A stretch of 64,000 nt of DNA, from the NCBI GenBank assembly GCA_033182465.1, contig CP137323.1:1984001-2048000 (forward strand), written 5' to 3'. This DNA is from Sanghuangporus weigelae (taxonomy: Eukaryota; Basidiomycota; Agaricomycetes; Hymenochaetales; Hymenochaetaceae). Below the pieces are notes generated by a model. It worked only from the letters and a program-made list of their open reading frames with translations, searched no databases and was not told the DNA's origin. The translations under genes were made by a program, and so were the position numbers. Positions 1 to 64,000 of the stretch are shown here, one piece after another. Each line of letters starts with the position of its first letter. Position 1 is the first letter of the stretch.

Positions 1-2778
1 CGCTGAGTGATGTCGAACGCATGAATCGCTCTTCGCTCGTCAGCTTCGGTCCAGCAGAGAACTGGCCCATGGCGAAGTTCGAGCCAACCTTGCCGTTCAA
101 AGGACCAAGGCCTAGTCCGACTGATCCTTGTCTTGCAGTTGAGGTCGGCGGACCCATCGAGCCCGATACACCCCTTCGACCAGAACCACCGCGACCCATA
201 GAATGCGACTGATCAACTGGTTCAAGGCCAATTGCTTCCAGGTTAGGAAGATTGTCTGGCTTCTCTTTGCACACAGACATGAATTGAAGGAGGAAATCAC
301 GATCATACCTGTTCAAACAAAGAACTTAGCATATTTTCGCCCACGAAATAGTAAGAAAATACGAACCTGAATTTCCCATCTTTCGCATTCGTATTGAGTT
401 CGGGTTTAGGACTTCTGATTCCTTCGGGATATGGAACCTGGTAAACGTCTTGAATATGACGGGCGGTAGCGAGGGCGGATGGAAGGGGTTGCGCGACAGG
501 TTTATGAGTTGATGAGAGGTCAAGAGGACCAGGGATAGGTCGTCTCTTGGCAGTTTCAGGAGAAGCAGAGAGAGGAACATCCGTAACAGCAGAGACAGTT
601 TCGCCTTCTTTCTTTGACTTAATTTCGACTGGAGTGGACCTCGGCTTTTCCGCTTCAGTCTCTGCTTTGGCTTTAGCCTCCTCCTCTTTTCTTTGCCGCT
701 CCTTCTCTTCTTCCTCTTTTCGTAGACGCTCCTCTTCCTCCTTCTTTCGAATTTCGTCCTCCTTCCGTCGTTGCTCTTCTTCTTCCGCCTTACGGCGCTC
801 CTCTTCCTCCTTGACCCGTTTTGCCTCTTCCTCCTTGCGGAGCCGCTCTTCATCCTCCTTGCGAACTCGCTCCTTCTCCTCCTCTTCCTTTCGCAAGCGC
901 TCCTTTTCTTCCTCATCTTTACGCTTGCGCTCTTCCTCTAGTCGAGCGCGCTCCTTCTCCTCTTCCTCCTTTCGTCGCTGCTCCTCCTCTTCCTTCCGCT
1001 TCCGCTCCTCTTCGGCCTTTATCCTTGCCTCTTCCGCAGCCTTTGCCTTCTCTTCCTCCTCTCGACGTTTACGCTCCTCAGTTTCCTTTGTTTGCCTCCT
1101 CTTTCTCTCCTCTCCCTCTTCCTTTTCCTTTTGCTGTCTCTCCTCCTCGATCCTCTTCAATCGTGCCTCCTCTGTCTCCAGTCGAATCGCAGCCCGTCGC
1201 CCATTCTTATCAGAGGCAGGAGTCGATGAAGTCGTTGAAGGGGTAGCACCGTGCTTGCGTAATCTGTCCAGATCAACTTCATGACCAGAAGCGTCAGTAA
1301 TCTTGATCTTGCTCTGGCGCTGAGTGGAAGGCGGTGCATGACTAGGTACGAAAGCGCTAGCGTTAGAATTCAATCGAGGACCTGCACCAGGAAGAGGTGT
1401 CTGCATTCCGGCCGGAGGCGTTCCTGGCGCTTGGAGGGGAGCTTGATGTTGGCGAGGCGATGAGACGGGAAGACCAAGGGAATGAGCAAGTGGAGTCTGC
1501 GGCGGTCCATTTGGACCTGGAGGCCCCTGGTGGGGATGCTGGGATGGATGCATATGCCACGGTTGCGGCGGGGAATAATACATGTGATGTTCTGCCCCTG
1601 GCATGTTTTGCATCGGCATACCGGGCATGTAAGGGTACTGTCATAAAATTAGCACTGAATAATTTAAATTTAAATTTATCCCGAATTTCTACTGACATAG
1701 TAACCAGGCCATCCAGGTACAGTTGGCATATGTGGCATGCCTTGGACGGGGGCAGGCTGTCCCTGGTGCTGATGTTGATGTGGTACATGAGGTTGAGGAG
1801 GGGCGAGGCGAGGCGACGGCATGTTACTATTATTCGGGCCAGGAGGCCCGCTATTCACTGGAGGTCTACCCGCGCCATTCGGCATCGCACGAGCGATCGA
1901 AGGCGAGCGAGGTCCGCCTCCGACACCCGGATTTCGCATAGATGCAGGCACAAAAGAAGGCGGAAATTGCTGCTGCGGTTGTTGATGTGGATGGTGTTGA
2001 ACATGAGGATGAGGACCGGCGCCAGGTTGACCAGGCGCATTTTGGGTCGGAGGCGGGGGAACGGCAGGCGATAAGGTATTTGAGCGCATTGGCGGCGAGG
2101 CCACGTTCTCAGGGAAAGAAGCATTTACAGGAGATGAGGTCTTGGTGTCGCTTCCGCCACCCCGGAAGAACGACGAAATATCGACTTTTGTTGGCTTGTG
2201 CACTGTGGCGGGTGTCGAACTCCCAGTCGAAGGTGCTGAAGAAGTCGATGCAGCAGGGGCGGATGAGTTTGAAACAGCAGATGTAGCCAACGGTTTTACC
2301 GTCGATGACATCTTGGTCTGTGTTGCTTCGATAGAGCCAAAGGACTGTACGGGTCGCGACTCTGATTTAGTCAGAGGTGGCGAGGGTGCCGGCGGGGAAG
2401 AAGGAGGTGCTGGTTTGTCACTCGATGTACCGTTTACGGTACCAAAGCTAATCGGATTCGCTGTAATTTTGCGTTAGAACGAACGGAAGCAACTTTCAAA
2501 GTAGAATAAATCTAGGATGACGTACATGTTTTAGTGGGGGGAGCATTGCCCCTTGACCCGCCCGCGATGCCGACACCGACTGCATCCTTGAAGCCACCAA
2601 GTTGCGACGACCTTCTCGAATGCGACTGCGAGTGTGCTTGCGAGACTGCAGGAGCTGGTGATTGAGAACGAGGAGAGGACGTTAAGGAAGTAGCTTGAGG
2701 AGGGCCCTTGGCCCAAGCAGACTTCTGAGGGAGCGACGCGGGTGTCTTTGGTTGAGACGTCGATGGACCCTTGTTCAT
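1..2778 (-). CDS. Eukaryotic translation initiation factor 4 gamma (eIF4G), 5' part, runs off window
   Basis: Scaffold subunit of the cap-binding complex eIF4F, which joins eIF4E, eIF4A and poly(A)-binding protein in the cytoplasm. I read four exons on the minus strand: 2526-2778, 1697-2460, 367-1637 and 1-308 (continuing left). All three introns have GT-AG ends and keep the frame. The N-terminus (SAWAKGPPQ) and the low-complexity Ser/Pro/Gly/His-rich region look like other basidiomycete eIF4G proteins. Residues about 490-680 form a long Lys/Glu/Arg-rich helix. Then comes a conserved block (LPSALATARHIQDV, VPYPEGIRSPKPELN). At about residue 764, formed across the third splice junction, is the eIF4E-binding motif YxxxxL-hydrophobic (YDRDFLLQF). 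The MIF4G and MA3 domains must lie beyond the left edge. The ATG at 2778 is the first Met of the open frame. Identification is by recalled similarity; the motif and exon structure are visible. Confidence 0.9.
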
Positions 2779-3439
2779 TCTGCCGCGAGTATCAGACAGT
2801 AAGGCCTTGTTTCTATGGAGTTCACTTACAGATTAGTGAAAATGGGTCAAATCTAGTTTGAAAAAAGATTTCGTTTGGGCTTTCTGTTGCAGTTGATGGA
2901 CGATGAAAGTCGCTGTATGGCGGCGAAACTCGACCTGCCAGCAGGCGAACAGAGACAAATGCTCGACGAGGCGAGTGCTGGCGGTGAATACGAAGGAGTA
3001 TGGACTGTTACAGTCCCTTGTGCGGTCGTCCTGTGGGAGGAACGACGAGGCAGGAGGCAAGAGCCGTGTCTTTCGCTCAACGTCAACGGCAAAAATTACA
3101 GTGTATCATCCCCGTGGGACTCACTTGCCTCATATGACTACAACCGCTTGGTAAGCTCTCCACAAAACCACGAGTCCTCTTAATTATCAAACCAAACCAC
3201 TACATAGTTATTCCAAGAGAGATCGACCCAGATACAACTATTTACTTCCGAAATTTTCAGGTAGAAGAGCATCAAAAAGAGGGCAAACGTCATTACTGAA
3301 CATGCGTCGCCACTCGGCCTCTCTTGACTTCAACCGGCTCTCTCTTCATCCGAAGATGCCGGCAAGCTTGGTAAGTCCATCCAGGTCCATCCCGCCATCT
3401 ATAAATCAATGTAATCATTCATGTCCTAAAATGCATAAA
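2779..3439. other. Intergenic: eIF4G promoter/5' UTR and metacaspase 3' flank
   Basis: Lies upstream of eIF4G and downstream of the metacaspase stop. A plus-strand open frame at 2875-3183 has no recognisable motif or splice context, and I do not call it. I see no repeat or RNA gene. Confidence 0.5.
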
Positions 3440-5809
3440 TTAGCATGCATGCTTGTATAGTATATCCCGAGGATAGCCGCTCACGATCATTCTGGAGCTT
3501 GATAGCTACGCATGCGGGGAGCAACCAATCAATGTAAATGCGTAACATGACGCATACTTCTCAAAAAACTTACTTGTGGATTCTGCATCGTGTCTTTCCT
3601 CCTCAACTGCGTTCTAGGATAATAACAAATAAGACGGATTATTCGAAATGCCAAGCTAATTTGAACATACCGGACCGAAGTCATCAGCTCATCATACGTG
3701 CTCTTCCTTCTCGTCTCTATAATGCATGTGCCTCAGCGCTCTATCTCCATCATCAGCATAGGGAGTAGCAAATAGAACGTACTTAAGCTATCGATGAACG
3801 CCTGACAAACAAGGGCACGAGAATATAAATCAGATTACAGTTCGCAATCCCAATTAAGGTTTATTTGAATGTACTTACCTTAGTCAACATCCCTCTTACT
3901 CTCCTATGCTCGTCTTCAAGGTCTGTCTTCTCAGAGGCATGTTCTGCGTCTGCGCATGCAGATAGGAGGACTACGTTCCCTTTGCTATGTTTACGTCTTA
4001 TCGGACGACTCGGAACACGTTCAGTCGAATTGCATGCATCCTTCTCCGCTTGGACAGCGGTGTATGGAAGGTCTACGAATCCATGTTGATCTAGGTCTAA
4101 GACTTCAACGAAGAAGTAACAAAAAAAAAAGCACGCACCGAGACCTGTCCCAGAAGAACAACAATCCAAAACAGCCTGCAGTCGATTGGTGAGGGCAAAT
4201 TCATAAATAAGCCCGAAACAGGATGCACCATAGCATGTAACTCACAGTCAAATGACAACCTTCAGGAATAGGTTTGACCAGGATTTCATGTAATTCATCA
4301 TCGACGAGTAGCTGTCCGTCGCAAGAGACTAAAACTATCAACTCTAGGTGTCAGAACGGACAAAATATCATATGATTTATAATTTAATCTCACCTTCGTC
4401 CTTGCCATCGTCTTCGTCATCATCTTGATCTTCTACTTGACTGCCGTGACCTGAGACTAAACAAGGTGCCATTTGAAACTGCAGTGCATGTCGCTCACAA
4501 GACTCGGAGAAGCTTACAATAAAAGAAGAGACTATCCCCAGGCTGTGCGTCCTTCACAAGCTCTTTAATTTCGTGCCTCTGAAAATATTCGCGTCAATTC
4601 AAGACGTGAATCGCGAACCAAAAAAAATAAGCCACAGTACTCACAATATTTATGAGCGTCGGTTGATTTTCCCTTGGTCCATTATCGTCTTTCAAGATTC
4701 TGAGGCATTCTGAATCCCATCCATAGACACCTTATAAGATAGAACAAAGTAAGTCTTCCAACCCCGCGCACAATAAAATAAGGACAGAAAACCCGAAGAA
4801 TAGTAGATACCTTGAAGCAGCCGTTGTACCTCGCGCACATCGTGATGTGGCCCCTTCAAACTCGTTATACGCGTATTTTTGTAGTAATGAGGTCTGTAGT
4901 ATTTAATACCAATCTGATCACCAGCATAAGCCATGTTTCGACCCTCTAAGCGGTAACAATAAAAACTTACGAGGAGAGCTTTTCGTCGGCCTCGCCGCAT
5001 CGGAATATGTGCCTTCGTTGATGTTTCATACTGAGGCGAACACAAAGAAGCACCGTCTCCAATACTGAACTCTTCTGACGTCGATGAAGAAACCAAGCCA
5101 CTCGCAGGTTCTCCGCAGAGAACTTGGTTATGAGTTTCGAAGGAGCCTAGGTCTTCGGGTTCTTCGAATTGCACGTCACTGCTTAACCACGAAAACTCCG
5201 CCGCCTCAGGCGATGAAACGAGAGGAACGATACTCCCAGGTTCACCGAATGCCACCTGTTGGTCACCAGAGTAATCTTCGGGTTCGTCAGAATGTGCATC
5301 ACCGCCTAACCACGTAATCTCAGTCGCCTCGGGCGATGAACAGAGAGGAACACTATTTTCAGGCTCGTCGAATACCACAGAGTGGCCTTCGGGTTCGTCA
5401 GATTGCATATCACCGCCCAACCACGAAAATTCCGCTGCGGCGGGCGATGAAACGAAAAGCACAGGACTTCCGATTTCGTCAATCACTTGGGGTTTTTCGA
5501 AAGATCCCCGTTCATCGATAATAAATGCGTGTGAATCTTCTTGAGACTCGCTTCCATCAAATGTCTGCACCAAGCAGTTGTCCGTCTGGTCTGAGTCTCG
5601 GATGTCGATGTGTGAAATGAGAGCTTCACTGCAAGACAATGCCAGTTTGTGAGCCAGATAGCCACTTCAGATGAGTCATGGCTTGACAACACGTACATTT
5701 CGCCTTCCTGAGGTGGTTCGATTTGCGAGTCTGTCGAGGACGATCGGGTTAACGAGGGTGTGGGCGTCGAAAGATCAACTTCCTCATTGAAATAATCCAT
5801 GTCCAACAA
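3440..5809 (-). CDS. Type I metacaspase (caspase-fold cysteine protease) with acidic repeat prodomain
   Basis: Metacaspases cleave after Arg/Lys and act in fungal stress response, protein quality control and cell death. I read 13 exons: 5697-5809, 4971-5628, 4811-4913, 4645-4730, 4518-4578, 4394-4456, 4246-4328, 4139-4175, 3879-4096, 3783-3801, 3671-3716, 3574-3613, 3440-3505. All junctions keep frame and give 530 aa. The caspase domain starts near residue 249 (RRKALLIGIKYY, LKGPHHDV). Catalytic His344 sits in SGHGSQ and catalytic Cys395 in DCCSSGTGL, both completed by splicing. The first ~240 residues are acidic and carry about three imperfect ~40-aa repeats (EFSWLGGD, SDEPE) instead of the usual Pro/Gln-rich prodomain. 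The acceptor of exon 9 (4096 or 4102) is uncertain. The C-terminus (NPQLSS then a short tail) matches the family's usual end. A 19-nt exon is unusual. Confidence 0.85.
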
Positions 5810-7186
5810 TTCCAGTAACCTGCTCCACCAGCGGAGAAAAGTAGAAGAAACCAGAGAGTTTGTGTAGAAGGAGAGGAGGACAAGTTCAACCCGAGTCTGT
5901 CGAGATACAAGTGAAGTGCAGGGCTTAAATATCTACATTAGTCTTGTACCATGCGCCATGATTACCTCAATCCTTGCTCTGATCTATCCGTTGGTAAGGG
6001 ATTCACCAAACCATAAGTTAAATTCTGTAATGAATCAAGACGCGTCCAGACTCTTTACTCATTCGCATCATTTGGTTGCTTGCGACTAGTTATGCATCAT
6101 CAGAAGCAGACATTTTTGCACAGCCTGTGAGAAAATAACAGTAAGAATTTAAAATAGATAAGTATAGGCCGCCGAATGAGATGAGCGTTGTCCCTTCTTT
6201 TCAGCGCGTAGGAGAGAAGTATGGCGAGATATACGGATATATTTTGAACGTCTGAAGAATGTGATGTGTATCCAAGAGTTCCCCAGCTACGCAGATGATA
6301 GCCGTCCTATATCAGAGGGCGCTCCACGGTCCAATCGGCGCCGCTCCGGTAGATCAAAGATGCATCGTGCATAACGAATTGGGTTCGAGCATAACGAATT
6401 GAGTTCGAGCAATTAAACATTGGAAGTGGCAGTGCAATAGTGATGACTTTCCCACGCCTTCCAGCTCAGGGAGGGATTCCAAAAATGCAAATGACAGGAC
6501 TGGAGTGGGTCATGTCGTAAACTCGTGAAAACGGAAAGCAAAAAGTTCTAGTTGTCGGAAATGCCTATACTTTGAAACGATCGCTGGTTTGATGAAGAGT
6601 GGACATGAATCGGAGAGTAATCTCAAAAGATGAGTTCCTTACTACCAGCGTCCTTACCTTATCATATTCTATAGACAGAACGACAAATGCAATCGTGATC
6701 CCGCGTGAAAAACTGCCATAGCAATTCGCGTGCGTAAAAAGACTATCAGTATGCATTGACGAGCAGCTGTTCGTAAGATTGAGAAAGATAAGACACAAAT
6801 CCGGGGTGGAGAGCAACTCCTATTACATGTTACTCTTGGGAGTGACCTGCTTTCGGGCCTATTGAGCGCTCTCGTTTGAAACGAACGAATTCGCAGTTGG
6901 TGTTGGTTGCGGCGGTGAGGAGAAGTCGTGTTCGCCTCGGCGGGTGACGTCAAAAATAACGTGATCAAAGTGAGCTTTTGAGCCTCCTATCACTCTTGTT
7001 TAAAGTACCCATCTTCGTTCTGCTCTTCCACTCTTCATTACGCGATCACTTGTCCCAAAGCAAACAAGAGGATGGAGAACACAGGTAGGGGAAAATAGAC
7101 AACAGGATAGTTGCCATTCGCGGCTCCTCTCATTTGTTTCCTGACGGGATCAATCCTGTTTAACACGACGCGAATGGGCAACCAGC
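5810..7186. other. Intergenic region upstream of the metacaspase
   Basis: Holds the presumed metacaspase promoter and the 3' flank of the next gene. Short open frames at 6565-6968 on the minus strand have no start context or motif that I recognise. The only structure seen is the short direct repeat near 6370. Confidence 0.5.
6369..6410. repeat. Two-copy tandem repeat of about 20 bp
   Basis: The unit GCATAACGAATTG(G/A)GTTCGA occurs twice back to back, with one difference. It lies about 560 bp upstream of the metacaspase ATG. Function unknown; it could be a duplicated protein-binding site. Confidence 0.6.
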
Positions 7187-8191
7187 TCAAGCCTCGCAGG
7201 TTCGAGTAGTCAATTCTTCTGTATCGCAGAATCGTATTCTTTTAGTGGATCTGTCGGACGGTGTGCTGGCCGTGCTCTCGGGCTTGTGTATCTGGTCGTT
7301 CTTCGCGCCTATACAAGCAGAAGCGCCTGACGTCCTAATTTTCTCGCCCGCCGTTTCTTCCGACTCATCCCTTCGACGTTTACGATTCGGCGTCTGGTCT
7401 GTCAAAGTCTCGTCACTCGAGCCTTCCCCAGACTGGCTGGACTCCGTGGAGGCAGGACCGGCGTTTCCCAATGCTTGCTCCCTTAGCCTCGATAAGATGG
7501 TGCCAGCCGGATCTGGGAAGACATCCAACGACGACACCTTTTGACGACACTTCCTGAAAGGCTCTCCGTAGGGGTCGACCTTCAGCCTGTGCTTGGGTGG
7601 TAAACCTTCAACTTTCCGCTTCAAATCGTCGATGTCGGCCGCTAACTTCCGAAAGTTTTCCCTTATTTTGCCCACTTCCCGACGCAGTAACGTGTTCGCG
7701 TTACTTAGGCGCTCGTGCTCACGGTTAGAGTCCTTGACTTTTGCCTGGAGTGTGAAGAACCGACTCCTCGCTTCTTTGAGAAGTTCGTCGAGCAGGGTCT
7801 GCTGGCGTGTCGTCTTCCGCTGTGAGGATGTGATCGTCTTCTTGCGTTTCTTGACCAAGTCGATCAACGGATCCTGATTTCTCTCTGCATCGGTACATGT
7901 CGATTCATTGGCAATCTCAGGGTCATTTGCGTCGAGATGCGTCGCAGACGGGACAGGCTTATCCTTCCTTTTTTCTCGCCTTGATCGTCCTTTAGCCGCA
8001 AGGGTCAGATTACTTCTCTGCGGAAGATGTTCCTTCTCCTTTGCATTTTTCCGTGTTCTCTTAGTTCTTGCCGAGTTAGATGTGGAAGAATGAGAACGCT
8101 GGCTACTTGATGGAACTTGCTGACTTGCTTTTTCGGCGAGTCGCGAGGATTTGCGAGTGCTCGTCTTTGATTGAGCCGTGTTGGTAGTCAT
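7187..8191 (-). CDS. Hypothetical basic coiled-coil protein, probably nuclear
   Basis: A single uninterrupted frame of 334 aa that I do not recognise. The N-terminal ~130 residues are Ser/Lys/Arg-rich and disordered, with several basic clusters that look like nuclear localisation signals (KSSRLAEK, KRTRKNAKEK, RSRREKRKDK). Residues about 135-195 form a coiled coil (LLDELLKEARSRFFTLQAK, then REHERLSNANTLLRREVGKI). The C-terminal third is acidic/Ser-rich with a second basic patch (NRKRRRDE). The layout (basic region, coiled coil, disordered tail) would fit a chromatin or transcription-associated protein, or a shugoshin-like kinetochore protein, but no diagnostic motif supports either. The Met at 8191 is the first in the frame. 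An open frame further upstream (8484-8853) might be a missed 5' exon. Confidence 0.6.
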   Translation of the reverse strand: MTTNTAQSKTSTRKSSRLAEKASQQVPSSSQRSHSSTSNSARTKRTRKNAKEKEHLPQRSNLTLAAKGRSRREKRKDKPVPSATHLDANDPEIANESTCTDAERNQDPLIDLVKKRKKTITSSQRKTTRQQTLLDELLKEARSRFFTLQAKVKDSNREHERLSNANTLLRREVGKIRENFRKLAADIDDLKRKVEGLPPKHRLKVDPYGEPFRKCRQKVSSLDVFPDPAGTILSRLREQALGNAGPASTESSQSGEGSSDETLTDQTPNRKRRRDESEETAGEKIRTSGASACIGAKNDQIHKPESTASTPSDRSTKRIRFCDTEELTTRTCEA

Positions 8192-8483
8192 CGAGAACGT
8201 GCGGCTAATGAACAGAAATAGGGCGTGAGTCTCCGGGGCTTGAGAATGCTGGTTTACTCACCGGGTTGATATTGGATATAGGGTTCGGTTGGTTCGTAAT
8301 TTACGGGTGATCGAGCTGTATGTCTCACCACCATTCATCAGATCCTGCACTGTCAAAGCAAGATTGTACATACTAGTACCGCGATATCTAAACCCGAATA
8401 TCAAGTGTTGTTAAGCGGTGGCTTATTGGTCTACCCAGGAATGTCGTGTGGGTATCAGAATGAAATGCGTAGCCACAGAGATG

Positions 8484-8853
8484 TCACTTATTTATGGACG
8501 GCACTGGGCCTCTAAAAGCTTTTATGTAAAGATCCCGTGGGCTCAGCTGTGATGGGCCACAAGTAGATAGAGATGATAAAGGGACTAGACAACAAAAGAG
8601 TTCGCTTTGAATACTTTCAACTTTCTTCCTTATATCACTTGGTTTCCTTTTCGAGCGAGGGCCCTGAGCCACAGGAGCAGTGGCCTTGAACACGTTACCA
8701 TGGGCTTTTACTCGATCAACTTCCTTGTTGGACTGTCTTTTCTTTCTGCCTGTCTGAGTCGTTCCACCAAGAGCGTCTGCGGGTGGGCCGATAGTTTCAG
8801 GCCTTTCTAGGGTGTCTCCCGAGCCATCTACGTTACTCCAACTTAGAGGCTAT
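8484..8853 (-). other. Open frame without start codon, possible 5' exon or gene remnant
   Basis: About 120 codons stay open on the minus strand, with a protein-like, basic composition (QTGRKKRQSNKEVDR, GPRSKRKPSDIRKKV) but no in-frame ATG. It could be an upstream exon of the coiled-coil gene at 7187-8191 or a decayed gene. I could not find a splice pair joining it convincingly to the neighbour. Confidence 0.25.
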
Positions 8854-10249
8854 AATAGAGCTGTGCTTCCGGTACAACGCGCAAGTCAGGTCGGTGGAAA
8901 ATGCAATTTCTATTTGCCTTCTCGCAAGACAAGAGCAAACATTTATGTCTTGCTTGGTCGTTGACGTTGCGGGTAAGCTCCTGATATCTTTTCTGACTGT
9001 CTTCCATTAGATTTTATAGGAACGCGTTTGTTGATTTTCTTGTCTGGAATACCTAATGGTTGACAGTCTTTTCTTATGACACGAATCTTGAATTTCCTAG
9101 GAACTATGCATTAGAAATTCGGACTTCAGGATGCTATGATAATATTAAATGGGGAGGCTAGATGCACTCCTTGAGGAGCGTGCATGAGGAAGAAAGACAG
9201 AATAAAGAGCTAATCATGTTTGCGATTTGTTGGACCAACGAGGTTCACGAGGCGTTAGCCTCAGACAGCAAAAGGGATTTTTTTTTCTTCAGTCACATCC
9301 GGTAAATCAATGGAGGACGTTGGCGATCATTCTGGCCGAGCTTTAGAATGCCGACCTACCACTTCTCTCACTGAACCCATGTACAGTATGTCGGGCATGA
9401 GTTTGAAGTTGTCGACGCTTCTATTCACATTTGACATATAACAAATGGGGCGGCACCATCAGAAAAGAAACAGGTCACTGAACATCTACAAGAAATCTGC
9501 ATCGCGGACGGCAACACGGTTGTCATGCATCCGGGCTCTTTTCGTATGCCGCCCTGGTTTCCTAGACCTAGAGTTGGCCTAGGTATCAATTGAAACAGAT
9601 GCATGCTTTGAAATCCTATACGCAGATTTCACAATGTGACAATGATCGGATCCCTTTCCGACTTTGAGGATGTGAAACTTCTCCTTCCCACCGAATCACG
9701 ACGGCAATCAAATATGAAATGTCTCAGAGTCATGGTAGGGATAAGCGTCTTTGTTTTCAATCTTCGTCTGCACAGGTATATATCTTGGTAAAAGAAGTAT
9801 AGTATCAATCGGATACCATAGCCAAAGATCTCAAGAAATCCCCGTGTTGTCAGGGGCTAAGATTGACAGAATCTTCGAGGCTGCAAATACCATGGGAGGT
9901 TAATCCAATTGCTGCCACTCCCGACAATGCCAATAGGACCTGGATTAGGATCGGGAGAAAGCACGAGTATTCACTGAGACTGGTAACGAGTCCACTTCTA
10001 ACGAGTAATGGTGAAATAAGAATAGATTCGACAGGGGATTTGCTAATAAATTCCGACAGAAGCTGGTGATACATGCTTGTTCAACTCCTACAACCCAGGT
10101 CCCAAATCAAAAGATGTTTCTATCAAAAACACTTGCATCGTAGATCCACTATTATACCACAAACGAAACGAAAGAATACAAACCAACCGGAGGGAATAAA
10201 TAGAAACGAGTTTGCAGATATTCAATAGTCTCCTTTGCGCGTTAATTAA
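8854..10249. other. Intergenic, nothing recognised
   Basis: AT-richer sequence between the coiled-coil gene and the arrestin 3' end. Open frames at 9850-10074 on both strands overlap each other and show no motif or splice structure. No repeat or RNA gene seen. Confidence 0.45.
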
Positions 10250-13148
10250 TTAGGAATCAGCAGGGATAGCAGCTGCGAAAGTCTGTGCGCCGCAAGCGTT
10301 CTCTAAGGAAGCAACGGCGTCATACTGTGGTGGAGGTTCGCCTGCCTCGCTCTCCTCACCAGCAACGAGGCGAGCGAATTGTGTGTTTCGTCTGTACAGC
10401 GACGCCAGATCGGCCGGCACTTCGGAGGAAAGGCGAGAAAGCGATTGGCCGCCGGAGGGAGCGCGGCCTGGAGGTGATTGTACTTCCATGGTAGAAGGAG
10501 TTTCGTTATAATCGAAAGGGCGGAAAAAGGCGTGGAAAGACGAGTGGTGGGAAGTGGAGGAGCTCGCGATAGGACCGGTTGTCACTGGCGGAAGTATCGC
10601 CGGTTCCGTCGCCTCAGTCTCGTTTTTCCTCTGCTCGCAGGGACAAGTTTGTGTTCCAGGGTAGGAGCTCAGCTCAAGGCGCGAATAGCGGGGTAAGGAA
10701 GTCCAATCTGGATTGCATCGGCACTGAACATTTGATGAGTCTAAGCTGTGTGCCTCAGGGACAAAGAAAACGTACCGAAAGAATATGTAGGGGAGTTTGC
10801 ACGACAATATCGAAGTGTTTTCGGCGCCCAGTCTTCGCGTCAATAAACTGGTCATCACCTCTCTCGACACGGAACACGATCTTTAAGATATGTGCGATCG
10901 CAATATTACTGCGCTTATGCTTGTTCGTGAAGTGCATTAACGAGCATGACTTGGGCAACTGCAGCAGAGCCTGGATCGACCAGGGGCCAGGACCCATCAA
11001 AGAGGAAGCAGCCTCAGACTCATCTTCCGCGTCGACGAGTCCACGTAATGGCGAAGACGTGAAGTCAGAAGCCAAAGGAAGAACAGGAGGGCCATCTTTT
11101 TCGTGATAACGACAGGATAGCAGCTCAAACTTCTTCACGGCTTCCGCTCGAGCGACCTGCTTAAATTGAGTATAATACGTAATTTTTTCTGTAAGTCAGG
11201 TGAGAGACGTTCATGCATAGAACAATGAGGCAAAAACGCACCTTCGATAAAAGCCGAAATTCGGAATATTTTTATCTTCGCAATAGGCATGAACGTGATA
11301 TGTATAGGAATGGAGGAGCCAATTGGGAAAGATCTGCCGGAAATAATGATCAAGTAGTGCATCTGTGAATCCCATTCGCGTTGAACAACGATATTATCCG
11401 TCTCGTCCACGTCGTCTTCCCCGGGAGACGCGATCAAGGTAACTTCGCGAGTTGCACTTAGTCGATGCGTGAAAGCTCCTGGCCGGTGCACTACCGCCTT
11501 CAGACGGTATTTCACGGTGCCAAAGGCGCACTCTAATGAAGGAGGGGAGTCTCCTGGTATCGCAAAAGAAATGGGGTATGTATAAGTTCCTAGTCCCTTC
11601 GTCAGTTGAATGGTACGCGATGGATCAAAATATCAGACCTTTCCGGAATTCCTTCCAACTATCCCCTTCACCAGCTTCCGGACTCAAACCAAGAGCATCA
11701 GTGATTCGTCCTAGTGTTGACTTCTCCTTTTCCTTGTGCTTCCCGCAATCTTCTTCCCGAGACCTTCGCCTGCCACGTTCATCCTCAGAATCAATGACGT
11801 GCTCTGCTACACCATTAGGAGCGCGGTTTGTCCGACTACCCTCAGGGCTGTGATCTCTGGATGCGGTAGGTGTTGTCGCTCGCTGCTTGCCTTCTCGGGG
11901 TCGAGAATTCGAGCGTACTCGCTCCTTTACGGCGTCGAGAAGAGCATTACTAACCATCGCCAGACTGAACCGCGCATGTCGGCGACCCCGCTCTCGATGC
12001 GGCGAAGGAGACAATATACGAGCTTCTCCATCAAGATCGCGACTCTGTGAAGGTAGTATACTTAAGCTATTGTTTGCGCTGGTGGTAGTGCTATTCCCAG
12101 CAGAGTGGTGAGAAGAAGTGTGGGAAGGAGGTCGATGAGAAACGACGAGTGGTGACGCAGGGGCGGTTGAAACGGAAGGAGTGCGTGAAGCCGTAGGAGT
12201 ATTACTCGGACGTAGTGCAGGTAAGCGCGGCCTACCGCGACTCATACTTCCTGCATCCGGTGGCTGATCTTGATCTTCATGGGATACGTGTCGCGAGAGA
12301 GAGTCTTCTGCGATTGAAGAGGATGATGACTGTGGCTCAGAGCTTTCGCGAGACGGATGAGGCACCTCTGCAAAACGATGAGCGTTTCTGGAGACATATA
12401 GTATTCCATTAGGACGTACCATTTTCTTCTCTCGTCCCTGAGATGTTGCTCCCGTTCGAAACCCATGGCGAGGCTCGCTGTGCCATGTGCGGTGCTGCCA
12501 TTGTGATCGACGGGCTACTTTCATGCGTACGCAAAGAACCAGGCCGCGTGTTCGGTGGGGAGTAGGGTGGCGTAGGTAAATCGTCCGAGAAAGCACGACG
12601 AATGAACTGGTAGTCCATGCTAACTCGTCTCCTTTGAAGGGGGAAGGCCGGAGAACCAGAAAAGTGGGATTGATAGCTGATTTCTTCGTTGCTGACCGCC
12701 TCTTCTTCAATTTCCTCATGGTCAAAAGCGAGTCCTGGTCCAACCGACGCAGTTCGTCGTCCCATATCCATCTGGACTTTCCCTGCCCGAAAAAAAACTG
12801 TTGTTGCTGAGAAGATATCGTGCTCTTCCGTCACCTCTAACTTCCGCGCCCCCGCACCTATGCCATTTAAGATATTTTGATAACTGAAAGAACACAAGAC
12901 GAACCTTCAGGCCAAGTAACAACACTCTTCCCTTCCAATGTAATCTCAATGCTACTTATTTTCGTCGGTTTGTCCAGCGATAGAGTGAGGAGACCCCTAA
13001 GCATTGCCGGCGGCGCTTCTCTTGTCGTACATCTTCCAGTTACCGTCGTCTCTGCGGATCCTCGAAGAAAGACCACGGATTCGGTGAGACGGATGCTAAG
13101 ACTGCTTTTGGGCGCCATCGAGCCAGTGTTCGTCGTCGTCGTCGACAA
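10250..13148 (-). CDS. Alpha-arrestin / arrestin-related trafficking adaptor (ART)
   Basis: ARTs recruit Rsp5/NEDD4-type ubiquitin ligases to plasma-membrane transporters and so trigger their endocytosis. I read six exons: 12905-13148, 12420-12857, 11639-12367, 11242-11589, 10776-11188 and 10250-10723. All have GT-AG introns and consistent phase, giving 881 aa. The N-terminal arrestin fold starts at about residue 14 (SIRLTESVVFLRG, then LEGKSVVTWPEG). A long disordered Ser/Pro/Arg-rich linker of roughly 350 residues follows. It contains the conserved helix NALLDAVKERVRS and the block KEFRKGTYTYPISFAIP. The arrestin C domain follows (CAFGTVKYRLKAVVHRPG, FKQVARAEAVKKFELLS, VQTPLHILSCRCNPDW). 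Near the C-terminus, around residue 850, is a PY motif (PPPQYD), the expected WW-domain ligand of the ubiquitin ligase. PTPPYSPP in the linker is a weaker candidate. The start at 13148 is the first Met before the domain. Confidence 0.87.
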
Positions 13149-13806
13149 TCACGAAAGAAACACGGAGAGTCGCCGGCACTCGTTCCGAGACTGCATGTGA
13201 AATAATAAAGGAGAGAAAAATGATGAATTATTTGCCATGCAACTCGTAATATTTCATCAGGACTCGCCTCGAAACAGCCCTTGATGAGACTGAATTTCTG
13301 GTGTTCGTACGGTCCAGACAGGAAGAGATTAGAGAACGATAGCGAAGAATGATTCGATAAGTCCGAACCGGGAAGGCCGCATTGGGTAAATTCGTATCAC
13401 GTGCATCGATATCTTCTTTTTTTCTCTCCTCCGCTCCGACTCCGAAGTTGATCCACACGGGTAAATTTAGCTCGAACCTATCAACTGATACCACTGATGC
13501 CCGTGAATTCGAAACTTTGCAAACACTACGTCCGGCTTCGTCTACTTACCACTCTGTAGATCATCAAAAATATAGCTTTCGTTTTATTGGTATCATTACA
13601 GTAATTCACCATTACTCCAAACACCAATCTGAAATTCCATATCCCTGCCTCCTGCCACAATATACTTCTAAGAATTTTGTATGGTTGTGAAGCCACATAC
13701 TTAAAGTACATGTATGATTTTTTTCAGCCCAGAAAACACTTTGGATGAATTTACAGAGAGGAGGGAAAAATGAAGGGTTCTCGAGCTAAAAACCACTACT
13801 CCAAAC
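13149..13806. other. Intergenic region upstream of the ART gene
   Basis: Holds the presumed ART promoter and runs to the edge of the LTR cluster at 13,807. The minus-strand open frame at 13,228-13,494 lacks motifs and splices to nothing I can see, so it is left uncalled. Confidence 0.5.
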
Positions 13807-16800
13807 TGTTAGGACCAGTACTTTCAGGCAAGGTGGTTCGTCCGAGCATACCAGAACAAGTCCCTGCTTACTCCTTCGGTTGATAATTGATTGGAGATAG
13901 AGCGAAGGTTATAGATGTACTACTTTAGAAGTGAGCTATAGGCTCAAGCTTGACCTTAGTAGTAGAGCAGAGTTTCAATCAAGGGGTACAGTTCTCGATT
14001 GAGAGTACAAAATAATTTTGCTGAGGGACAATGCCCCGCTCAGCTGGCACTTAAATAACGTATCTACTGAATACTACCGACTACCTATTACTACCGACTA
14101 CAGCCTTGCTATTGGCCTAGACAATATGTTTTCCCTGACACCAGTACTCTACTCTGGCACCAACACCAATATTTTCCTCTCGTGTTGAAACACCATATTT
14201 CTGCCACATTAGGAAGGTTTGTTTGAGTCCTACCACCCTGAGGCTTCGAGAAGCTTCTTCCGTGCTTCCTTCGATCACCATTGTTATCACATGTTAATCT
14301 CTGCTTATCTTTTCCCATGATGCTGCTTTGTTTATCAGGCTGACTTTCCCTGATCGTACGCTCCGTTCCTGGGCCGAGCTTCTGCTGCTTAATCCTCGAT
14401 CATGGGGGAGATAGTGATACTGGGGTTCAAGATCGGCAATACCTGCCGATCTTCTTCCGGCGGCTGTGTATACTCTGCTACACTCCTTCTGTGCCTTGCC
14501 ACGACTTCGATGTCTGATAGTTGTAGTCCCACGCCCGTGGTTAACCGTAGCCTCTGTCCCAAGTGCTCACGGCTATACCACTCGTCAACTGTAATTACCC
14601 CTGGCTCTGACGTCCGCCAAGCCTGCATCAAGTGTTCTATCGCTTCTTCCATAAGATGTTTGATATCCGAAGGCGGCTGTTTGTAAACAGGCCAATCAAC
14701 TTCCACTGCCGTGTGAGCACATAAGGTCTGGTGTCGATGCTGATTGATCCACGCTCGCACACTGAACTTCAATGCATAGATATCCCTATCGCTAAGCCAT
14801 ATGAATACCTCATAGTCGTATGCACTCATTCTGCAGTTCAATAATGGTTGGTCTTCTGTTCGTTCCGAAGGTCCGGGCTTGTGCCGAATCTTGACATCGG
14901 CTGCCTCCCCAATGATTAACTGTTCCGTGAAGTTCTTCATGAGCCATTCCAAGAGTACCCAGCTTCATTGGTAGGCCAAGTAACAATTGGCGCATACCAA
15001 GCTCTCGTGTACAAATCTTCTAGTTGCACCACGCCGATAATGTCTTCGTTGCAGGAGTTCCGTATACCTTGCGATATTCCTTCCTTCCATCGCCACCAGA
15101 CCACGTTCTGGTGGAGGAGTATGTCCAATGTGCATATTAGTTAATCCTAGTTGCAAAGCATTAGAGTCCTCCGAGTCTTCTCCAGACGATGTGTGATCCA
15201 CCACTCGTGAATCGTCACCACTGTTCTGCCTTAGTAGCCTTTCGAAATAATCTTGATTTGGCATCGCAATTTGGTGTGTAAAATGTCTTTGCCCACACCG
15301 CTGTAGCGCACTGGCCCCTCCTGTGCCAGGACACTCATACTATGGCTCCCCCTATACTGCAGATACCATATCCCAGCACCGCTGACACCTCAGAGTGTGA
15401 GGGCATACTCCTACTGCACTCGAGACACCATTTGAGCACGTTTCCACTGATTCCAGTACACGTACTGTACTGCGGCGCCCTCCTATGACCCAGATCGATC
15501 CGCCGATGGCTCCCCGACACTCAGACAGGTCCGCCGACAGCTCCTACCCAGCACCAGGCACTATAGGACACATCCCCCAGTGACTACATGCCGCCGATCT
15601 TATGATTTATCATACGTACAGCCTTGCGGCGACTCTGGATGCCTCCGAGTCGGCCCCCCTTGGCGCCGATCAATGCGGCGGACACTCAGACATCCTCAGG
15701 TACCCTCGCCGACGCCTCCTACAGCTTACCAAGCAGTCCCCCATTGTCTAGGGAGCTATATATTGTCATATGTGCTTACATGCCTCATTACGATGTATCT
15801 GCCACCAGTCCGGCAGTCCCCCACAGCACTGCCGCTCCGGCCACTCATATTAGCCACTAGGGATCGCCCACACTCTGTATTGAGTGCCGCCGATGCATCG
15901 GACACCTCAGGGACATCGGCTGATGCGCCCTTTGTCTCATATACGCGATATCAGCCTCCGATCATCGGTTCCGAGGTTTCCCGACTTCCCCCTGACGCGG
16001 CGGCCCCCATTAGACCATGTATGGAAGGTAGGCATGTGGTACATCGGTGTGCCAAGCCACCGACTCGCGCCGCCAAGCCCAACTCTGCCGGCGCCTGTAT
16101 TATTGCAGATACTCGATATTCCATGCTATTGGATGCCTCCCTCACGTTGCCGCTCTCAGATTTCACCTGGGCGCTCCGGCATCGGCCCTTGGCGACCCAG
16201 ATGACTCAGGAGATGTTGTCAGACAGTAGGATGTGTCGGCGACAGCAGTAGAGTATATATAGAGCTTATACTAGCTTGTAGACAAAGGGATTCCAAGCCG
16301 AGCAAGGATTCCAAGCCTAGCAAGGATTCCAAGAGCATGTACCAGACCGAGCGCCAGAGTTCGAGATATCCCTCACTCTGAGTCTCCCCTCATGTACTGA
16401 GCCTCCCCCTTGACTATATACTATCCTTGACATCTCCTCTTGTTTGACTCCACATTCTACTTGCCTTCACCGCCTCCGGTACGCCTCTGCCACTCTGACG
16501 TTCAGTGATCCGGCGCCCCTCTATTCGACGTCGGCGACCCTTCGGCGACCCAGGCTTCTCATCAGACTCCCCTTCGGCGTCCTTTCCAGCCTTTCACTCC
16601 AGTTTATCCCATATATTGATCTTATACGGTCTTTTCCTTTCATCTATCGCGTTTACGCTACTGCGGCGGATTCCTGCGGCCTCCCCCTCAGTCCGGCACC
16701 CCTCTATTCGACGTCGGCGGCCATCCGACGACCCAGGCATCCTATCAGACGACCCAGCGGCGCCTTCTCCAGCCACTCACTCCATTTTATCCTTTATATT

Positions 16801-17116
16801 CATCTTATACGCTTCATACCTTCCTGTGGCCGAGTTTATACCACGTCGGCAGCCTCTTGTGATCCCCCCTTTTGAGCGGCGGCCCTATTATCCTATTCCC
16901 TTTATCCAGCGGCATCCTTAGACCCATCCATTACGTCTCCGACGGTTCCTGGCACCTGCCGGGTAGTAGGTCTTTGAGAGTCTGATAGCGTCGGCATCCC
17001 ATTTTTGGAGGTCCCTTCATACATTCAGCACCCTTAGTAGGACGGACATCTGTAGCACCTTCAGATACGACACCGCCGACCGACACCGCATTAGGTGATC
17101 CACAATTTTTGTAACA
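13807..17116 (-). mobile_element. Solo LTR of Ty3/gypsy family A, interrupted by a family B LTR
   Basis: Read on the minus strand, the element begins TGTTAC at 17,116 and ends CTAACA at 13,807. It has the same termini as the 3' LTR at 40,962-42,484. Without the inserted B LTR and its duplicated 4 bp it is about 1,522 bp, against 1,523 bp for that LTR, so it is full length. It contains the long LTR-borne reading frame (about 14,389-15,264) also present in the other A LTR. No direct duplication flanks it (left AAAC, right GTTG), so it probably arose by recombination rather than as a simple solo insertion. A fossil. Confidence 0.8.
15302..17085 (+). mobile_element. Solo LTR of family B, copy 1 (1,784 bp)
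   Basis: Starts TGTAGCGCACTGG and ends CGACCGACA. It is flanked by the 4-bp duplication CCGC at 15,298-15,301 and 17,086-17,089. Removing it and one duplication leaves a continuous family A LTR, which proves it inserted into that LTR. It has a TATA-like stretch (GTATATATAG) about 950 bp in. GC-rich open frames inside (for example 15,580-16,251) recur in every copy, but I see no protein motif in them. Confidence 0.85.
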
Positions 17117-20005
17117 GTTGTGCTGCTTGAGCTACTTCTCGAATTCGTTGAGCATGTTCAAGTATGTTCCTTGAGGTAGTCTCTGTTGTCTGTACCGATG
17201 TGAGTATAGCCGCGTAGGTACGTTGACTTGACTCGATCATCTGTCCTAGTTGGAGTAGGGCTTCTTGCAGGTTATGGATGTCTTGAACAATCCTTGGTTG
17301 ATCTAGAGCTGTCCTGTTAAGCTCTCCGACTCTCATCTCAATCGTCTGTAGTTGTTGTTCCTGAGCAGTAATCCTGTTTTGGATGGCGTTAAGCTCTCGG
17401 TCAAGTACTCCATTTCCGTCTATGACCCGTTGATTGAGTGCTCCTGCTGCTCGATCTAATTCCAGAGTATATCTCTCTAGCGCTGCTACTAGAGCTCCAA
17501 GTCTTTGAGTAGTTGCTTCGAGTGCTTCGAATCAATCTCCTACTGCTGTCGCGTATGCTCCACTTGGTAGACTGTTTGACTGCCCTGTGTTTGCAGTTCG
17601 TTCTTCCAGTCATTCAACCCTTTCTTGTAGTCTCCTGATCACTGGTGGATACAATATGCTGTGGTTCGTTGTTGTATATAGTATGTTGTGATCGCTTTCC
17701 AGACTACATAACCTGTTGGTGATGTGTTGAACTCGTTCGTCGAGGGATCTAGGTGTAAATCTCATTTGATTATCATTTATTTGTTTGCTCATTCGATGAC
17801 CGTTACTTCTACCATTGGTGTTTCCTGATCGGTTCATGAACTTCGTTTCTCGCTGTAGCGCACTGGCTCCTCCTGTGCCAGTACACTCATACTATGGCTC
17901 CCTCTTACTGCAGATACCATATTCCAGCACTGCCGACACCTGAGAGTGTGAGGGCACACTCCTATTGCACTCGGGACATCATTTGAGTACGTATCCATTG
18001 ATTCCAGCACACGTACTGTACTGCGGCGCCCTCCTATGACCCAAATCGATCCGCCGATGGCTCCCCGACACTCAGACAGGTCCGCCGACAGCTCCTACCC
18101 AGCACCAGGCACTATAGGACACATCCCTCAGTGACTACGTGCCGCCGATCTTATGATTTACCATACGTACAGCTGTGCGGCGACTCTGGATGCCTCCGAG
18201 TCGGCCCCCCTTGGCGCCGATCAATGCGGCGGACACTCAGACATCCTCAGGTACCCTCGCCGACGCCTCCTACAGCTTACCAAGCAGTCCCCCATTGTCT
18301 AGGGAGCTATATATTGTCATATGTGCTTACATGCCTCATTACGATGTATCTGCCACCAGTCCGGCAGTCCCCCACAGCACTGCCGCTCCGGCCACTCATA
18401 TTAGTCACTAGGGATCGCCCACACTCTGTATTGAGTGCCGCCGATGCATCGGACACCTCAGGGACATCGGCTGATGCGCCCTTTGTCTCATATACGCGAT
18501 ATCAGCCTCCGATCATCGGTTCCGAGGTTTCCCGACTTCCCCCTGACGCGGCGGCCCCCATTAGACCATGTATGGAAGGTAGGCATGTGGTACATCGGCG
18601 TGCCAAGCCACCGACTCGTGCCGCCAAGCCCAACTCCGCCGGCGCCCATGTTATTGCAGATACTCAATATTTCATGTGATTGGATGCCCCCCTCACGTTG
18701 CCGCTCTCAGATTTCACCTGGGCACTCCGGCAGCGGCCCTTGGCGACCCAGATGACTCAGGAGATGTTGTCAGACAGTAGGATGTGTCGGCGACAGCAGT
18801 AGAGTATATATAGAGCTTATACTAGCTTGTAGACGAAAGGATTCCAAGCCTAGCAAGGATTCCAAGAGCATGTACCAGACCGAGCGCCAGAGTTCGAGAT
18901 ATCCCTCACTCTGAGTCTCCCCTCATGTACTGAGCCTCCCCCTTGACTATATACTATCCTTGACATCTCCTCTTGTTTGACTCCACATTCTACTTGCCTT
19001 CGCCGCCTCCGGTACGCCTCTGCCGCTCTGACATTCAGTGATCCGGCGCCCCTCTATTCGACATCGGCGGCCATCCGACGACCCAGGCATCTCATCAGAC
19101 TCCCCTTCTGCGTCCTTTCCAGCCTTTCACTCCAGTTTATCCCATATATTGATCTTATACGGTCTTTTCCTTTCATCTATCGCGTTTACGCTACTGCGGC
19201 GGATTCCTGCGGCCTCCCCCTCAGTCCGGCACCCCTCTATTCGACGTCGGCGGCCATCCGACGACCCAGGCATCCTATCAGACGACCCAGCGGCGCCTTC
19301 TCCAGCCACTCACTCCATTTTATCCTTTATATTCATCTTATACACTTCATACCTTCCTGTGGCCGAGTTTATACCACGTCGGCAGCCCCCTGTGATCCCC
19401 CCTCTCAAGCGGCGGTCCTGTTATCCTATTCCCTTTATCCAGCGGCATCCCTAGACCCATCCATTATGTCTCCGACGGTTCCTGGCACCTGCCGGGTAGT
19501 AGGTCTTTGAGAGTCTGATAGCGTCGGCATCCCATTTTTGGAGGTTCCTTCATACATTCAGCACCCTTAGTAGGACGGACATCTGTAGCACCTTCAGATA
19601 CGACACCGCCGACCGACATCGCCTGATGCTTCAGGGTTATTGTTCCTTGGTGCTGTTAACCAAGTAGTTCCTTTCTCGTCGAATGTAGCAATAGTGGAAG
19701 GGACTGCTGCTACTTTCGTGGTTGTTGTTTGCATGCTCCCAACTGCAGGGCTACCAGATGTCTTTACTATTAGGTACACTTTGTCGTTGTAGGGGTTATG
19801 ATAGTAGATGTGTGATTTAAGTGAATCAGGTTTGTCGTTCTCCAGGATGTGCACTTGTCCTAGGGATACAATATGGGTACTAGTCTCGAAACTAGTGACA
19901 TTAATAGGGACTTGAGGTCGACGGTCCTTGCCTCGGTAAAACACTAGCTAAGAACCTTGCCCGTGAGAGGTGGTGGTAAAACTAGTGAGTGATCTTTCAA
20001 TCCAA
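17117..20005 (-). mobile_element. Internal fragment of a Ty3/gypsy-like element (5' accessory-ORF region)
   Basis: A minus-strand remnant in two blocks (19,623-20,005 and 17,117-17,853) separated by a B LTR. The right block encodes a FYRGK motif that also occurs in the 5' reading frame of the large element (near 27,080). The left block is coiled-coil-like (LQEALLQLGQMIESSQRTY). It therefore appears to be the 5' accessory region of a related element. Broken, with no pol region attached. Confidence 0.55.
17854..19618 (+). mobile_element. Solo LTR of family B, copy 2 (1,765 bp)
   Basis: Same termini as copy 1 (TGTAGCGC...CCGACCGACA), flanked by the 4-bp duplication TCGC at 17,850-17,853 and 19,619-19,622. 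It is inserted in the minus-strand internal fragment. Near-identical to copy 1 over most of its length, so insertion was comparatively recent. Confidence 0.85.
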
Positions 20006-21541
20006 TGTTAGGGAGTAGGCCCAGGATTTGAAAGGATCCGTTCAAAAACTCGCATCAGGATCGACGCGATCAGCAGATCCACACGATCAGCTTTCCAAAC
20101 GCGACCAGTAACCAAGCCAGCTATCACGGGCCCAAGCGATTGAACGGCCTAGGCAACAGTAACCCGTTACCACCCGAGCGCTAGAAGCACCGAAGCGGAT
20201 ACGTAATCCCGCTAATAGCTAACACCGCCGACCGCCTATTACCGCGGACCACCACTCTAACGCCGCCGACCAAGTAACCCAAGCGACCTCGATCAAAAGA
20301 AGCGATCAAACTTCTTAGAAGTCCAGAAGCACAACTACTAAAGCCTAAACACTAAAAGGCTAAAGGCTAATAAGGTTTATGGAGACCTCACTGGCATTTC
20401 AGCACTGTCAAGTCTGTGCACGAGTTTACATGGTCCTCTATGAAGTATACTACATAGTATGCACGGCAACAGTTGGTACGCATGACTGTCACATCGAAAC
20501 CGAGCGACACCTTCAGGATACAATGCATTCCAATCCACCAAACCCAATAGTACCCAAGAAACGAGAGGAACTCACGATCACAACTCGGACCCCTCAAACT
20601 GCGAACCCGATAACTTGGAGAATGATTGGATGGTATAGACCGGAGTTGCACGCACCATGTCCAGCATCTACGATACAGGCAAACCTTTATTTACCAAGAG
20701 ATGCGAACCTGGAGACCAAGCAATTACAACTCCTTATACAATGAAGGATATGGCATTACATTCGAGACATACGATATGAAGGCAAAGCATGGCTAGTCAC
20801 CAGAACCCAGCAGAACCCGCCAGCAGAGCTTATGCAGTTCATGATATGCCTTGGACCATACTCTACACCGACCCGACACCTTAACACTGACGTGCAAGTT
20901 ATGCTTACCCTCGCTGGACCTCGAGATGAATTCCGAAGAATCACATACTGAGCAGCCTACATCGCTCCAAGGGCAAAGATGCCACTCAATGATGGCAATG
21001 ACATCATTATGGAGTACTGACAGTGGAGCATTCCATATCGGAGCACCACCTCTATTGTCTCAGTCAGCAACTCCAAAGAATTCTGTCATAGTGGAGACGA
21101 CCTTACAAAGATTGGAGCAAAGTGGAGCGAAGCACAGCAGGATGACAAAGGAACAGATGTAATGGTGGAGAAAAGTGGAGTAAAGTGGAGACAGGATGAG
21201 TAAGAAATAGGACGTAAAATGGAATATCTGGGAGCATAAATAGTTGTAGGATTAGGCCCTCATTTCCCCATCTTTCGATCCTCTTAACACACTGGTGTAA
21301 AGCTTGCCCTACAGCGAGCTATTACTGTGTGCTTTGTACTATCACGCCTCTTGGAAATCCCAATCTGCTTTACTATCACCTCGTATCTGAAAGCATCCAT
21401 AACTCGAACAAGCGACTAAGAAGGCTAGTAAGGGACCGCGTGGTATAGCCAGACGTGGGTAGATAAGATCACCTCTGCACAACACACCGCTGCTTAGGCA
21501 AAAGGATCGAACCGGTGTAACCCCGGGCCTACTCCCTAACA
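20006..21541 (+). mobile_element. LTR of family C (1,536 bp), left arm of a giant inverted repeat
   Basis: Begins TGTTAGGGAGTAGGCCC and ends GGGCCTACTCCCTAACA, so its 17 terminal bases are inverted repeats, far longer than the usual few bases of an LTR. It contains an LTR-borne reading frame starting at 20,379 and a TATA-like site (GCATAAATAG) at about 21,233. No direct target duplication is evident. An inverted second copy follows directly. Confidence 0.7.
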
Positions 21542-24500
21542 GGATTACACCGGTTCGATCTTTTTGCCTAAGCAGCAGTGTGTTGTGCAGAGGTGATCTT
21601 ATCTACCCATGTCTGGCTGTACCACACGGTCCCTTACTAGCCTTTCTAGTTGCAGTCCGAGTTATGGATGCTTTCAGATACAAGGTGATAGTAAAGCAGA
21701 TTGGGATTTCCAAGAGGCGTGATAGTACAAAGCACACAGTAATAGTCTGGTTAGGACTTTGCACCAGTGTGTTAAGAGGATTGAAAGATGGGGAAATGAG
21801 GGCCTAATCCTACAGCTATTTATACTCCCAGATATTCCATTTTCCGTCCTATTTCTTACTCATCCTGTCTCCACTTTACTCCACTTTGCTCCAATCTTTG
21901 TAAGGTCGTTTCCACTATGATAGCATTCTATGGAGTTGCTGACTGAGACAATAGGAGTGGTGTTCCGATGTGGAATGCTCCACTGTCAGTACTCCATAAT
22001 GATGTCATTGCCGTCATTAATTGGCATCCTTGCTCTTGGAGCGATGTAGGCTGCTCGGTATGTGATTCTTCGGAATTCATCTCGAGGTTCAGCGAGGGTA
22101 AGCATAACTCGCACGTCAGTGTTAAGGTGTTAGGTCGGTGTCGAGTATGGTCCAAGGCATATCATGAACTGCATAAGCTCTGCTGGCGGGTTCTGCTGGG
22201 TTCTGGTAACTAGCCATGCTTTGCCTTCGTATCGTATATCTCGAATGTAGTGCCATATCCTTCGTTGTATAAGGAGTTGTAATTGCTTGGTCTCCAGGTT
22301 CGCATCTCTTGGTAAATAAAGGTTTGCCTGTATCATGGATGCTGGACATGGTGTGTGCAACTCCAGTCTATACCATTCAATCATTCTCCAGGTTATCAGG
22401 TTTGCAGTTCGAGGGGTTCGAGTTGTGATCATGAGTTCCTCTCGTTTCTTGGGTACTACTGGGTTTGGTAGATTAGAATGCATTGTATCTTGAAGGTGTC
22501 GCTTGGTTTCGATGTGACAGTCATGTGTACCCACTGTTGCCGTGCATACTATGTAGTATACTTTATAAAGGACCATGTAAACTCATGCACAGACTTAACA
22601 GTGCTAAAATGCCAGTGAGGTCTCCATAAACCTTATTAGCCTTTAGCCTTTTAGCATTTAGGCTTTAGTAGTTGTGCTTCTGGACTTCTAAGAAGTTTGA
22701 TCGCTTCTTTTGATCGAGGTTGCTCTGGTTGCTTGGTCGGCGGCATTAGAGTGGTAGTCCGCAGTAATAGGCGGTCGGCGGTGTTAGCTGTTAGCGGGAT
22801 TACGTATCCGCTTCGGTGCTTCTAGCGCTGTCGATCGGCGGTGTCGTATCTGAAGGTGCTACAGATGTCCGTCCTACTAAGGGTGCTGAATGTATAAAGG
22901 GACCTCCAAAAATGGGATGCCGACGCTATCAGACTCTCAAAGACCTACTACCTGGCAGGTGCCAGGGACCATCGGAGACATAATGGATGGGTCTAAGGAT
23001 GCCGCTGGATAAAGGGAATAGGATAACAGGGCCGCCGCTCAAAAGGGGGGATCACAAGAGGCTGCCGACGTGGTATAAACTCGGCCACAGGAAGGTATGA
23101 AGCGTATAAGATGAATATAAAGGATAAAATGGAGTGAGTGGCTGGAGAAGGCGCCGCTGGGTCGTCTGATAGGATGCCTGGGTCGTCGGATGGCCGCCGA
23201 CGTCAAATAGAGGGGTGCCGGACTGAGGGGGAGGCCGCAGGAATCCGCCGAAGTAGCGTAAACGCGATAGATGAGAGGAAAAGACCGTATAAGATCAATA
23301 TATGGGATAAACTGGAGTGAAAGGCTGGAAAGGATGCCGAAGGGGAGTCTGATGAGAAGCCTGGGTCACCGAAGGGTCGCCGACGTCGAATAGAGGGGCG
23401 CCGGACAGGTATAAAGTGTGGGGAGGAGGCTCAGGGTTAAATCCCGAGCCCTACTCACTCACTGAACGTCAGAGCGGCAAAGGCGTATCGGAGGCGGCAG
23501 AGGCAAGTAGAATGTGGAGTCAAACAAGAGGAGATGTCAAGGATAGTATTTAGTCAAGGGGGAGGCTCAGTACATGAGGGGAGACTCAGAGTGAGGGATA
23601 TCTCGAACTCTGGCGCTCGGTCTGGTACATGCTCTTGGAATCCTTGCTAGGCTTGGAATCCCTCTCGTCTACAAGCTAGTATAAGCTCTATATATACTCT
23701 ACTGCTGTCGCCGACACATCCTACTGTCTGACAACATCTCCTGAGTCATCTGGGTTGCCAAGGGCCGCTGCCGGAGCGCCCAGGTGAAATCTGAGAGCGG
23801 CAACGTGAGGGGGGCATCCAATCACATGAAATATTGAGTATCTGCAATAACACGGGCGCCGGCGGAGTTGGGCTTGGCGGCGCGAGTCGGTGGCTTGGCA
23901 CGCCAATGTACCACATGCCTACCTTCCATACATGGTCTAATGGGGGCCGCCGCGTTGGGGGGAAGTCGGGAAACATCGGAACCGATGATTGGAGGCTGAT
24001 ATCGCGTATATGAGACAAAGGGCGCATCAGCCGATGTCCCTGAGGTGTCCGATGCATCGGCGGCACTCAATACAGAGTGTGGGCGATCCCTAGTGACTAA
24101 TATGAGTGGCCGGAGCGGCAGTGCTGTGGGGGACTGCCGGACTGGTGGCAGATACATCGTAATGAGGCATGTAAGCACATATGACAATATATAGCTCCCT
24201 AGACAATGGGGGACTGCTTGGTAAGCTGTAGGAGGCGTCGGCGAGGGTACCTGAGGATGTCTGAGTGTCCGCCGCATTGATAGGCGCCAAGGGGGGCCGA
24301 CTCGGAGGCATCCAGAGTCGCCGCACAGCTGTACGTATGGTAAATCATAAGATCGGCGGCACGTAGTCACTGAGGGATGTGTCCTATAGTGCCTGGTGCT
24401 GGGTAGGAGCTGTCGGCGGACCTGTCTGAGTGTCGGGGAGCCATCGGCGGATCGATTTGGGTCATAGGAGGGTGCTGCAGTACAGTACGTGTGCTGGAAT

Positions 24501-24731
24501 CAATGGATACGTGCTCAAATGATGTCCCGAGTGCAATAGGAGTGTGCCCTCACACTCTCAGGTGTCGGCAGTGCTGGAATATGGTATCTGCAGTAAGAGG
24601 GAGCCATAGTATGAGTGTACTGGCACAGGAGGAGCCAGTGCGCTACAGCGCTTGGGTGGTAACGGGTTACTGTTGCCTAAATCACTTGATCGCTTGGGCC
24701 TGTGATAGCTGGCTTGGTTACTAGTCGCTGT
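21542..24731 (-). mobile_element. Second family C LTR, inverted and truncated, interrupted by a B LTR
   Basis: Reverse-complement copy of the LTR at 20,006-21,541. It lacks roughly the first 18 bp and the last ~120 bp of the family sequence. A B LTR (22,829-24,647) splits it. The LTR-borne frame reads open here for 148 codons on the minus strand (22,130-22,576), whereas it is broken in the left copy. Confidence 0.75.
22829..24647 (-). mobile_element. Solo LTR of family B, copy 3 (1,819 bp)
   Basis: Minus orientation, TGT...ACA termini, with the 4-bp duplication GCGC at 22,825-22,828 and 24,648-24,651. The sequence on either side joins into the family C LTR, which confirms insertion. It carries an extra segment of about 60 bp relative to copies 1 and 2; copy 4 has it too. 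Confidence 0.85.
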
Positions 24732-25998
24732 AAGAAGCAACGATGCGCTAGGTCCGAAATCACGCACGTGACACACATTCCGCCATGTTCCGCATTGTAA
24801 CAGTTTAATCCGGCACAGATCGACATGATTCAAAGCGGAGCAATCTATTACAGCCTCATGCATTGGACTGCCGCCGGGGAAAAACTTACGACGTTGGAAA
24901 TCGCTCAAGGATAGCAGATCAGACACCTGAGTCACCCAGTCGACTCCACAAAGGAAGGCTCAGCCGACTTGTTTTATCAGTCCCAAGCCCAAGATTTGAA
25001 TTGTGAGACTCGGGACCGATGCCCGACACCTCCCAAGCTTCGATCTGATGCAATGCACTCCGACGTCTCCCCTCTATGTTCTATATGCGCTCATATTTTG
25101 TTTTATGCCCTATGATCTATGTGCTTGCCACTTTCCAGATATGTTCACCTCGTCTTTTGTTCTCCATGCTCCCCTTTGAGATATGCCTTCCGACTTCTCT
25201 TTGTTTATGGTCCCTGATGCTTCGAAGGCTCAGGATGGACAATGTTATAAATAGACGATCTATTTGTGTAGGGGAGTTCAGTTCAGTCCGGCCCACAGAT
25301 CAGTACAGGAGTCAAGTCTGGACCAGAAAGCCCAGTTCTAGTCCTACTCATCTTCTCTCTTTGCTATAGTCGAAACACCTCGACTCTCACTGTACTCACT
25401 TCGACTCTCTTGCCTCTATCAAATATATGATAGTTCTGTTTCATTCATCCCGAGACCCCTGCCTAGCAGTTGTGTTCTGAGATCAGTGTGCTCAGTTCGA
25501 CTCGCATTGCTGTTAGAGTCTCTACTCGCAACTTACTGGTCCCTTTGTTCAACTCTCATCCCCCCTTCCCCCACTCTGTTCCGCATCGTATTGCATCATT
25601 ACGCTGCGCAACACCTCGTGTTTCATTGCATCCCGTCGCATTGTATCGGATCCTCATAGGATCACTCTAGCTTCGTTCTAAGCTTCGGAAATATCGTCCC
25701 AAGCTTCGTCTCATCGTTACTACTCCCCAGGGTTTGAATCCATCGAAGGGTTACCTGTGAGGACATCGTTCATACCATTGTATCACCACCGCTGATCCTC
25801 CTTGCCTCGACTTCTCCCGCTTGCTTCTCGGCTTCTCTTCTCCGCTCAAATCCCCACCCTCGCGTACTTTCAGCAGCCTTTAATCTCAACTCACTCATCT
25901 CCTCCAAAACCACTTCGGAACCTAGCCCAACCCTTCGGAATCACCCCAGCTTTGGCCTATAGTCACCCTTCTGCTATTCCATTCGTCTCAATCTTACA
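24729..25998 (+). mobile_element. Probable LTR of a further family (F), about 1.27 kb
   Basis: Begins TGTAAG and ends CTTACA, with a TATA box (TTATAAATAGACG) at about 25,248 followed by a CT-rich tract, the usual U3-R-U5 layout. It is followed by 66 bp that may be leader or primer-binding sequence, and is then cut off by the truncated family A LTR at 26,065. No target duplication found. Called from termini and promoter layout only. Confidence 0.5.
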
Positions 25999-26064
25999 GA
26001 ACAGTCCCCAACAGAACTGTGACACACACTCCTCTGCTAACAGACAGTTCCAAGGAGTTTCACC

Positions 26065-26828
26065 ATGAGCACTTGGGACAGAGGCTATGGTTAACCACGG
26101 GTGCGGGACTACAACTATCGGACATCGAAGTCGCAGCGAGGCACAGAAGGAGTGTAGCGGAGTATACACAGCTGCCGGAAGAAGATCGGCAGGTATTGCC
26201 GATCTTGAACCCTAGTATCACTATCTCCCCCATGATTGAGGATTAAGCGGCAGAAGCTCGGCCCAGGAACAGAGCGTACGATCAGGGGAAGTCAGCCTGA
26301 GAAAAGAAGCAGCGATATAGGAAAGGATAAGCAGAGATTAACATATGATAACGATGGTGATCAGAGGAAGCACGGAAGAAGCTTCTCGAAGCATCGGGGT
26401 GGTAGGACTCAAACAAACCTTCCTAGTATGGCAGAAATATGGTGTTTCAACACAAGAGGACGATATCGGTGTTGGCGCCAGAGTAGAGTACTGGTGTCAG
26501 AGAAAACATATTGTCTAGGCCAATAGCAAGGCTGTAGTCGGTAGTAATAGGTAGTCAGTAGTATTCAGTAGATACATTATTTAAGCGCCAGCTGAGTGGG
26601 GCATTGTCCCTCAGCAAAATTATTTTGTACTTTCAATCGAGAACTGTACCCCTTGATTGACATTCTGCTCTACTACTAAGGTCAAGCTTGAGCCCATAGC
26701 TCGCTTCTAAAAGTAGTACATCTATAACCTTCGCTCTATCTCCAAGTTATTATCAACAGAAGGAGTAGGCAGGGACTTGTTCCGGTACGCTCGGACGAAC
26801 ACCTTGTCCAAAAGTACTGGTCCTAACA
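26065..26828 (+). repeat. 5' LTR remnant of the large element
   Basis: Matches 41,721-42,484 of the 3' LTR over exactly 764 bp and ends CTAACA. The upstream half of the LTR is missing and replaced by family F sequence. Confidence 0.85.
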
Positions 26829-26965
26829 TTATAATTTTGCTCTAATCTTGGGGTAACCAATCTTGCTGTTTCGTAGTACAATACCCACTAACGATCAGTA
26901 AGTATTGCTCTGCCTCAAGAGGGTTTCTTCTTGTGCCTATTACATATTGATGCTGACACACGCCA

Positions 26966-29187
26966 GTGTGGCGCCAACAGCTCAAGCAGGCTTATCAAGT
27001 ACACAAGGGATTTGTTCAAGCCCTTCGAAACTTCGAAGAAGAGTTGACTGTCGCTTTTTGCACACTTAACTTCTACCGAGGTAAGAAGGATTTGACAACC
27101 CCTGTACCAGAACCCTACCGGTTGGTTATACTATCCACCCTGGAGCTTCAATTTGCCACCACCAATCAGGAGAAGGTTGGGAGGAGATTCTTGTCTCAGC
27201 AGGTAGACAAACTGCTAGACGGCAGTAAACTCAATTGGGAAGTTTTGCAAGGACAAACATCTGAAGAAGGAGAATTACTCGCTCTCACCCAACAATATAA
27301 AGCTTTCGAATACACCCTCTTAGAACACGGACACTTCCTACACCAAGTACTAGCGCTAGTCTACAGAGGCAACTACTCATTCGCGAAACAACTATGTCAC
27401 CGATGGAACTGTGGCAAGCTTGTTGGACTGGTTTCTGGATTGCATCAACCATCCTCTGGTTTTCTTCCCTGGTATACGTCCTTGCTCAACAATGCGCAAA
27501 TCGAGGAGACGTACTTTGTGGCTTTGCAATGGTACGGGTCTGGCTGGAACGGGAAATCATCCAAGGAACGTCCGCATTCCATCAAACCGGTCGGGGAGTA
27601 CTACTCTACGCTCAACGACTGGCGGTACCTCAGCACGGAACTGGAGGACACCTGGAATCTGTCCTGGACCGCATCCGGGAATGACTCGACAGTGTACATG
27701 GATGCCTGGATCAAATGGTCGGCATTGACAGGGATGCTCACGAAGCTCTCGCCCGACTACGGAATTCCGTCATCAGCCTCGATCTCCGACTTACAAGCCT
27801 TGATCGGTCCATGCGAACTCTCACTGCTACAGTATCTCGACTCTATGACATGGGTTCAGAATTTTCCAAATATGTCACAGTAGAAGGGCAGACACTGGGA
27901 GAATTCCTACACCACACCCTCGAGCACACCCTTGAGGGAATGGTAACAGCGATCAACGGGCAAACGGATCGAGTCACCACAATGCAGGATACTAGGCTGA
28001 ACTTTGCCTTTGGACTCTTACAAGGACGACTTCTGGGTGCAATGACAGTAGGGGCTATGAACAGTCAATCAGTCATAGCTCAACAGCTTGCCAATACCCA
28101 GCAAGAGATCGTCCGGCTCTGTGGAGAAGACTTCCTGCAACTTCATACGCAGGTTGCCTATCTAATCAAACAAGTCGAAGCTGTTTGAGCACGAGTCAGT
28201 AACGCCGAAGAGGAGACCTCAGCCAACTACTCCATCACCGAAGGTATTCGTCGAATTCAGCAAGGAATCAGGTCAAGGCAGTCCTACCAGATGCGAGAAG
28301 TAAGACAAGGAGGAAGGGTTTCCCCAGACTCGCCACTCGCAGGTAGAGGGCAACTGCTAAGTCGCTTCGCCACTGTAGAAGCCGACTCCGAGAACCTACC
28401 GCCACCTCTCACTCCAATACGTAGAGAGGAGGGGCGAAGCCTTGCCGAAAACAGTACCCGCGACTACTTCGAAGCATTGCGAGGACAAAACCAGGCAAAC
28501 GGCACAATCAAAATAGGACAACCGCAAACACCAGAGGAAGAATGAGAGGAACAGTTGGTGGAGGCACAGATCGACGGTGAGGAACTAGCAGACTACGTCT
28601 CCACAGCCAGCCAGACCGAAGACCTTGACCAGCAAGCTGAAGAGTTGCTGAGGGAGGTGATACCCACGGAGAATCAACCGTGGCCTATGGGCAATGGCTG
28701 GACGAACCCAGAACTCGGAGGAGAGGCATTTCCTGAGCTGATGTGGAATGAAGAAGAAGTACTAGTCGAGGTTCACCCCCAACGACTTGGGGCGAACGGA
28801 TATCGTATCGAACGGAATGGATTCCAAGGCCCGCACGAAAACTCGCCGCCCAGAACACCAACCCCTAGTGCCCAGACTGTAGGGGAAAGGGAGGAAAGGC
28901 TTCAGGTGGCAAGTGAGTACTCCCCAGAATCTGAATTCATGTATGATCCTATCCTGCATCCTAGTAGCTGCCCTTCACGGCCGGAATCTACCACAGTGGT
29001 AGTAGGAGAGCTGGTGCAGGGGGTAGCGAATATGACACAGGTGGTTTGGGTGCAAGGCCTCGATATTGGCATATTTCCGTATACAAACAACTACCAATAC
29101 CTCACGTCTAACGATGACAAATGGGAAACAGAAGAGGAAAGCGAGGAATACGAGAGTGGCAAAGAGAGGATTGAAGCTTGGGAATAA
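26966..29187 (+). mobile_element. 5' accessory reading frames of the large Ty3 element
   Basis: About 2.2 kb of broken coding sequence between the 5' LTR and gag. The first part contains FYRGKKDL, shared with the minus-strand fragment at 19.9 kb. The middle is coiled-coil-like (TQQEIVRLCGEDFLQLH). The last part is acidic and Glu/Pro-rich. No known gag or pol domain is visible. Standard Ty3 elements go straight from leader to gag, so this is an extra module. Function unknown; broken in several places. Confidence 0.55.
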
Positions 29188-29388
29188 AGGAGATAGGACT
29201 TGGCTCGGAGCTGGGAGCTCGCCAAGATAAGGAAGACGCCCAAGAACCGATCAGGCAGGAAGGAAAGGTGGTTAGCTGGAAGGCAGAGATGGTAATCACT
29301 GAATAGTTAACTACTTAACCATGTATTATTAATATGTGCTGAATGAGAGTGATACTTATAAATTTGGTTGAATTCGTCTAGTATCAAC

Positions 29389-30204
29389 ATGTCAAACAAA
29401 GATATTATGAAGTACCCCTTGTTCAAGGGAAACCCATACGAGTTGCTTGAAAATTTCCAGAATCAGATGATCAGTCGGTTGAATGAGAAACATCCCGACA
29501 ACCCAGAAAAGTGGGTCAAGATCATTTTGGAATGTTTATGAGGTCAAGCTCAGACTTGGGTTAACGGCAAATGGGCTGTGAATAGGAATCAATTGGTCTC
29601 CACCTGGCAACAAGAACCAAATACGAATAATTGGATTGTCAACTAAAAGGGTGGATGGGACAGCAAGACAGAGCTATGGAACAAATTAGCACTCAACCAT
29701 AATGGCATTTTCGGATTAGAAGAAGAAGCTGAGCGGAATATACAAACGATTTATCAGGAACGGGCGCGGGTAAAGTTGTATAACAGGGCCTTCAACGACA
29801 TCAGGATGAGACTACCAAAGCATTACAATGGACAAGCACTGGTTTACGAGTTCAAACGTGGACTGAACCAGACCATCCTGAAGGCACTCCTTACAAATAT
29901 GGACCACCCTAATTGGGACCTGACCCAATGGCAGGATAACGCGAAGAATCTAGAGGACAGTCTGATAGCTGCCAAGGTAATAGGCAGTAACAAGAAATAT
30001 ACCCCCATGTTTAAAGATGGGCAAGCGGTATCGTACATGCCGGTGCCCTCTGAAGCTCATCATCCAGCAGAGTTTCAGGGTGAGCCTATGGACATTGACA
30101 TGTCTAGGCGCTTTACTAGGAGGTCCCGAGGGGAAAATTCTGGGGCATGCTGGGTATGCGGCAAAACAGGTCATTTTGCACGGGACTGCAACAATGTAGA
30201 GTGA
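29389..30204 (+). mobile_element. gag region with zinc knuckle (fossil)
   Basis: Begins MSNKDIMKYPLFKGNP, typical of fungal Ty3 gag, and ends with a CCHC zinc knuckle (CWVCGKTGHFARDC), which binds RNA in capsid assembly. Broken. Confidence 0.8.
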
Positions 30205-30344
30205 GAACAACAGGAAAGCCGTGGACACTGAACCAACTACAAGAGACGGGTGCAAACGAAACAATCTGGCAAGACTGGCCGCTTCCTAAAACACCAGGAA
30301 GTTGGGATTGATAGCAATTCTGAAATGGAAGAATTATTGGACAA

Positions 30345-30790
30345 ATGAATGAAGTTACCAAGGCATATGGAACAGGCTTCGAACTCCCTCGAGGAGGAAA
30401 CCGAGGAGGATTTTTAAAGAGCAGTCAGTCACCATCGGGTACTGACAAGGGCTCAAAGGAAGTAAAACGCCGATGGACTATTGCTAGACCAAATTCCAAC
30501 CATCCCACTATACCCATTGACGTCATTCAGGGACAAAGAAAGGTTAATCTCTCGGCTATGATTGACTCCGGATCTGCAATCACTACTATTAGTCCGACGG
30601 TGGTACAGCACCTCGGATTAAAAACAGTGCCGGCAGAAGGTAACTATACCATCTGGAATGCTGACGAATCAATTAATCACGGGGGATGGACTCGGAATGT
30701 TCGAGCAATAGTGGACACAGGGATTACTAGGGGTTTAATGGACATTGCAGTGGTAGACACTCATGAAGACAAGTTTCTTATAGGGAACGA
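30345..30790 (+). mobile_element. Aspartic protease region (fossil)
   Basis: Retropepsin-like segment with the active-site motif DSGSAITT and a downstream hydrophobic-Gly flap region. It is interrupted at its end by the family D LTR. Confidence 0.75.
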
Positions 30791-32128
30791 TGTAGTGCGC
30801 CGCACTTGCCTGTACCGGTACGTCGGTACAGGCCCCTCAGTACTCTGTACAGTATACCATCGTGCGCCGACCGCTACACCTCCGCCGCTCCTTAAGACCC
30901 TCTAAACCGCCGCTCTTTGATCCGCGGCTCAACCAATACGTCCGCCGCCTCCCGTCCTTCGAAGACTTCCCAAACCGAGTATGCTTGGCCAGCCGCACTT
31001 TCTGATACGCGGGCGCCTGGAACGTTGCAGCGGATGTATCGGCTACTGCGGCGGAAGGATATCGAACCGTATAGCCGATGGAATATTCGTCGGCTCCTGT
31101 TGATTGGCTTATCCGACGTCGGGTAGTGGTTTTACAAGGTCCCAGGTACCACGTTTCATGTTCATACTATGCTGCTTCGTGCGCCGAGTCCGATTGTCGG
31201 ACGCGGCGGCCACTCGCGTATTCCCCTTTTAGTATTATTGCCTCCCCTGACGTTTCATATTCGTGTGGTGCGACCACTTAGCGATCCGAGCGCGCCCGAT
31301 GATGATGCGCCGCGCCAATCACCGCCAGCCCGATCAGCGCGCGCCCGTGTCTTGGCAGCTTCGCGGCGCGCCCCGATCTTCGGGTCCGCACCGATTGCGC
31401 GCCTGTGACGCGCCGTCACTGTCGCCGCCTCTGTGACGCTCTTCCCCAGCATTCCCCAGTATATATAGACCTCATGTATGTAGTGTTCAGCAGCAGTAGT
31501 TCAGAATAGATCTTAGTGCACTCCTCTCGTCTCTATTAGCCCTTTTGCTCTCTATCGCCTCCGCCGAAGATCGTGTGCCGACACAAGACGCCGCCCCCGT
31601 TTAAGGGAATAACAGGGGCACGTGCTCACTCGCCACTGCGCAAGTGATCGGCAGAGCTATCCCCCGTCATAGGAAACGACAGCGCCATCGCCCTCTTGAC
31701 AATCGGCGACACCGTCGCTCTCCTGGTAATCGGCGACACCGTCGCTCTCCTGGCAATCGGCGATACCGTCGCTCTACCAGTAATCGCCGCCGCTCACAGG
31801 ACTCGACAGCGCCGTCGCTCTACTGCTTATTCGCGACGCCGACATCTTGACTCGTCGGCGGCTCTGTCCCGTACATTATCGGCGGCGTCCCCTTTATACG
31901 CGGATCATACCATAGCCCTTACGATTGAGCCCCCCCACGACTGAGCGCGCATCCCGATCGGCAGCAGTGCTTCCGGGTCAAATTGTCCGCCACGGCACCA
32001 AGCTGTCCAGGAGGTCTAGCCACGAGTTGGATCCCTTCTTACCTCTCCGATCTTTGACACCGCCGACGCCTCTCTGTGGTCGAACGCCGTCGCCTTCGCC
32101 GCTGCTTAAGAGGGTCTGATAGTCTACA
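30791..32128 (+). mobile_element. Solo LTR of family D (1,338 bp)
   Basis: Starts TGTAGTGCGCCGCAC and ends AGTCTACA, flanked by the 4-bp duplication ACGA at 30,787-30,790 and 32,129-32,132. It has a TATA-like site (GTATATATAG) about 665 bp in. It contains three tandem copies of a unit of about 27 bp (AATCGGCGACACCGTCGCTC) at about 31,698-31,785. Confidence 0.85.
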
Positions 32129-35100
32129 ACGATTGGCTTGAACAGCATAAGCCAACCATCGATTGGACCAAAGGAACACTCAGCAAAGGAAGCAAAGAAG
32201 TTAGCTTTAATAGTACGGCAAATCGACGTAGCATTGAATTGACCATTGCTTCGAGACGAGCCAAGAAGCGCAAACGATGGCGAAAGACTCCTGGACACGT
32301 TCTCCAGACTTGTAGAAAGGACGTTGAAGACGAACAGGAAGAAGAATGGGAAACTAGGGTCTACTACCACAGCGATACCGATTCAGGACACGATACGGAA
32401 AGTAAGGAAGAGGTCGAGGAACCCACGAACCTACCACCAGAAGAAGTACCAAAGGGGAAATCAGAAATTGAACCACCAATAGGGTTTCAAAGTGATATGC
32501 ATCCAGAATCCGGACCCGTCCTCAACAAGGAAGTTGGAAAATGGCAATTCTATACAAAGGATGACATACACAGGGTAACCCTTAACCATAGGGAATTTTT
32601 CAATTTCAGCTCTCAAAAGGAAGCGGATCAAGCAGTGTATAATGCAATGATGAAGGACATAGACAAGGGGTCCGACTCAAAGATGCTCTACGAATGGTAT
32701 GGAAGCATGTATGGAGCACATCTACAGTTGCAGGAGATCAAGGAGAATGCTGCACAAAGAGGGGAAACTTCAACCACTACGCTCGAAGCACAAGCAAGTG
32801 TGCAAGCTGAAATTCAAGAGCAAATGTCTGTTGACTCTGAGGGATCGGATGCTAAGAAAGGAAAGAGGCCGAGTTTGCCCCTGAAGGTGGGAAAACCAGG
32901 GCACTATGCCTTGGATCCACTACGAGTTCGAAGACAACGCAGTGGAGGAAGTGGTACAGATTCGAACCCTGTAATAAGGAGTATTAGGGTGGAGTGGACT
33001 CCTCCATCCATGCACGAGAGACAAAATGACTCAACCCTGGCAGTGCAGAAGCAGTCGATTAGTCTCACCACACGAGACAAGCGCACTAGCAGGAGTATGC
33101 GGGGTCGGGAACGCCGGAGAACTAAAGCTCCGCAGCGTACTGGGTTCGGCCACCCAGCGAGATCTCCCACTTCAAGAGAAAAGGGAGCAACCAGGCCCGA
33201 GACGTTGTTCAAGGGTAGACTAAGGCCTGGAGAAATGGTCCACCTCAAAGGGAGGGTAGTCCCATTTATGCACAGGGCCAGGGTCAGTATGCCGCAAGCA
33301 TCAAGTAGGCTGACTTTGGGAGCTCAGGTGCGCCCACAAAGACTATGGCGTAAGGCCACAATGCAGGGCCCCGCTCCGACGGGGAAAACAAATGGTAAAG
33401 GTAACAGGTCAATCAGATATGCCGCGATGGAGCAGGGGCTCTCGCAGGGGCAAAAGAGTCGCCGATGGCCTCCGCCTGTTGACTCGGTTAAGCAGCCGCA
33501 TGAAAGGGTGAAGGAAAAAGTGCTAGAGAGAAAAGCTGGATCCGAAATGGTGTTCAAGGGTAACCTAGGATCGCATAAGCCCACTACTTCAATGTGGGTG
33601 GAGGACGGCTCTCGATTAGAAGTGCTACCCAAGCCTTCTACCTGGATTTGCCAACTAGAGCAGCGACAAGTCGCATCACGGAGAGAACGACTCCTTAAAT
33701 ACAACAGCATAGCTCAAAAATATGCTCAGGAGAAAGCACTCGACGAAAGGATGGCAGACCATGCAGGAACACAAACCCTCGAAGATATTCTTCCGAAAGA
33801 AATCTGGGATTTCTGGGATAGGTTTGACAAGGATGCTGCTAGGTGGCTACCTAACTCAAGCCAATGGGATATGAAGGTAGAACTGCTACCCAATGCAGAG
33901 CTACCCAAGCCCGGACCAGTATATCCACTCGCTCCTGCTGAAAAGCGAGCGGTCGAAGAATGGATTCGCGATGACCTGAGGAAAGGATGGATTCGTGTTG
34001 TAGGGAACAATGTACCCGCCAACGAAAAGGCGAGCACTTGCACACCAGTATTCGTTATAGCCAAGAAAATGCTAGAAAAGGATGGCAAACCGGAGTATCG
34101 TATCGTAATCGACTACAGAGGATTGAATGCGGTGGTCATACCTGATCACCAACCAATGCCTCTATTACATATGCTACTGGACGATTTGGCTCATGCGAAA
34201 TGGTTTTCTACACTGGATTTGCGAAGCGGGTATAACAACATCCAAATCCACCCAGGGCACGAAAAATATGCCGCCTTCAGAACTCACATGAGGGTTTACC
34301 AGCCGCTAGTAATGCAGTTTGGACTAATGAATGCACCTGCGGTATTCCAACGTGCAATGAACAAGCTCTTTCAGGACATGATTGGGCAGGGCATACTCAT
34401 TTATCTAGATGACATTATTATCTATGCGGAGAGGAAACAAGAACATTGGGACCTGCTAGCAGAAGTATTGCGCAGGTTAAGGAAAGCGGACTTCTTTTGC
34501 AAGCCAGAGAAGTGCTACTTTGCCAAACAGGAGCTTGACTATTTGCGCAGGTTAAGGAAAGCGGACTTCTTTTGCAAGCCAGAGAAGTGCTACTTTGCCA
34601 AACAGGAGCTTGACTATTTGCGCAGGTTAAGGAAAGCGGACTTCTTTTGCAAGCCAGAGAAGTGCTACTTTGCCAAACAGGAGCTCGACTATTTAGAATT
34701 TGTGGTTAACCAATCAGGCATGCAGATGGATCCCTACAAGGTAAAAGCAGTTCAAGAATGGCCAGACTTGTCAAGCAAGCGAGACATTCGAAAGTTCATT
34801 GGTTTTGCAAACTGCTACCGGAAATTTATCAAAGGCTTCGCCAAGATCACTAGGCCACTAATGGAACTCATGTCTGGCAAGAAGACATTTACTTGGGGAG
34901 ATCGTCAATGAGAAGGCTTCGTCAAGTTAAAGGAAGCCTTCACATCTGCACCAATGCTTGTACGACCCAATCACGAGAAACAATTTGTACTGGAAACAGA
35001 TGCATCGAACTATGCGATGGGAGCAGTGCTCTCGCAAGAAGGGGATGACGGAATTTTGCATCCTATAGGCTATTGGTCGAATACCTATCGAGACACCGAG

Positions 35101-35800
35101 AACAACTACCCAGTAATGGACAAGGAATTGCTGGCAATTGTCAAAGCTTTGAGCAATTGGCGACACCACTTAGAAGGAGCAAAACATGAGATCTGGGTGA
35201 TTAGCGATCAAGCAAACCTCCGGTATTTCATGGGAGCTAGAAAACTCAGTGGACGCCAGGCAAGATGGGCTACCTTTCTCAGCAGATTTCGATTCAGAAT
35301 CGAGTATCGACCAGGAACCAAGAATTCAAGAGCGGATGTACTATCACGACGGCCTGACTATGAACAAGGCGTAGAAGATGTACCAGAACAAGTCCTACTC
35401 CCTCCAGAGCTGTTCAGGAACCAGGAACTGCCCGTGTGCACGATACGGGTGTTTGAAATTACAGGAGGTTCGGAACTGGGAGAAAAGATTCGAGCAGGAT
35501 ACGAAAAGTCCAAGGAGCAAGAAATCGGGACTTTTGAAGAAGGATACTGGTGGAAAGATGGGAAAATGGTAATCCCACTAGTTGAGGAAATCAAACAAGA
35601 ATTAGTACGACAGTGCCATGACGCTCCAGCAGCAGGACACCCGGGAATAGATGAAATGATTACCAAACTGGAACGATGAGTATGGTGGCCAAAGATGAGG
35701 GAATGGATTGAAGATTACGTGCGCACTTGCGATACGTGCCAATGAACGAAGGCAAGGCAAGGAAAGACGCAACTGCCTTTGCAACCGCTGCCAGTGGCGA
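32129..35800 (+). mobile_element. Reverse transcriptase and RNase H region (fossil)
   Basis: Carries Ty3-type RT motifs (YRIVIDYRGLN, LDLRSGYNNI, QFGLMNAP, and the catalytic YLDD in ILIYLDDIII), then the RNase H/tether region (VLETDASNYAMGAVLSQ, DKELLAIV, RFRIEYRPGTKN) and the zinc-binding start of integrase. Broken. Confidence 0.9.
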
Positions 35801-37690
35801 TGTTGGTCGGCGGTGTCGTATCTGAAGGTGCTACAGATGTCCGTCCTACTAAGGGTGCTGAATGTATGAAGGGACCTCCAAAAATGGGATGCTGACGCTA
35901 TCAGACTCTCAAAGACCTACTACCCGGCAGGTGCCAGGAACCGTCGGAGACGTAATGGATGGGTCTAGGGATGCCGCTGGATAAAGGGAATAGGATAACA
36001 GGACCGCCGCTTGAGAGGGGGGATCACAGGGGGCTGCCGACGTAGCGTAAACACAATAGATGGAGAGAAAGGACCGTATAAGATGAATATATGGACTAAG
36101 CTGGAGTGAAAGGCTGGAAAGGGCGCTGCAGGGGTGTATGATAGGAAGGCTGTGTCGCCAGGTGGCCGCCGACGTCGAATAGAGGGGTGCCGGATTGAGG
36201 GGGAGGCTGCACAAATCTGCCGAAGTAGCGTAAACGCGATAGATGAAAGGAAAAGACCGTATAAGATCAATAGATGGGATAAACTGGAGTGAAAGGCTGG
36301 AAAGGACGCCAAAGGGGAGTCTGATAAGAAGCCTGGGTTGCCGAAGGGTCGCCGATGTCAAATAGAGGGGCGCCGGACAGGTATAAAGTGTGGGGAGGAG
36401 GCTCAGGGTTAAATCCCAAGCCCTACTCACTCACTGAACGTCAGAGCGGCAGAGGCGTACCGGAGGCGGCGAAGGCAAGTAGAATGTGGAGTCAAACAAG
36501 AGGAGATGTCAAGGATAGTATATAGTCAAGGGGGAGGCTCAGTACATGAGGGGAGACTCAGAGTGAGGGATATCTCAAACTCTGGCGCTCGGTCTGGTAC
36601 ATGCTCTTGGAATCCTTGCTAGGCTTGGAATCCCTGCTAGGCTTGGAATCCTTGCTAGGCTTGGAATCCTTGCTAGGCTTGGAATCCTTGCTAGGCTTGG
36701 AATCCTGTCGTCTACAAGCTAGTATAAGCTCTATATATACTCTACTGCTGTCGCCGACACATCCTACTGTCTGACAACATCTCCTGAGTCATCTGGGTCG
36801 CCAAGGGCCGCTGCCGGAGCGCCCAGGTGAAATCTGAGAGCGGCAACGTGAGGGGGGCATCCAATCACATGAAATATTGAGTATCTGCAATAACACGGGC
36901 GCCGGCGGAGTTGGGCTTGGTGGCGCGAGTCGGTGGCTTGGCACGCCGATGTACCACATGCCTACCTTCCATACATGGTCTAATGGGGGCCGCCGCGTCA
37001 GGGGGAAGTCGGGAAACCTCGGAACCGATGATCGGAGGCTGATATCGTGTATATGAGACAAAGGGCGCATCAGCCGATGTCCCTGAGGTGTCCGATGCAT
37101 CGGCGGCACTCAATACAGAGTGTGGGCGATCCCTAGTGACTAATATGAGTGGCCGGAGCGGCAGTGCTGTGGGGGACTGCCGGACTGGTGGCAGATACAT
37201 CGTAATGAGGCATGTAAGCACATATGACAATATATAGCTCCCTAGACAATGGGGGACTGCTTGGTAAGCTGTAGGAGGCGTCGGCGAGGGTACCTGAGGA
37301 TGTCTGAGTGTCCGCCGCATTGATCGGCGCCAAGGGGGGCCGACTCGGAGGCATCCAGAGTCGCCGCACGGCTGTACGTATGGTAAATCATAAGATCGGC
37401 GGCACATAGTCACTGAGGGATGTGTCCTATAGTGCCTGGTGCTGGGTAGGAGCTCTCGGCGGACCTGTCTGAGTGTCGGGGAGCCATCGGCGGATCGATT
37501 TGGGTCATAGGAGGGCGCCGCAGTACAGTACGTGTGCTGGAATCAATGGATACGTGCTCAAATGATGTCCCGAGTGCAATAGGAGTGTGCCCTCACACTC
37601 TCAGGTGTCGGCAGTGCTGGGATATGGTATCTGCAGTAAGAGGGAGCCATAGTATGAGTGTACTGGCACAGGAGGAGCCAGTGCGCTACA
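35801..37690 (-). mobile_element. Solo LTR of family B, copy 4 (1,890 bp)
   Basis: Minus orientation, TGTAGCGC...CCGACCAACA, flanked by the 4-bp duplication GCGA at 35,797-35,800 and 37,691-37,694. It is inserted in the integrase region of the large element. The longest B copy, partly because of five tandem copies of an 18-bp unit (TTGCTAGGCTTGGAATCC) at 36,615-36,704. Confidence 0.85.
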
Positions 37691-38938
37691 GCGAGACGAC
37701 CCTATGAAGAAATTACGATGGACTATGTGACCGGACTTCCAACTACAAGCAAAGGAAACAATGCAATACTGGTGGTAGTAGATCGGTTCTCGAAAATGGG
37801 AACGTTTATACCTACCACCGTAAATGCAAACTCGAAAACCACTGCTGACATGATGATCGAACATGTCTACAGCAAGGTTGGAACACCAAAGACAGTAATT
37901 AGTGACAGGGGACCGCAATTTGCAAGCCGGTTTACAGAACAGGTGAACCAGGCTCTTGGAATCGAAATGAAGCTTAGTACGGCATATCACCCACAAACCG
38001 ATGGACAAACAGAGCGAGTGAACCAGGAAATGGAACAGCTGTTACGATGCTATTCCAGTCTGCAACAGGATGATTGGGACGAACATCTTCCCATGGCAGA
38101 ATTCGCCTACAACAGTCAAACTCACGCAAGTACTGGGAAATCACCGTTCGAAGTGGTTTATGGGTTTCAGCCGGAAGTAGGATTTAAGCTTCCGATCCGA
38201 GGGACTCAAGACTATGTTGCAATGCAGAAGAAGCATCAGCGAGAAGCACTGGAAGCCCTTACTAAGGCACGAGACACAATGAAGAAGTTTGCAGATAAAC
38301 ACTGAGGCCTGATGCCGGAATTCGAGATCGGAAATAAGGTTATGTTAGATGGACGAAATATAACTCTATTGGTCCCTACTCGGAAATTAGGTGACCGGAA
38401 TGTCGGACCTTATACGATCGTTGCAAAGCATGGGCCGGTTAATTACAAGTTGGATCTTCCTAAGGAATTGAGGATCCACCCGATGTTTTACGCAGGACTA
38501 TTAATTCCCTATCGAGAACGCAAAGGTCTGGCACAACGAACAAGACCACCACCAGAAGTGATTGCTGGAGAAGCGGAATACGAGGTAGAAACAATCCGGG
38601 ATATGAAGAAAATAGGCACCACATGGAGATATCAGGTTAAATGGCTTGGCTACCCAGAAGAGGAGAACACCTGGGAACCTGTAGAAGGGCTTCGTAACAC
38701 CCCCAAAAAATTACGAGAGTATCACCAAAGGAACGGCTGGCCGGATGCCGTGAACCTTCCCTTTAGAAAGAAGGTTACAGAGATCGTTGCTCTGGTGCAG
38801 AGATTGATAGACTTACGCAGAATGGACGACTATTACCTGAGCACGCTCTATGGAAGAGAGGTGCTACAGAGAACTAGAAAACGAAGGAAATACGACAGCA
38901 AGACGGGTATAAAGCAACGAGATTTTGCCTATTGTTAG
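37691..38938 (+). mobile_element. Integrase core and chromodomain region (fossil)
   Basis: Integrase catalytic core motifs (TMDYVTGLP, VISDRGPQF, YHPQTDGQTERVNQ) are followed by a C-terminal chromodomain (YEVETIRDMKK, then YQVKWLGYPEEENTWEP). The chromodomain places the element among chromoviruses, whose integrases favour heterochromatin. Broken. Confidence 0.88.
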
Positions 38939-38988
38939 AAATTGCTTTAGTCTGCATTATAGTACACACGTGATAGCATATAAGCAAC

Positions 38989-39726
38989 ATGTATACACGC
39001 TCATCAAGAATGCTCGAAGCCATGATAAAGAGAATAGTTAACCAAGGACGAGCCAGTGAATGGCCAGAAGTAAAAGACTGTGAGAAATGTCAACAAGCAC
39101 ATCAAATCGGATGGGACATTTACTGTACAATAATTACATCGATCCTGATGACCGAAGTATTACAAATGAACTTCGACATACGAGCTACACACAGGATATT
39201 CCCAGGATACACTATACAAGATGGGGTAGAAAAGCCTAATCCAGGATACATAACATATGAGCATATGATAGCAATATTCTCACATGACGAACGAGATTAC
39301 TTAACGAATGCGGGAGTACAGATTAAATTCCCGAAGCGTAAACATAAAGAGGAATGTCAATTTATTCATATTAACATTGACATACCATATAGGAAGGGAG
39401 CTAATGAAATAGTACGACGAGTAGCAGAGAATACATTGACTAGAGTTAAAGAATTCATTAGACTCATTGATACAGAAGGAGTATCAATTATAGACGAACG
39501 GATCACTGAGCTAATGATAGAGCATAGGATAAAGTTCATGATCGGCAAGATCAAGATCTCGATGCCGCCAGAAGAAGGATTCACAAGGATGACAACATAC
39601 CTACACAAGTTAAGCTTTCCGGTAGATGATAGAACACCAGTAGGAAAACCCACAGGACTTCCGGAGGAAGATGTCATACCGAGCAGGCACCGAAGCTCAG
39701 AATCCATGGAGATCGACGATCGCTAG
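38989..39726 (+). mobile_element. Downstream accessory frame X of the large element
   Basis: An open 245-codon frame directly after the chromodomain region. I do not recognise it. It is mostly hydrophilic, with MTEVLQMNFDIRATHRIF and a short segment (DCEKCQQAH). There is no signal peptide or membrane segment, so it does not look like an envelope gene. Its position between integrase and LTR is where accessory or env-like genes lie in some Ty3 relatives. Confidence 0.55.
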
Positions 39727-40439
39727 ATACGCAAAGGTAATCTTATCAGGAAAGAGATAAGAAGCGATTGCAAGTAGTAGATGAGAGTAAAGACATTCCA
39801 GCCTGCACAGACAGAGTAGCAGGACGAGTCAATAGGAGTTAAAGCATCAGTCAGATAGTCCGAGTCAGAAGAAGCATGTAAGTCCTAACTCTGAGGAAGA
39901 AAAGCTGTAGAACGAACCAGAAAGAACTGGTAGAACTCAGTATCAAAGACTTACCAGCAAAATCACTGAAGATAGAAAGTATGCACCAGAAGGTGCTAGT
40001 AACAGTTAAACTATAACAGTAGAACTCAGGCATTGTAGCACATAGCATTGTGGAGCTGAGAAACTGGTAGAACAAACCAGAACATGAAGTACAATCGGAA
40101 TTGACAAGGAGCTCTAGGAATTGACTCAGAATGCAAGGAATTGACAAGGAAAGGATTGTGGACAGCATAAAGACAGAGGTAGATAGTTATAGTAGTAGCC
40201 ATAGTATAGCCACACCTGTAGAGTATAAAAGAAGGCCAAACGAGCCATCCAAGTGTCAGTTTAATTCATCTTCCAAATGCCCCACAAAGCAAGTTGGAAT
40301 CTTCTCTCATACAAACACTAGCTTGATAGCTACCTTTGCCTGATTCATCGACATCGCTCATCATCTCAAGCAGTGTGAGACACTTGCTTCAGTAGTAAGT
40401 CATACATATTACTCCTCTTACTCTGATTCTAACACCTAT

Positions 40440-40870
40440 CCAGAATGGCACAAGCATCATTGGAGAGCTGCTAAACGGCCATTCACCCGAGCAATCGCAA
40501 TACCTGCACGATACGAGATAGACTACCAAAAGGAGGAAGGACCCTCCTATGAGGATTGGTATAATGCTGACTTGACGGATAGCGAGGTCAGTGAGGCTTA
40601 GTGAAGAAGCCTGGGGTACAACCTGGATATGTCGTAAAACTATCCCTAGCACCTAAGATCGGAATAGGTATGCTAGAAGGATCTGATATATCCCTTAACT
40701 ATATCCTAGCCTGTTTGGAAGCAGCTAGTACGTTGGAGGCTGACATGGAATCGAGGCCAGGTTTAGAACCAAATTTGGTTTGGGAAGCAGGACATCCTAG
40801 ACTGTTACACGACGAGTACCTCAGAGAGTGGGAAAGTATTGCCAATCACAACCTAAGATTTTGGTTGTAA
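40440..40870 (+). mobile_element. Second downstream frame Y, ahead of the polypurine tract
   Basis: Protein-like but unrecognised sequence (GYVVKLSLAPKIGIG, LNYILACLEAASTLEADM) in broken frames just before the polypurine tract. It could be part of the same accessory module as frame X or of the frame continuing into the LTR. Confidence 0.35.
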
Positions 40871-40950
40871 AGGAACCAGACAAAACAGCAAGATTATGGC
40901 TACCACAATTAATTGGATCCACACTCTCCTTGCAGTCCGAAGTGGATCTT

Positions 40951-40961
40951 AGGAGGAGGAA
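40951..40961 (+). other. Polypurine tract
   Basis: AGGAGGAGGAA directly precedes the LTR start TGTTAC, the expected plus-strand primer position. It fixes the left end of the 3' LTR. Confidence 0.8.
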
Positions 40962-42484
40962 TGTTACAAAAATCGTGGATTACCTAATGCGGCATGGGCC
41001 AAGACATTTTACACACCGAATTACGATGCCAAATCAAGATTATTTTGAAAGGCTACTAAGGCAGAACAGTGGTGGCGATTCAAGAGTGGCAAATCACACA
41101 TCGTCAGAAGAAGACTCGGAGGACTCTAATGCTTTGCAACTAGGATTAACTAATATGCACATTGGACACACTCCTCCGCCAGAACGCGGTCTGGCGGCGA
41201 TAGAAGGAAGGAATATCGCAAGGTATACGGAACTCCTGCAACGAAGACATTATTGGTGTAGTGCAACTAGAAGATTTGTACATGGGAGCTTGGTATGCGC
41301 CAATTGTTACTTGACCTACCAACGAAGCTGGGTACTCTCAGAATGGCTCATGAAGAACTTCACGGAATGGTTAATCGTTGGGGAGGCAGCCGATGTCAAG
41401 ATTCGGCACAAGCCTGGACCTTCGGAACGAACGGAAGACCAACTATTACCGAACCGTAGAATGAGCGCATACAACTATGAGGTATCCATATGGCTTAGCG
41501 ATAGGGATATCTATGCATTGAAGGTCGGTGTGTGAGCGTAGATCAATCAGCATCGACACCAGACCTTATGCGCTCACACGGCAGTGGAAGTTGATTGGCC
41601 TGTTTACAAACAGCCGCCTTCGGATATCGAACATCTTACGGAAGAAGCGATAGAACACTTGATGCAGGCTTGGTGGACATCAGAGCCAGGGGTAATTACA
41701 GTTGATGAGTGGTATAGCCGTGAGCACTTGGGACAGAGGCTACGGTTAACCACGGGCGTGGGACTACAACTATCAGACATCGAAGTCGCGGCAAGGCACA
41801 GAAGGAGTGTAGCAGAGTATACACAGCCGCCGGAAGAAGATCGGCAGGTATTGCCGATCTTGAACCCCAGTATCACTATCTCCCCCATGATCGAGGATTA
41901 AGCGGCAGAAGCTCGGCCCAGGAACGGAGCGTACGATCAGGGGAAGTCAGCCTGATAAACAAAGCAGCATCATGGGAAAAGATAAGCAGAGATTAACATG
42001 TGATAACAATGGTGATCGGAGGAAGCACGGAAGAAGCTTCTCAAAGCATCAGGGTGGTAGGACTCAAACAAACCTTCCTAGTATGGCAGAAATATGGTGT
42101 TTCAACACGAGAGGACGATATTGGTGTTGGCGCCAGAGTAAAGTACTGGTGTCAGAGAAAACATATTGTCTAGGCCAATAGCAAGGCTGTAGTTGGTAGT
42201 AATAGGTAGTCAGTAGTATTTAGTAGATACGTTATTTAAGCGCCAGCTGAGCGGGGCATTGTCCCTCAGCAAAATTATTTTGTACTCTCAATCGAGAACT
42301 GTACCCCTTGATTGAAACTCTGCTCTACTACTAAGGTCAAGCTTGAGCCCATAGCTCGCTTCTAAAAGTAGTACATCTATAACCTTCACTCTATCTCCAA
42401 GTTATTATCAACAGAAGGAGTAGGCAGGGACTTGTTCCGGTACGCTCGGACGAACCACCTTGTCCAAAAGTACTGGTCCTAACA
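40962..42484 (+). repeat. 3' LTR of family A (1,523 bp) with internal reading frame
   Basis: Runs from TGTTAC (after the polypurine tract) to CTAACA. It contains a broken reading frame of nearly 300 codons (about 41,026-41,901), also present in the solo copy at 13,807-17,116. A TATA-like TTATTTAAG lies near 42,231. A conserved frame this long inside an LTR is unusual. Confidence 0.85.
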
Positions 42485-43144
42485 ACTCAGTAGGTATCAA
42501 CGGGCTCCGATAGACTAAGTTTCACAGTAGTCTATGCAACATCTGATCTTCCCATCTCTTCAACAAATTGCTGAAAGGAAAATGCAAATAGATATAAGCA
42601 ATATACAATATTTGAATATCTACAGTTGGCTGACAGAGAGAAGAGAGCATATGTACAAAGCTCATGAGAAGTATACTACTTTTAAGCTTATCAACTACAT
42701 GTTGACGTATACACTCTAAGTTTAATGAGTCCAATAAATACTCTCCATAATCCTGATGTCTTTGGGTATCATACAACCAACCCTGTTCCGTTGTTTCTAC
42801 TCTCCGTGCTCTAGGAGGACACAACTCTCTGTAGTCCTTGTAGCTACTGTGCCTTTGGATGTAAGCAGTTTATTGACACATGTAACAAATTCATGTTTAT
42901 AATTGAGTTCAACAAAATTGGTTAAAATAACTGATACTTAAAACAAGGAGAAAAAGATGACCAGATATCATCGCTCAGTGACTCCCGATTCTCGAAGCAA
43001 TCTATCTAGATAAGATAAAAACAGACCTTTATACTAATCTTCTCCCATTGAAGAATCTAGCCTTACCGGATAAAAGGTGCTCCGATTGTGATTGTGCTCC
43101 GAACAAAACTCGAGATGACAAAGCCCTGAAAAGTTATTTGCATT
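42485..43144. other. Flank between the Ty3 element and the DNA transposon
   Basis: About 660 bp, AT-rich, with no convincing gene. It ends in TTTGCATT, whose last three bases (ATT) are the target duplication of the CACTA element. Confidence 0.5.
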
Positions 43145-43660
43145 CACAGCGGGCAAATACCGGTTTCGGCAGTGCTGCGATAACGGTCGAAAGTAGAAAC
43201 GAAATTAATAATTGCGTCAATGATTGCGGCAGGGTCGTGACTTATTAATGCAACGTGCCTGACGGCTTTGTTGAGACAATAAATTGCGTAATCGATTGCA
43301 AAAGGGGTTTCGACCCATCTGAGATTACAAATAGCAACATGTTTGCAACCGAAAGGGAAATTTGAAGTTGCGTCACGGTGGCAACTTATTATGTCACTCG
43401 TGATTTCCCTCTTTGTGAGATTTTAAATGTCACACCTGACGCGATTTGTAATTTCGCTACCGGTTGCACTCGGGTGGGCGATCAGTGGTCGCTCAGCGGG
43501 CCGTTCCGCGGGCGATCACCGCATTCAGTGGTCGCTCAGCGGGCCGTTCTGCGGGCAATCACCGCATTCAGTGGGCGATCCGCGGGACATTCAGCGGGCG
43601 ATCACCGCGTTCAGTGGGCGATCCGCGGGACGTTCAGCGGGCGATCAATGTGGTGGGGCG
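43145..43660 (+). repeat. Left terminal inverted repeat with subterminal tandem repeats
   Basis: The first ~340 bp are unique-looking. From about 43,480 the sequence is a tandem array of related ~40 bp units rich in GGGCGATC and GCGGG (for example GGGCGATCACCGCATTCAGT). Subterminal repeats bind the transposition proteins in plant CACTA elements. Open frames here are by-products of the repeat. Confidence 0.85.
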
Positions 43661-45703
43661 ATGAACGGGCGATGGGACGCGTCAATTTCTTGTCTTCTTG
43701 CCACCGTCATCCTCCATCCTGTCTTCCTTCACCGTCCCTGCTCACTTTAACGACTCGCAATGTTAAGTAATAAAGGGCACTAGTACTTTATTTCTGGTAT
43801 CAACTCTGGCACACGCAGGGCAATCAGTATTTGACAGATTTATACATTCTTCACGCCTCAACATCCTCCGAATCATCAACGAACTGAAGGCCCCTGCTAT
43901 CGTACGGTCTCGACAAGAAAGCGCAAGACGAACAATCGCGCAAGGTGAACTTGCGGATACCGCAAAGACTATCCTGAACAATAGTCATAACGGTCTTGTT
44001 CGCTTGGGGCGAAATGATCTGGGCACCCACGCTATTTGACTGAGTTCGGCCCGAGTCTCCTAGGCCTGAGGAACGCTACACGGAGATCAGAAATAAAAAT
44101 ACAAGGCGGCAGTGATACGACATCACCATCGAAGTCGGCATTATACGAAGGAGTGACGGAAAGATTGAGACGAAGGCTGCATCAAATTGGTCAGAGCTCA
44201 GGCATGAATATATAGGCCGGTTGGGCACGCACTCGAATAGGGCATTGGTTGGACCCTGTGACACATCATAGACATCTTGTGTAACGATGGCTATCGGTTG
44301 AACAGGACATAACTGCGTTGATAGGTAAATTAGACTAGATCAAGCGCTACTGAATGGTAGACTTACTCTCCGTTCCTTAAGTGCCTTTCAACGACCCGTC
44401 CATATAGAAGAATTGCTTCAGCACGCTTATTGTACCGAAGATCTATAGCTCCCAAGTATCTCGAGTCACTTATCGCGCTCCAGTGTATTCTCTCGGTCCG
44501 TTCCGCACGAGCTCTTGTAAGCATGCGATATTGTACGGAGTCACTGCCAAACAGTTTAAATCACACATCAATCAAAACGCTCTTTCTACTAACCTCTTGT
44601 TGGTACGTAAGAGTCATGGCGATGCTCTTCGGCACACCAACTTCGTCAAATTCCAGCTTTGGGTCTCGGTGATGACAGTACGTTCCAAATAATTGATACG
44701 TTTCCCCATCAAGTTACCACGTAGACGACCCTCCGACTGTAAAAGAGTACGAATAACTTTGACGGGTCGACCAGACTTTTGTAGAGCTTGAGGTACCCCA
44801 GCAATGTCGTTGCCCATGTATATGGCGACATGGAACTGGACATAACATGGTAAGCAACGAAGCCTGGGATCAATGTGTTAGTGATGAGTCGGACCGTATT
44901 ATTTGTGCAACGTGCGTACCCGCGAACGATGAATATCGTATCGGCTTGGGACCTGTAGCTTCTACGTGACTATTTCCGCGAGTACTTTGTGAATATTTGA
45001 TGCATCGAAAATAGACATAGAAAGGAACCGGGACTAAAATAATAATACAAATTATACATGTAAGTGAACTCCGCTCGGAAGCGTCCGATCGCGAGGAGTT
45101 AACCACGTGATCTGTTATTTTCCGTTTTTATTGCCATTTTTTTTGAAATAACTACTACTAGTCGACGGCAAGAAACAGACAGAGTGCTGCTATCTCTAAT
45201 AAAGCAAATTATGGGCCATTAGATCGAGGACATGTGATTTTTTGATTTTTTGATCATTGATTATTGGTTCAAATCCATGTACATAACTTTTGTACGTAGT
45301 CCAAAGAAGTTTAGAGACGATTAAGAGAAATGAGTGTCATATTGCTGCCTGTGTGATTGCGAAACAGTTTGATACTTCATCGTATGCACAAAACCGGTCG
45401 AATAAGACAAAATAAGAGTATTTCAGAGTGAGGTGAGATGCACTGGCCGAATCCGGTAAATGCGCGCTTGAGTCGACGCGACTTGCCTATCGTCGTGCCC
45501 GCTCGCCTCTAGCTCGCTGCCTACGCTGATCACAATCTGCACAAGACAGCTTGTGGACACTATAGAAGTGAGTAAACATTTCCTGTCATATGATCGCCAC
45601 GAACTTACGAACTTTGCTCAATGGTACATCCAATATGTCGCATTTATTTGGTCGCCTCCTATTTGACTAAACCTACGCAGATCGCAAATGATACTCTCCG
45701 CAA
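43661..45703. other. Left interior of the transposon, no gene recognised
   Basis: About 2 kb with only short overlapping open frames on both strands (for example 44,430-44,672). None shows a motif or a convincing splice chain. A T-rich low-complexity stretch lies at about 45,120-45,260. Confidence 0.4.
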
Positions 45704-46423
45704 ATGGGTGTCAAGCTATCGAAGACCGCAATCCAGCGCGAAGGTGCGCAGAAGGATGGTGCGCAAGCCGCAATCGCGGCTGGAGTGCCAGTGGACGAGC
45801 TGGGAGCAGGGGAGGTGAGTTTCATTTTTATTTTCATTCGTACATAGCTACTTCTTCCATATCCATGTCATCCTCACTTTCCTGGTCGGAATTTATGTGT
45901 TCGTCTGCGTTGTCGAGTACGATCGGCTTGTCCTCAGTCCCATCATCCCGTATTCCAAGTACCCATCCACTCATCTCGTCTCCTTCCATCACGAGAACGC
46001 CTTCTTTGACCTGTTCGCCTTTCTTTTTCGCGGCGTTTTTGTTCTTGCTTGTTCCATCACCGGTATCATCGGTGGTGCGGTCGCCATTTTCTTCTGGCAG
46101 CAGGCAAAGTATTTCATTAGTGCTTAGGGAGGATTTGTGCTTGGCCATTGGATTCAAACTTTCAGAGAAGGCGGGTTGATCTGACGAGGAAATAGTTCGA
46201 AGAGCAAAATCCCGACCTGAAGTTCGGGGTAGGATTACGAAAGCGCGAGGAGAGAAAGAAGCAGAGCGCGAAGAGGAAAGAAAGGATGAAAGGGAAGAAG
46301 GTGAGTTCTCTCGTTACAGATGCAAGCTTATTTTTTAATTTTAATTTAATTTTAATTTATTTTCCTGAACAGATTCCGAAAGTTAAGAACGTCAGGGGCG
46401 GCACTGTTGATGTCGCCGAGTAA
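45704..46423 (+). CDS. Possible small basic cargo gene, three exons
   Basis: Exons 45,704-45,814, 46,196-46,300 and 46,373-46,423 are all in phase 0 with GT-AG introns. They would encode 87 aa starting MGVKLSKTAIQREGAQKDG, then a Lys/Arg/Glu-rich helix (KREERKKQSAKRKER) and a short tail (KVKNVRGGTVDVAE). Function unknown; the basic helix could bind nucleic acid. The first intron is long (381 nt) and contains an acidic open frame on the opposite strand (45,834-46,157), so one of the two readings may be wrong. More 5' exons are possible. Confidence 0.35.
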
Positions 46424-47409
46424 AGTCAACGAAGTGTTGTATAAATGAAGTATTGCATTGAAGAATTTATTTGCGAAGGTATCACTGGCTCTTCCGGATA
46501 TTTGCCCAAGAGTCGTAGACAATTATTTGCGTCCATAAAGAGCACCTTTCCTAGGCTGTGATAGAAAGATAGTCCCTGATCATCTGCGGAGAAAAATGTC
46601 GTATACCGCCCGGATATGAAGCTAAGCGCAACTATACGAGATCCCAAGAGATGACCTTCTTGACGACCCGACCGGACGAACCTTCACGGCCTCGACCGAC
46701 ACGTACTCTACTCTTGGTTTCCATCCTTGGAATAATTCCAAGTTATCTGACACCGATACTGACTTTGACGAGTCCCGATCAGCCTCTTCGAAATGACCAG
46801 GGGCGGGAGCATCTGATAAAATTAACTGATCAAAAGAAAGTACTGAAACTTGAAGAACGATCTAATGCGGCGTCGCCAGATCCTGAGGATGATTAACGAC
46901 AATGACAATTTCAATCCAAGCAAGTTTACGCAGACGCAAGAAACGAAGCGCGGAGATATGAGAGGCCATTGTTAAAGTAGAGTAAAGTGAAAATAAAGCT
47001 CATTCCTGGTGAAGCAAGGCATATGAGCGGCTCTTTGGGACCGGATTTTGACGGAGAACGACACGTACTATATGAGCGCATCGTTCCGATCGTCCGTACA
47101 TGCGAAGCTTGTCCAATCAAAAGCGCAACCGGACGACCTCATGCGGCCAGCGCGTAGGAATCACGAGTTTGAAGCAGTACCTCAGCCATACTCAGGCACT
47201 CTTTCAGTTAATCAACGGACAGGTACGTCGAATAACCTCACCAAGATGATGTTCCATGCTGTCAGAAGATTGGCGAGTCAAAAAGGGAATCGGCGACAAA
47301 GCAGTTCGGCTAGTTATTAGTACAACATTTTACATCAAATCAAGACTTTTTCTTTCACTATATATTCTTGAACAATTTGAGCCGAGTCGGCTCATAAAGC
47401 ACCGCACTC
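46424..47409. other. Transposon interior, nothing supported
   Basis: Short open frames on both strands without motifs. AT-rich simple sequence (TTTTAATTTAATTTTAATTT) lies just to the left, inside the preceding intron. Confidence 0.4.
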
Positions 47410-47922
47410 TCAGTGCATGCCGTGCATATTACGTTCATGCCTGCATCTGTTGCTAGAGTTAGTAAACTCTGCCTCGCAGCCGGGGTGCGAACACGCGAAT
47501 GGTTTGATATTCGTGCTGGTAGATTTTAAAAAGGATGTGAATGTAAACAAGTAATCACATACTGAGATATACGATGCGCCACCAGCTGCCTAGACCTGCT
47601 GAACCTTGTACCACAGTATTCACATAGAAATTTATCCGTACTGAATTCTGGTCAGCATTTATCCTGACGCAATAATATAAACTTACTGCAGGTTTTTATG
47701 AACACGCAGAGCATACGCCGTGTCGCCAATGTAGTCGCATAATACACACGCGAACTGAGCCGGAGCTGGGACTTCGTGGTTGATTGCCTGAGCTGGAGTC
47801 GCGATCTCGGCCCGCTAGGCCAGAGATAGCATAAGAACGACAATCGGGAGAGTTGATTTGGATATACGTGCCTGAGCAGTAGCCGCAGTCTCCGCCAGAA
47901 GGAGCAAGCTGTTTTCAGCCAT
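47410..47922 (-). CDS. Three-finger C2H2 zinc-finger protein (transposon cargo)
   Basis: Assembled from exons 47,868-47,922, 47,687-47,792, 47,563-47,640 and 47,410-47,515, giving 114 aa. A short Ala/Gln/Pro-rich start is followed by three tandem fingers: finger 1 CVLCDY...HKNLH (C-x2-C-x12-H-x3-H), finger 2 CEYCGTRF...HRISH (same spacing), finger 3 CSHPGCEAEF...HERNMH (C-x4-C-x12-H-x4-H). The linkers are TDKF and TNIKPF. Both inter-finger introns split the codon of the last His of the preceding finger, and only after splicing do the fingers close, which strongly supports the model. C2H2 arrays bind DNA, so this may be a regulator or site-recognition protein of the element. It lies 0.9 kb beyond the transposase stop, same strand. 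The start Met and first exon are less certain than the fingers. Confidence 0.65.
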
Positions 47923-48820
47923 TTGTCTAAGTAAGCTTTGAGATGCGAAACGCGAATGCGAAATGAGGTATAAGTCAGCAAATAGAAGAAACCCAGGATC
48001 GTATAGCTTACTCTGATCCAAATCTTCAAGGCGTATAAGAGCGATTGTCAGAACCTCGAACCAGAACACAAGACATTGAAGAGCACAAAGTCGGTGAAAG
48101 CATTAGGCACACTAGGTGCACGCGGTGCATCACAGATATTAAATCCGACGGAAGCATGCATATCCCAGATGCAATGGTACGCAGATTTCGATACGGAACG
48201 TAAGATCGGGAATATCACCATTGCGAACAAACGATGTCCCGAGGTTGCACATATTGACAATCAAATATCGGCTGACTTACTAAATGTCTACAGTCCGAAG
48301 GGAGTTCGGAGAGTATCTGAATTCAGGTCGAGGCTTTCTCTATGATGATACTGTTGATTAGGCTGCCGGAACACTGGCTTCGAGCTTGTCTCGTAGTCGT
48401 CGTCGTCATCCTGCAATCAGTAATTAAATTCAAATTACCTGGCACGCTCACGTGATCTTCAAATTTCCATAAAAGGAAACTCATATCGACGCGCGAGACA
48501 ATGCAAGTCAACTATTAAATCAATCATCTAGCATCTCTCAGGCCCAGGCAATTACAAACAAGGTTGGGAAAAGGGGAAACAGGAACTACTAGAACACCTT
48601 ATTGGAACAATTTCTTGCTATATACGATCCATCATACTATTATGCATAGAAAAATACAAGCAACGACGTCATGTACCGTGTCGATTACTGCTCACGTCAT
48701 GGATTCTGATTAAAGTGTAGAGGCAATGGATCCGGTTCATTGCAATAAAATTGATGGAGAGAATGCTAAGAATGCTTGACTATTGGCAGCAAACCAGGTC
48801 GGAAGAAAGACGAAGCCCGA
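47923..48820. other. Spacer between zinc-finger gene and transposase
   Basis: May contain further 5' exons of the zinc-finger gene (an open minus-strand frame with ALIRLEDLDQ ends near 48,015). Otherwise nothing recognised. Confidence 0.35.
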
Positions 48821-51800
48821 TCATATCTCGCACAGAGGCCGCACTGCGAAGTACCTGTCTACGATGAAGACAGCGACAAAATGACCCTTAACGGCATGAC
48901 AAGGAATGACTTCATACAGTTGAGAAGGATCCTTGTAGAATATGCACATAGGTAGGTTCGGATATTGCCGGAAGGGATCGTGTTCTTCCACTACAGGGAG
49001 AAGGCGCCGCGCAATGAAAATAGGGTAGGGACCTTCGACGATATATTCGATCAAGCCCGCGTGCAGGAGATTTTCAGCCTCCGGGACAAATATGATCTGG
49101 CTATTTCCAACATGCCAGCTGGAGACGGAGTACTGGACGTTATTCCACCTGCACTGAAACCGCAACTTGTCCCATGATTCCTCCACAATTCGCTTAGCGG
49201 AAGGGCTACCAGACAACTTGGAGAGATCAAATCTATCATTCTTCCTGCGCTTTCGCCTTCGCGTTCCTTCCCTTTCGTCGCTCTCCGCCGGAGGCGCAGA
49301 TTCTGGAGACAAAACTTCATCGATGACTGCCAAGCACCCTTCTACGTCAGGAAGATGAACATCCCGCGAGAACAAGCGTCTCATCCTTGAAGTAGCAACA
49401 AAGGTATCAAGAATCGTGCTCTCGAGTTGGCCTACACGTAGATCGGTCAGAAACCTGAGCAGTCATGACGAAAAACAGGCTCGCCTATCTTATTGTTGCA
49501 CGGTATATTCTGTAATTTTCCGATGAGCCGTTCGAATGGGAATGTCCACCATGAATAGGCAGAGCCAAAAATTTCCAAGGAATCCGTAACATGAGTCGCC
49601 ATGTGCATGTTGGGCAGGAACTTCGCGTCGGGATGTATTTCCCGGAGGCGGCGTATATAATTCTTGATGTGAAACTTGTACGCCTCAATGTCGCTCTGAG
49701 TCGTCGACTGCTTGAATAACACCGATACGGCCTGAACTAAGTCCATCGAATGACCTATGATGTCGGAAAAGCGCCCTCTAAGAGTATCATTCCTGACTTC
49801 GCCGCTATAGTAGAGGTAAGATACCAATGCTAGCGGAAGGTAAATCGTGCAGAGTGTTCGCCATTCATCCGCTTTTATCTTCCCTGAAGACGAGGAGCCA
49901 AAGTTACTCGGCACAGAGCGCACGAAAGCCGGCGCCGAAGCGAGGGCAAGTGTATGCTGAATGTGATTTGTTAATCCAATAATGGTCGACTGAGGTAGAG
50001 CGGCGGAAGTCTCTGACGACGACTGTAACGGTCTCTCAAAGCGCTAATCCAAGCATAAGGACAGCGTTTATCGCATAAGTATATGTCCACTTACCCATCC
50101 GACGAGTAGGTTAGCGAGATCGTTCTTGGTTAGTCCTTTCGATTTCGATTTTGCGGATCCGCAGAGTTCCAGCGAGTCGCATACGAAGTACAGAGATACC
50201 CAGCGCTTTGGTTCGAGCTTCGAGTGAAGACGGATCTTTGCATCATCAGCCTCGAGGGGATTGATGGGCTTTAACAAACTATCGTGAATATCCGCCACGT
50301 TCCTGATTACAGTCTCATCCACAACATGCTCTTTACCCACAAGGAGGATTTTTAGATTGTCCGCCCTCCTCTTCCCTCCTTCCTCGTCCTGCGTTTCGAC
50401 TGATGGTAATTGTTTGAAGTCGTATTCGAATGCTGGATCCACGGCCCGACGTGCCAACTTTTTCGACGCCGTCTCGGTAGTCAGCGGCAAGATCGACGTG
50501 AAATGGTTCTGTACCAGTCCCAGCAACAAGCAATGCATTGGATCGACTACGAGCTGTTTTAATGGGTCCCAATATGGCAGACGCCACAGCTCAGACCAAT
50601 GCACGCTGTACTGGTTCGTTATGACATCCGCATCCTTCGAAGTCCTTGCATCACGCCACGCTTTCGACTGTTCCCGAAGAACAGCGGTATCGCGCGGTTC
50701 GAAGACTTTGTCTACTTTACCGATCATCTCCTTAGGACAACTGCAATGACTGCAAAGAAAAGTTTCGCTGCTATGCCCTAACAGTCCGGAGACCTTCCTC
50801 GCAGCAGGCAGATCACACACAACGAGCGCAATAACGGCCCTGGCTAGCCGACCGTTCCGAGACGACGCAGTCCGGGAAAAATAGACTCCTAGATCCCATA
50901 GGACACGAAACTCTTCCACAAGCGGTGCCAGGTAATGATTGATCTGCGTCACATCAGGTTCCTTGGGTGGAATGATTCCTGCCAGGAACACGTTCTCGTG
51001 TTTGTATCGAATGTCCTCTGGCAAATTAAGGCAAATCAGGGAAATAATCCCACAAGATACGCTGGCTGCTCCGCTTCGTACACCCTCCACGTTGAAAAAG
51101 TCGACGTTCAACGAGAATGCGAGTCGCAACTCGTCCTGCCTATCAATGAACAACACACCCGGCCGATGACCCTTCAACTTCCGCAAGAATTCGCCTTCGA
51201 ACGGACCTCTAATCTCCGAAAAAGAGCTAGAATATCGCAGCTTATCACACGCATTGTCGATAGAGGCCTCAACTGACTGTCGCGAAAGCAGGCCGCCAAT
51301 AAAATCCTTCAATGAGTTATACACAAACTTCTTTAGAGGTTTTTTATCTGTGTCCAGGAGTTGTGTTTCGCACTGACGGCCCCGAGGTTTCGGAACGTAA
51401 GAACATGTCTCTGGATAGACAGCTTTCCTAGACAGGGGACTGCGAGTGGGTTCATATAAGGCGTTGCATTCCGGGCAAACAGCGTAGGTAGTTGAACCTC
51501 CACCAAGGCGGAAACTGGAACGGACCATTCTCGAGTCCTTCAGGATGCTGTCTAGGATCCGCACGGCCGTTTCATCCGACGTGGTACAACGCAGAATTGC
51601 ATAAACCAGGCATCGTAAGAACTTCAGTAGTATGTCGGATGAACTTCGGCTCATGGAAAAGAACAGCGAACAAAATGCGGATATAATCAAGACCATATGG
51701 ACAATTCCCGTTTTGTCAGCAATAGGCCAGTCGAAATTATGTTCTGATATATCGCATGAATTCAAATTCAAATCAGTAATGCATTGAAAATATCGTCAAG

Positions 51801-52202
51801 GGAGAACATACCATTCTTATACACGGTTTCACTACGCTCAGAATGTGAAAGCGCAGGTTCTCTGTATCCCTGATCATCATCATCATCGTCACCAACGTCC
51901 ACTTCAGTTTCAACCTGTTCGAGACTGTCCTGAATAAACAGAGCCTCCATGTCCCCGACCAATCCCTCAACATCATCCACTTCCATGTCCATGCCAGTGT
52001 TCTCATCATCGCTTGAGTCGTGATACTGGTATATGATCTCTGGCTCGGTATTACGAATTCTGAAGTGTGATCGAAACATTTTGTGGGCTTCATGGTCATT
52101 CGCAGAGCGGCTGACACCACGAGTCCCATCCGCATTTATCATTCTGGTGCATACGCTGCATTCGCACCTCTCAGTACATTCGTCCTTGTGAGGGCGGACC
52201 AT
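48821..52202 (-). CDS. Tnp2-family transposase of the CACTA element
   Basis: Four exons (51,812-52,202, 50,095-51,743, 49,455-50,043, 48,821-49,431), all in frame, giving 1,079 aa. The order is: an N-terminal Cys cluster (CTERCECSVC); an acidic Asp-rich linker; a zinc-ribbon-like segment (CPEC, later CSYVP and CETQ); then the transposase core with SLNVDFFNVEG (Asp near residue 345), NLPEDIRYKHENVFLAGIIP and CDLPAARKVSGLLGHSS; the DPMHCLLLGLVQNHF motif; and the C-terminal block KADEWRTLCTIYLPLAL, HMATHVTDSLEIFG, SWWTFPFERLIGKLQN. These blocks match, from memory, the large family of Tnp2 transposases of mushroom genomes, which cut CACTA termini. No internal stop in the spliced frame, so it may be functional. 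Palindromic sites lie about 320-525 bp upstream. Confidence 0.88.
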
Positions 52203-52524
52203 TTATGTCGCAATCGAGACAGGAGGTTAGAGAAGAAAGCATGAGGGGGAGGGGGAGGGGAGGAACATCAACATCAACAAGGACAAGGCGACGGTTAAAC
52301 CGCATCCTTATATCCCTGGGCTCAGGTGGCCCAGTTAAACAGGGCTCAGCCATGAGATCCTGCACGATTTCATTCATCATGTCATGTCGAAAGAAGGTCG
52401 TCAAAAGAATGATGGGACGAATTTGGTCATTTCAGCATATTGCACGTGCCCTGTACTGTACTCCCTCTTTCGGATCTTTGCTGGAAGTTTCGTCATCGTC
52501 ATCACACTGGCATGCGCTCTGACA

Positions 52525-52727
52525 GCGAGGCGGTTTAATCGTCTTGCCTGGCGGGGTCGAATAGTTGGCTCAAGATAAGTCCAGTGGTATCGCAGCAAAG
52601 ATCTGTTTGAAAATAATTTCAGCGAGACGGTTTAATCGTCTCGCAGATACCAAATCATTGCTCGTATCTCCGAGTCGGCGAAGTTCCGGTCGCGGAATAC
52701 TGTAGCGAGACGGTTTAACCGTCTTGC
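52525..52727. promoter_or_regulatory. Three palindromes upstream of the transposase (core GTTTAAT/C)
   Basis: At 52,525-52,547, 52,622-52,644 and 52,705-52,727. The middle copy is perfect: arms GCGAGACG and CGTCTCGC around GTTTAAT. The other two differ by one to three bases. They lie between the stop of the coiled-coil gene and the transposase ATG, so they could be promoter operators or subunit-binding sites. Confidence 0.65.
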
Positions 52728-52817
52728 GGATGCAAAAAAATTGGTGGTAATATCATGTACAGGAACATAAATCAATTTTATTGTAGTGTTATCTGAGATA
52801 CAGTATGCGCCTCGTCT

Positions 52818-54596
52818 CTAGTTACCTCTTTGCACTGCATGCACCCTCACCCATGGAAGTCGCTTTGTGGAGACGGCTTCCTGAACCTCCCTTTGCTCCC
52901 AAGATTCGCCCTGTAGCCATGCTGTATTGTAGATTATTCCAGCCCTTCCGCTAGGTGCCTCCCGAATGCTCACGGATTTGCGGTCTCGTATTCGATTTCT
53001 AGGGCCCGAACCTCGGCTTTTCTTCAATACGTGACTCTGCTTGTCGATAAATTGAAACTGTTTCTCAGCATCCTTGGTCCTCCATGGAAGTGTTTTGACG
53101 TGGAAAACTCGTTGATTCACTTCTCCAACGTCGGACTCGTCAGAGCTCATCCCATCTGGTCCAAGCTCCAAGACTTCTCTCACCAGTGAGGTCCAAGGAG
53201 AATCCGGATCATGCTGCACCGGTAGGCATTTTAGGCACGTCTCGACTCGCTCTCTGTAGAGCTGCTTGTCATCTTCAGTGGCAAAGTCTTCAACACAATG
53301 TTCGTCCGACTTACTTTAAGACGCCTACTATTGTGCCGATTCGCCTTCTGTCTGTCGGATGTCTGCTGTTTGCTTCGATGGAACACTTCCAACGTAGTTT
53401 CAAGAACTCCCGGTTCCTTGATTCGAGGAATCAACTTCCGACAAAAGTATCTCGCGCGTTTGATCTTGTGCGCGATCGCCAGCCGATACTTGTTCTCGAA
53501 CTCTTGAGATAAGGAAGTGACGCCTTTATGTTGAAGAAGGTCTTCATAGATAATATCGGCTACTCTCTTATTCCAGCGTGATGTCCATATTCCGAACACA
53601 TCGAGACGAAGATTGTCTGGGGTCGGGCCTTGTTCTCCGTTTCTGTCGTAAGCGTCCACCTGCGTCCTTCTTGCGGGTGTATGCCTTTTGAATTCGGTCT
53701 CCTTTCCGAAACCGAACAAACGAGTAAAAGCTGCAATTACTTCCTTCTGAAGGAACTCCATCAACCACTGCAATATAGAGAAGTTTACTGGCTTACAGAT
53801 TGCACGTCACAACCTTCGGACCGCGGTCGAGCACGACAAGATTTGAGCTCTCGTTGGAGTCCGAACATATCGTCGCGGCCCTGACCCGGTCCTGCATCTT
53901 TGCTATCCATCTCCTGATCGATTGTTTCGAAGTGCCAAGTCATATCTGGAGCAGGTGGACGATGTTCAATATGCGTTCTTTCCGGAGGGAATTCTTCCTG
54001 CATCTCCGCTGACGTTCCTGGAACGAATCCAGCCCACATTTCCGCCGGATTTCCTGGACCAAGATTGTCCTGCATTCCCTCTGGAGTTTCTGGATGAGGT
54101 TCGTCATACACTTCCGCTGGAGTCTCCCGACGAGGTTCGCCATTTATTTCCGCGGGAGTTCCTGATGGACGGCGTTCGTTTTGAGCCTCCGTTTCATGTT
54201 GGATTTCAACCTAAAGGTAATGAGCTCGATCACCTGAAGAATGAAGTCGTGCCTTACTTGTTGGATGTATTGCTGCGTGACTTCATATTCCCTCTGAGTA
54301 ATGGCTTCCATCTGTTGACGGAGCTGTGCGATAACAATGGCGATGAGTATGGCTTCGGCAGCGGTTGCGGTGCTACTCACCATTTCCTTTTCCTCTTCCA
54401 GTCTTTTCATTCGCGATTCAAGTTCCAACCTTTCCCGATTCCTATCGTCTGTCAGCCTTCTCGCTCCCGCGTCAAACGCTAACTTTTGCGCTTCGAGTTT
54501 CCTTCTCTCTTGTTCAAGCGTTAATTGAAGCTCATTTCTTTCCTGCTCCAGACGAGACCTCTCAAGCCCGTCCTGCTCTATGCTTACTACGCCCAT
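52818..54596 (-). CDS. Companion cargo protein, coiled-coil N-terminus plus conserved SDESD region
   Basis: Exons 54,258-54,596, 53,797-54,210, 53,315-53,767 and 52,818-53,261 give 549 aa. Residues 1-113 are a coiled coil (ERSRLEQERNELQLTLEQER). Next is a Pro/Glu-rich linker with repeats of ETPAE/GMQ type, then a globular part (WLMEFLQKEVIAAFTRLFG, GIWTSRWNKRVADII) and a C-terminal region (ELGPDGMSSDESD, LPWRTKDAEKQFQFIDKQ, RIRDRKSVS). The last region is familiar to me from many uncharacterised mushroom proteins. Possibly the functional analogue of TnpA-like partners. The intron between exons 2 and 3 would be only 29 nt, below the usual fungal minimum. These could therefore be two genes or a mis-modelled junction. 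Confidence 0.5.
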
Positions 54597-54828
54597 TGCT
54601 CCCCAGTCAGTGTTATATTTTTTATAATATCGAGGGTAAGGTTGGTTGTAAGTCTAGGGGAAGTATCTCTTTGTCAGTTCGGACAATTTGAATGAGCGTT
54701 ATCTCACTCTATGCTTGCGTCGACAAGGGACGATCGTGTTCCTGGCCGACAGAAGGTTTGGCGCGGTAAGCGGGCTCTTAAGAATGTGAGTGAGTCCAAG
54801 TAGTTCAAAATTTTACCGAAGTTCTCAC
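54597..54828. other. Spacer within the transposon
   Basis: May hold a short last exon of the acidic gene at 54,829-55,059. No independent feature seen. Confidence 0.3.
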
Positions 54829-55059
54829 CTGAAACGTAAATGACCATCTAGATCTTGCTTGGACGGGCATGCTTTGGGTACTCTCGCTAGCAAAGAGATG
54901 ATCACCAACCTCAGGAAGAGGTGTGTTTTGCGCGGGTGTAGTATGCGCGTCGCCCGCGTCGATCCAAGGATTCGTCGTATCGGTCCAAGAAACTGTCGTA
55001 TCGTTCCAGGGATTTGCATTCTCTCCCATAATGACATCCATTGAGGCGTTCGCCATCAT
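54829..55059 (-). CDS. Possible small acidic cargo gene (first exon only)
   Basis: A 77-codon exon starting MMANASMDVIMGENANPW, with Trp/Thr/Asp-rich repeats (NDTTVSWTDTTNPWID), ending at a good donor (CAG|GTGAGA). The following exon is ambiguous: two acceptors near 54,784 each give only a short tail. An open frame at 55,133-55,375 upstream may be a 5' exon. Function unknown. Confidence 0.3.
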
Positions 55060-55770
55060 GCTCCGAGCTGAATCTGGAAAATTTTAAGCAAAAAGGCATA
55101 TTGAACCGACAATTCCTTCTGAACCATCACCATTAACGTCCATGTTCGTCCAGCGAACGGAAAAGGAGAGCTGAGTATGTGCCACTGATCGCAGCACTCT
55201 TTTGAAGCAGGGGTGTGGCTCTGAATCTGCCGCACGCAGTTACTTCGCGGTCCCCTTCAAAGAATGAGCTTTCGTGGTGGCCTCTCATCTTAAAATGAAT
55301 GTGTCTCCCCGATGCGGGATAATCCATTGTCACCGCTCCAATCGGCGCCATGTCGTATTGTGCTTCTTGTCCCAAACGAGTGTCTCATTGTTATTTTGTT
55401 TCTTCTCGGAATTCCTTGATTAGCATTTATTCGACTCGTTAGTGCTCTTCATTGTGTATAGAAGTCCTCCACGACCATGTCTGATCTGATAATGCATGTA
55501 CGTTCAAATATATTAATGAATCTCATTGTTTCATTGTGTTCATGCACATATATGGGTTCGGAGTGGCTCAAGCCATCAAGCACAATCGAGCCGAACGATC
55601 GGAAAGTTTCATTGAAGCTGGCATGCTGCGCCTTTTGCACCCGGAGGCTCAGACTTGCATTTGAATATTTAAGTTTCCGGCCAACGCCTATTCTGCTCCT
55701 CAAATTTCGTGTCATCCACTGAGTGTTCGCATCGCCGATCTTCGCCTTGTGTCGCAAACCACGTATACAT
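55060..55770. other. Divergent spacer inside the transposon
   Basis: Lies between the minus-strand acidic exon and the plus-strand small gene. Open frames at 55,133-55,375 and 55,449-55,757 have no motif. Confidence 0.35.
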
Positions 55771-56141
55771 ATGTCGAGCCAAAGTTACTTGCATCCTCTT
55801 CGATACGTGAGTCAATGTTCATTCACTGAAATCATTGATCGCTAACCTACCCTCGTCAGCGACTTACGGTGCCTATTCTTTCGCGTTTCTACTCCTGTCA
55901 CGAGCCAGAGCCTGAGATGCTCCGTATTCAAGCCTGGGTTGGACGACGTACCATGCATGCATGCGTTTCATCTATCTTGGCCGACGCAAGTATTCAACCA
56001 TACATTCATACGGTTGCTGTTACTCTGATTCGGCCCCGTCGCGTCGAATTGTATACGATTTTTTGTAAAAATCACAAACGCCTGCCTATTAATCGTAGTA
56101 TCCGCTCGACGTTCAAGGGCGACGCTCTGCTCCTGAAGTGA
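55771..56141 (+). CDS. Small conserved cargo protein, two exons, unknown function
   Basis: Exon 1 at 55,771-55,806 (MSSQSYLHPLRY) joins exon 2 at 55,860-56,141 through a GT-AG intron of 53 nt, giving 105 aa. It has a central MLRIQAWVGRRTMHACVSS and a C-terminal RRVELYTIFCKNHKRLP and RSIRSTFKGDALLLK. The end resembles, from memory, small uncharacterised mushroom proteins ending in a similar GD-hydrophobic motif. Intact, divergent from its left neighbours. Confidence 0.55.
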
Positions 56142-56762
56142 GCTCTCGATGGTTCATATTTCATAGACATGAGTGATGACGCGGAAAGTCAAAGAATTGC
56201 TGATTTTGTTATGAGCAGGTTGATTTACCATCTCCACTATAGTATCTGGCCCTGCTGAATCATCTTATTTTCTCCTTGACCATAGGTTCGCGCAGGCGCG
56301 CCGTACGCGAAGCCGTATGATGAAGAAACTGAGAATCGAGACTCGGTACCGGTTGTGATTTTTGGAACGTCATTGAATAGATTGCAGTTTGCATTCTACC
56401 GCAAGAGCGGAGTATATATATTTTTGACTTTTTGCCATACCATATATATGTTTCTTATATTAAATGGACGACCGGCTGAAAGGTGACCACACCATCGGCG
56501 GATGGACGGCTCAAGCGATATTGCCGAGATGCGTGATCCTTTCTTGCAATTTGAATGATAAATAGAAAAGGAGGCAGATCTGAGGGGAAGCATATCGAAC
56601 ATCTAAAGTAGAGTTTCGAGACGAGAAGTAATATTGCCGATTGGAAGTAATATTGCCGATTGGAATGTTTATGACCTCCAGAAAAACACAAGCTCCTCCC
56701 CTCCCCTCCTGGCCGTGTCAATAACAGAATCCAACTATTTGTAACGAGAACGAGTAGATTTC
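56142..56762. other. Spacer inside the transposon
   Basis: No gene supported. Contains a short perfect direct repeat (TAATATTGCCGATTGGA) at about 56,628-56,663. Confidence 0.4.
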
Positions 56763-57531
56763 TTATATCAATATCAGCAAGGATGTCAAACACACAGTGC
56801 TGAAAACCACCTTGGATGCCCTAACCATTTGTGCAAGAGCCCTGTCAGCATGGCATTTCTCCCAACTCGCAGTATATTTCAAATGTAGCCTGCACATGTC
56901 TTTAATGGGCCAACAGTTCTGGAAGCGTTTGAAATCGGGATAATCCCCGGTGGCCTGTCCTATGGTTCTCAGACAGTGGCTCCAATCAAAAAATGACACC
57001 CACCACATCAAAGACTTTCTTTAAAGCACGATCCTTCTGACGTGTGATAGGCTTGCGAATATCGAGATACTTATCAATAAGACGGTGGACATATTTCTAC
57101 ATAAGTTGCACTTAGTTCCACTGACGTGCGATAAAATGACGACTCACCCTCCTAGATGTGATATCGTCCTTGCTCCAGCAACACCCCAGGAGTACTTCCT
57201 CGAGGTTGTATCCACCCCTATTGCGTCTCGAGGCTTCTCCAGGAGGCTTAGGAATGAGAGACGAAGTTTCTTCTGAAGACACTTCATCGACGACTGACAT
57301 TCCACTGTCCACAGCTTCACTGCCAACAGAATCGTCGCCAACAGAATCGTCCACTTCCATCAAATTGTGAGCTCCATCGCTGCCCTCCGATGACCTTGAG
57401 CGAGTTCTGGGCCTTTCCTCACGCGAGCTGGAATGCGATTCTCCGAGTTCTTCATCCGACAGTGATGGAGACCTTCTTGAAGCACGAACTGGAACGTTTG
57501 GGTTATCGAAGCACGAATTGCGACGAGGCAT
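56763..57531 (-). CDS. Cargo protein with disordered acidic N-terminus, unknown function
   Basis: Exons 57,148-57,531, 57,000-57,096 and 56,763-56,959 give 225 aa. The first ~110 residues are Ser/Arg/Asp/Glu-rich (SREERPRTRSRSSEGSD, VGDDSVGSEAVDSG). Then come YNLEEVLLGCCWSKDD, a short basic part (KPITRQKDRALKKV) and a conserved-looking end (YPDFKRFQNCWPIKDMCRL). That last motif recalls regulatory-type ORFs of mushroom transposons. The second intron uses a weak donor (GTGTCA). Confidence 0.45.
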
Positions 57532-57721
57532 GATTCAAATAACAACCATCTTTCTCCGAGACTGCCTTTATACTTTTGTGGATAATAAAAATACATTACA
57601 GAATAGTACAGAGAGCCATTGTCGTGATGACGCTGAGCCACAGCGTGAAGAATGAAGTCCTGCCTACTTTTATAGTCGAAAAGAACAATAACAACTACAA
57701 AGTTTCGTGAAGTCCAGAACA

Positions 57722-58071
57722 AGCTCCAGTTAAACCAGAGCTATATACATTTGGTATTTACGAGGAAAGAAAATCGGAAGTCCCGATTAAACCGGGACTC
57801 CCGATGGGATGACATTGGCTGTAAGAAAGGTAGATATATAGGCCGATCGATCGGTTTAGGCATTTTCCACGTGACCGAGATGACACGAAATCACGCGCAC
57901 GCTAATAATGCTGTTGTGTGTATGGTTAACGTTGTTACTACTAACATCCTAACTCCTACCACAATTGAGACCTGGTTTAATCGGGTTTCAGGATTTCAAA
58001 CAAAAATCAAACAGAGATTCTACTCTGCGTATTCTTTCTGTCCACAACACAGTTCTGGTTTAATCGGGACT
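57722..58071. promoter_or_regulatory. Four palindromes ahead of the giant ORF (core ATTAAAC)
   Basis: At 57,722-57,742, 57,779-57,799, 57,969-57,989 and 58,051-58,071. The second is perfect: arms AGTCCCG and CGGGACT around ATTAAAC, the reverse complement of the GTTTAAT core found upstream of the transposase. The others are degenerate versions in either orientation. All lie just upstream of the ATG at 58,087. Confidence 0.6.
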
Positions 58072-58086
58072 TCGTTGCATCTTCCA

Positions 58087-60993
58087 ATGACTGGGACTCA
58101 GGATTTCTTCCAAGGACGCATCGCCGATACGCAGCATAAATTAGCTGAAGTCATACAGCAACGAAGGAAGGTCTTCATAGATAAGAAAGGCTCTGTTTGG
58201 GTTGGATTCAATGTTTCGGACTTCCCTGAACGTCGGGATGCGAACGTTGGCAGTCTTCGTGACGCTATGAAACCTCGGTTCTACAATGAACGGTTTCCTT
58301 ATCTCTGTGCTGTTCCGAAAACGGACGCGTTGTGGGGTTTTTTCCTTGAGCCTTTCAGATCCATCGACGTCGTACCGTGTGGCAACGGCAATTTTATCCT
58401 TTCGCCTTCTCAGATCGATTTATGGCAAGCGTTCGAATCTTGCACCTTTCGCCTTTGCCAAAGCCTACTGCAACGCGTGAATACGACACTCGACTTTTCT
58501 CTTCCAATATTTCCATGTAAAATTGGATACGCTGGGGTAGCTTCCGACTATTCTACAGCCATGAATCGCGCTAGAAGGTCTCAACGAGCATTTTGCATTC
58601 TATTTGGCATGGCTACATATCTCATCGCGCTTACACCTGATTGGAAGGATATTGGTAAAGCTGAAGGTCTTCCGGACAAGTTTCTGGAGGGTCTAGAACA
58701 TTCTCCAATCGCCAATTTTGCCTTCATGGAAGGCCGCGTAGGAACATTCATTGACTTTTCCGAAAGCATCGCAGAGATTCGCCATTTGCCAGACTTTATT
58801 CGAAAACATATACCGTTCTGGATATTCTGGGGAGACGGGAAGAGCTACCGAATCCCAATGCATGATAAAGTCGACCTTCGCATAGCCGAGATGCTCAGGC
58901 CCAGTTACGAACAAGTGGTGTCCGCAAAGGAGAATAATGGAGACGGAAATTCATTCCTGTTTGAATCGATCGATTCTTCGGCAGTCTGAGACTACGAGCT
59001 CGAGTCTCCGACAGCATCATTTAAAACGCAATTGGTTGCGAATCCCTTGTCGGCGCCACGTTCTGTAATCGATAATATCGTAACTGGCAAGTTGCCGCGC
59101 TCGAACGAGTCCAACTTAGTCTCGATTGATCATACCAACAAATCGTCCCACTCAATGAAAGCCAACTTGACAACAAAAGATAACTTGACTCCTGTCGAGC
59201 CTTACACCGGTTTTGTTCTCTTCCAACCAGGGCAGGTCGAAAAGGGATCATACCAAAATCCCTTTGAATCACCGGAACAGTTTTGGGTGAGGCAGCACGC
59301 CGAGGATGAAGAAAGCCTGAGCAAGATGTCCGAAGTGGACAGAAAGAGGCTCAAGAACGAACGAAATGGATATCGCATTACGAAGAAGTCGAAGGTTTTT
59401 CACTGGGAAAAGTTCTCTTGGGGTTACGTTCATCGTAGCGTGTCGAGGAAGGAACTTGATGATTATTCAGAGTATCCACCTTCTCAGATGCGGTTTTCGG
59501 TGACGCGGAATGAGTGGGACGTCTGTAGTAATTTTGATCCGGATGCCAGGCCGTCTTTCCCAGATCTTGACTCGGACGACAGCTGCGATTTCCCGACATT
59601 GCAAAACTCTACGAGTGTCTCCGTTCCTCGTCGCTCATCTCCTGATAAATCGACTGAGCATCGACTTTCCTTACCGGATGCGGATGAGGAAGAGGAAGGG
59701 GAAATTTTAGAGTCCGATCACTGTCCGATGCATTCCTATACAGCGTTGCCATCCGAAATGGTATTCAGTCGGAAAAGCTTCCAGGAGGCTCTCAAGGCCA
59801 GATATTCCATACACCCCGAGGTCAAAGTCAGATCTTTGAAGGATGTGGAGTTAGATAGAATGCTGTACTATCGATATGGTCTACTTCTTCCAAACGTCCA
59901 TTCGATTCTTTCTCTCGACAATGAATCATCATCCGTTGTATGCGAAGAGCAAGCTGGGAGTTCTTGGGCGATGACTCGTGGCATTCTTTATGACATTGAG
60001 TCGTCAACCGAAAGTTTCACCCTTACCGAGATGCTCGGGATCATTCAATTTGTGCGGCATCTTCTCGAAAACCTCCCAATACCTTCGACAGTCTTAGACA
60101 TTCACCCCGATAATATCGAGTCACCTACTGTATGAGAGATGCGAAAAGTCGCTTTCTCTCTGAATTTACAGAAATGCACTCTTGACGGAGTTGTTTATCT
60201 CCTTCGGCCGAACGATCTCGATTTCATAATTGCCATTGAACAGCCTTCTTTAGTGGTAGAGTTACTTCGACGTGGATGTTTGGCTGGGCGCGAGCTCGTA
60301 CATCTTTTCGCTCGACGTGGTTCACCGTTTCGCACTCTGTGCTTTGCAAAGGAACCCAGCATTAGATTAGACCCGTTGACTTGGGACCTCGGGAGTCGCA
60401 CACTTGACGAGGAGCCCGGGGCATACGCATATGCACAATACGAAAAATTGCTTCAGGTTTTTATGCGTCAACCTCGTGCCCGCTCGATCTTTGGTCTCGG
60501 TGGACCTGTCTGGAGGGCTATTTTGGAAGTTTGCGGGTCCTACGAAGACATTCCTATAGGACCGTCGGTTGATGTCGACGTCTTCGGTCGAAATTTTTTC
60601 TTACCGAATGGCGAAACTCTTTCGGAGGATGTGCTCACAGAGTCTGAACTCCTTTTCTTGTGCGGGACGTACAAAGTTAGAAAAGGTATTTTTTTCAGCC
60701 TTCATTCTCCTTTTGATGACTGAAGACACCCTCTAGGCAGCAAAGTCATGCTCTATTCATGGTGGCCAACGCCTAAGCAATGGATGTCTGCTACTTCAAA
60801 TGTCAGATATTGGAGCCCCGGTAATGAACATTGGTTTATGATCCGTCTACACGAGATACGCAACGGGAGGGCTACATGGGTTCACGTGCCGAAGTGGACC
60901 CAAAAGCTAAAGTTCAATAAGAAAACGAAACGCCTTATGGAGAAGAATGACGAAACTTGTAGAGGATTTCTCGACTCGAGTGAGTTGAGTTGA
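58087..60993 (+). pseudogene. Giant cargo ORF, conserved mushroom family of unknown function, three in-frame TGA
   Basis: One reading frame of about 968 codons starting MTGTQDFFQGRIADTQ, interrupted only by TGA at 58,987, 60,133 and 60,721; no shift of frame anywhere. Recognisable blocks are GFFLEPFRSIDVVP, YSTAMNRARRSQRAFCILFGM, EGRVGTFIDF, HIPFWIFWGDGK, PFESPEQFWVRQHAEDEES, YPPSQMRFSVTRNEWDVC, YYRYGLLLP, LRRGCLAGRELVHLFARRG and VRYWSPGNEHWFMIRL. I recall the same blocks in many 1,000-1,300 aa uncharacterised agaricomycete proteins. No known domain. The stops look like CGA-to-TGA transitions, so this copy is probably dead unless read through. The true start may be the Met at 57,751, but the palindromes fall in that extension and I prefer 58,087. 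Confidence 0.6.
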
Positions 60994-61214
60994 CATCAGT
61001 GCGTATCGATAATATCTGACAATTCGGAAGTCATAGCTATATAGCGTACCAGTCAGCGAATGAATTGTGGGTGGGGATTCTGTGTATCTTCTGCATTGCA
61101 TACTGTGTAAAATGTTGGGATGTATTAGTTATGATGCTGCGAATTATAATTCAATAAGCTTCGTGAAATAATTGATGAGTTGTCAGACTATCTCCATCTA
61201 CTCTCAAACCGTTC

Positions 61215-61731
61215 ACCGGCCATTTGTCGCCCGCTCAAGTCTTCTTTCCGCGGATCGCCCACTGAACGCGGTGATCACCCGCTGAACGTCCCGCGGATCG
61301 CCCACTGAATGCGGTGATCGCCCGCTGAATGTCCCGCGGATCGCCCACTGAATGCGGTGATCGCCCGCGGAACGGCCCGCTGAGCGACCACTGATCGCCC
61401 ACCCGAGTGCAACCGGTAGCGAAATTACAAATCGCGCCAGGTGTGACATTTAAAATCTCACAAAGAGGGAAATCACGAGTGACATAATAAGTTGCCACCG
61501 TGACGCAACTTCAAATTTCCCTTTCGGTTGCAAACATGTTGCTATTTGTAATCTCAGATGGGTCGAAACCCCTTTTGCAATCGATTACACAATTTATTGT
61601 CTCAACAAAGCCGTCAGGCACGTTGCATTAATAAGTCACGACCCTGCCGCAATCATTGACGCAATTATTAATTTCGTTTCTACTTTCGACCGTTATCGCA
61701 GCACTGCCGAAACCGGTATTTGCCCGCTGTG
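61215..61731 (-). repeat. Right terminal inverted repeat with subterminal tandem repeats
   Basis: Reverse complement of the left end. The same GCGATC-rich array lies at about 61,245-61,400, with slightly different unit order and number, so the outer part is the conserved portion and the array has drifted or slipped. Confidence 0.85.
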
Positions 61732-62123
61732 ATTGTATCATTAGTAATCTCCGACGAAAGAGGCAGTTCGTCTCAATCGGACTTTTCTAAGTCAGGAAAC
61801 TTACTCACAATTCAACTACCATCTTCATCCATTCCCCAAGCCGTCTCTTGACGCGTCGCTCGGATCGCAGTTTGCTCAGACTCTTTCTACTGAAACAATT
61901 CAATGCTCGGCCAAACTGCTTTGTCTCTGACTCTGAGGATGATTAAGGAAAGGGGCTTGGACTGGGGTGCGATGGAGGTTGGAGGCGGTCGACATCGTAC
62001 AAATACAGCCTCGGTCTGAGCTACAGCTAGCATCTCAGAGAAACAACCATCCAAACGACTCAACGTGAACATCCCAGACCTCCTGCTTCATACTCTGAAC
62101 GAGCCAGCACCATTAGAAAAAAA
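61732..62123. other. Flank and promoter of the aldo-keto reductase gene
   Basis: Begins with the right-hand ATT target duplication. The element inserted about 390 bp upstream of the AKR ATG, close enough to affect its promoter. No gene recognised here. Confidence 0.6.
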
Positions 62124-63477
62124 ATGTGGAAACTCTGGGGCCCTCCTACTTCTCCTCCGACTCCACTCGGTCGTTATCGCGTCTTGTCCCCGTTCGCAAG
62201 TGTACGCGTCTCGCCTCTCCAACTGGGTGCCATGAGCATTGGCGATCAGTGGGATAAGCTTGGTATGGGCGCGATGGACAAGGAGTCGTCATTCAAGCTT
62301 CTTGACGCATTTTTTGATGCGGGCGGGAACTTTATTGACACAGCAAATAATTAGTATGTTCCCTCTCTATTTACATGTTGGTGGCATCGAATGAATGCTG
62401 ATATGTCTCTTGGATGTAGTCAAGATGAGACGTCTGAGATGTTCATTGGTGAATGGGCTGAGAAGCGCGGTATTCGCGACCAGCTTGTCATTGCAACGAA
62501 GGTTTGTCGCATAATTAATCTTTTCTGTCGTCGTGCATATTGCTTATTCTTCACTAGTACTCAACGAACCATAAGCGCGCAGCTCAGGACCTAAAAAAGG
62601 TCAATTACGTAGGAAACAGCGCAAAGAGTCTCAAAGTCAGCGTAGAAGCGAGCTTGAAGAAGCTTCGCACGTCGTATATCGACATTCTCTACTTACATTG
62701 GTGGGACTGGAATACTTCCATTGAAGAAGTGATGGACAACCTTCACCATCTCGTCGCGCAAGGCAAAGTCCTCTACCTCGGTGTATCCGATACACCTGCC
62801 TGGGTCGTCTCTGCCGCGAATCAATACGCGAGAGATCACGGGAAGACGCCGTTCGTCATCTATCAGGGCGCGTGGAACGTCATGGATCGCAGCTTCGAGC
62901 GCGAGATCATCCCAATGGCGCGTACTCTTGGACTTGCACTGGCGCCGTGGAACGTTCTTGCTGGCGGTCGTCTTCGCACGGACGCAGAAGAACAGAAACG
63001 ATTAGCCTCTGGTGAAACGGGACGCACTACTTTCCGTCCTGATTGGCTGCGCACTGAGGACGAGAAGAAGATGAGCGCAGCGCTGGAGAAGGTCGCAAAG
63101 GAAGTCGGCACGGAACATATCACTGCTGTTGCGATCGCATACGTGATGCAGAAGACACCTTATGTGTTCCCTATCATTGGAGGACGTAAGGTTGAGCAAC
63201 TCATGGCGAACATTGAGGCTCTGAAAATCTCGCTTTCTGACGAGCAGATCAAGCACATCGAGAGCATCTTGCCATTCGACGAGGGATTCCCTATGTACTT
63301 CATCGTTAGTCGAATTCAGTCCTCTACTTCTCATCTCGCTCCTCGTACTGATTACTGTTTGTGATGCTTTTGCAGGGAGACGGGACGCCGGAGAGGTCAA
63401 GCATGTTGTACGACCATGCTGCGGAATGGGACCGTTGGCCACTTAAGCAGGCTATCCGACCTGCTCCTGTTGCATAA
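62124..63477 (+). CDS. Aldo-keto reductase, aryl-alcohol dehydrogenase-like (AKR9 type)
   Basis: NAD(P)H-dependent oxidoreductase that reduces aldehydes; fungal relatives act on aryl aldehydes in lignin-related metabolism or on polyketide intermediates. Exons 62,124-62,353, 62,420-62,501, 62,558-63,304 and 63,376-63,477 give 386 aa. The catalytic tetrad is visible: Asp72 and Tyr77 (FIDTANNY, Tyr completed by the first splice), Lys104 (VIATK) and His151 (YLHWWDW). Further AKR blocks are [26 protein letters not shown] and [12 protein letters not shown]. The TIM-barrel length and C-terminal tail ([14 protein letters not shown]) are typical of this group. Intact. Confidence 0.92.
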
Positions 63478-64000
63478 ATTCACCAATAATTCGATACGGC
63501 ATTTTGGCTTAACTTTGTTATCGTACCTCAAAATTCCAGTGTTTGAATAGTCTATTATGGGGCTGCTTGGGATGTAAGTATCGATTGAAATAATTCAATT
63601 TAAAGAAATAGGGAGTATAGGCCAATCGCATCAATAAATTAAGACTCGAGGTAAGCCATTTAAAGAAATTATGTAGAAAATTTAGTGGATAGAAGACGAG
63701 TATCATCGTCCGGAGGTGGATGAAGAAGCACTTCCACTACTAGTAGATGAAGGAAAATCTTTATACCTGTGCCGAGTCGGATCTATCGATACGTATATAT
63801 TGAATTACCTCTCACGAAGAACACAGGACTATCCTCTGCCCGTCCATGTAAATTTGCGTCATCGTTGGCTGCCAGTCCAGTTCCTTCGACGCCAGGCGCA
63901 ATATCTCGAGCAGAACCGACGTTCAAGACGTTCATCCTAATCAAATATTTATGGCCATCAAGACCATTTTCCATGCCATTGGGAAACGCACTGGTCATAT
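63478..64000. other. AKR 3' flank and possible end of a minus-strand gene
   Basis: On the minus strand an open, protein-like frame (GVEGTGLAANDDANLHGRA, DSPVFFVRG) enters from the right edge at 64,000 and reaches a possible donor near 63,810. It may be the 3' part of a gene lying mostly outside the window. Too little to name. Confidence 0.3.

Follow-up and report, generated by a model that had tools for sequence, protein, structure and literature searches.

A probable CACTA/EnSpm-class transposon of Sanghuangporus weigelae with a multi-gene core and fragments matching other chromosomal loci

Main finding

The 64,000 nucleotides of Sanghuangporus weigelae DNA considered here (the window) contain, at 43145-61731, an element of 18.6 kb. 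Its best explanation, to which we give a probability of roughly four in five, is a basidiomycete transposon of the CACTA/EnSpm class whose conserved core is colinear in two families and which has gained chromosomal fragments by template switching. In both families that core appears to be a Tnp2 transposase gene, a coiled-coil gene, a small gene and a giant gene. Features of the element are collected in Table 1; other loci are given as contig and position.

Table 1. Features of the element in window coordinates, with source loci of the fragments (identity in brackets)
Feature	Position	Strand	Remark
Left target-site duplication copy, ATT	43142..43144	.	direct reading
Left terminal inverted repeat	43145..43628	+	starts CACAGCGGGCAAATACC
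Subterminal 43-bp tandem repeats, left end	43482..43647	+	GGGCGATC-rich
Dispersed genomic repeat stretch	43930..44855	.	about 30 matches elsewhere (75-88%), mostly partial
Captured fragment	44854..45088	-	C8:1040709-1040937 (85%); not in C5 element
Captured fragment, two pieces	45547..45697	+	C10:916479-916594 (92% and 79%)
Captured fragment	45841..45980	+	C7:1555517-1555656 (89%)
Captured fragment	46027..46180	+	C1:2039356-2039509 (95%); exon of TM7S3/TM198-domain membrane protein gene
Captured fragment	46469..46677	+	C5:1558012-1558223 (93%)
Captured fragment	46692..46955	+	C1:2503456-2503783 (68% window copy, 75% C5 element)
Captured fragment	46946..47073	-	C1:1552413-1552541 (81%); not in C5 element
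Captured fragment	47160..47259	-	C2:1743849-1743948 (90%); not in C5 element
C2H2 zinc-finger gene, C-terminal finger exons	47415..47750	-	motif at 47493
Tnp2-type transposase gene	48824..52202	-	spliced, about 1060 aa
Coiled-coil gene, single spliced gene	52830..54410	-	coiled-coil N-terminus, ETEFKRHTPA / DGMSSDES C-terminus
Small ORFs	54808..55784	-	
Small spliced gene	56766..57534	-	MPR... IPKPxG...RGGY; two exons matched in C5 element
Giant gene	58267..60978	+	homologue P0001, 967 aa
Right terminal inverted repeat	61248..61731	-	
Subterminal 43-bp tandem repeats, right end	61248..61398	-	
Right target-site duplication copy, ATT	61732..61734	.	direct reading

Boundaries and mobility

The termini, CACAGCGGGC...GCCCGCTGTG, are read directly from the sequence, and their CACAG..CTGTG ends have the 5'-CAC..GTG-3' form of CACTA/EnSpm (CMC) elements. 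The original prediction had placed these ends, the ATT duplication and near-identical inverted repeats of ~0.5 kb just so, and all are borne out, the repeat being 484 bp at 97.7% identity (another alignment, of 488 nt at 98%, includes four flanking bases). Subterminal repeats are a further feature of this class, and 43-bp arrays are present at both ends. Within the 64 kb the 11-base core CACAGCGGGCA is present once at each element end and nowhere else, against an expectation of 0.03 occurrences with uniform bases. The predicted empty site, TTTGCATTGTATC, fits the flanks. Membership of Plavaka was considered and rejected: PF18759 gave 16.2 bits, below its cut-off of 26.3, and the Plavaka termini, TGT..ACA or CATCA..TGATG as given in the part of PMC12730594 available, are absent from the element.

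Do the genes travel with these ends? Comparison of the left 501 bp with the whole genome, a search of the kind that had been proposed, gave matches at 16 places. Eight of these make up 4 paired elements (the window, one on C1, C6:173602-177092 and C10:457026-459395), the remaining 8 being single or partial ends. Each pair has a 3-bp duplication, ATT for the window, TTT on C1 (in a T run, so its length is ambiguous), AAT at C6:173602 and TCC at C10:457026, and with the C5 element described below this holds for five of five paired elements. The one on C1 is a second full copy, 99.05% identical over 18396 aligned bases, with homology that stops at the element ends. As the interior is thus at two unrelated sites with homology ending at the element ends, the whole 18.6 kb evidently moves as one unit, each copy having its own 3-bp duplication. 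Segmental duplication of a chromosome block in place of transposition would account for the C1 and C6 copies only very improbably; repeat-rich surroundings speak for it, but the end of homology at the terminal repeats on both sides, and the separate duplications, do not. Even less probable is that two short elements inserted independently and on a single occasion enclosed unrelated DNA. Such elements with the same ends are indeed known (C6:173602 and C10:457026), but the same interior is in C1 at 99% and the core genes are ordered alike in C5 between other inverted repeats.

The original prediction took the genes as cargo of a bounded mobile unit, and named beforehand what would together count against this: terminal repeats occurring without the interior, and interior genes never together between paired ends. 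Ends without the interior do exist, as the short elements C6:173602 and C10:457026 have window-type ends, lack the interior genes and are short derivatives; yet the interior genes do co-occur between paired ends, and the cargo view stands. Besides the second full copy, all three loci located with the Tnp2 query (C6, C1, C5) are between paired ends, as are three of four for the giant gene, the fourth (C13) being a relic with one CACAGCGGGCA end within 40 kb. For the coiled-coil gene, the best candidates scored held pieces in the two full copies and at no other locus, and as only such candidates were scored the locus counts for these three queries are lower bounds.

Repeat-rich DNA lies near both full copies (C1, C6). 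Of the 174 substitutions between these copies 171 are transitions, and 148 are in CpG context of either copy. An element-specific CpG-transition excess was considered and rejected since other repeats in the window have the same trend, if less pure, and we read it as general methylation-type decay.

Genes of the element and their distribution

At least six genes had been predicted. Five are counted (C2H2, Tnp2, coiled-coil, small and giant), since the coiled-coil ORFs merge and the giant frame has TGA stops. The coiled coil, thought to be a gene by itself, is one gene with the ORFs down to 52830, because its S. baumii homologue P0008 (87% identical) maps across 54410-52830. The giant ORF is not intact as had been supposed: in the window copy its frame is broken by TGA at 58987 and 60133, and a third in-frame TGA, at 60721, is in both full copies at the position of a likely intron. 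The long exon ORFs of the window Tnp2 copy are free of stops. As neither full copy has all genes intact, current activity is doubtful. The C2H2 protein is present as predicted, on the minus strand, with two further finger-like exons, read by eye, upstream of its motif.

The predicted Tnp2 transposase is confirmed by PF02992 (44.5 bits, cut-off 28.6). Residues D345, D441, C461/C464, H534, H544 and E851 show 87-100% conservation among those aligned homologues that have a residue there, and the acidic D/E residues among them are predicted to be catalytic. In the part of PMC12730594 available, the CACTA/EnSpm transposase motif is a set of acidic catalytic residues, the second D and the last E of which enclose C(2)C and H(3-4)H; the two histidines here, H534 and H544, are spaced wider than that H(3-4)H. 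The window protein differs at 9 columns whose conservation is >=85%, two of which adjoin a misplaced splice in the gene model, and the comparison extends to residue about 860, the model's last exon being unreliable (5 stops).

For the giant gene, as for its 7 relatives, a profile scan gave no Pfam family above cut-off, and AlphaFold2 with 7 sequences was uninformative (mean pLDDT 37). A precomputed domain, PF28437.1, is listed for one relative, P0003; our own Pfam scan did not report it.

The mobile unit had been offered as an explanation for the abundance of these ORF families across mushrooms. Tnp2 is widespread, with at least 61 related proteins that come, where the source is named, almost entirely from mushroom-forming Agaricomycetes, Sanghuangporus included, but the giant gene gave 7 protein matches, 5 from Sanghuangporus, and the coiled-coil gene 1, also from Sanghuangporus. 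In S. baumii the locus tags run giant 3636, Tnp2 3651 and coiled-coil 3652, an order without colinearity to the window.

A second family and a mosaic of fragments

A 13.8 kb element on C5 has a GTG duplication and the identical terminal CACAGCGGGCA, but its long inverted repeats are unrelated to those of the window element, with no match to them outside the terminal core. The core genes are colinear in the two, with E values of 5e-157 for Tnp2, 1e-109 for the giant gene, 1e-10 and 2e-9 for the two exons of the small gene and, a weak match, 1e-4 for the coiled-coil gene.

On the non-coding side of the window element, past the transposase gene, 44854-47259 contains fragments matching eight other chromosomal loci on six contigs, in both orientations and in pieces of 57-264 bp. 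Two C11 matches (68-69%), which are repeat-like, and matches to the dispersed repeat are excluded from this count. For every counted piece the searches made gave one more genomic match besides those in element copies. Between the pieces are stretches without known source, and the junctions are too unclean for microhomology scoring. Five of the eight sources were scanned with Pfam: one is above cut-off, the TM7S3/TM198 exon (PF13886, E 3e-16), one below it and three gave none, so the term host gene is secure for TM7S3/TM198 and, in the short derivatives, SMC1 alone. The below-threshold case, C5:1558012-1558223, has a 107-codon open frame on the opposite strand resembling a Vps8 beta-propeller, for which the solved-structure search gave no match; C1:2503456-2503783 has an open frame of 120 codons. 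Might the pieces instead be old repeat or pseudogene remnants present in both places? Part of the left flank, 43930-44855, is dispersed repeat, the two C11 matches look repeat-like and three of the five scanned sources lack a Pfam family, but given the single further match of each counted piece, the TM7S3/TM198 exon and the SMC1 of the short elements, we consider this improbable.

Five of the eight pieces, the inner and contiguous ones, are also in the C5 element with their order kept, so that captured cargo appears to be common to families with unrelated inverted repeats. We rejected the idea that each family captured the mosaic independently, the piece order being identical in both. Over five fragments both families differ from the source at 53 positions, with 20 differences specific to the window family and 22 to C5; these counts alone cannot decide on independent capture because changes on the source side are included. 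Vertical inheritance of the mosaic from an ancestral element, and not transfer between families, is in keeping with the conserved gene order. It is nevertheless unlikely, if slightly less so than the remnant origin, as the mosaic DNA is 90-92% identical while the Tnp2 proteins are about 51-53% identical, and as the inverted repeats match each other only in the terminal core.

SMC1 in short elements, and how fragments may be gained

The short paired elements C10:457026-459395 and C6:173602-177092, in neither of which the Tnp2 query had a match, carry part of the host cohesin gene SMC1, its middle missing. The fragment is above cut-off for SMC_N (PF02463), and two stretches of the C10 element match cohesin SMC1 chains of the PDB (E 1e-21 and 1.5e-5). 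The parent locus is C8:459545-462053. There, reading 171 and 141 bases at the two edges of the piece that the elements lack gave open frames of 47 and 46 codons, both SMC-like, one of which holds LSGGEKTVAALALL, which we take to be the SMC signature. A 64-nt GT..AG intron, whose excision restores the SMC1 frame, is kept in both C10 and C6 elements, so that capture was from DNA. The internal junction has a 3-bp GCT in common, and the SMC1 piece is also at C2:3252336-3253600, near partial ends. Characters of Pack-CACTA or Pack-TYPE elements are thus found together: the elements are non-autonomous with CACTA ends and target duplications (C10 TCC, C6 AAT), have a host gene fragment with an identified parent, and the capture is spread by transposition, being in two paired elements at different loci. 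Judged by sequence, the window family with its short derivatives is a case of Pack-CACTA-like capture in a basidiomycete.

We infer template switching because of the mosaic form, the fragment sizes and the GCT at the SMC1 junction. Tnp2 would cut at the CACAGCGGGCA core common to the families, while an accessory DNA-binding product would act on the subterminal repeats. Breaks or excision gaps arising within the element would be filled by DNA synthesis, which may switch template to other chromosomal sites so that fragments enter; such switching could also let two families with unrelated inverted repeats have one mosaic in common, and further transposition would spread captured pieces. The strongest competitor, still an unlikely one, is a route put forward for the Pack-CACTA elements of Arabidopsis, by tandem insertion and aberrant excision (Catoni 2019, as described in the part of PMC13317346 available), in which chromosomal DNA between two neighbouring elements is taken up. 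It would suit the SMC1 piece, which has a single source locus, and the existence of deletion derivatives whose ends are the same, but not a mosaic of eight sources on six contigs, with 57-264 bp pieces in both orientations.

Along with acquisition by template switching goes the issue of retention. Could CACTA families have in common a growing strip of host-gene cargo at one fixed place, handed on between families whose inverted repeats are unrelated, its pieces kept as a silencing shield? This we regard as improbable. If true, the shield would act against small-RNA or repeat-directed silencing, because any silencing of the element would extend to host genes that are essential (the membrane protein, possibly Vps8, and SMC1 in the derivatives).

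Comparison with known systems

Gene capture by this transposon class is best known from plants, and here it is met in a medicinal mushroom. In the S. weigelae genome paper the table of repeats, in the part available, has no CACTA/EnSpm row (PMC10803629). What is provided is a basidiomycete CACTA example delimited to the base, with a conserved multi-gene core and host-derived pieces whose source loci are identified, so that three questions become testable in one genome: companion gene functions, uptake of host DNA by transposons with terminal inverted repeats, and passage of cargo between families. For annotators there is also a warning, as genes of the element are among the gene models of S. 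baumii, and one of them, P0001, runs into the translated terminal repeat (P0001 902-966 equals window 61188-61388, E 6e-11, 54%).

Helitrons are rolling-circle elements without terminal inverted repeats or duplications. Those of Pleurotus, in the part of PMC4289320 available, are likewise mushroom DNA transposons with captured gene pieces. In Dothideomycetes hAT elements with histone H3 (PMC6710886, in part) are another case of fungal DNA transposons taking up a housekeeping gene and multiplying it, but they are not CACTA, and the Pyrenophora capture is stated to be from a transcript whereas the fragments here are genomic and include an intron. In the red alga Chondrus crispus there are En/Spm elements of 16-20 kb with 4-5 ORFs, likewise large and multi-gene; the likeness is by size and ORF number, the host is another, and the part available of PMC6431247, where they are told of, describes no capture. 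The fungal CACTA/EnSpm elements (Kojima 2025; PMC12730594, in the part available) likewise have CAC..GTG termini, 3-bp duplications and a transposase of related class; they carry additional genes, and genes have moved from one transposon family to another. No TET/JBP match was detected here among the 20 of 48 ORFs of >=90 aa scanned, a search that small exons and PE-type relatives could escape; here the conserved companions are a coiled-coil, a small and a giant gene, and pieces of host genes are carried as well. Plant Pack-CACTA and Pack-TYPE elements, as described in the parts of PMC8903248 and PMC13317346 available, similarly have host fragments between CACTA-type ends, several copies and target duplications, but they are non-autonomous and in plants, whereas in this basidiomycete a full-size, gene-carrying element has fragments too. 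In animal Pack-TIRs the captured pieces are likewise short, with a median of 224 bp, and their junction microhomology is explained by gap filling and template switching (PMC8277862, in the part available); the hosts differ, and here there is an eight-source mosaic, part of it common to two families.

Boundaries and copies of the element

The ends of the window element, its ATT duplication and its long inverted repeats, by which the original prediction had delimited a CACTA-type transposon to the base, were borne out on reading the sequence. The inverted repeats are of 484 bp with 97.7% identity, and the 11-base core CACAGCGGGCA occurs twice in the 64 kb, precisely at both element ends. At each end the subterminal region is a 43-bp tandem array, and the 8-mer GGGCGATC, present six times in each 520-bp end, is absent from the interior. 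When the left 501 bp was searched against the genome (33.87 Mb, 13 contigs), 16 places matched. Eight of these pair up as four elements (Table); the remaining eight are unpaired or incomplete ends, in some cases next to other repeats. Counting the C5 element, which represents a second family, a 3-bp duplication is present in all five paired elements found.

Did the interior travel with the ends? The C1 copy aligns with the window copy over 18396 bases at 99.05% identity, and because the homology of this second full copy stops at the element termini, the interior has moved as a unit. The copies differ by 174 substitutions, at 0 to 11 in each 500 bp, and by five indels, the largest being a 1506-bp insertion that disrupts the C1-copy transposase gene at a point corresponding to window 50474. 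Repeat clusters of C9, C3 and C2 (contig stretches L016, L015 and L019) contain sequence 93–98% identical to it, so the insertion is another mobile repeat. Differences among repeat copies, of the whole element and of other window repeats, show a bias towards CpG transitions that is purest for the pair of full copies, as cytosine methylation would be expected to give. Elsewhere, window 13600–42500 is densely packed with nested repeats, matches other contig stretches many times (about 77–100%), and includes a 75-bp tandem array at 34468–34694.

Coordinates of elements, genes and mosaic sources, with duplications and matches
Feature	Coordinates	3-bp duplication	S. baumii homologue mapping exon by exon	C5 vs window ORF match (E)
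Window copy	window 43145-61731	ATT		
C1 copy	C1:195805-215722	TTT (within T run, length ambiguous)		
C6 derivative	C6:173602-177092	AAT		
C10 derivative	C10:457026-459395	TCC		
C5 element		GTG		
Transposase	window 52202-48824		P0009	5e-157
Coiled-coil gene (single gene)	window 54410-52830		P0008	1e-4, C-terminus (weak)
Small gene				1e-10 and 2e-9
Giant gene	window 58267-60978		P0001	1e-109
Mosaic source	C8:1040709-1040937			
Mosaic source	C10:916479-916594			
Mosaic source	C7:1555517-1555656			
Mosaic source	C1:2039356-2039509			
Mosaic source	C5:1558012-1558223			
Mosaic source	C1:2503456-2503783			
Mosaic source	C1:1552413-1552541			
Mosaic source	C2:1743849-1743948			

Genes of the element and their relatives

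The transposase passed the Pfam cut-off for Tnp2 (44.5 vs 28.6 bits) and was below that for Plavaka (16.2 vs 26.3 bits). In the window copy it keeps acidic residues and a C(2)C pair that are conserved across the 61 homologues, and for which a catalytic role may be supposed; the two histidines, however, are spaced more widely than the H(3-4)H given in PMC12730594, and the window copy departs from the homologues at 9 columns conserved at 85% or more, two of them beside a misplaced splice in the gene model. The tail of the S. baumii giant protein (P0001, residues 902–966) aligns with window 61188–61388, largely within the right terminal repeat, so the S. baumii giant gene, too, adjoins an end of the window-element kind. 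The transposase, coiled-coil and giant genes of that species are each listed on a contig of stated length 463,168, the first two with adjacent locus tags (3651 and 3652) and the giant gene with tag 3636, an order not colinear with that in the window. For S. vaninii the listed contigs of a Tnp2 relative (tag 1672) and a giant-gene relative (tag 1679) likewise agree in length. In the window copy, TGA codons at 58987 and 60133 break the giant frame; both full copies have a further TGA, at 60721, which would fall in an intron whose location the homologues suggest. The C1 copy has stops of its own in the giant gene and the coiled-coil ORF, so each of the two full copies has at least one damaged gene. 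Structure prediction yielded no fold for the giant protein.

Protein searches of the same genome, confined to the best candidates at E up to 0.001, gave matches at the window, C1 and C5 for Tnp2, and likewise for its C-terminal part; the giant gene matched at these and at C13. For the coiled-coil gene, neither the main exon nor the coiled-coil part matched anywhere but at the window and C1. The C5 element, of 13,755 bp, has 497-bp inverted repeats 99.8% identical to one another and the terminal CACAGCGGGCA in common with the window element, beyond which no DNA match between the two sets of inverted repeats was found. By ORF comparison, in which C2H2 gene exons are too short to register, matched genes have identical order and orientation, and no match to the coiled-coil N-terminus was found in the C5 element. 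At C13 the giant gene is broken and its 3′ end adjoins a CACAGCGGGCA end; a second such end was not found within the 40 kb examined. A further sequence, starting CACAGCGGGCAAGTAAGG at C12:1635819 (L020:6820), may represent one more family sharing this terminal core.

Captured host sequences

Apart from element copies, a dispersed repeat and two C11 matches, both weak, the flank between left repeat and transposase matched eight further loci when searched against the genome. The corresponding pieces, 57 to 264 bp each and in both orientations, are aligned in a row across window 44854–47259, some being separated by stretches matching none of the eight sources. In contrast, the 5.5 kb at 52200–57700, which holds the coiled-coil and small genes, had its only match in the C1 copy. 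A Pfam scan covered five of the eight sources. The first of these is an exon from a gene with a TM7S3/TM198 domain (E 3e-16), a second matches Vps8 below threshold (E 0.005), and for the remaining three of the five there is no Pfam family. The dispersed repeat, of ~0.9 kb, lies within the element at 43930–44855 and has some 30 other, mostly partial, occurrences in the genome.

The C5 element holds five of the eight pieces in order, without the outermost three, and the block is 90–92% identical across the two families vs about 51–53% for the Tnp2 protein. Most likely, the mosaic arose in a single assembly and was subsequently transferred between the families, gaining or losing pieces at its margins.

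The short elements carry a different capture. The C10 interior matches C8:459545-460203 (95%) and C8:461350-462053 (90%), the C6 element has an overlapping part of this piece with identical internal junction, and a third copy is at C2:3252336-3253600. On translation the piece reads as cohesin subunit SMC1: PDB SMC1 chains match the C-terminal part with E 1e-21 and the coiled coil with E 1.5e-5, and the first captured stretch is above the Pfam SMC_N cut-off, while Pfam gave nothing above cut-off for the second. On C8 both edges of the segment missing from the elements, the parts of it that were read, are open over 47 and 46 codons and SMC-like, one with LSGGEKTVAALALL; GCT is common to both sides of the junction. 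Since the C10 and C6 copies keep a 64-nt GT..AG intron, whose omission gives the SMC1 frame, the source was DNA, not mRNA. The C6 derivative also contains an element of about 398 bp, with inverted ends (C6:176193-176590; L012:4694-5091), of which there are nine more nearly full-length copies (97–99%).

Mechanism and known systems

EnSpm elements that carry extra genes have already been described in fungi, as has, for TET/JBP, the passage of genes between transposon families (PMC12730594). Fungal hAT elements (PMC6710886) and Helitrons (PMC4289320) are also known to capture genes. Among the matches listed for CACTA-type capture in fungi were plant and animal work and these fungal hAT and Helitron cases, and no title or abstract listed reported a fungal Pack-CACTA; with subscription journals and preprints mostly outside the literature covered, this is weak evidence of absence.

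How might the pieces have been acquired? The sequence itself establishes movement as a unit, the duplications, and the captured pieces with their sources. On the likeliest reading, Tnp2 would act at the shared terminal core and a DNA-binding accessory protein on the family-specific subterminal arrays, and breaks within the element, filled by template-switching synthesis, would leave captured pieces. The tandem-insertion model, a proposal for Arabidopsis Pack-CACTA as recounted in PMC13317346, could account for the SMC1 piece, though scarcely for a mosaic from eight sources. For animal Pack-TIRs, gap filling and replication fork switching have been proposed, and the template-switching reading accords with the size and form of the pieces reported there (PMC8277862).
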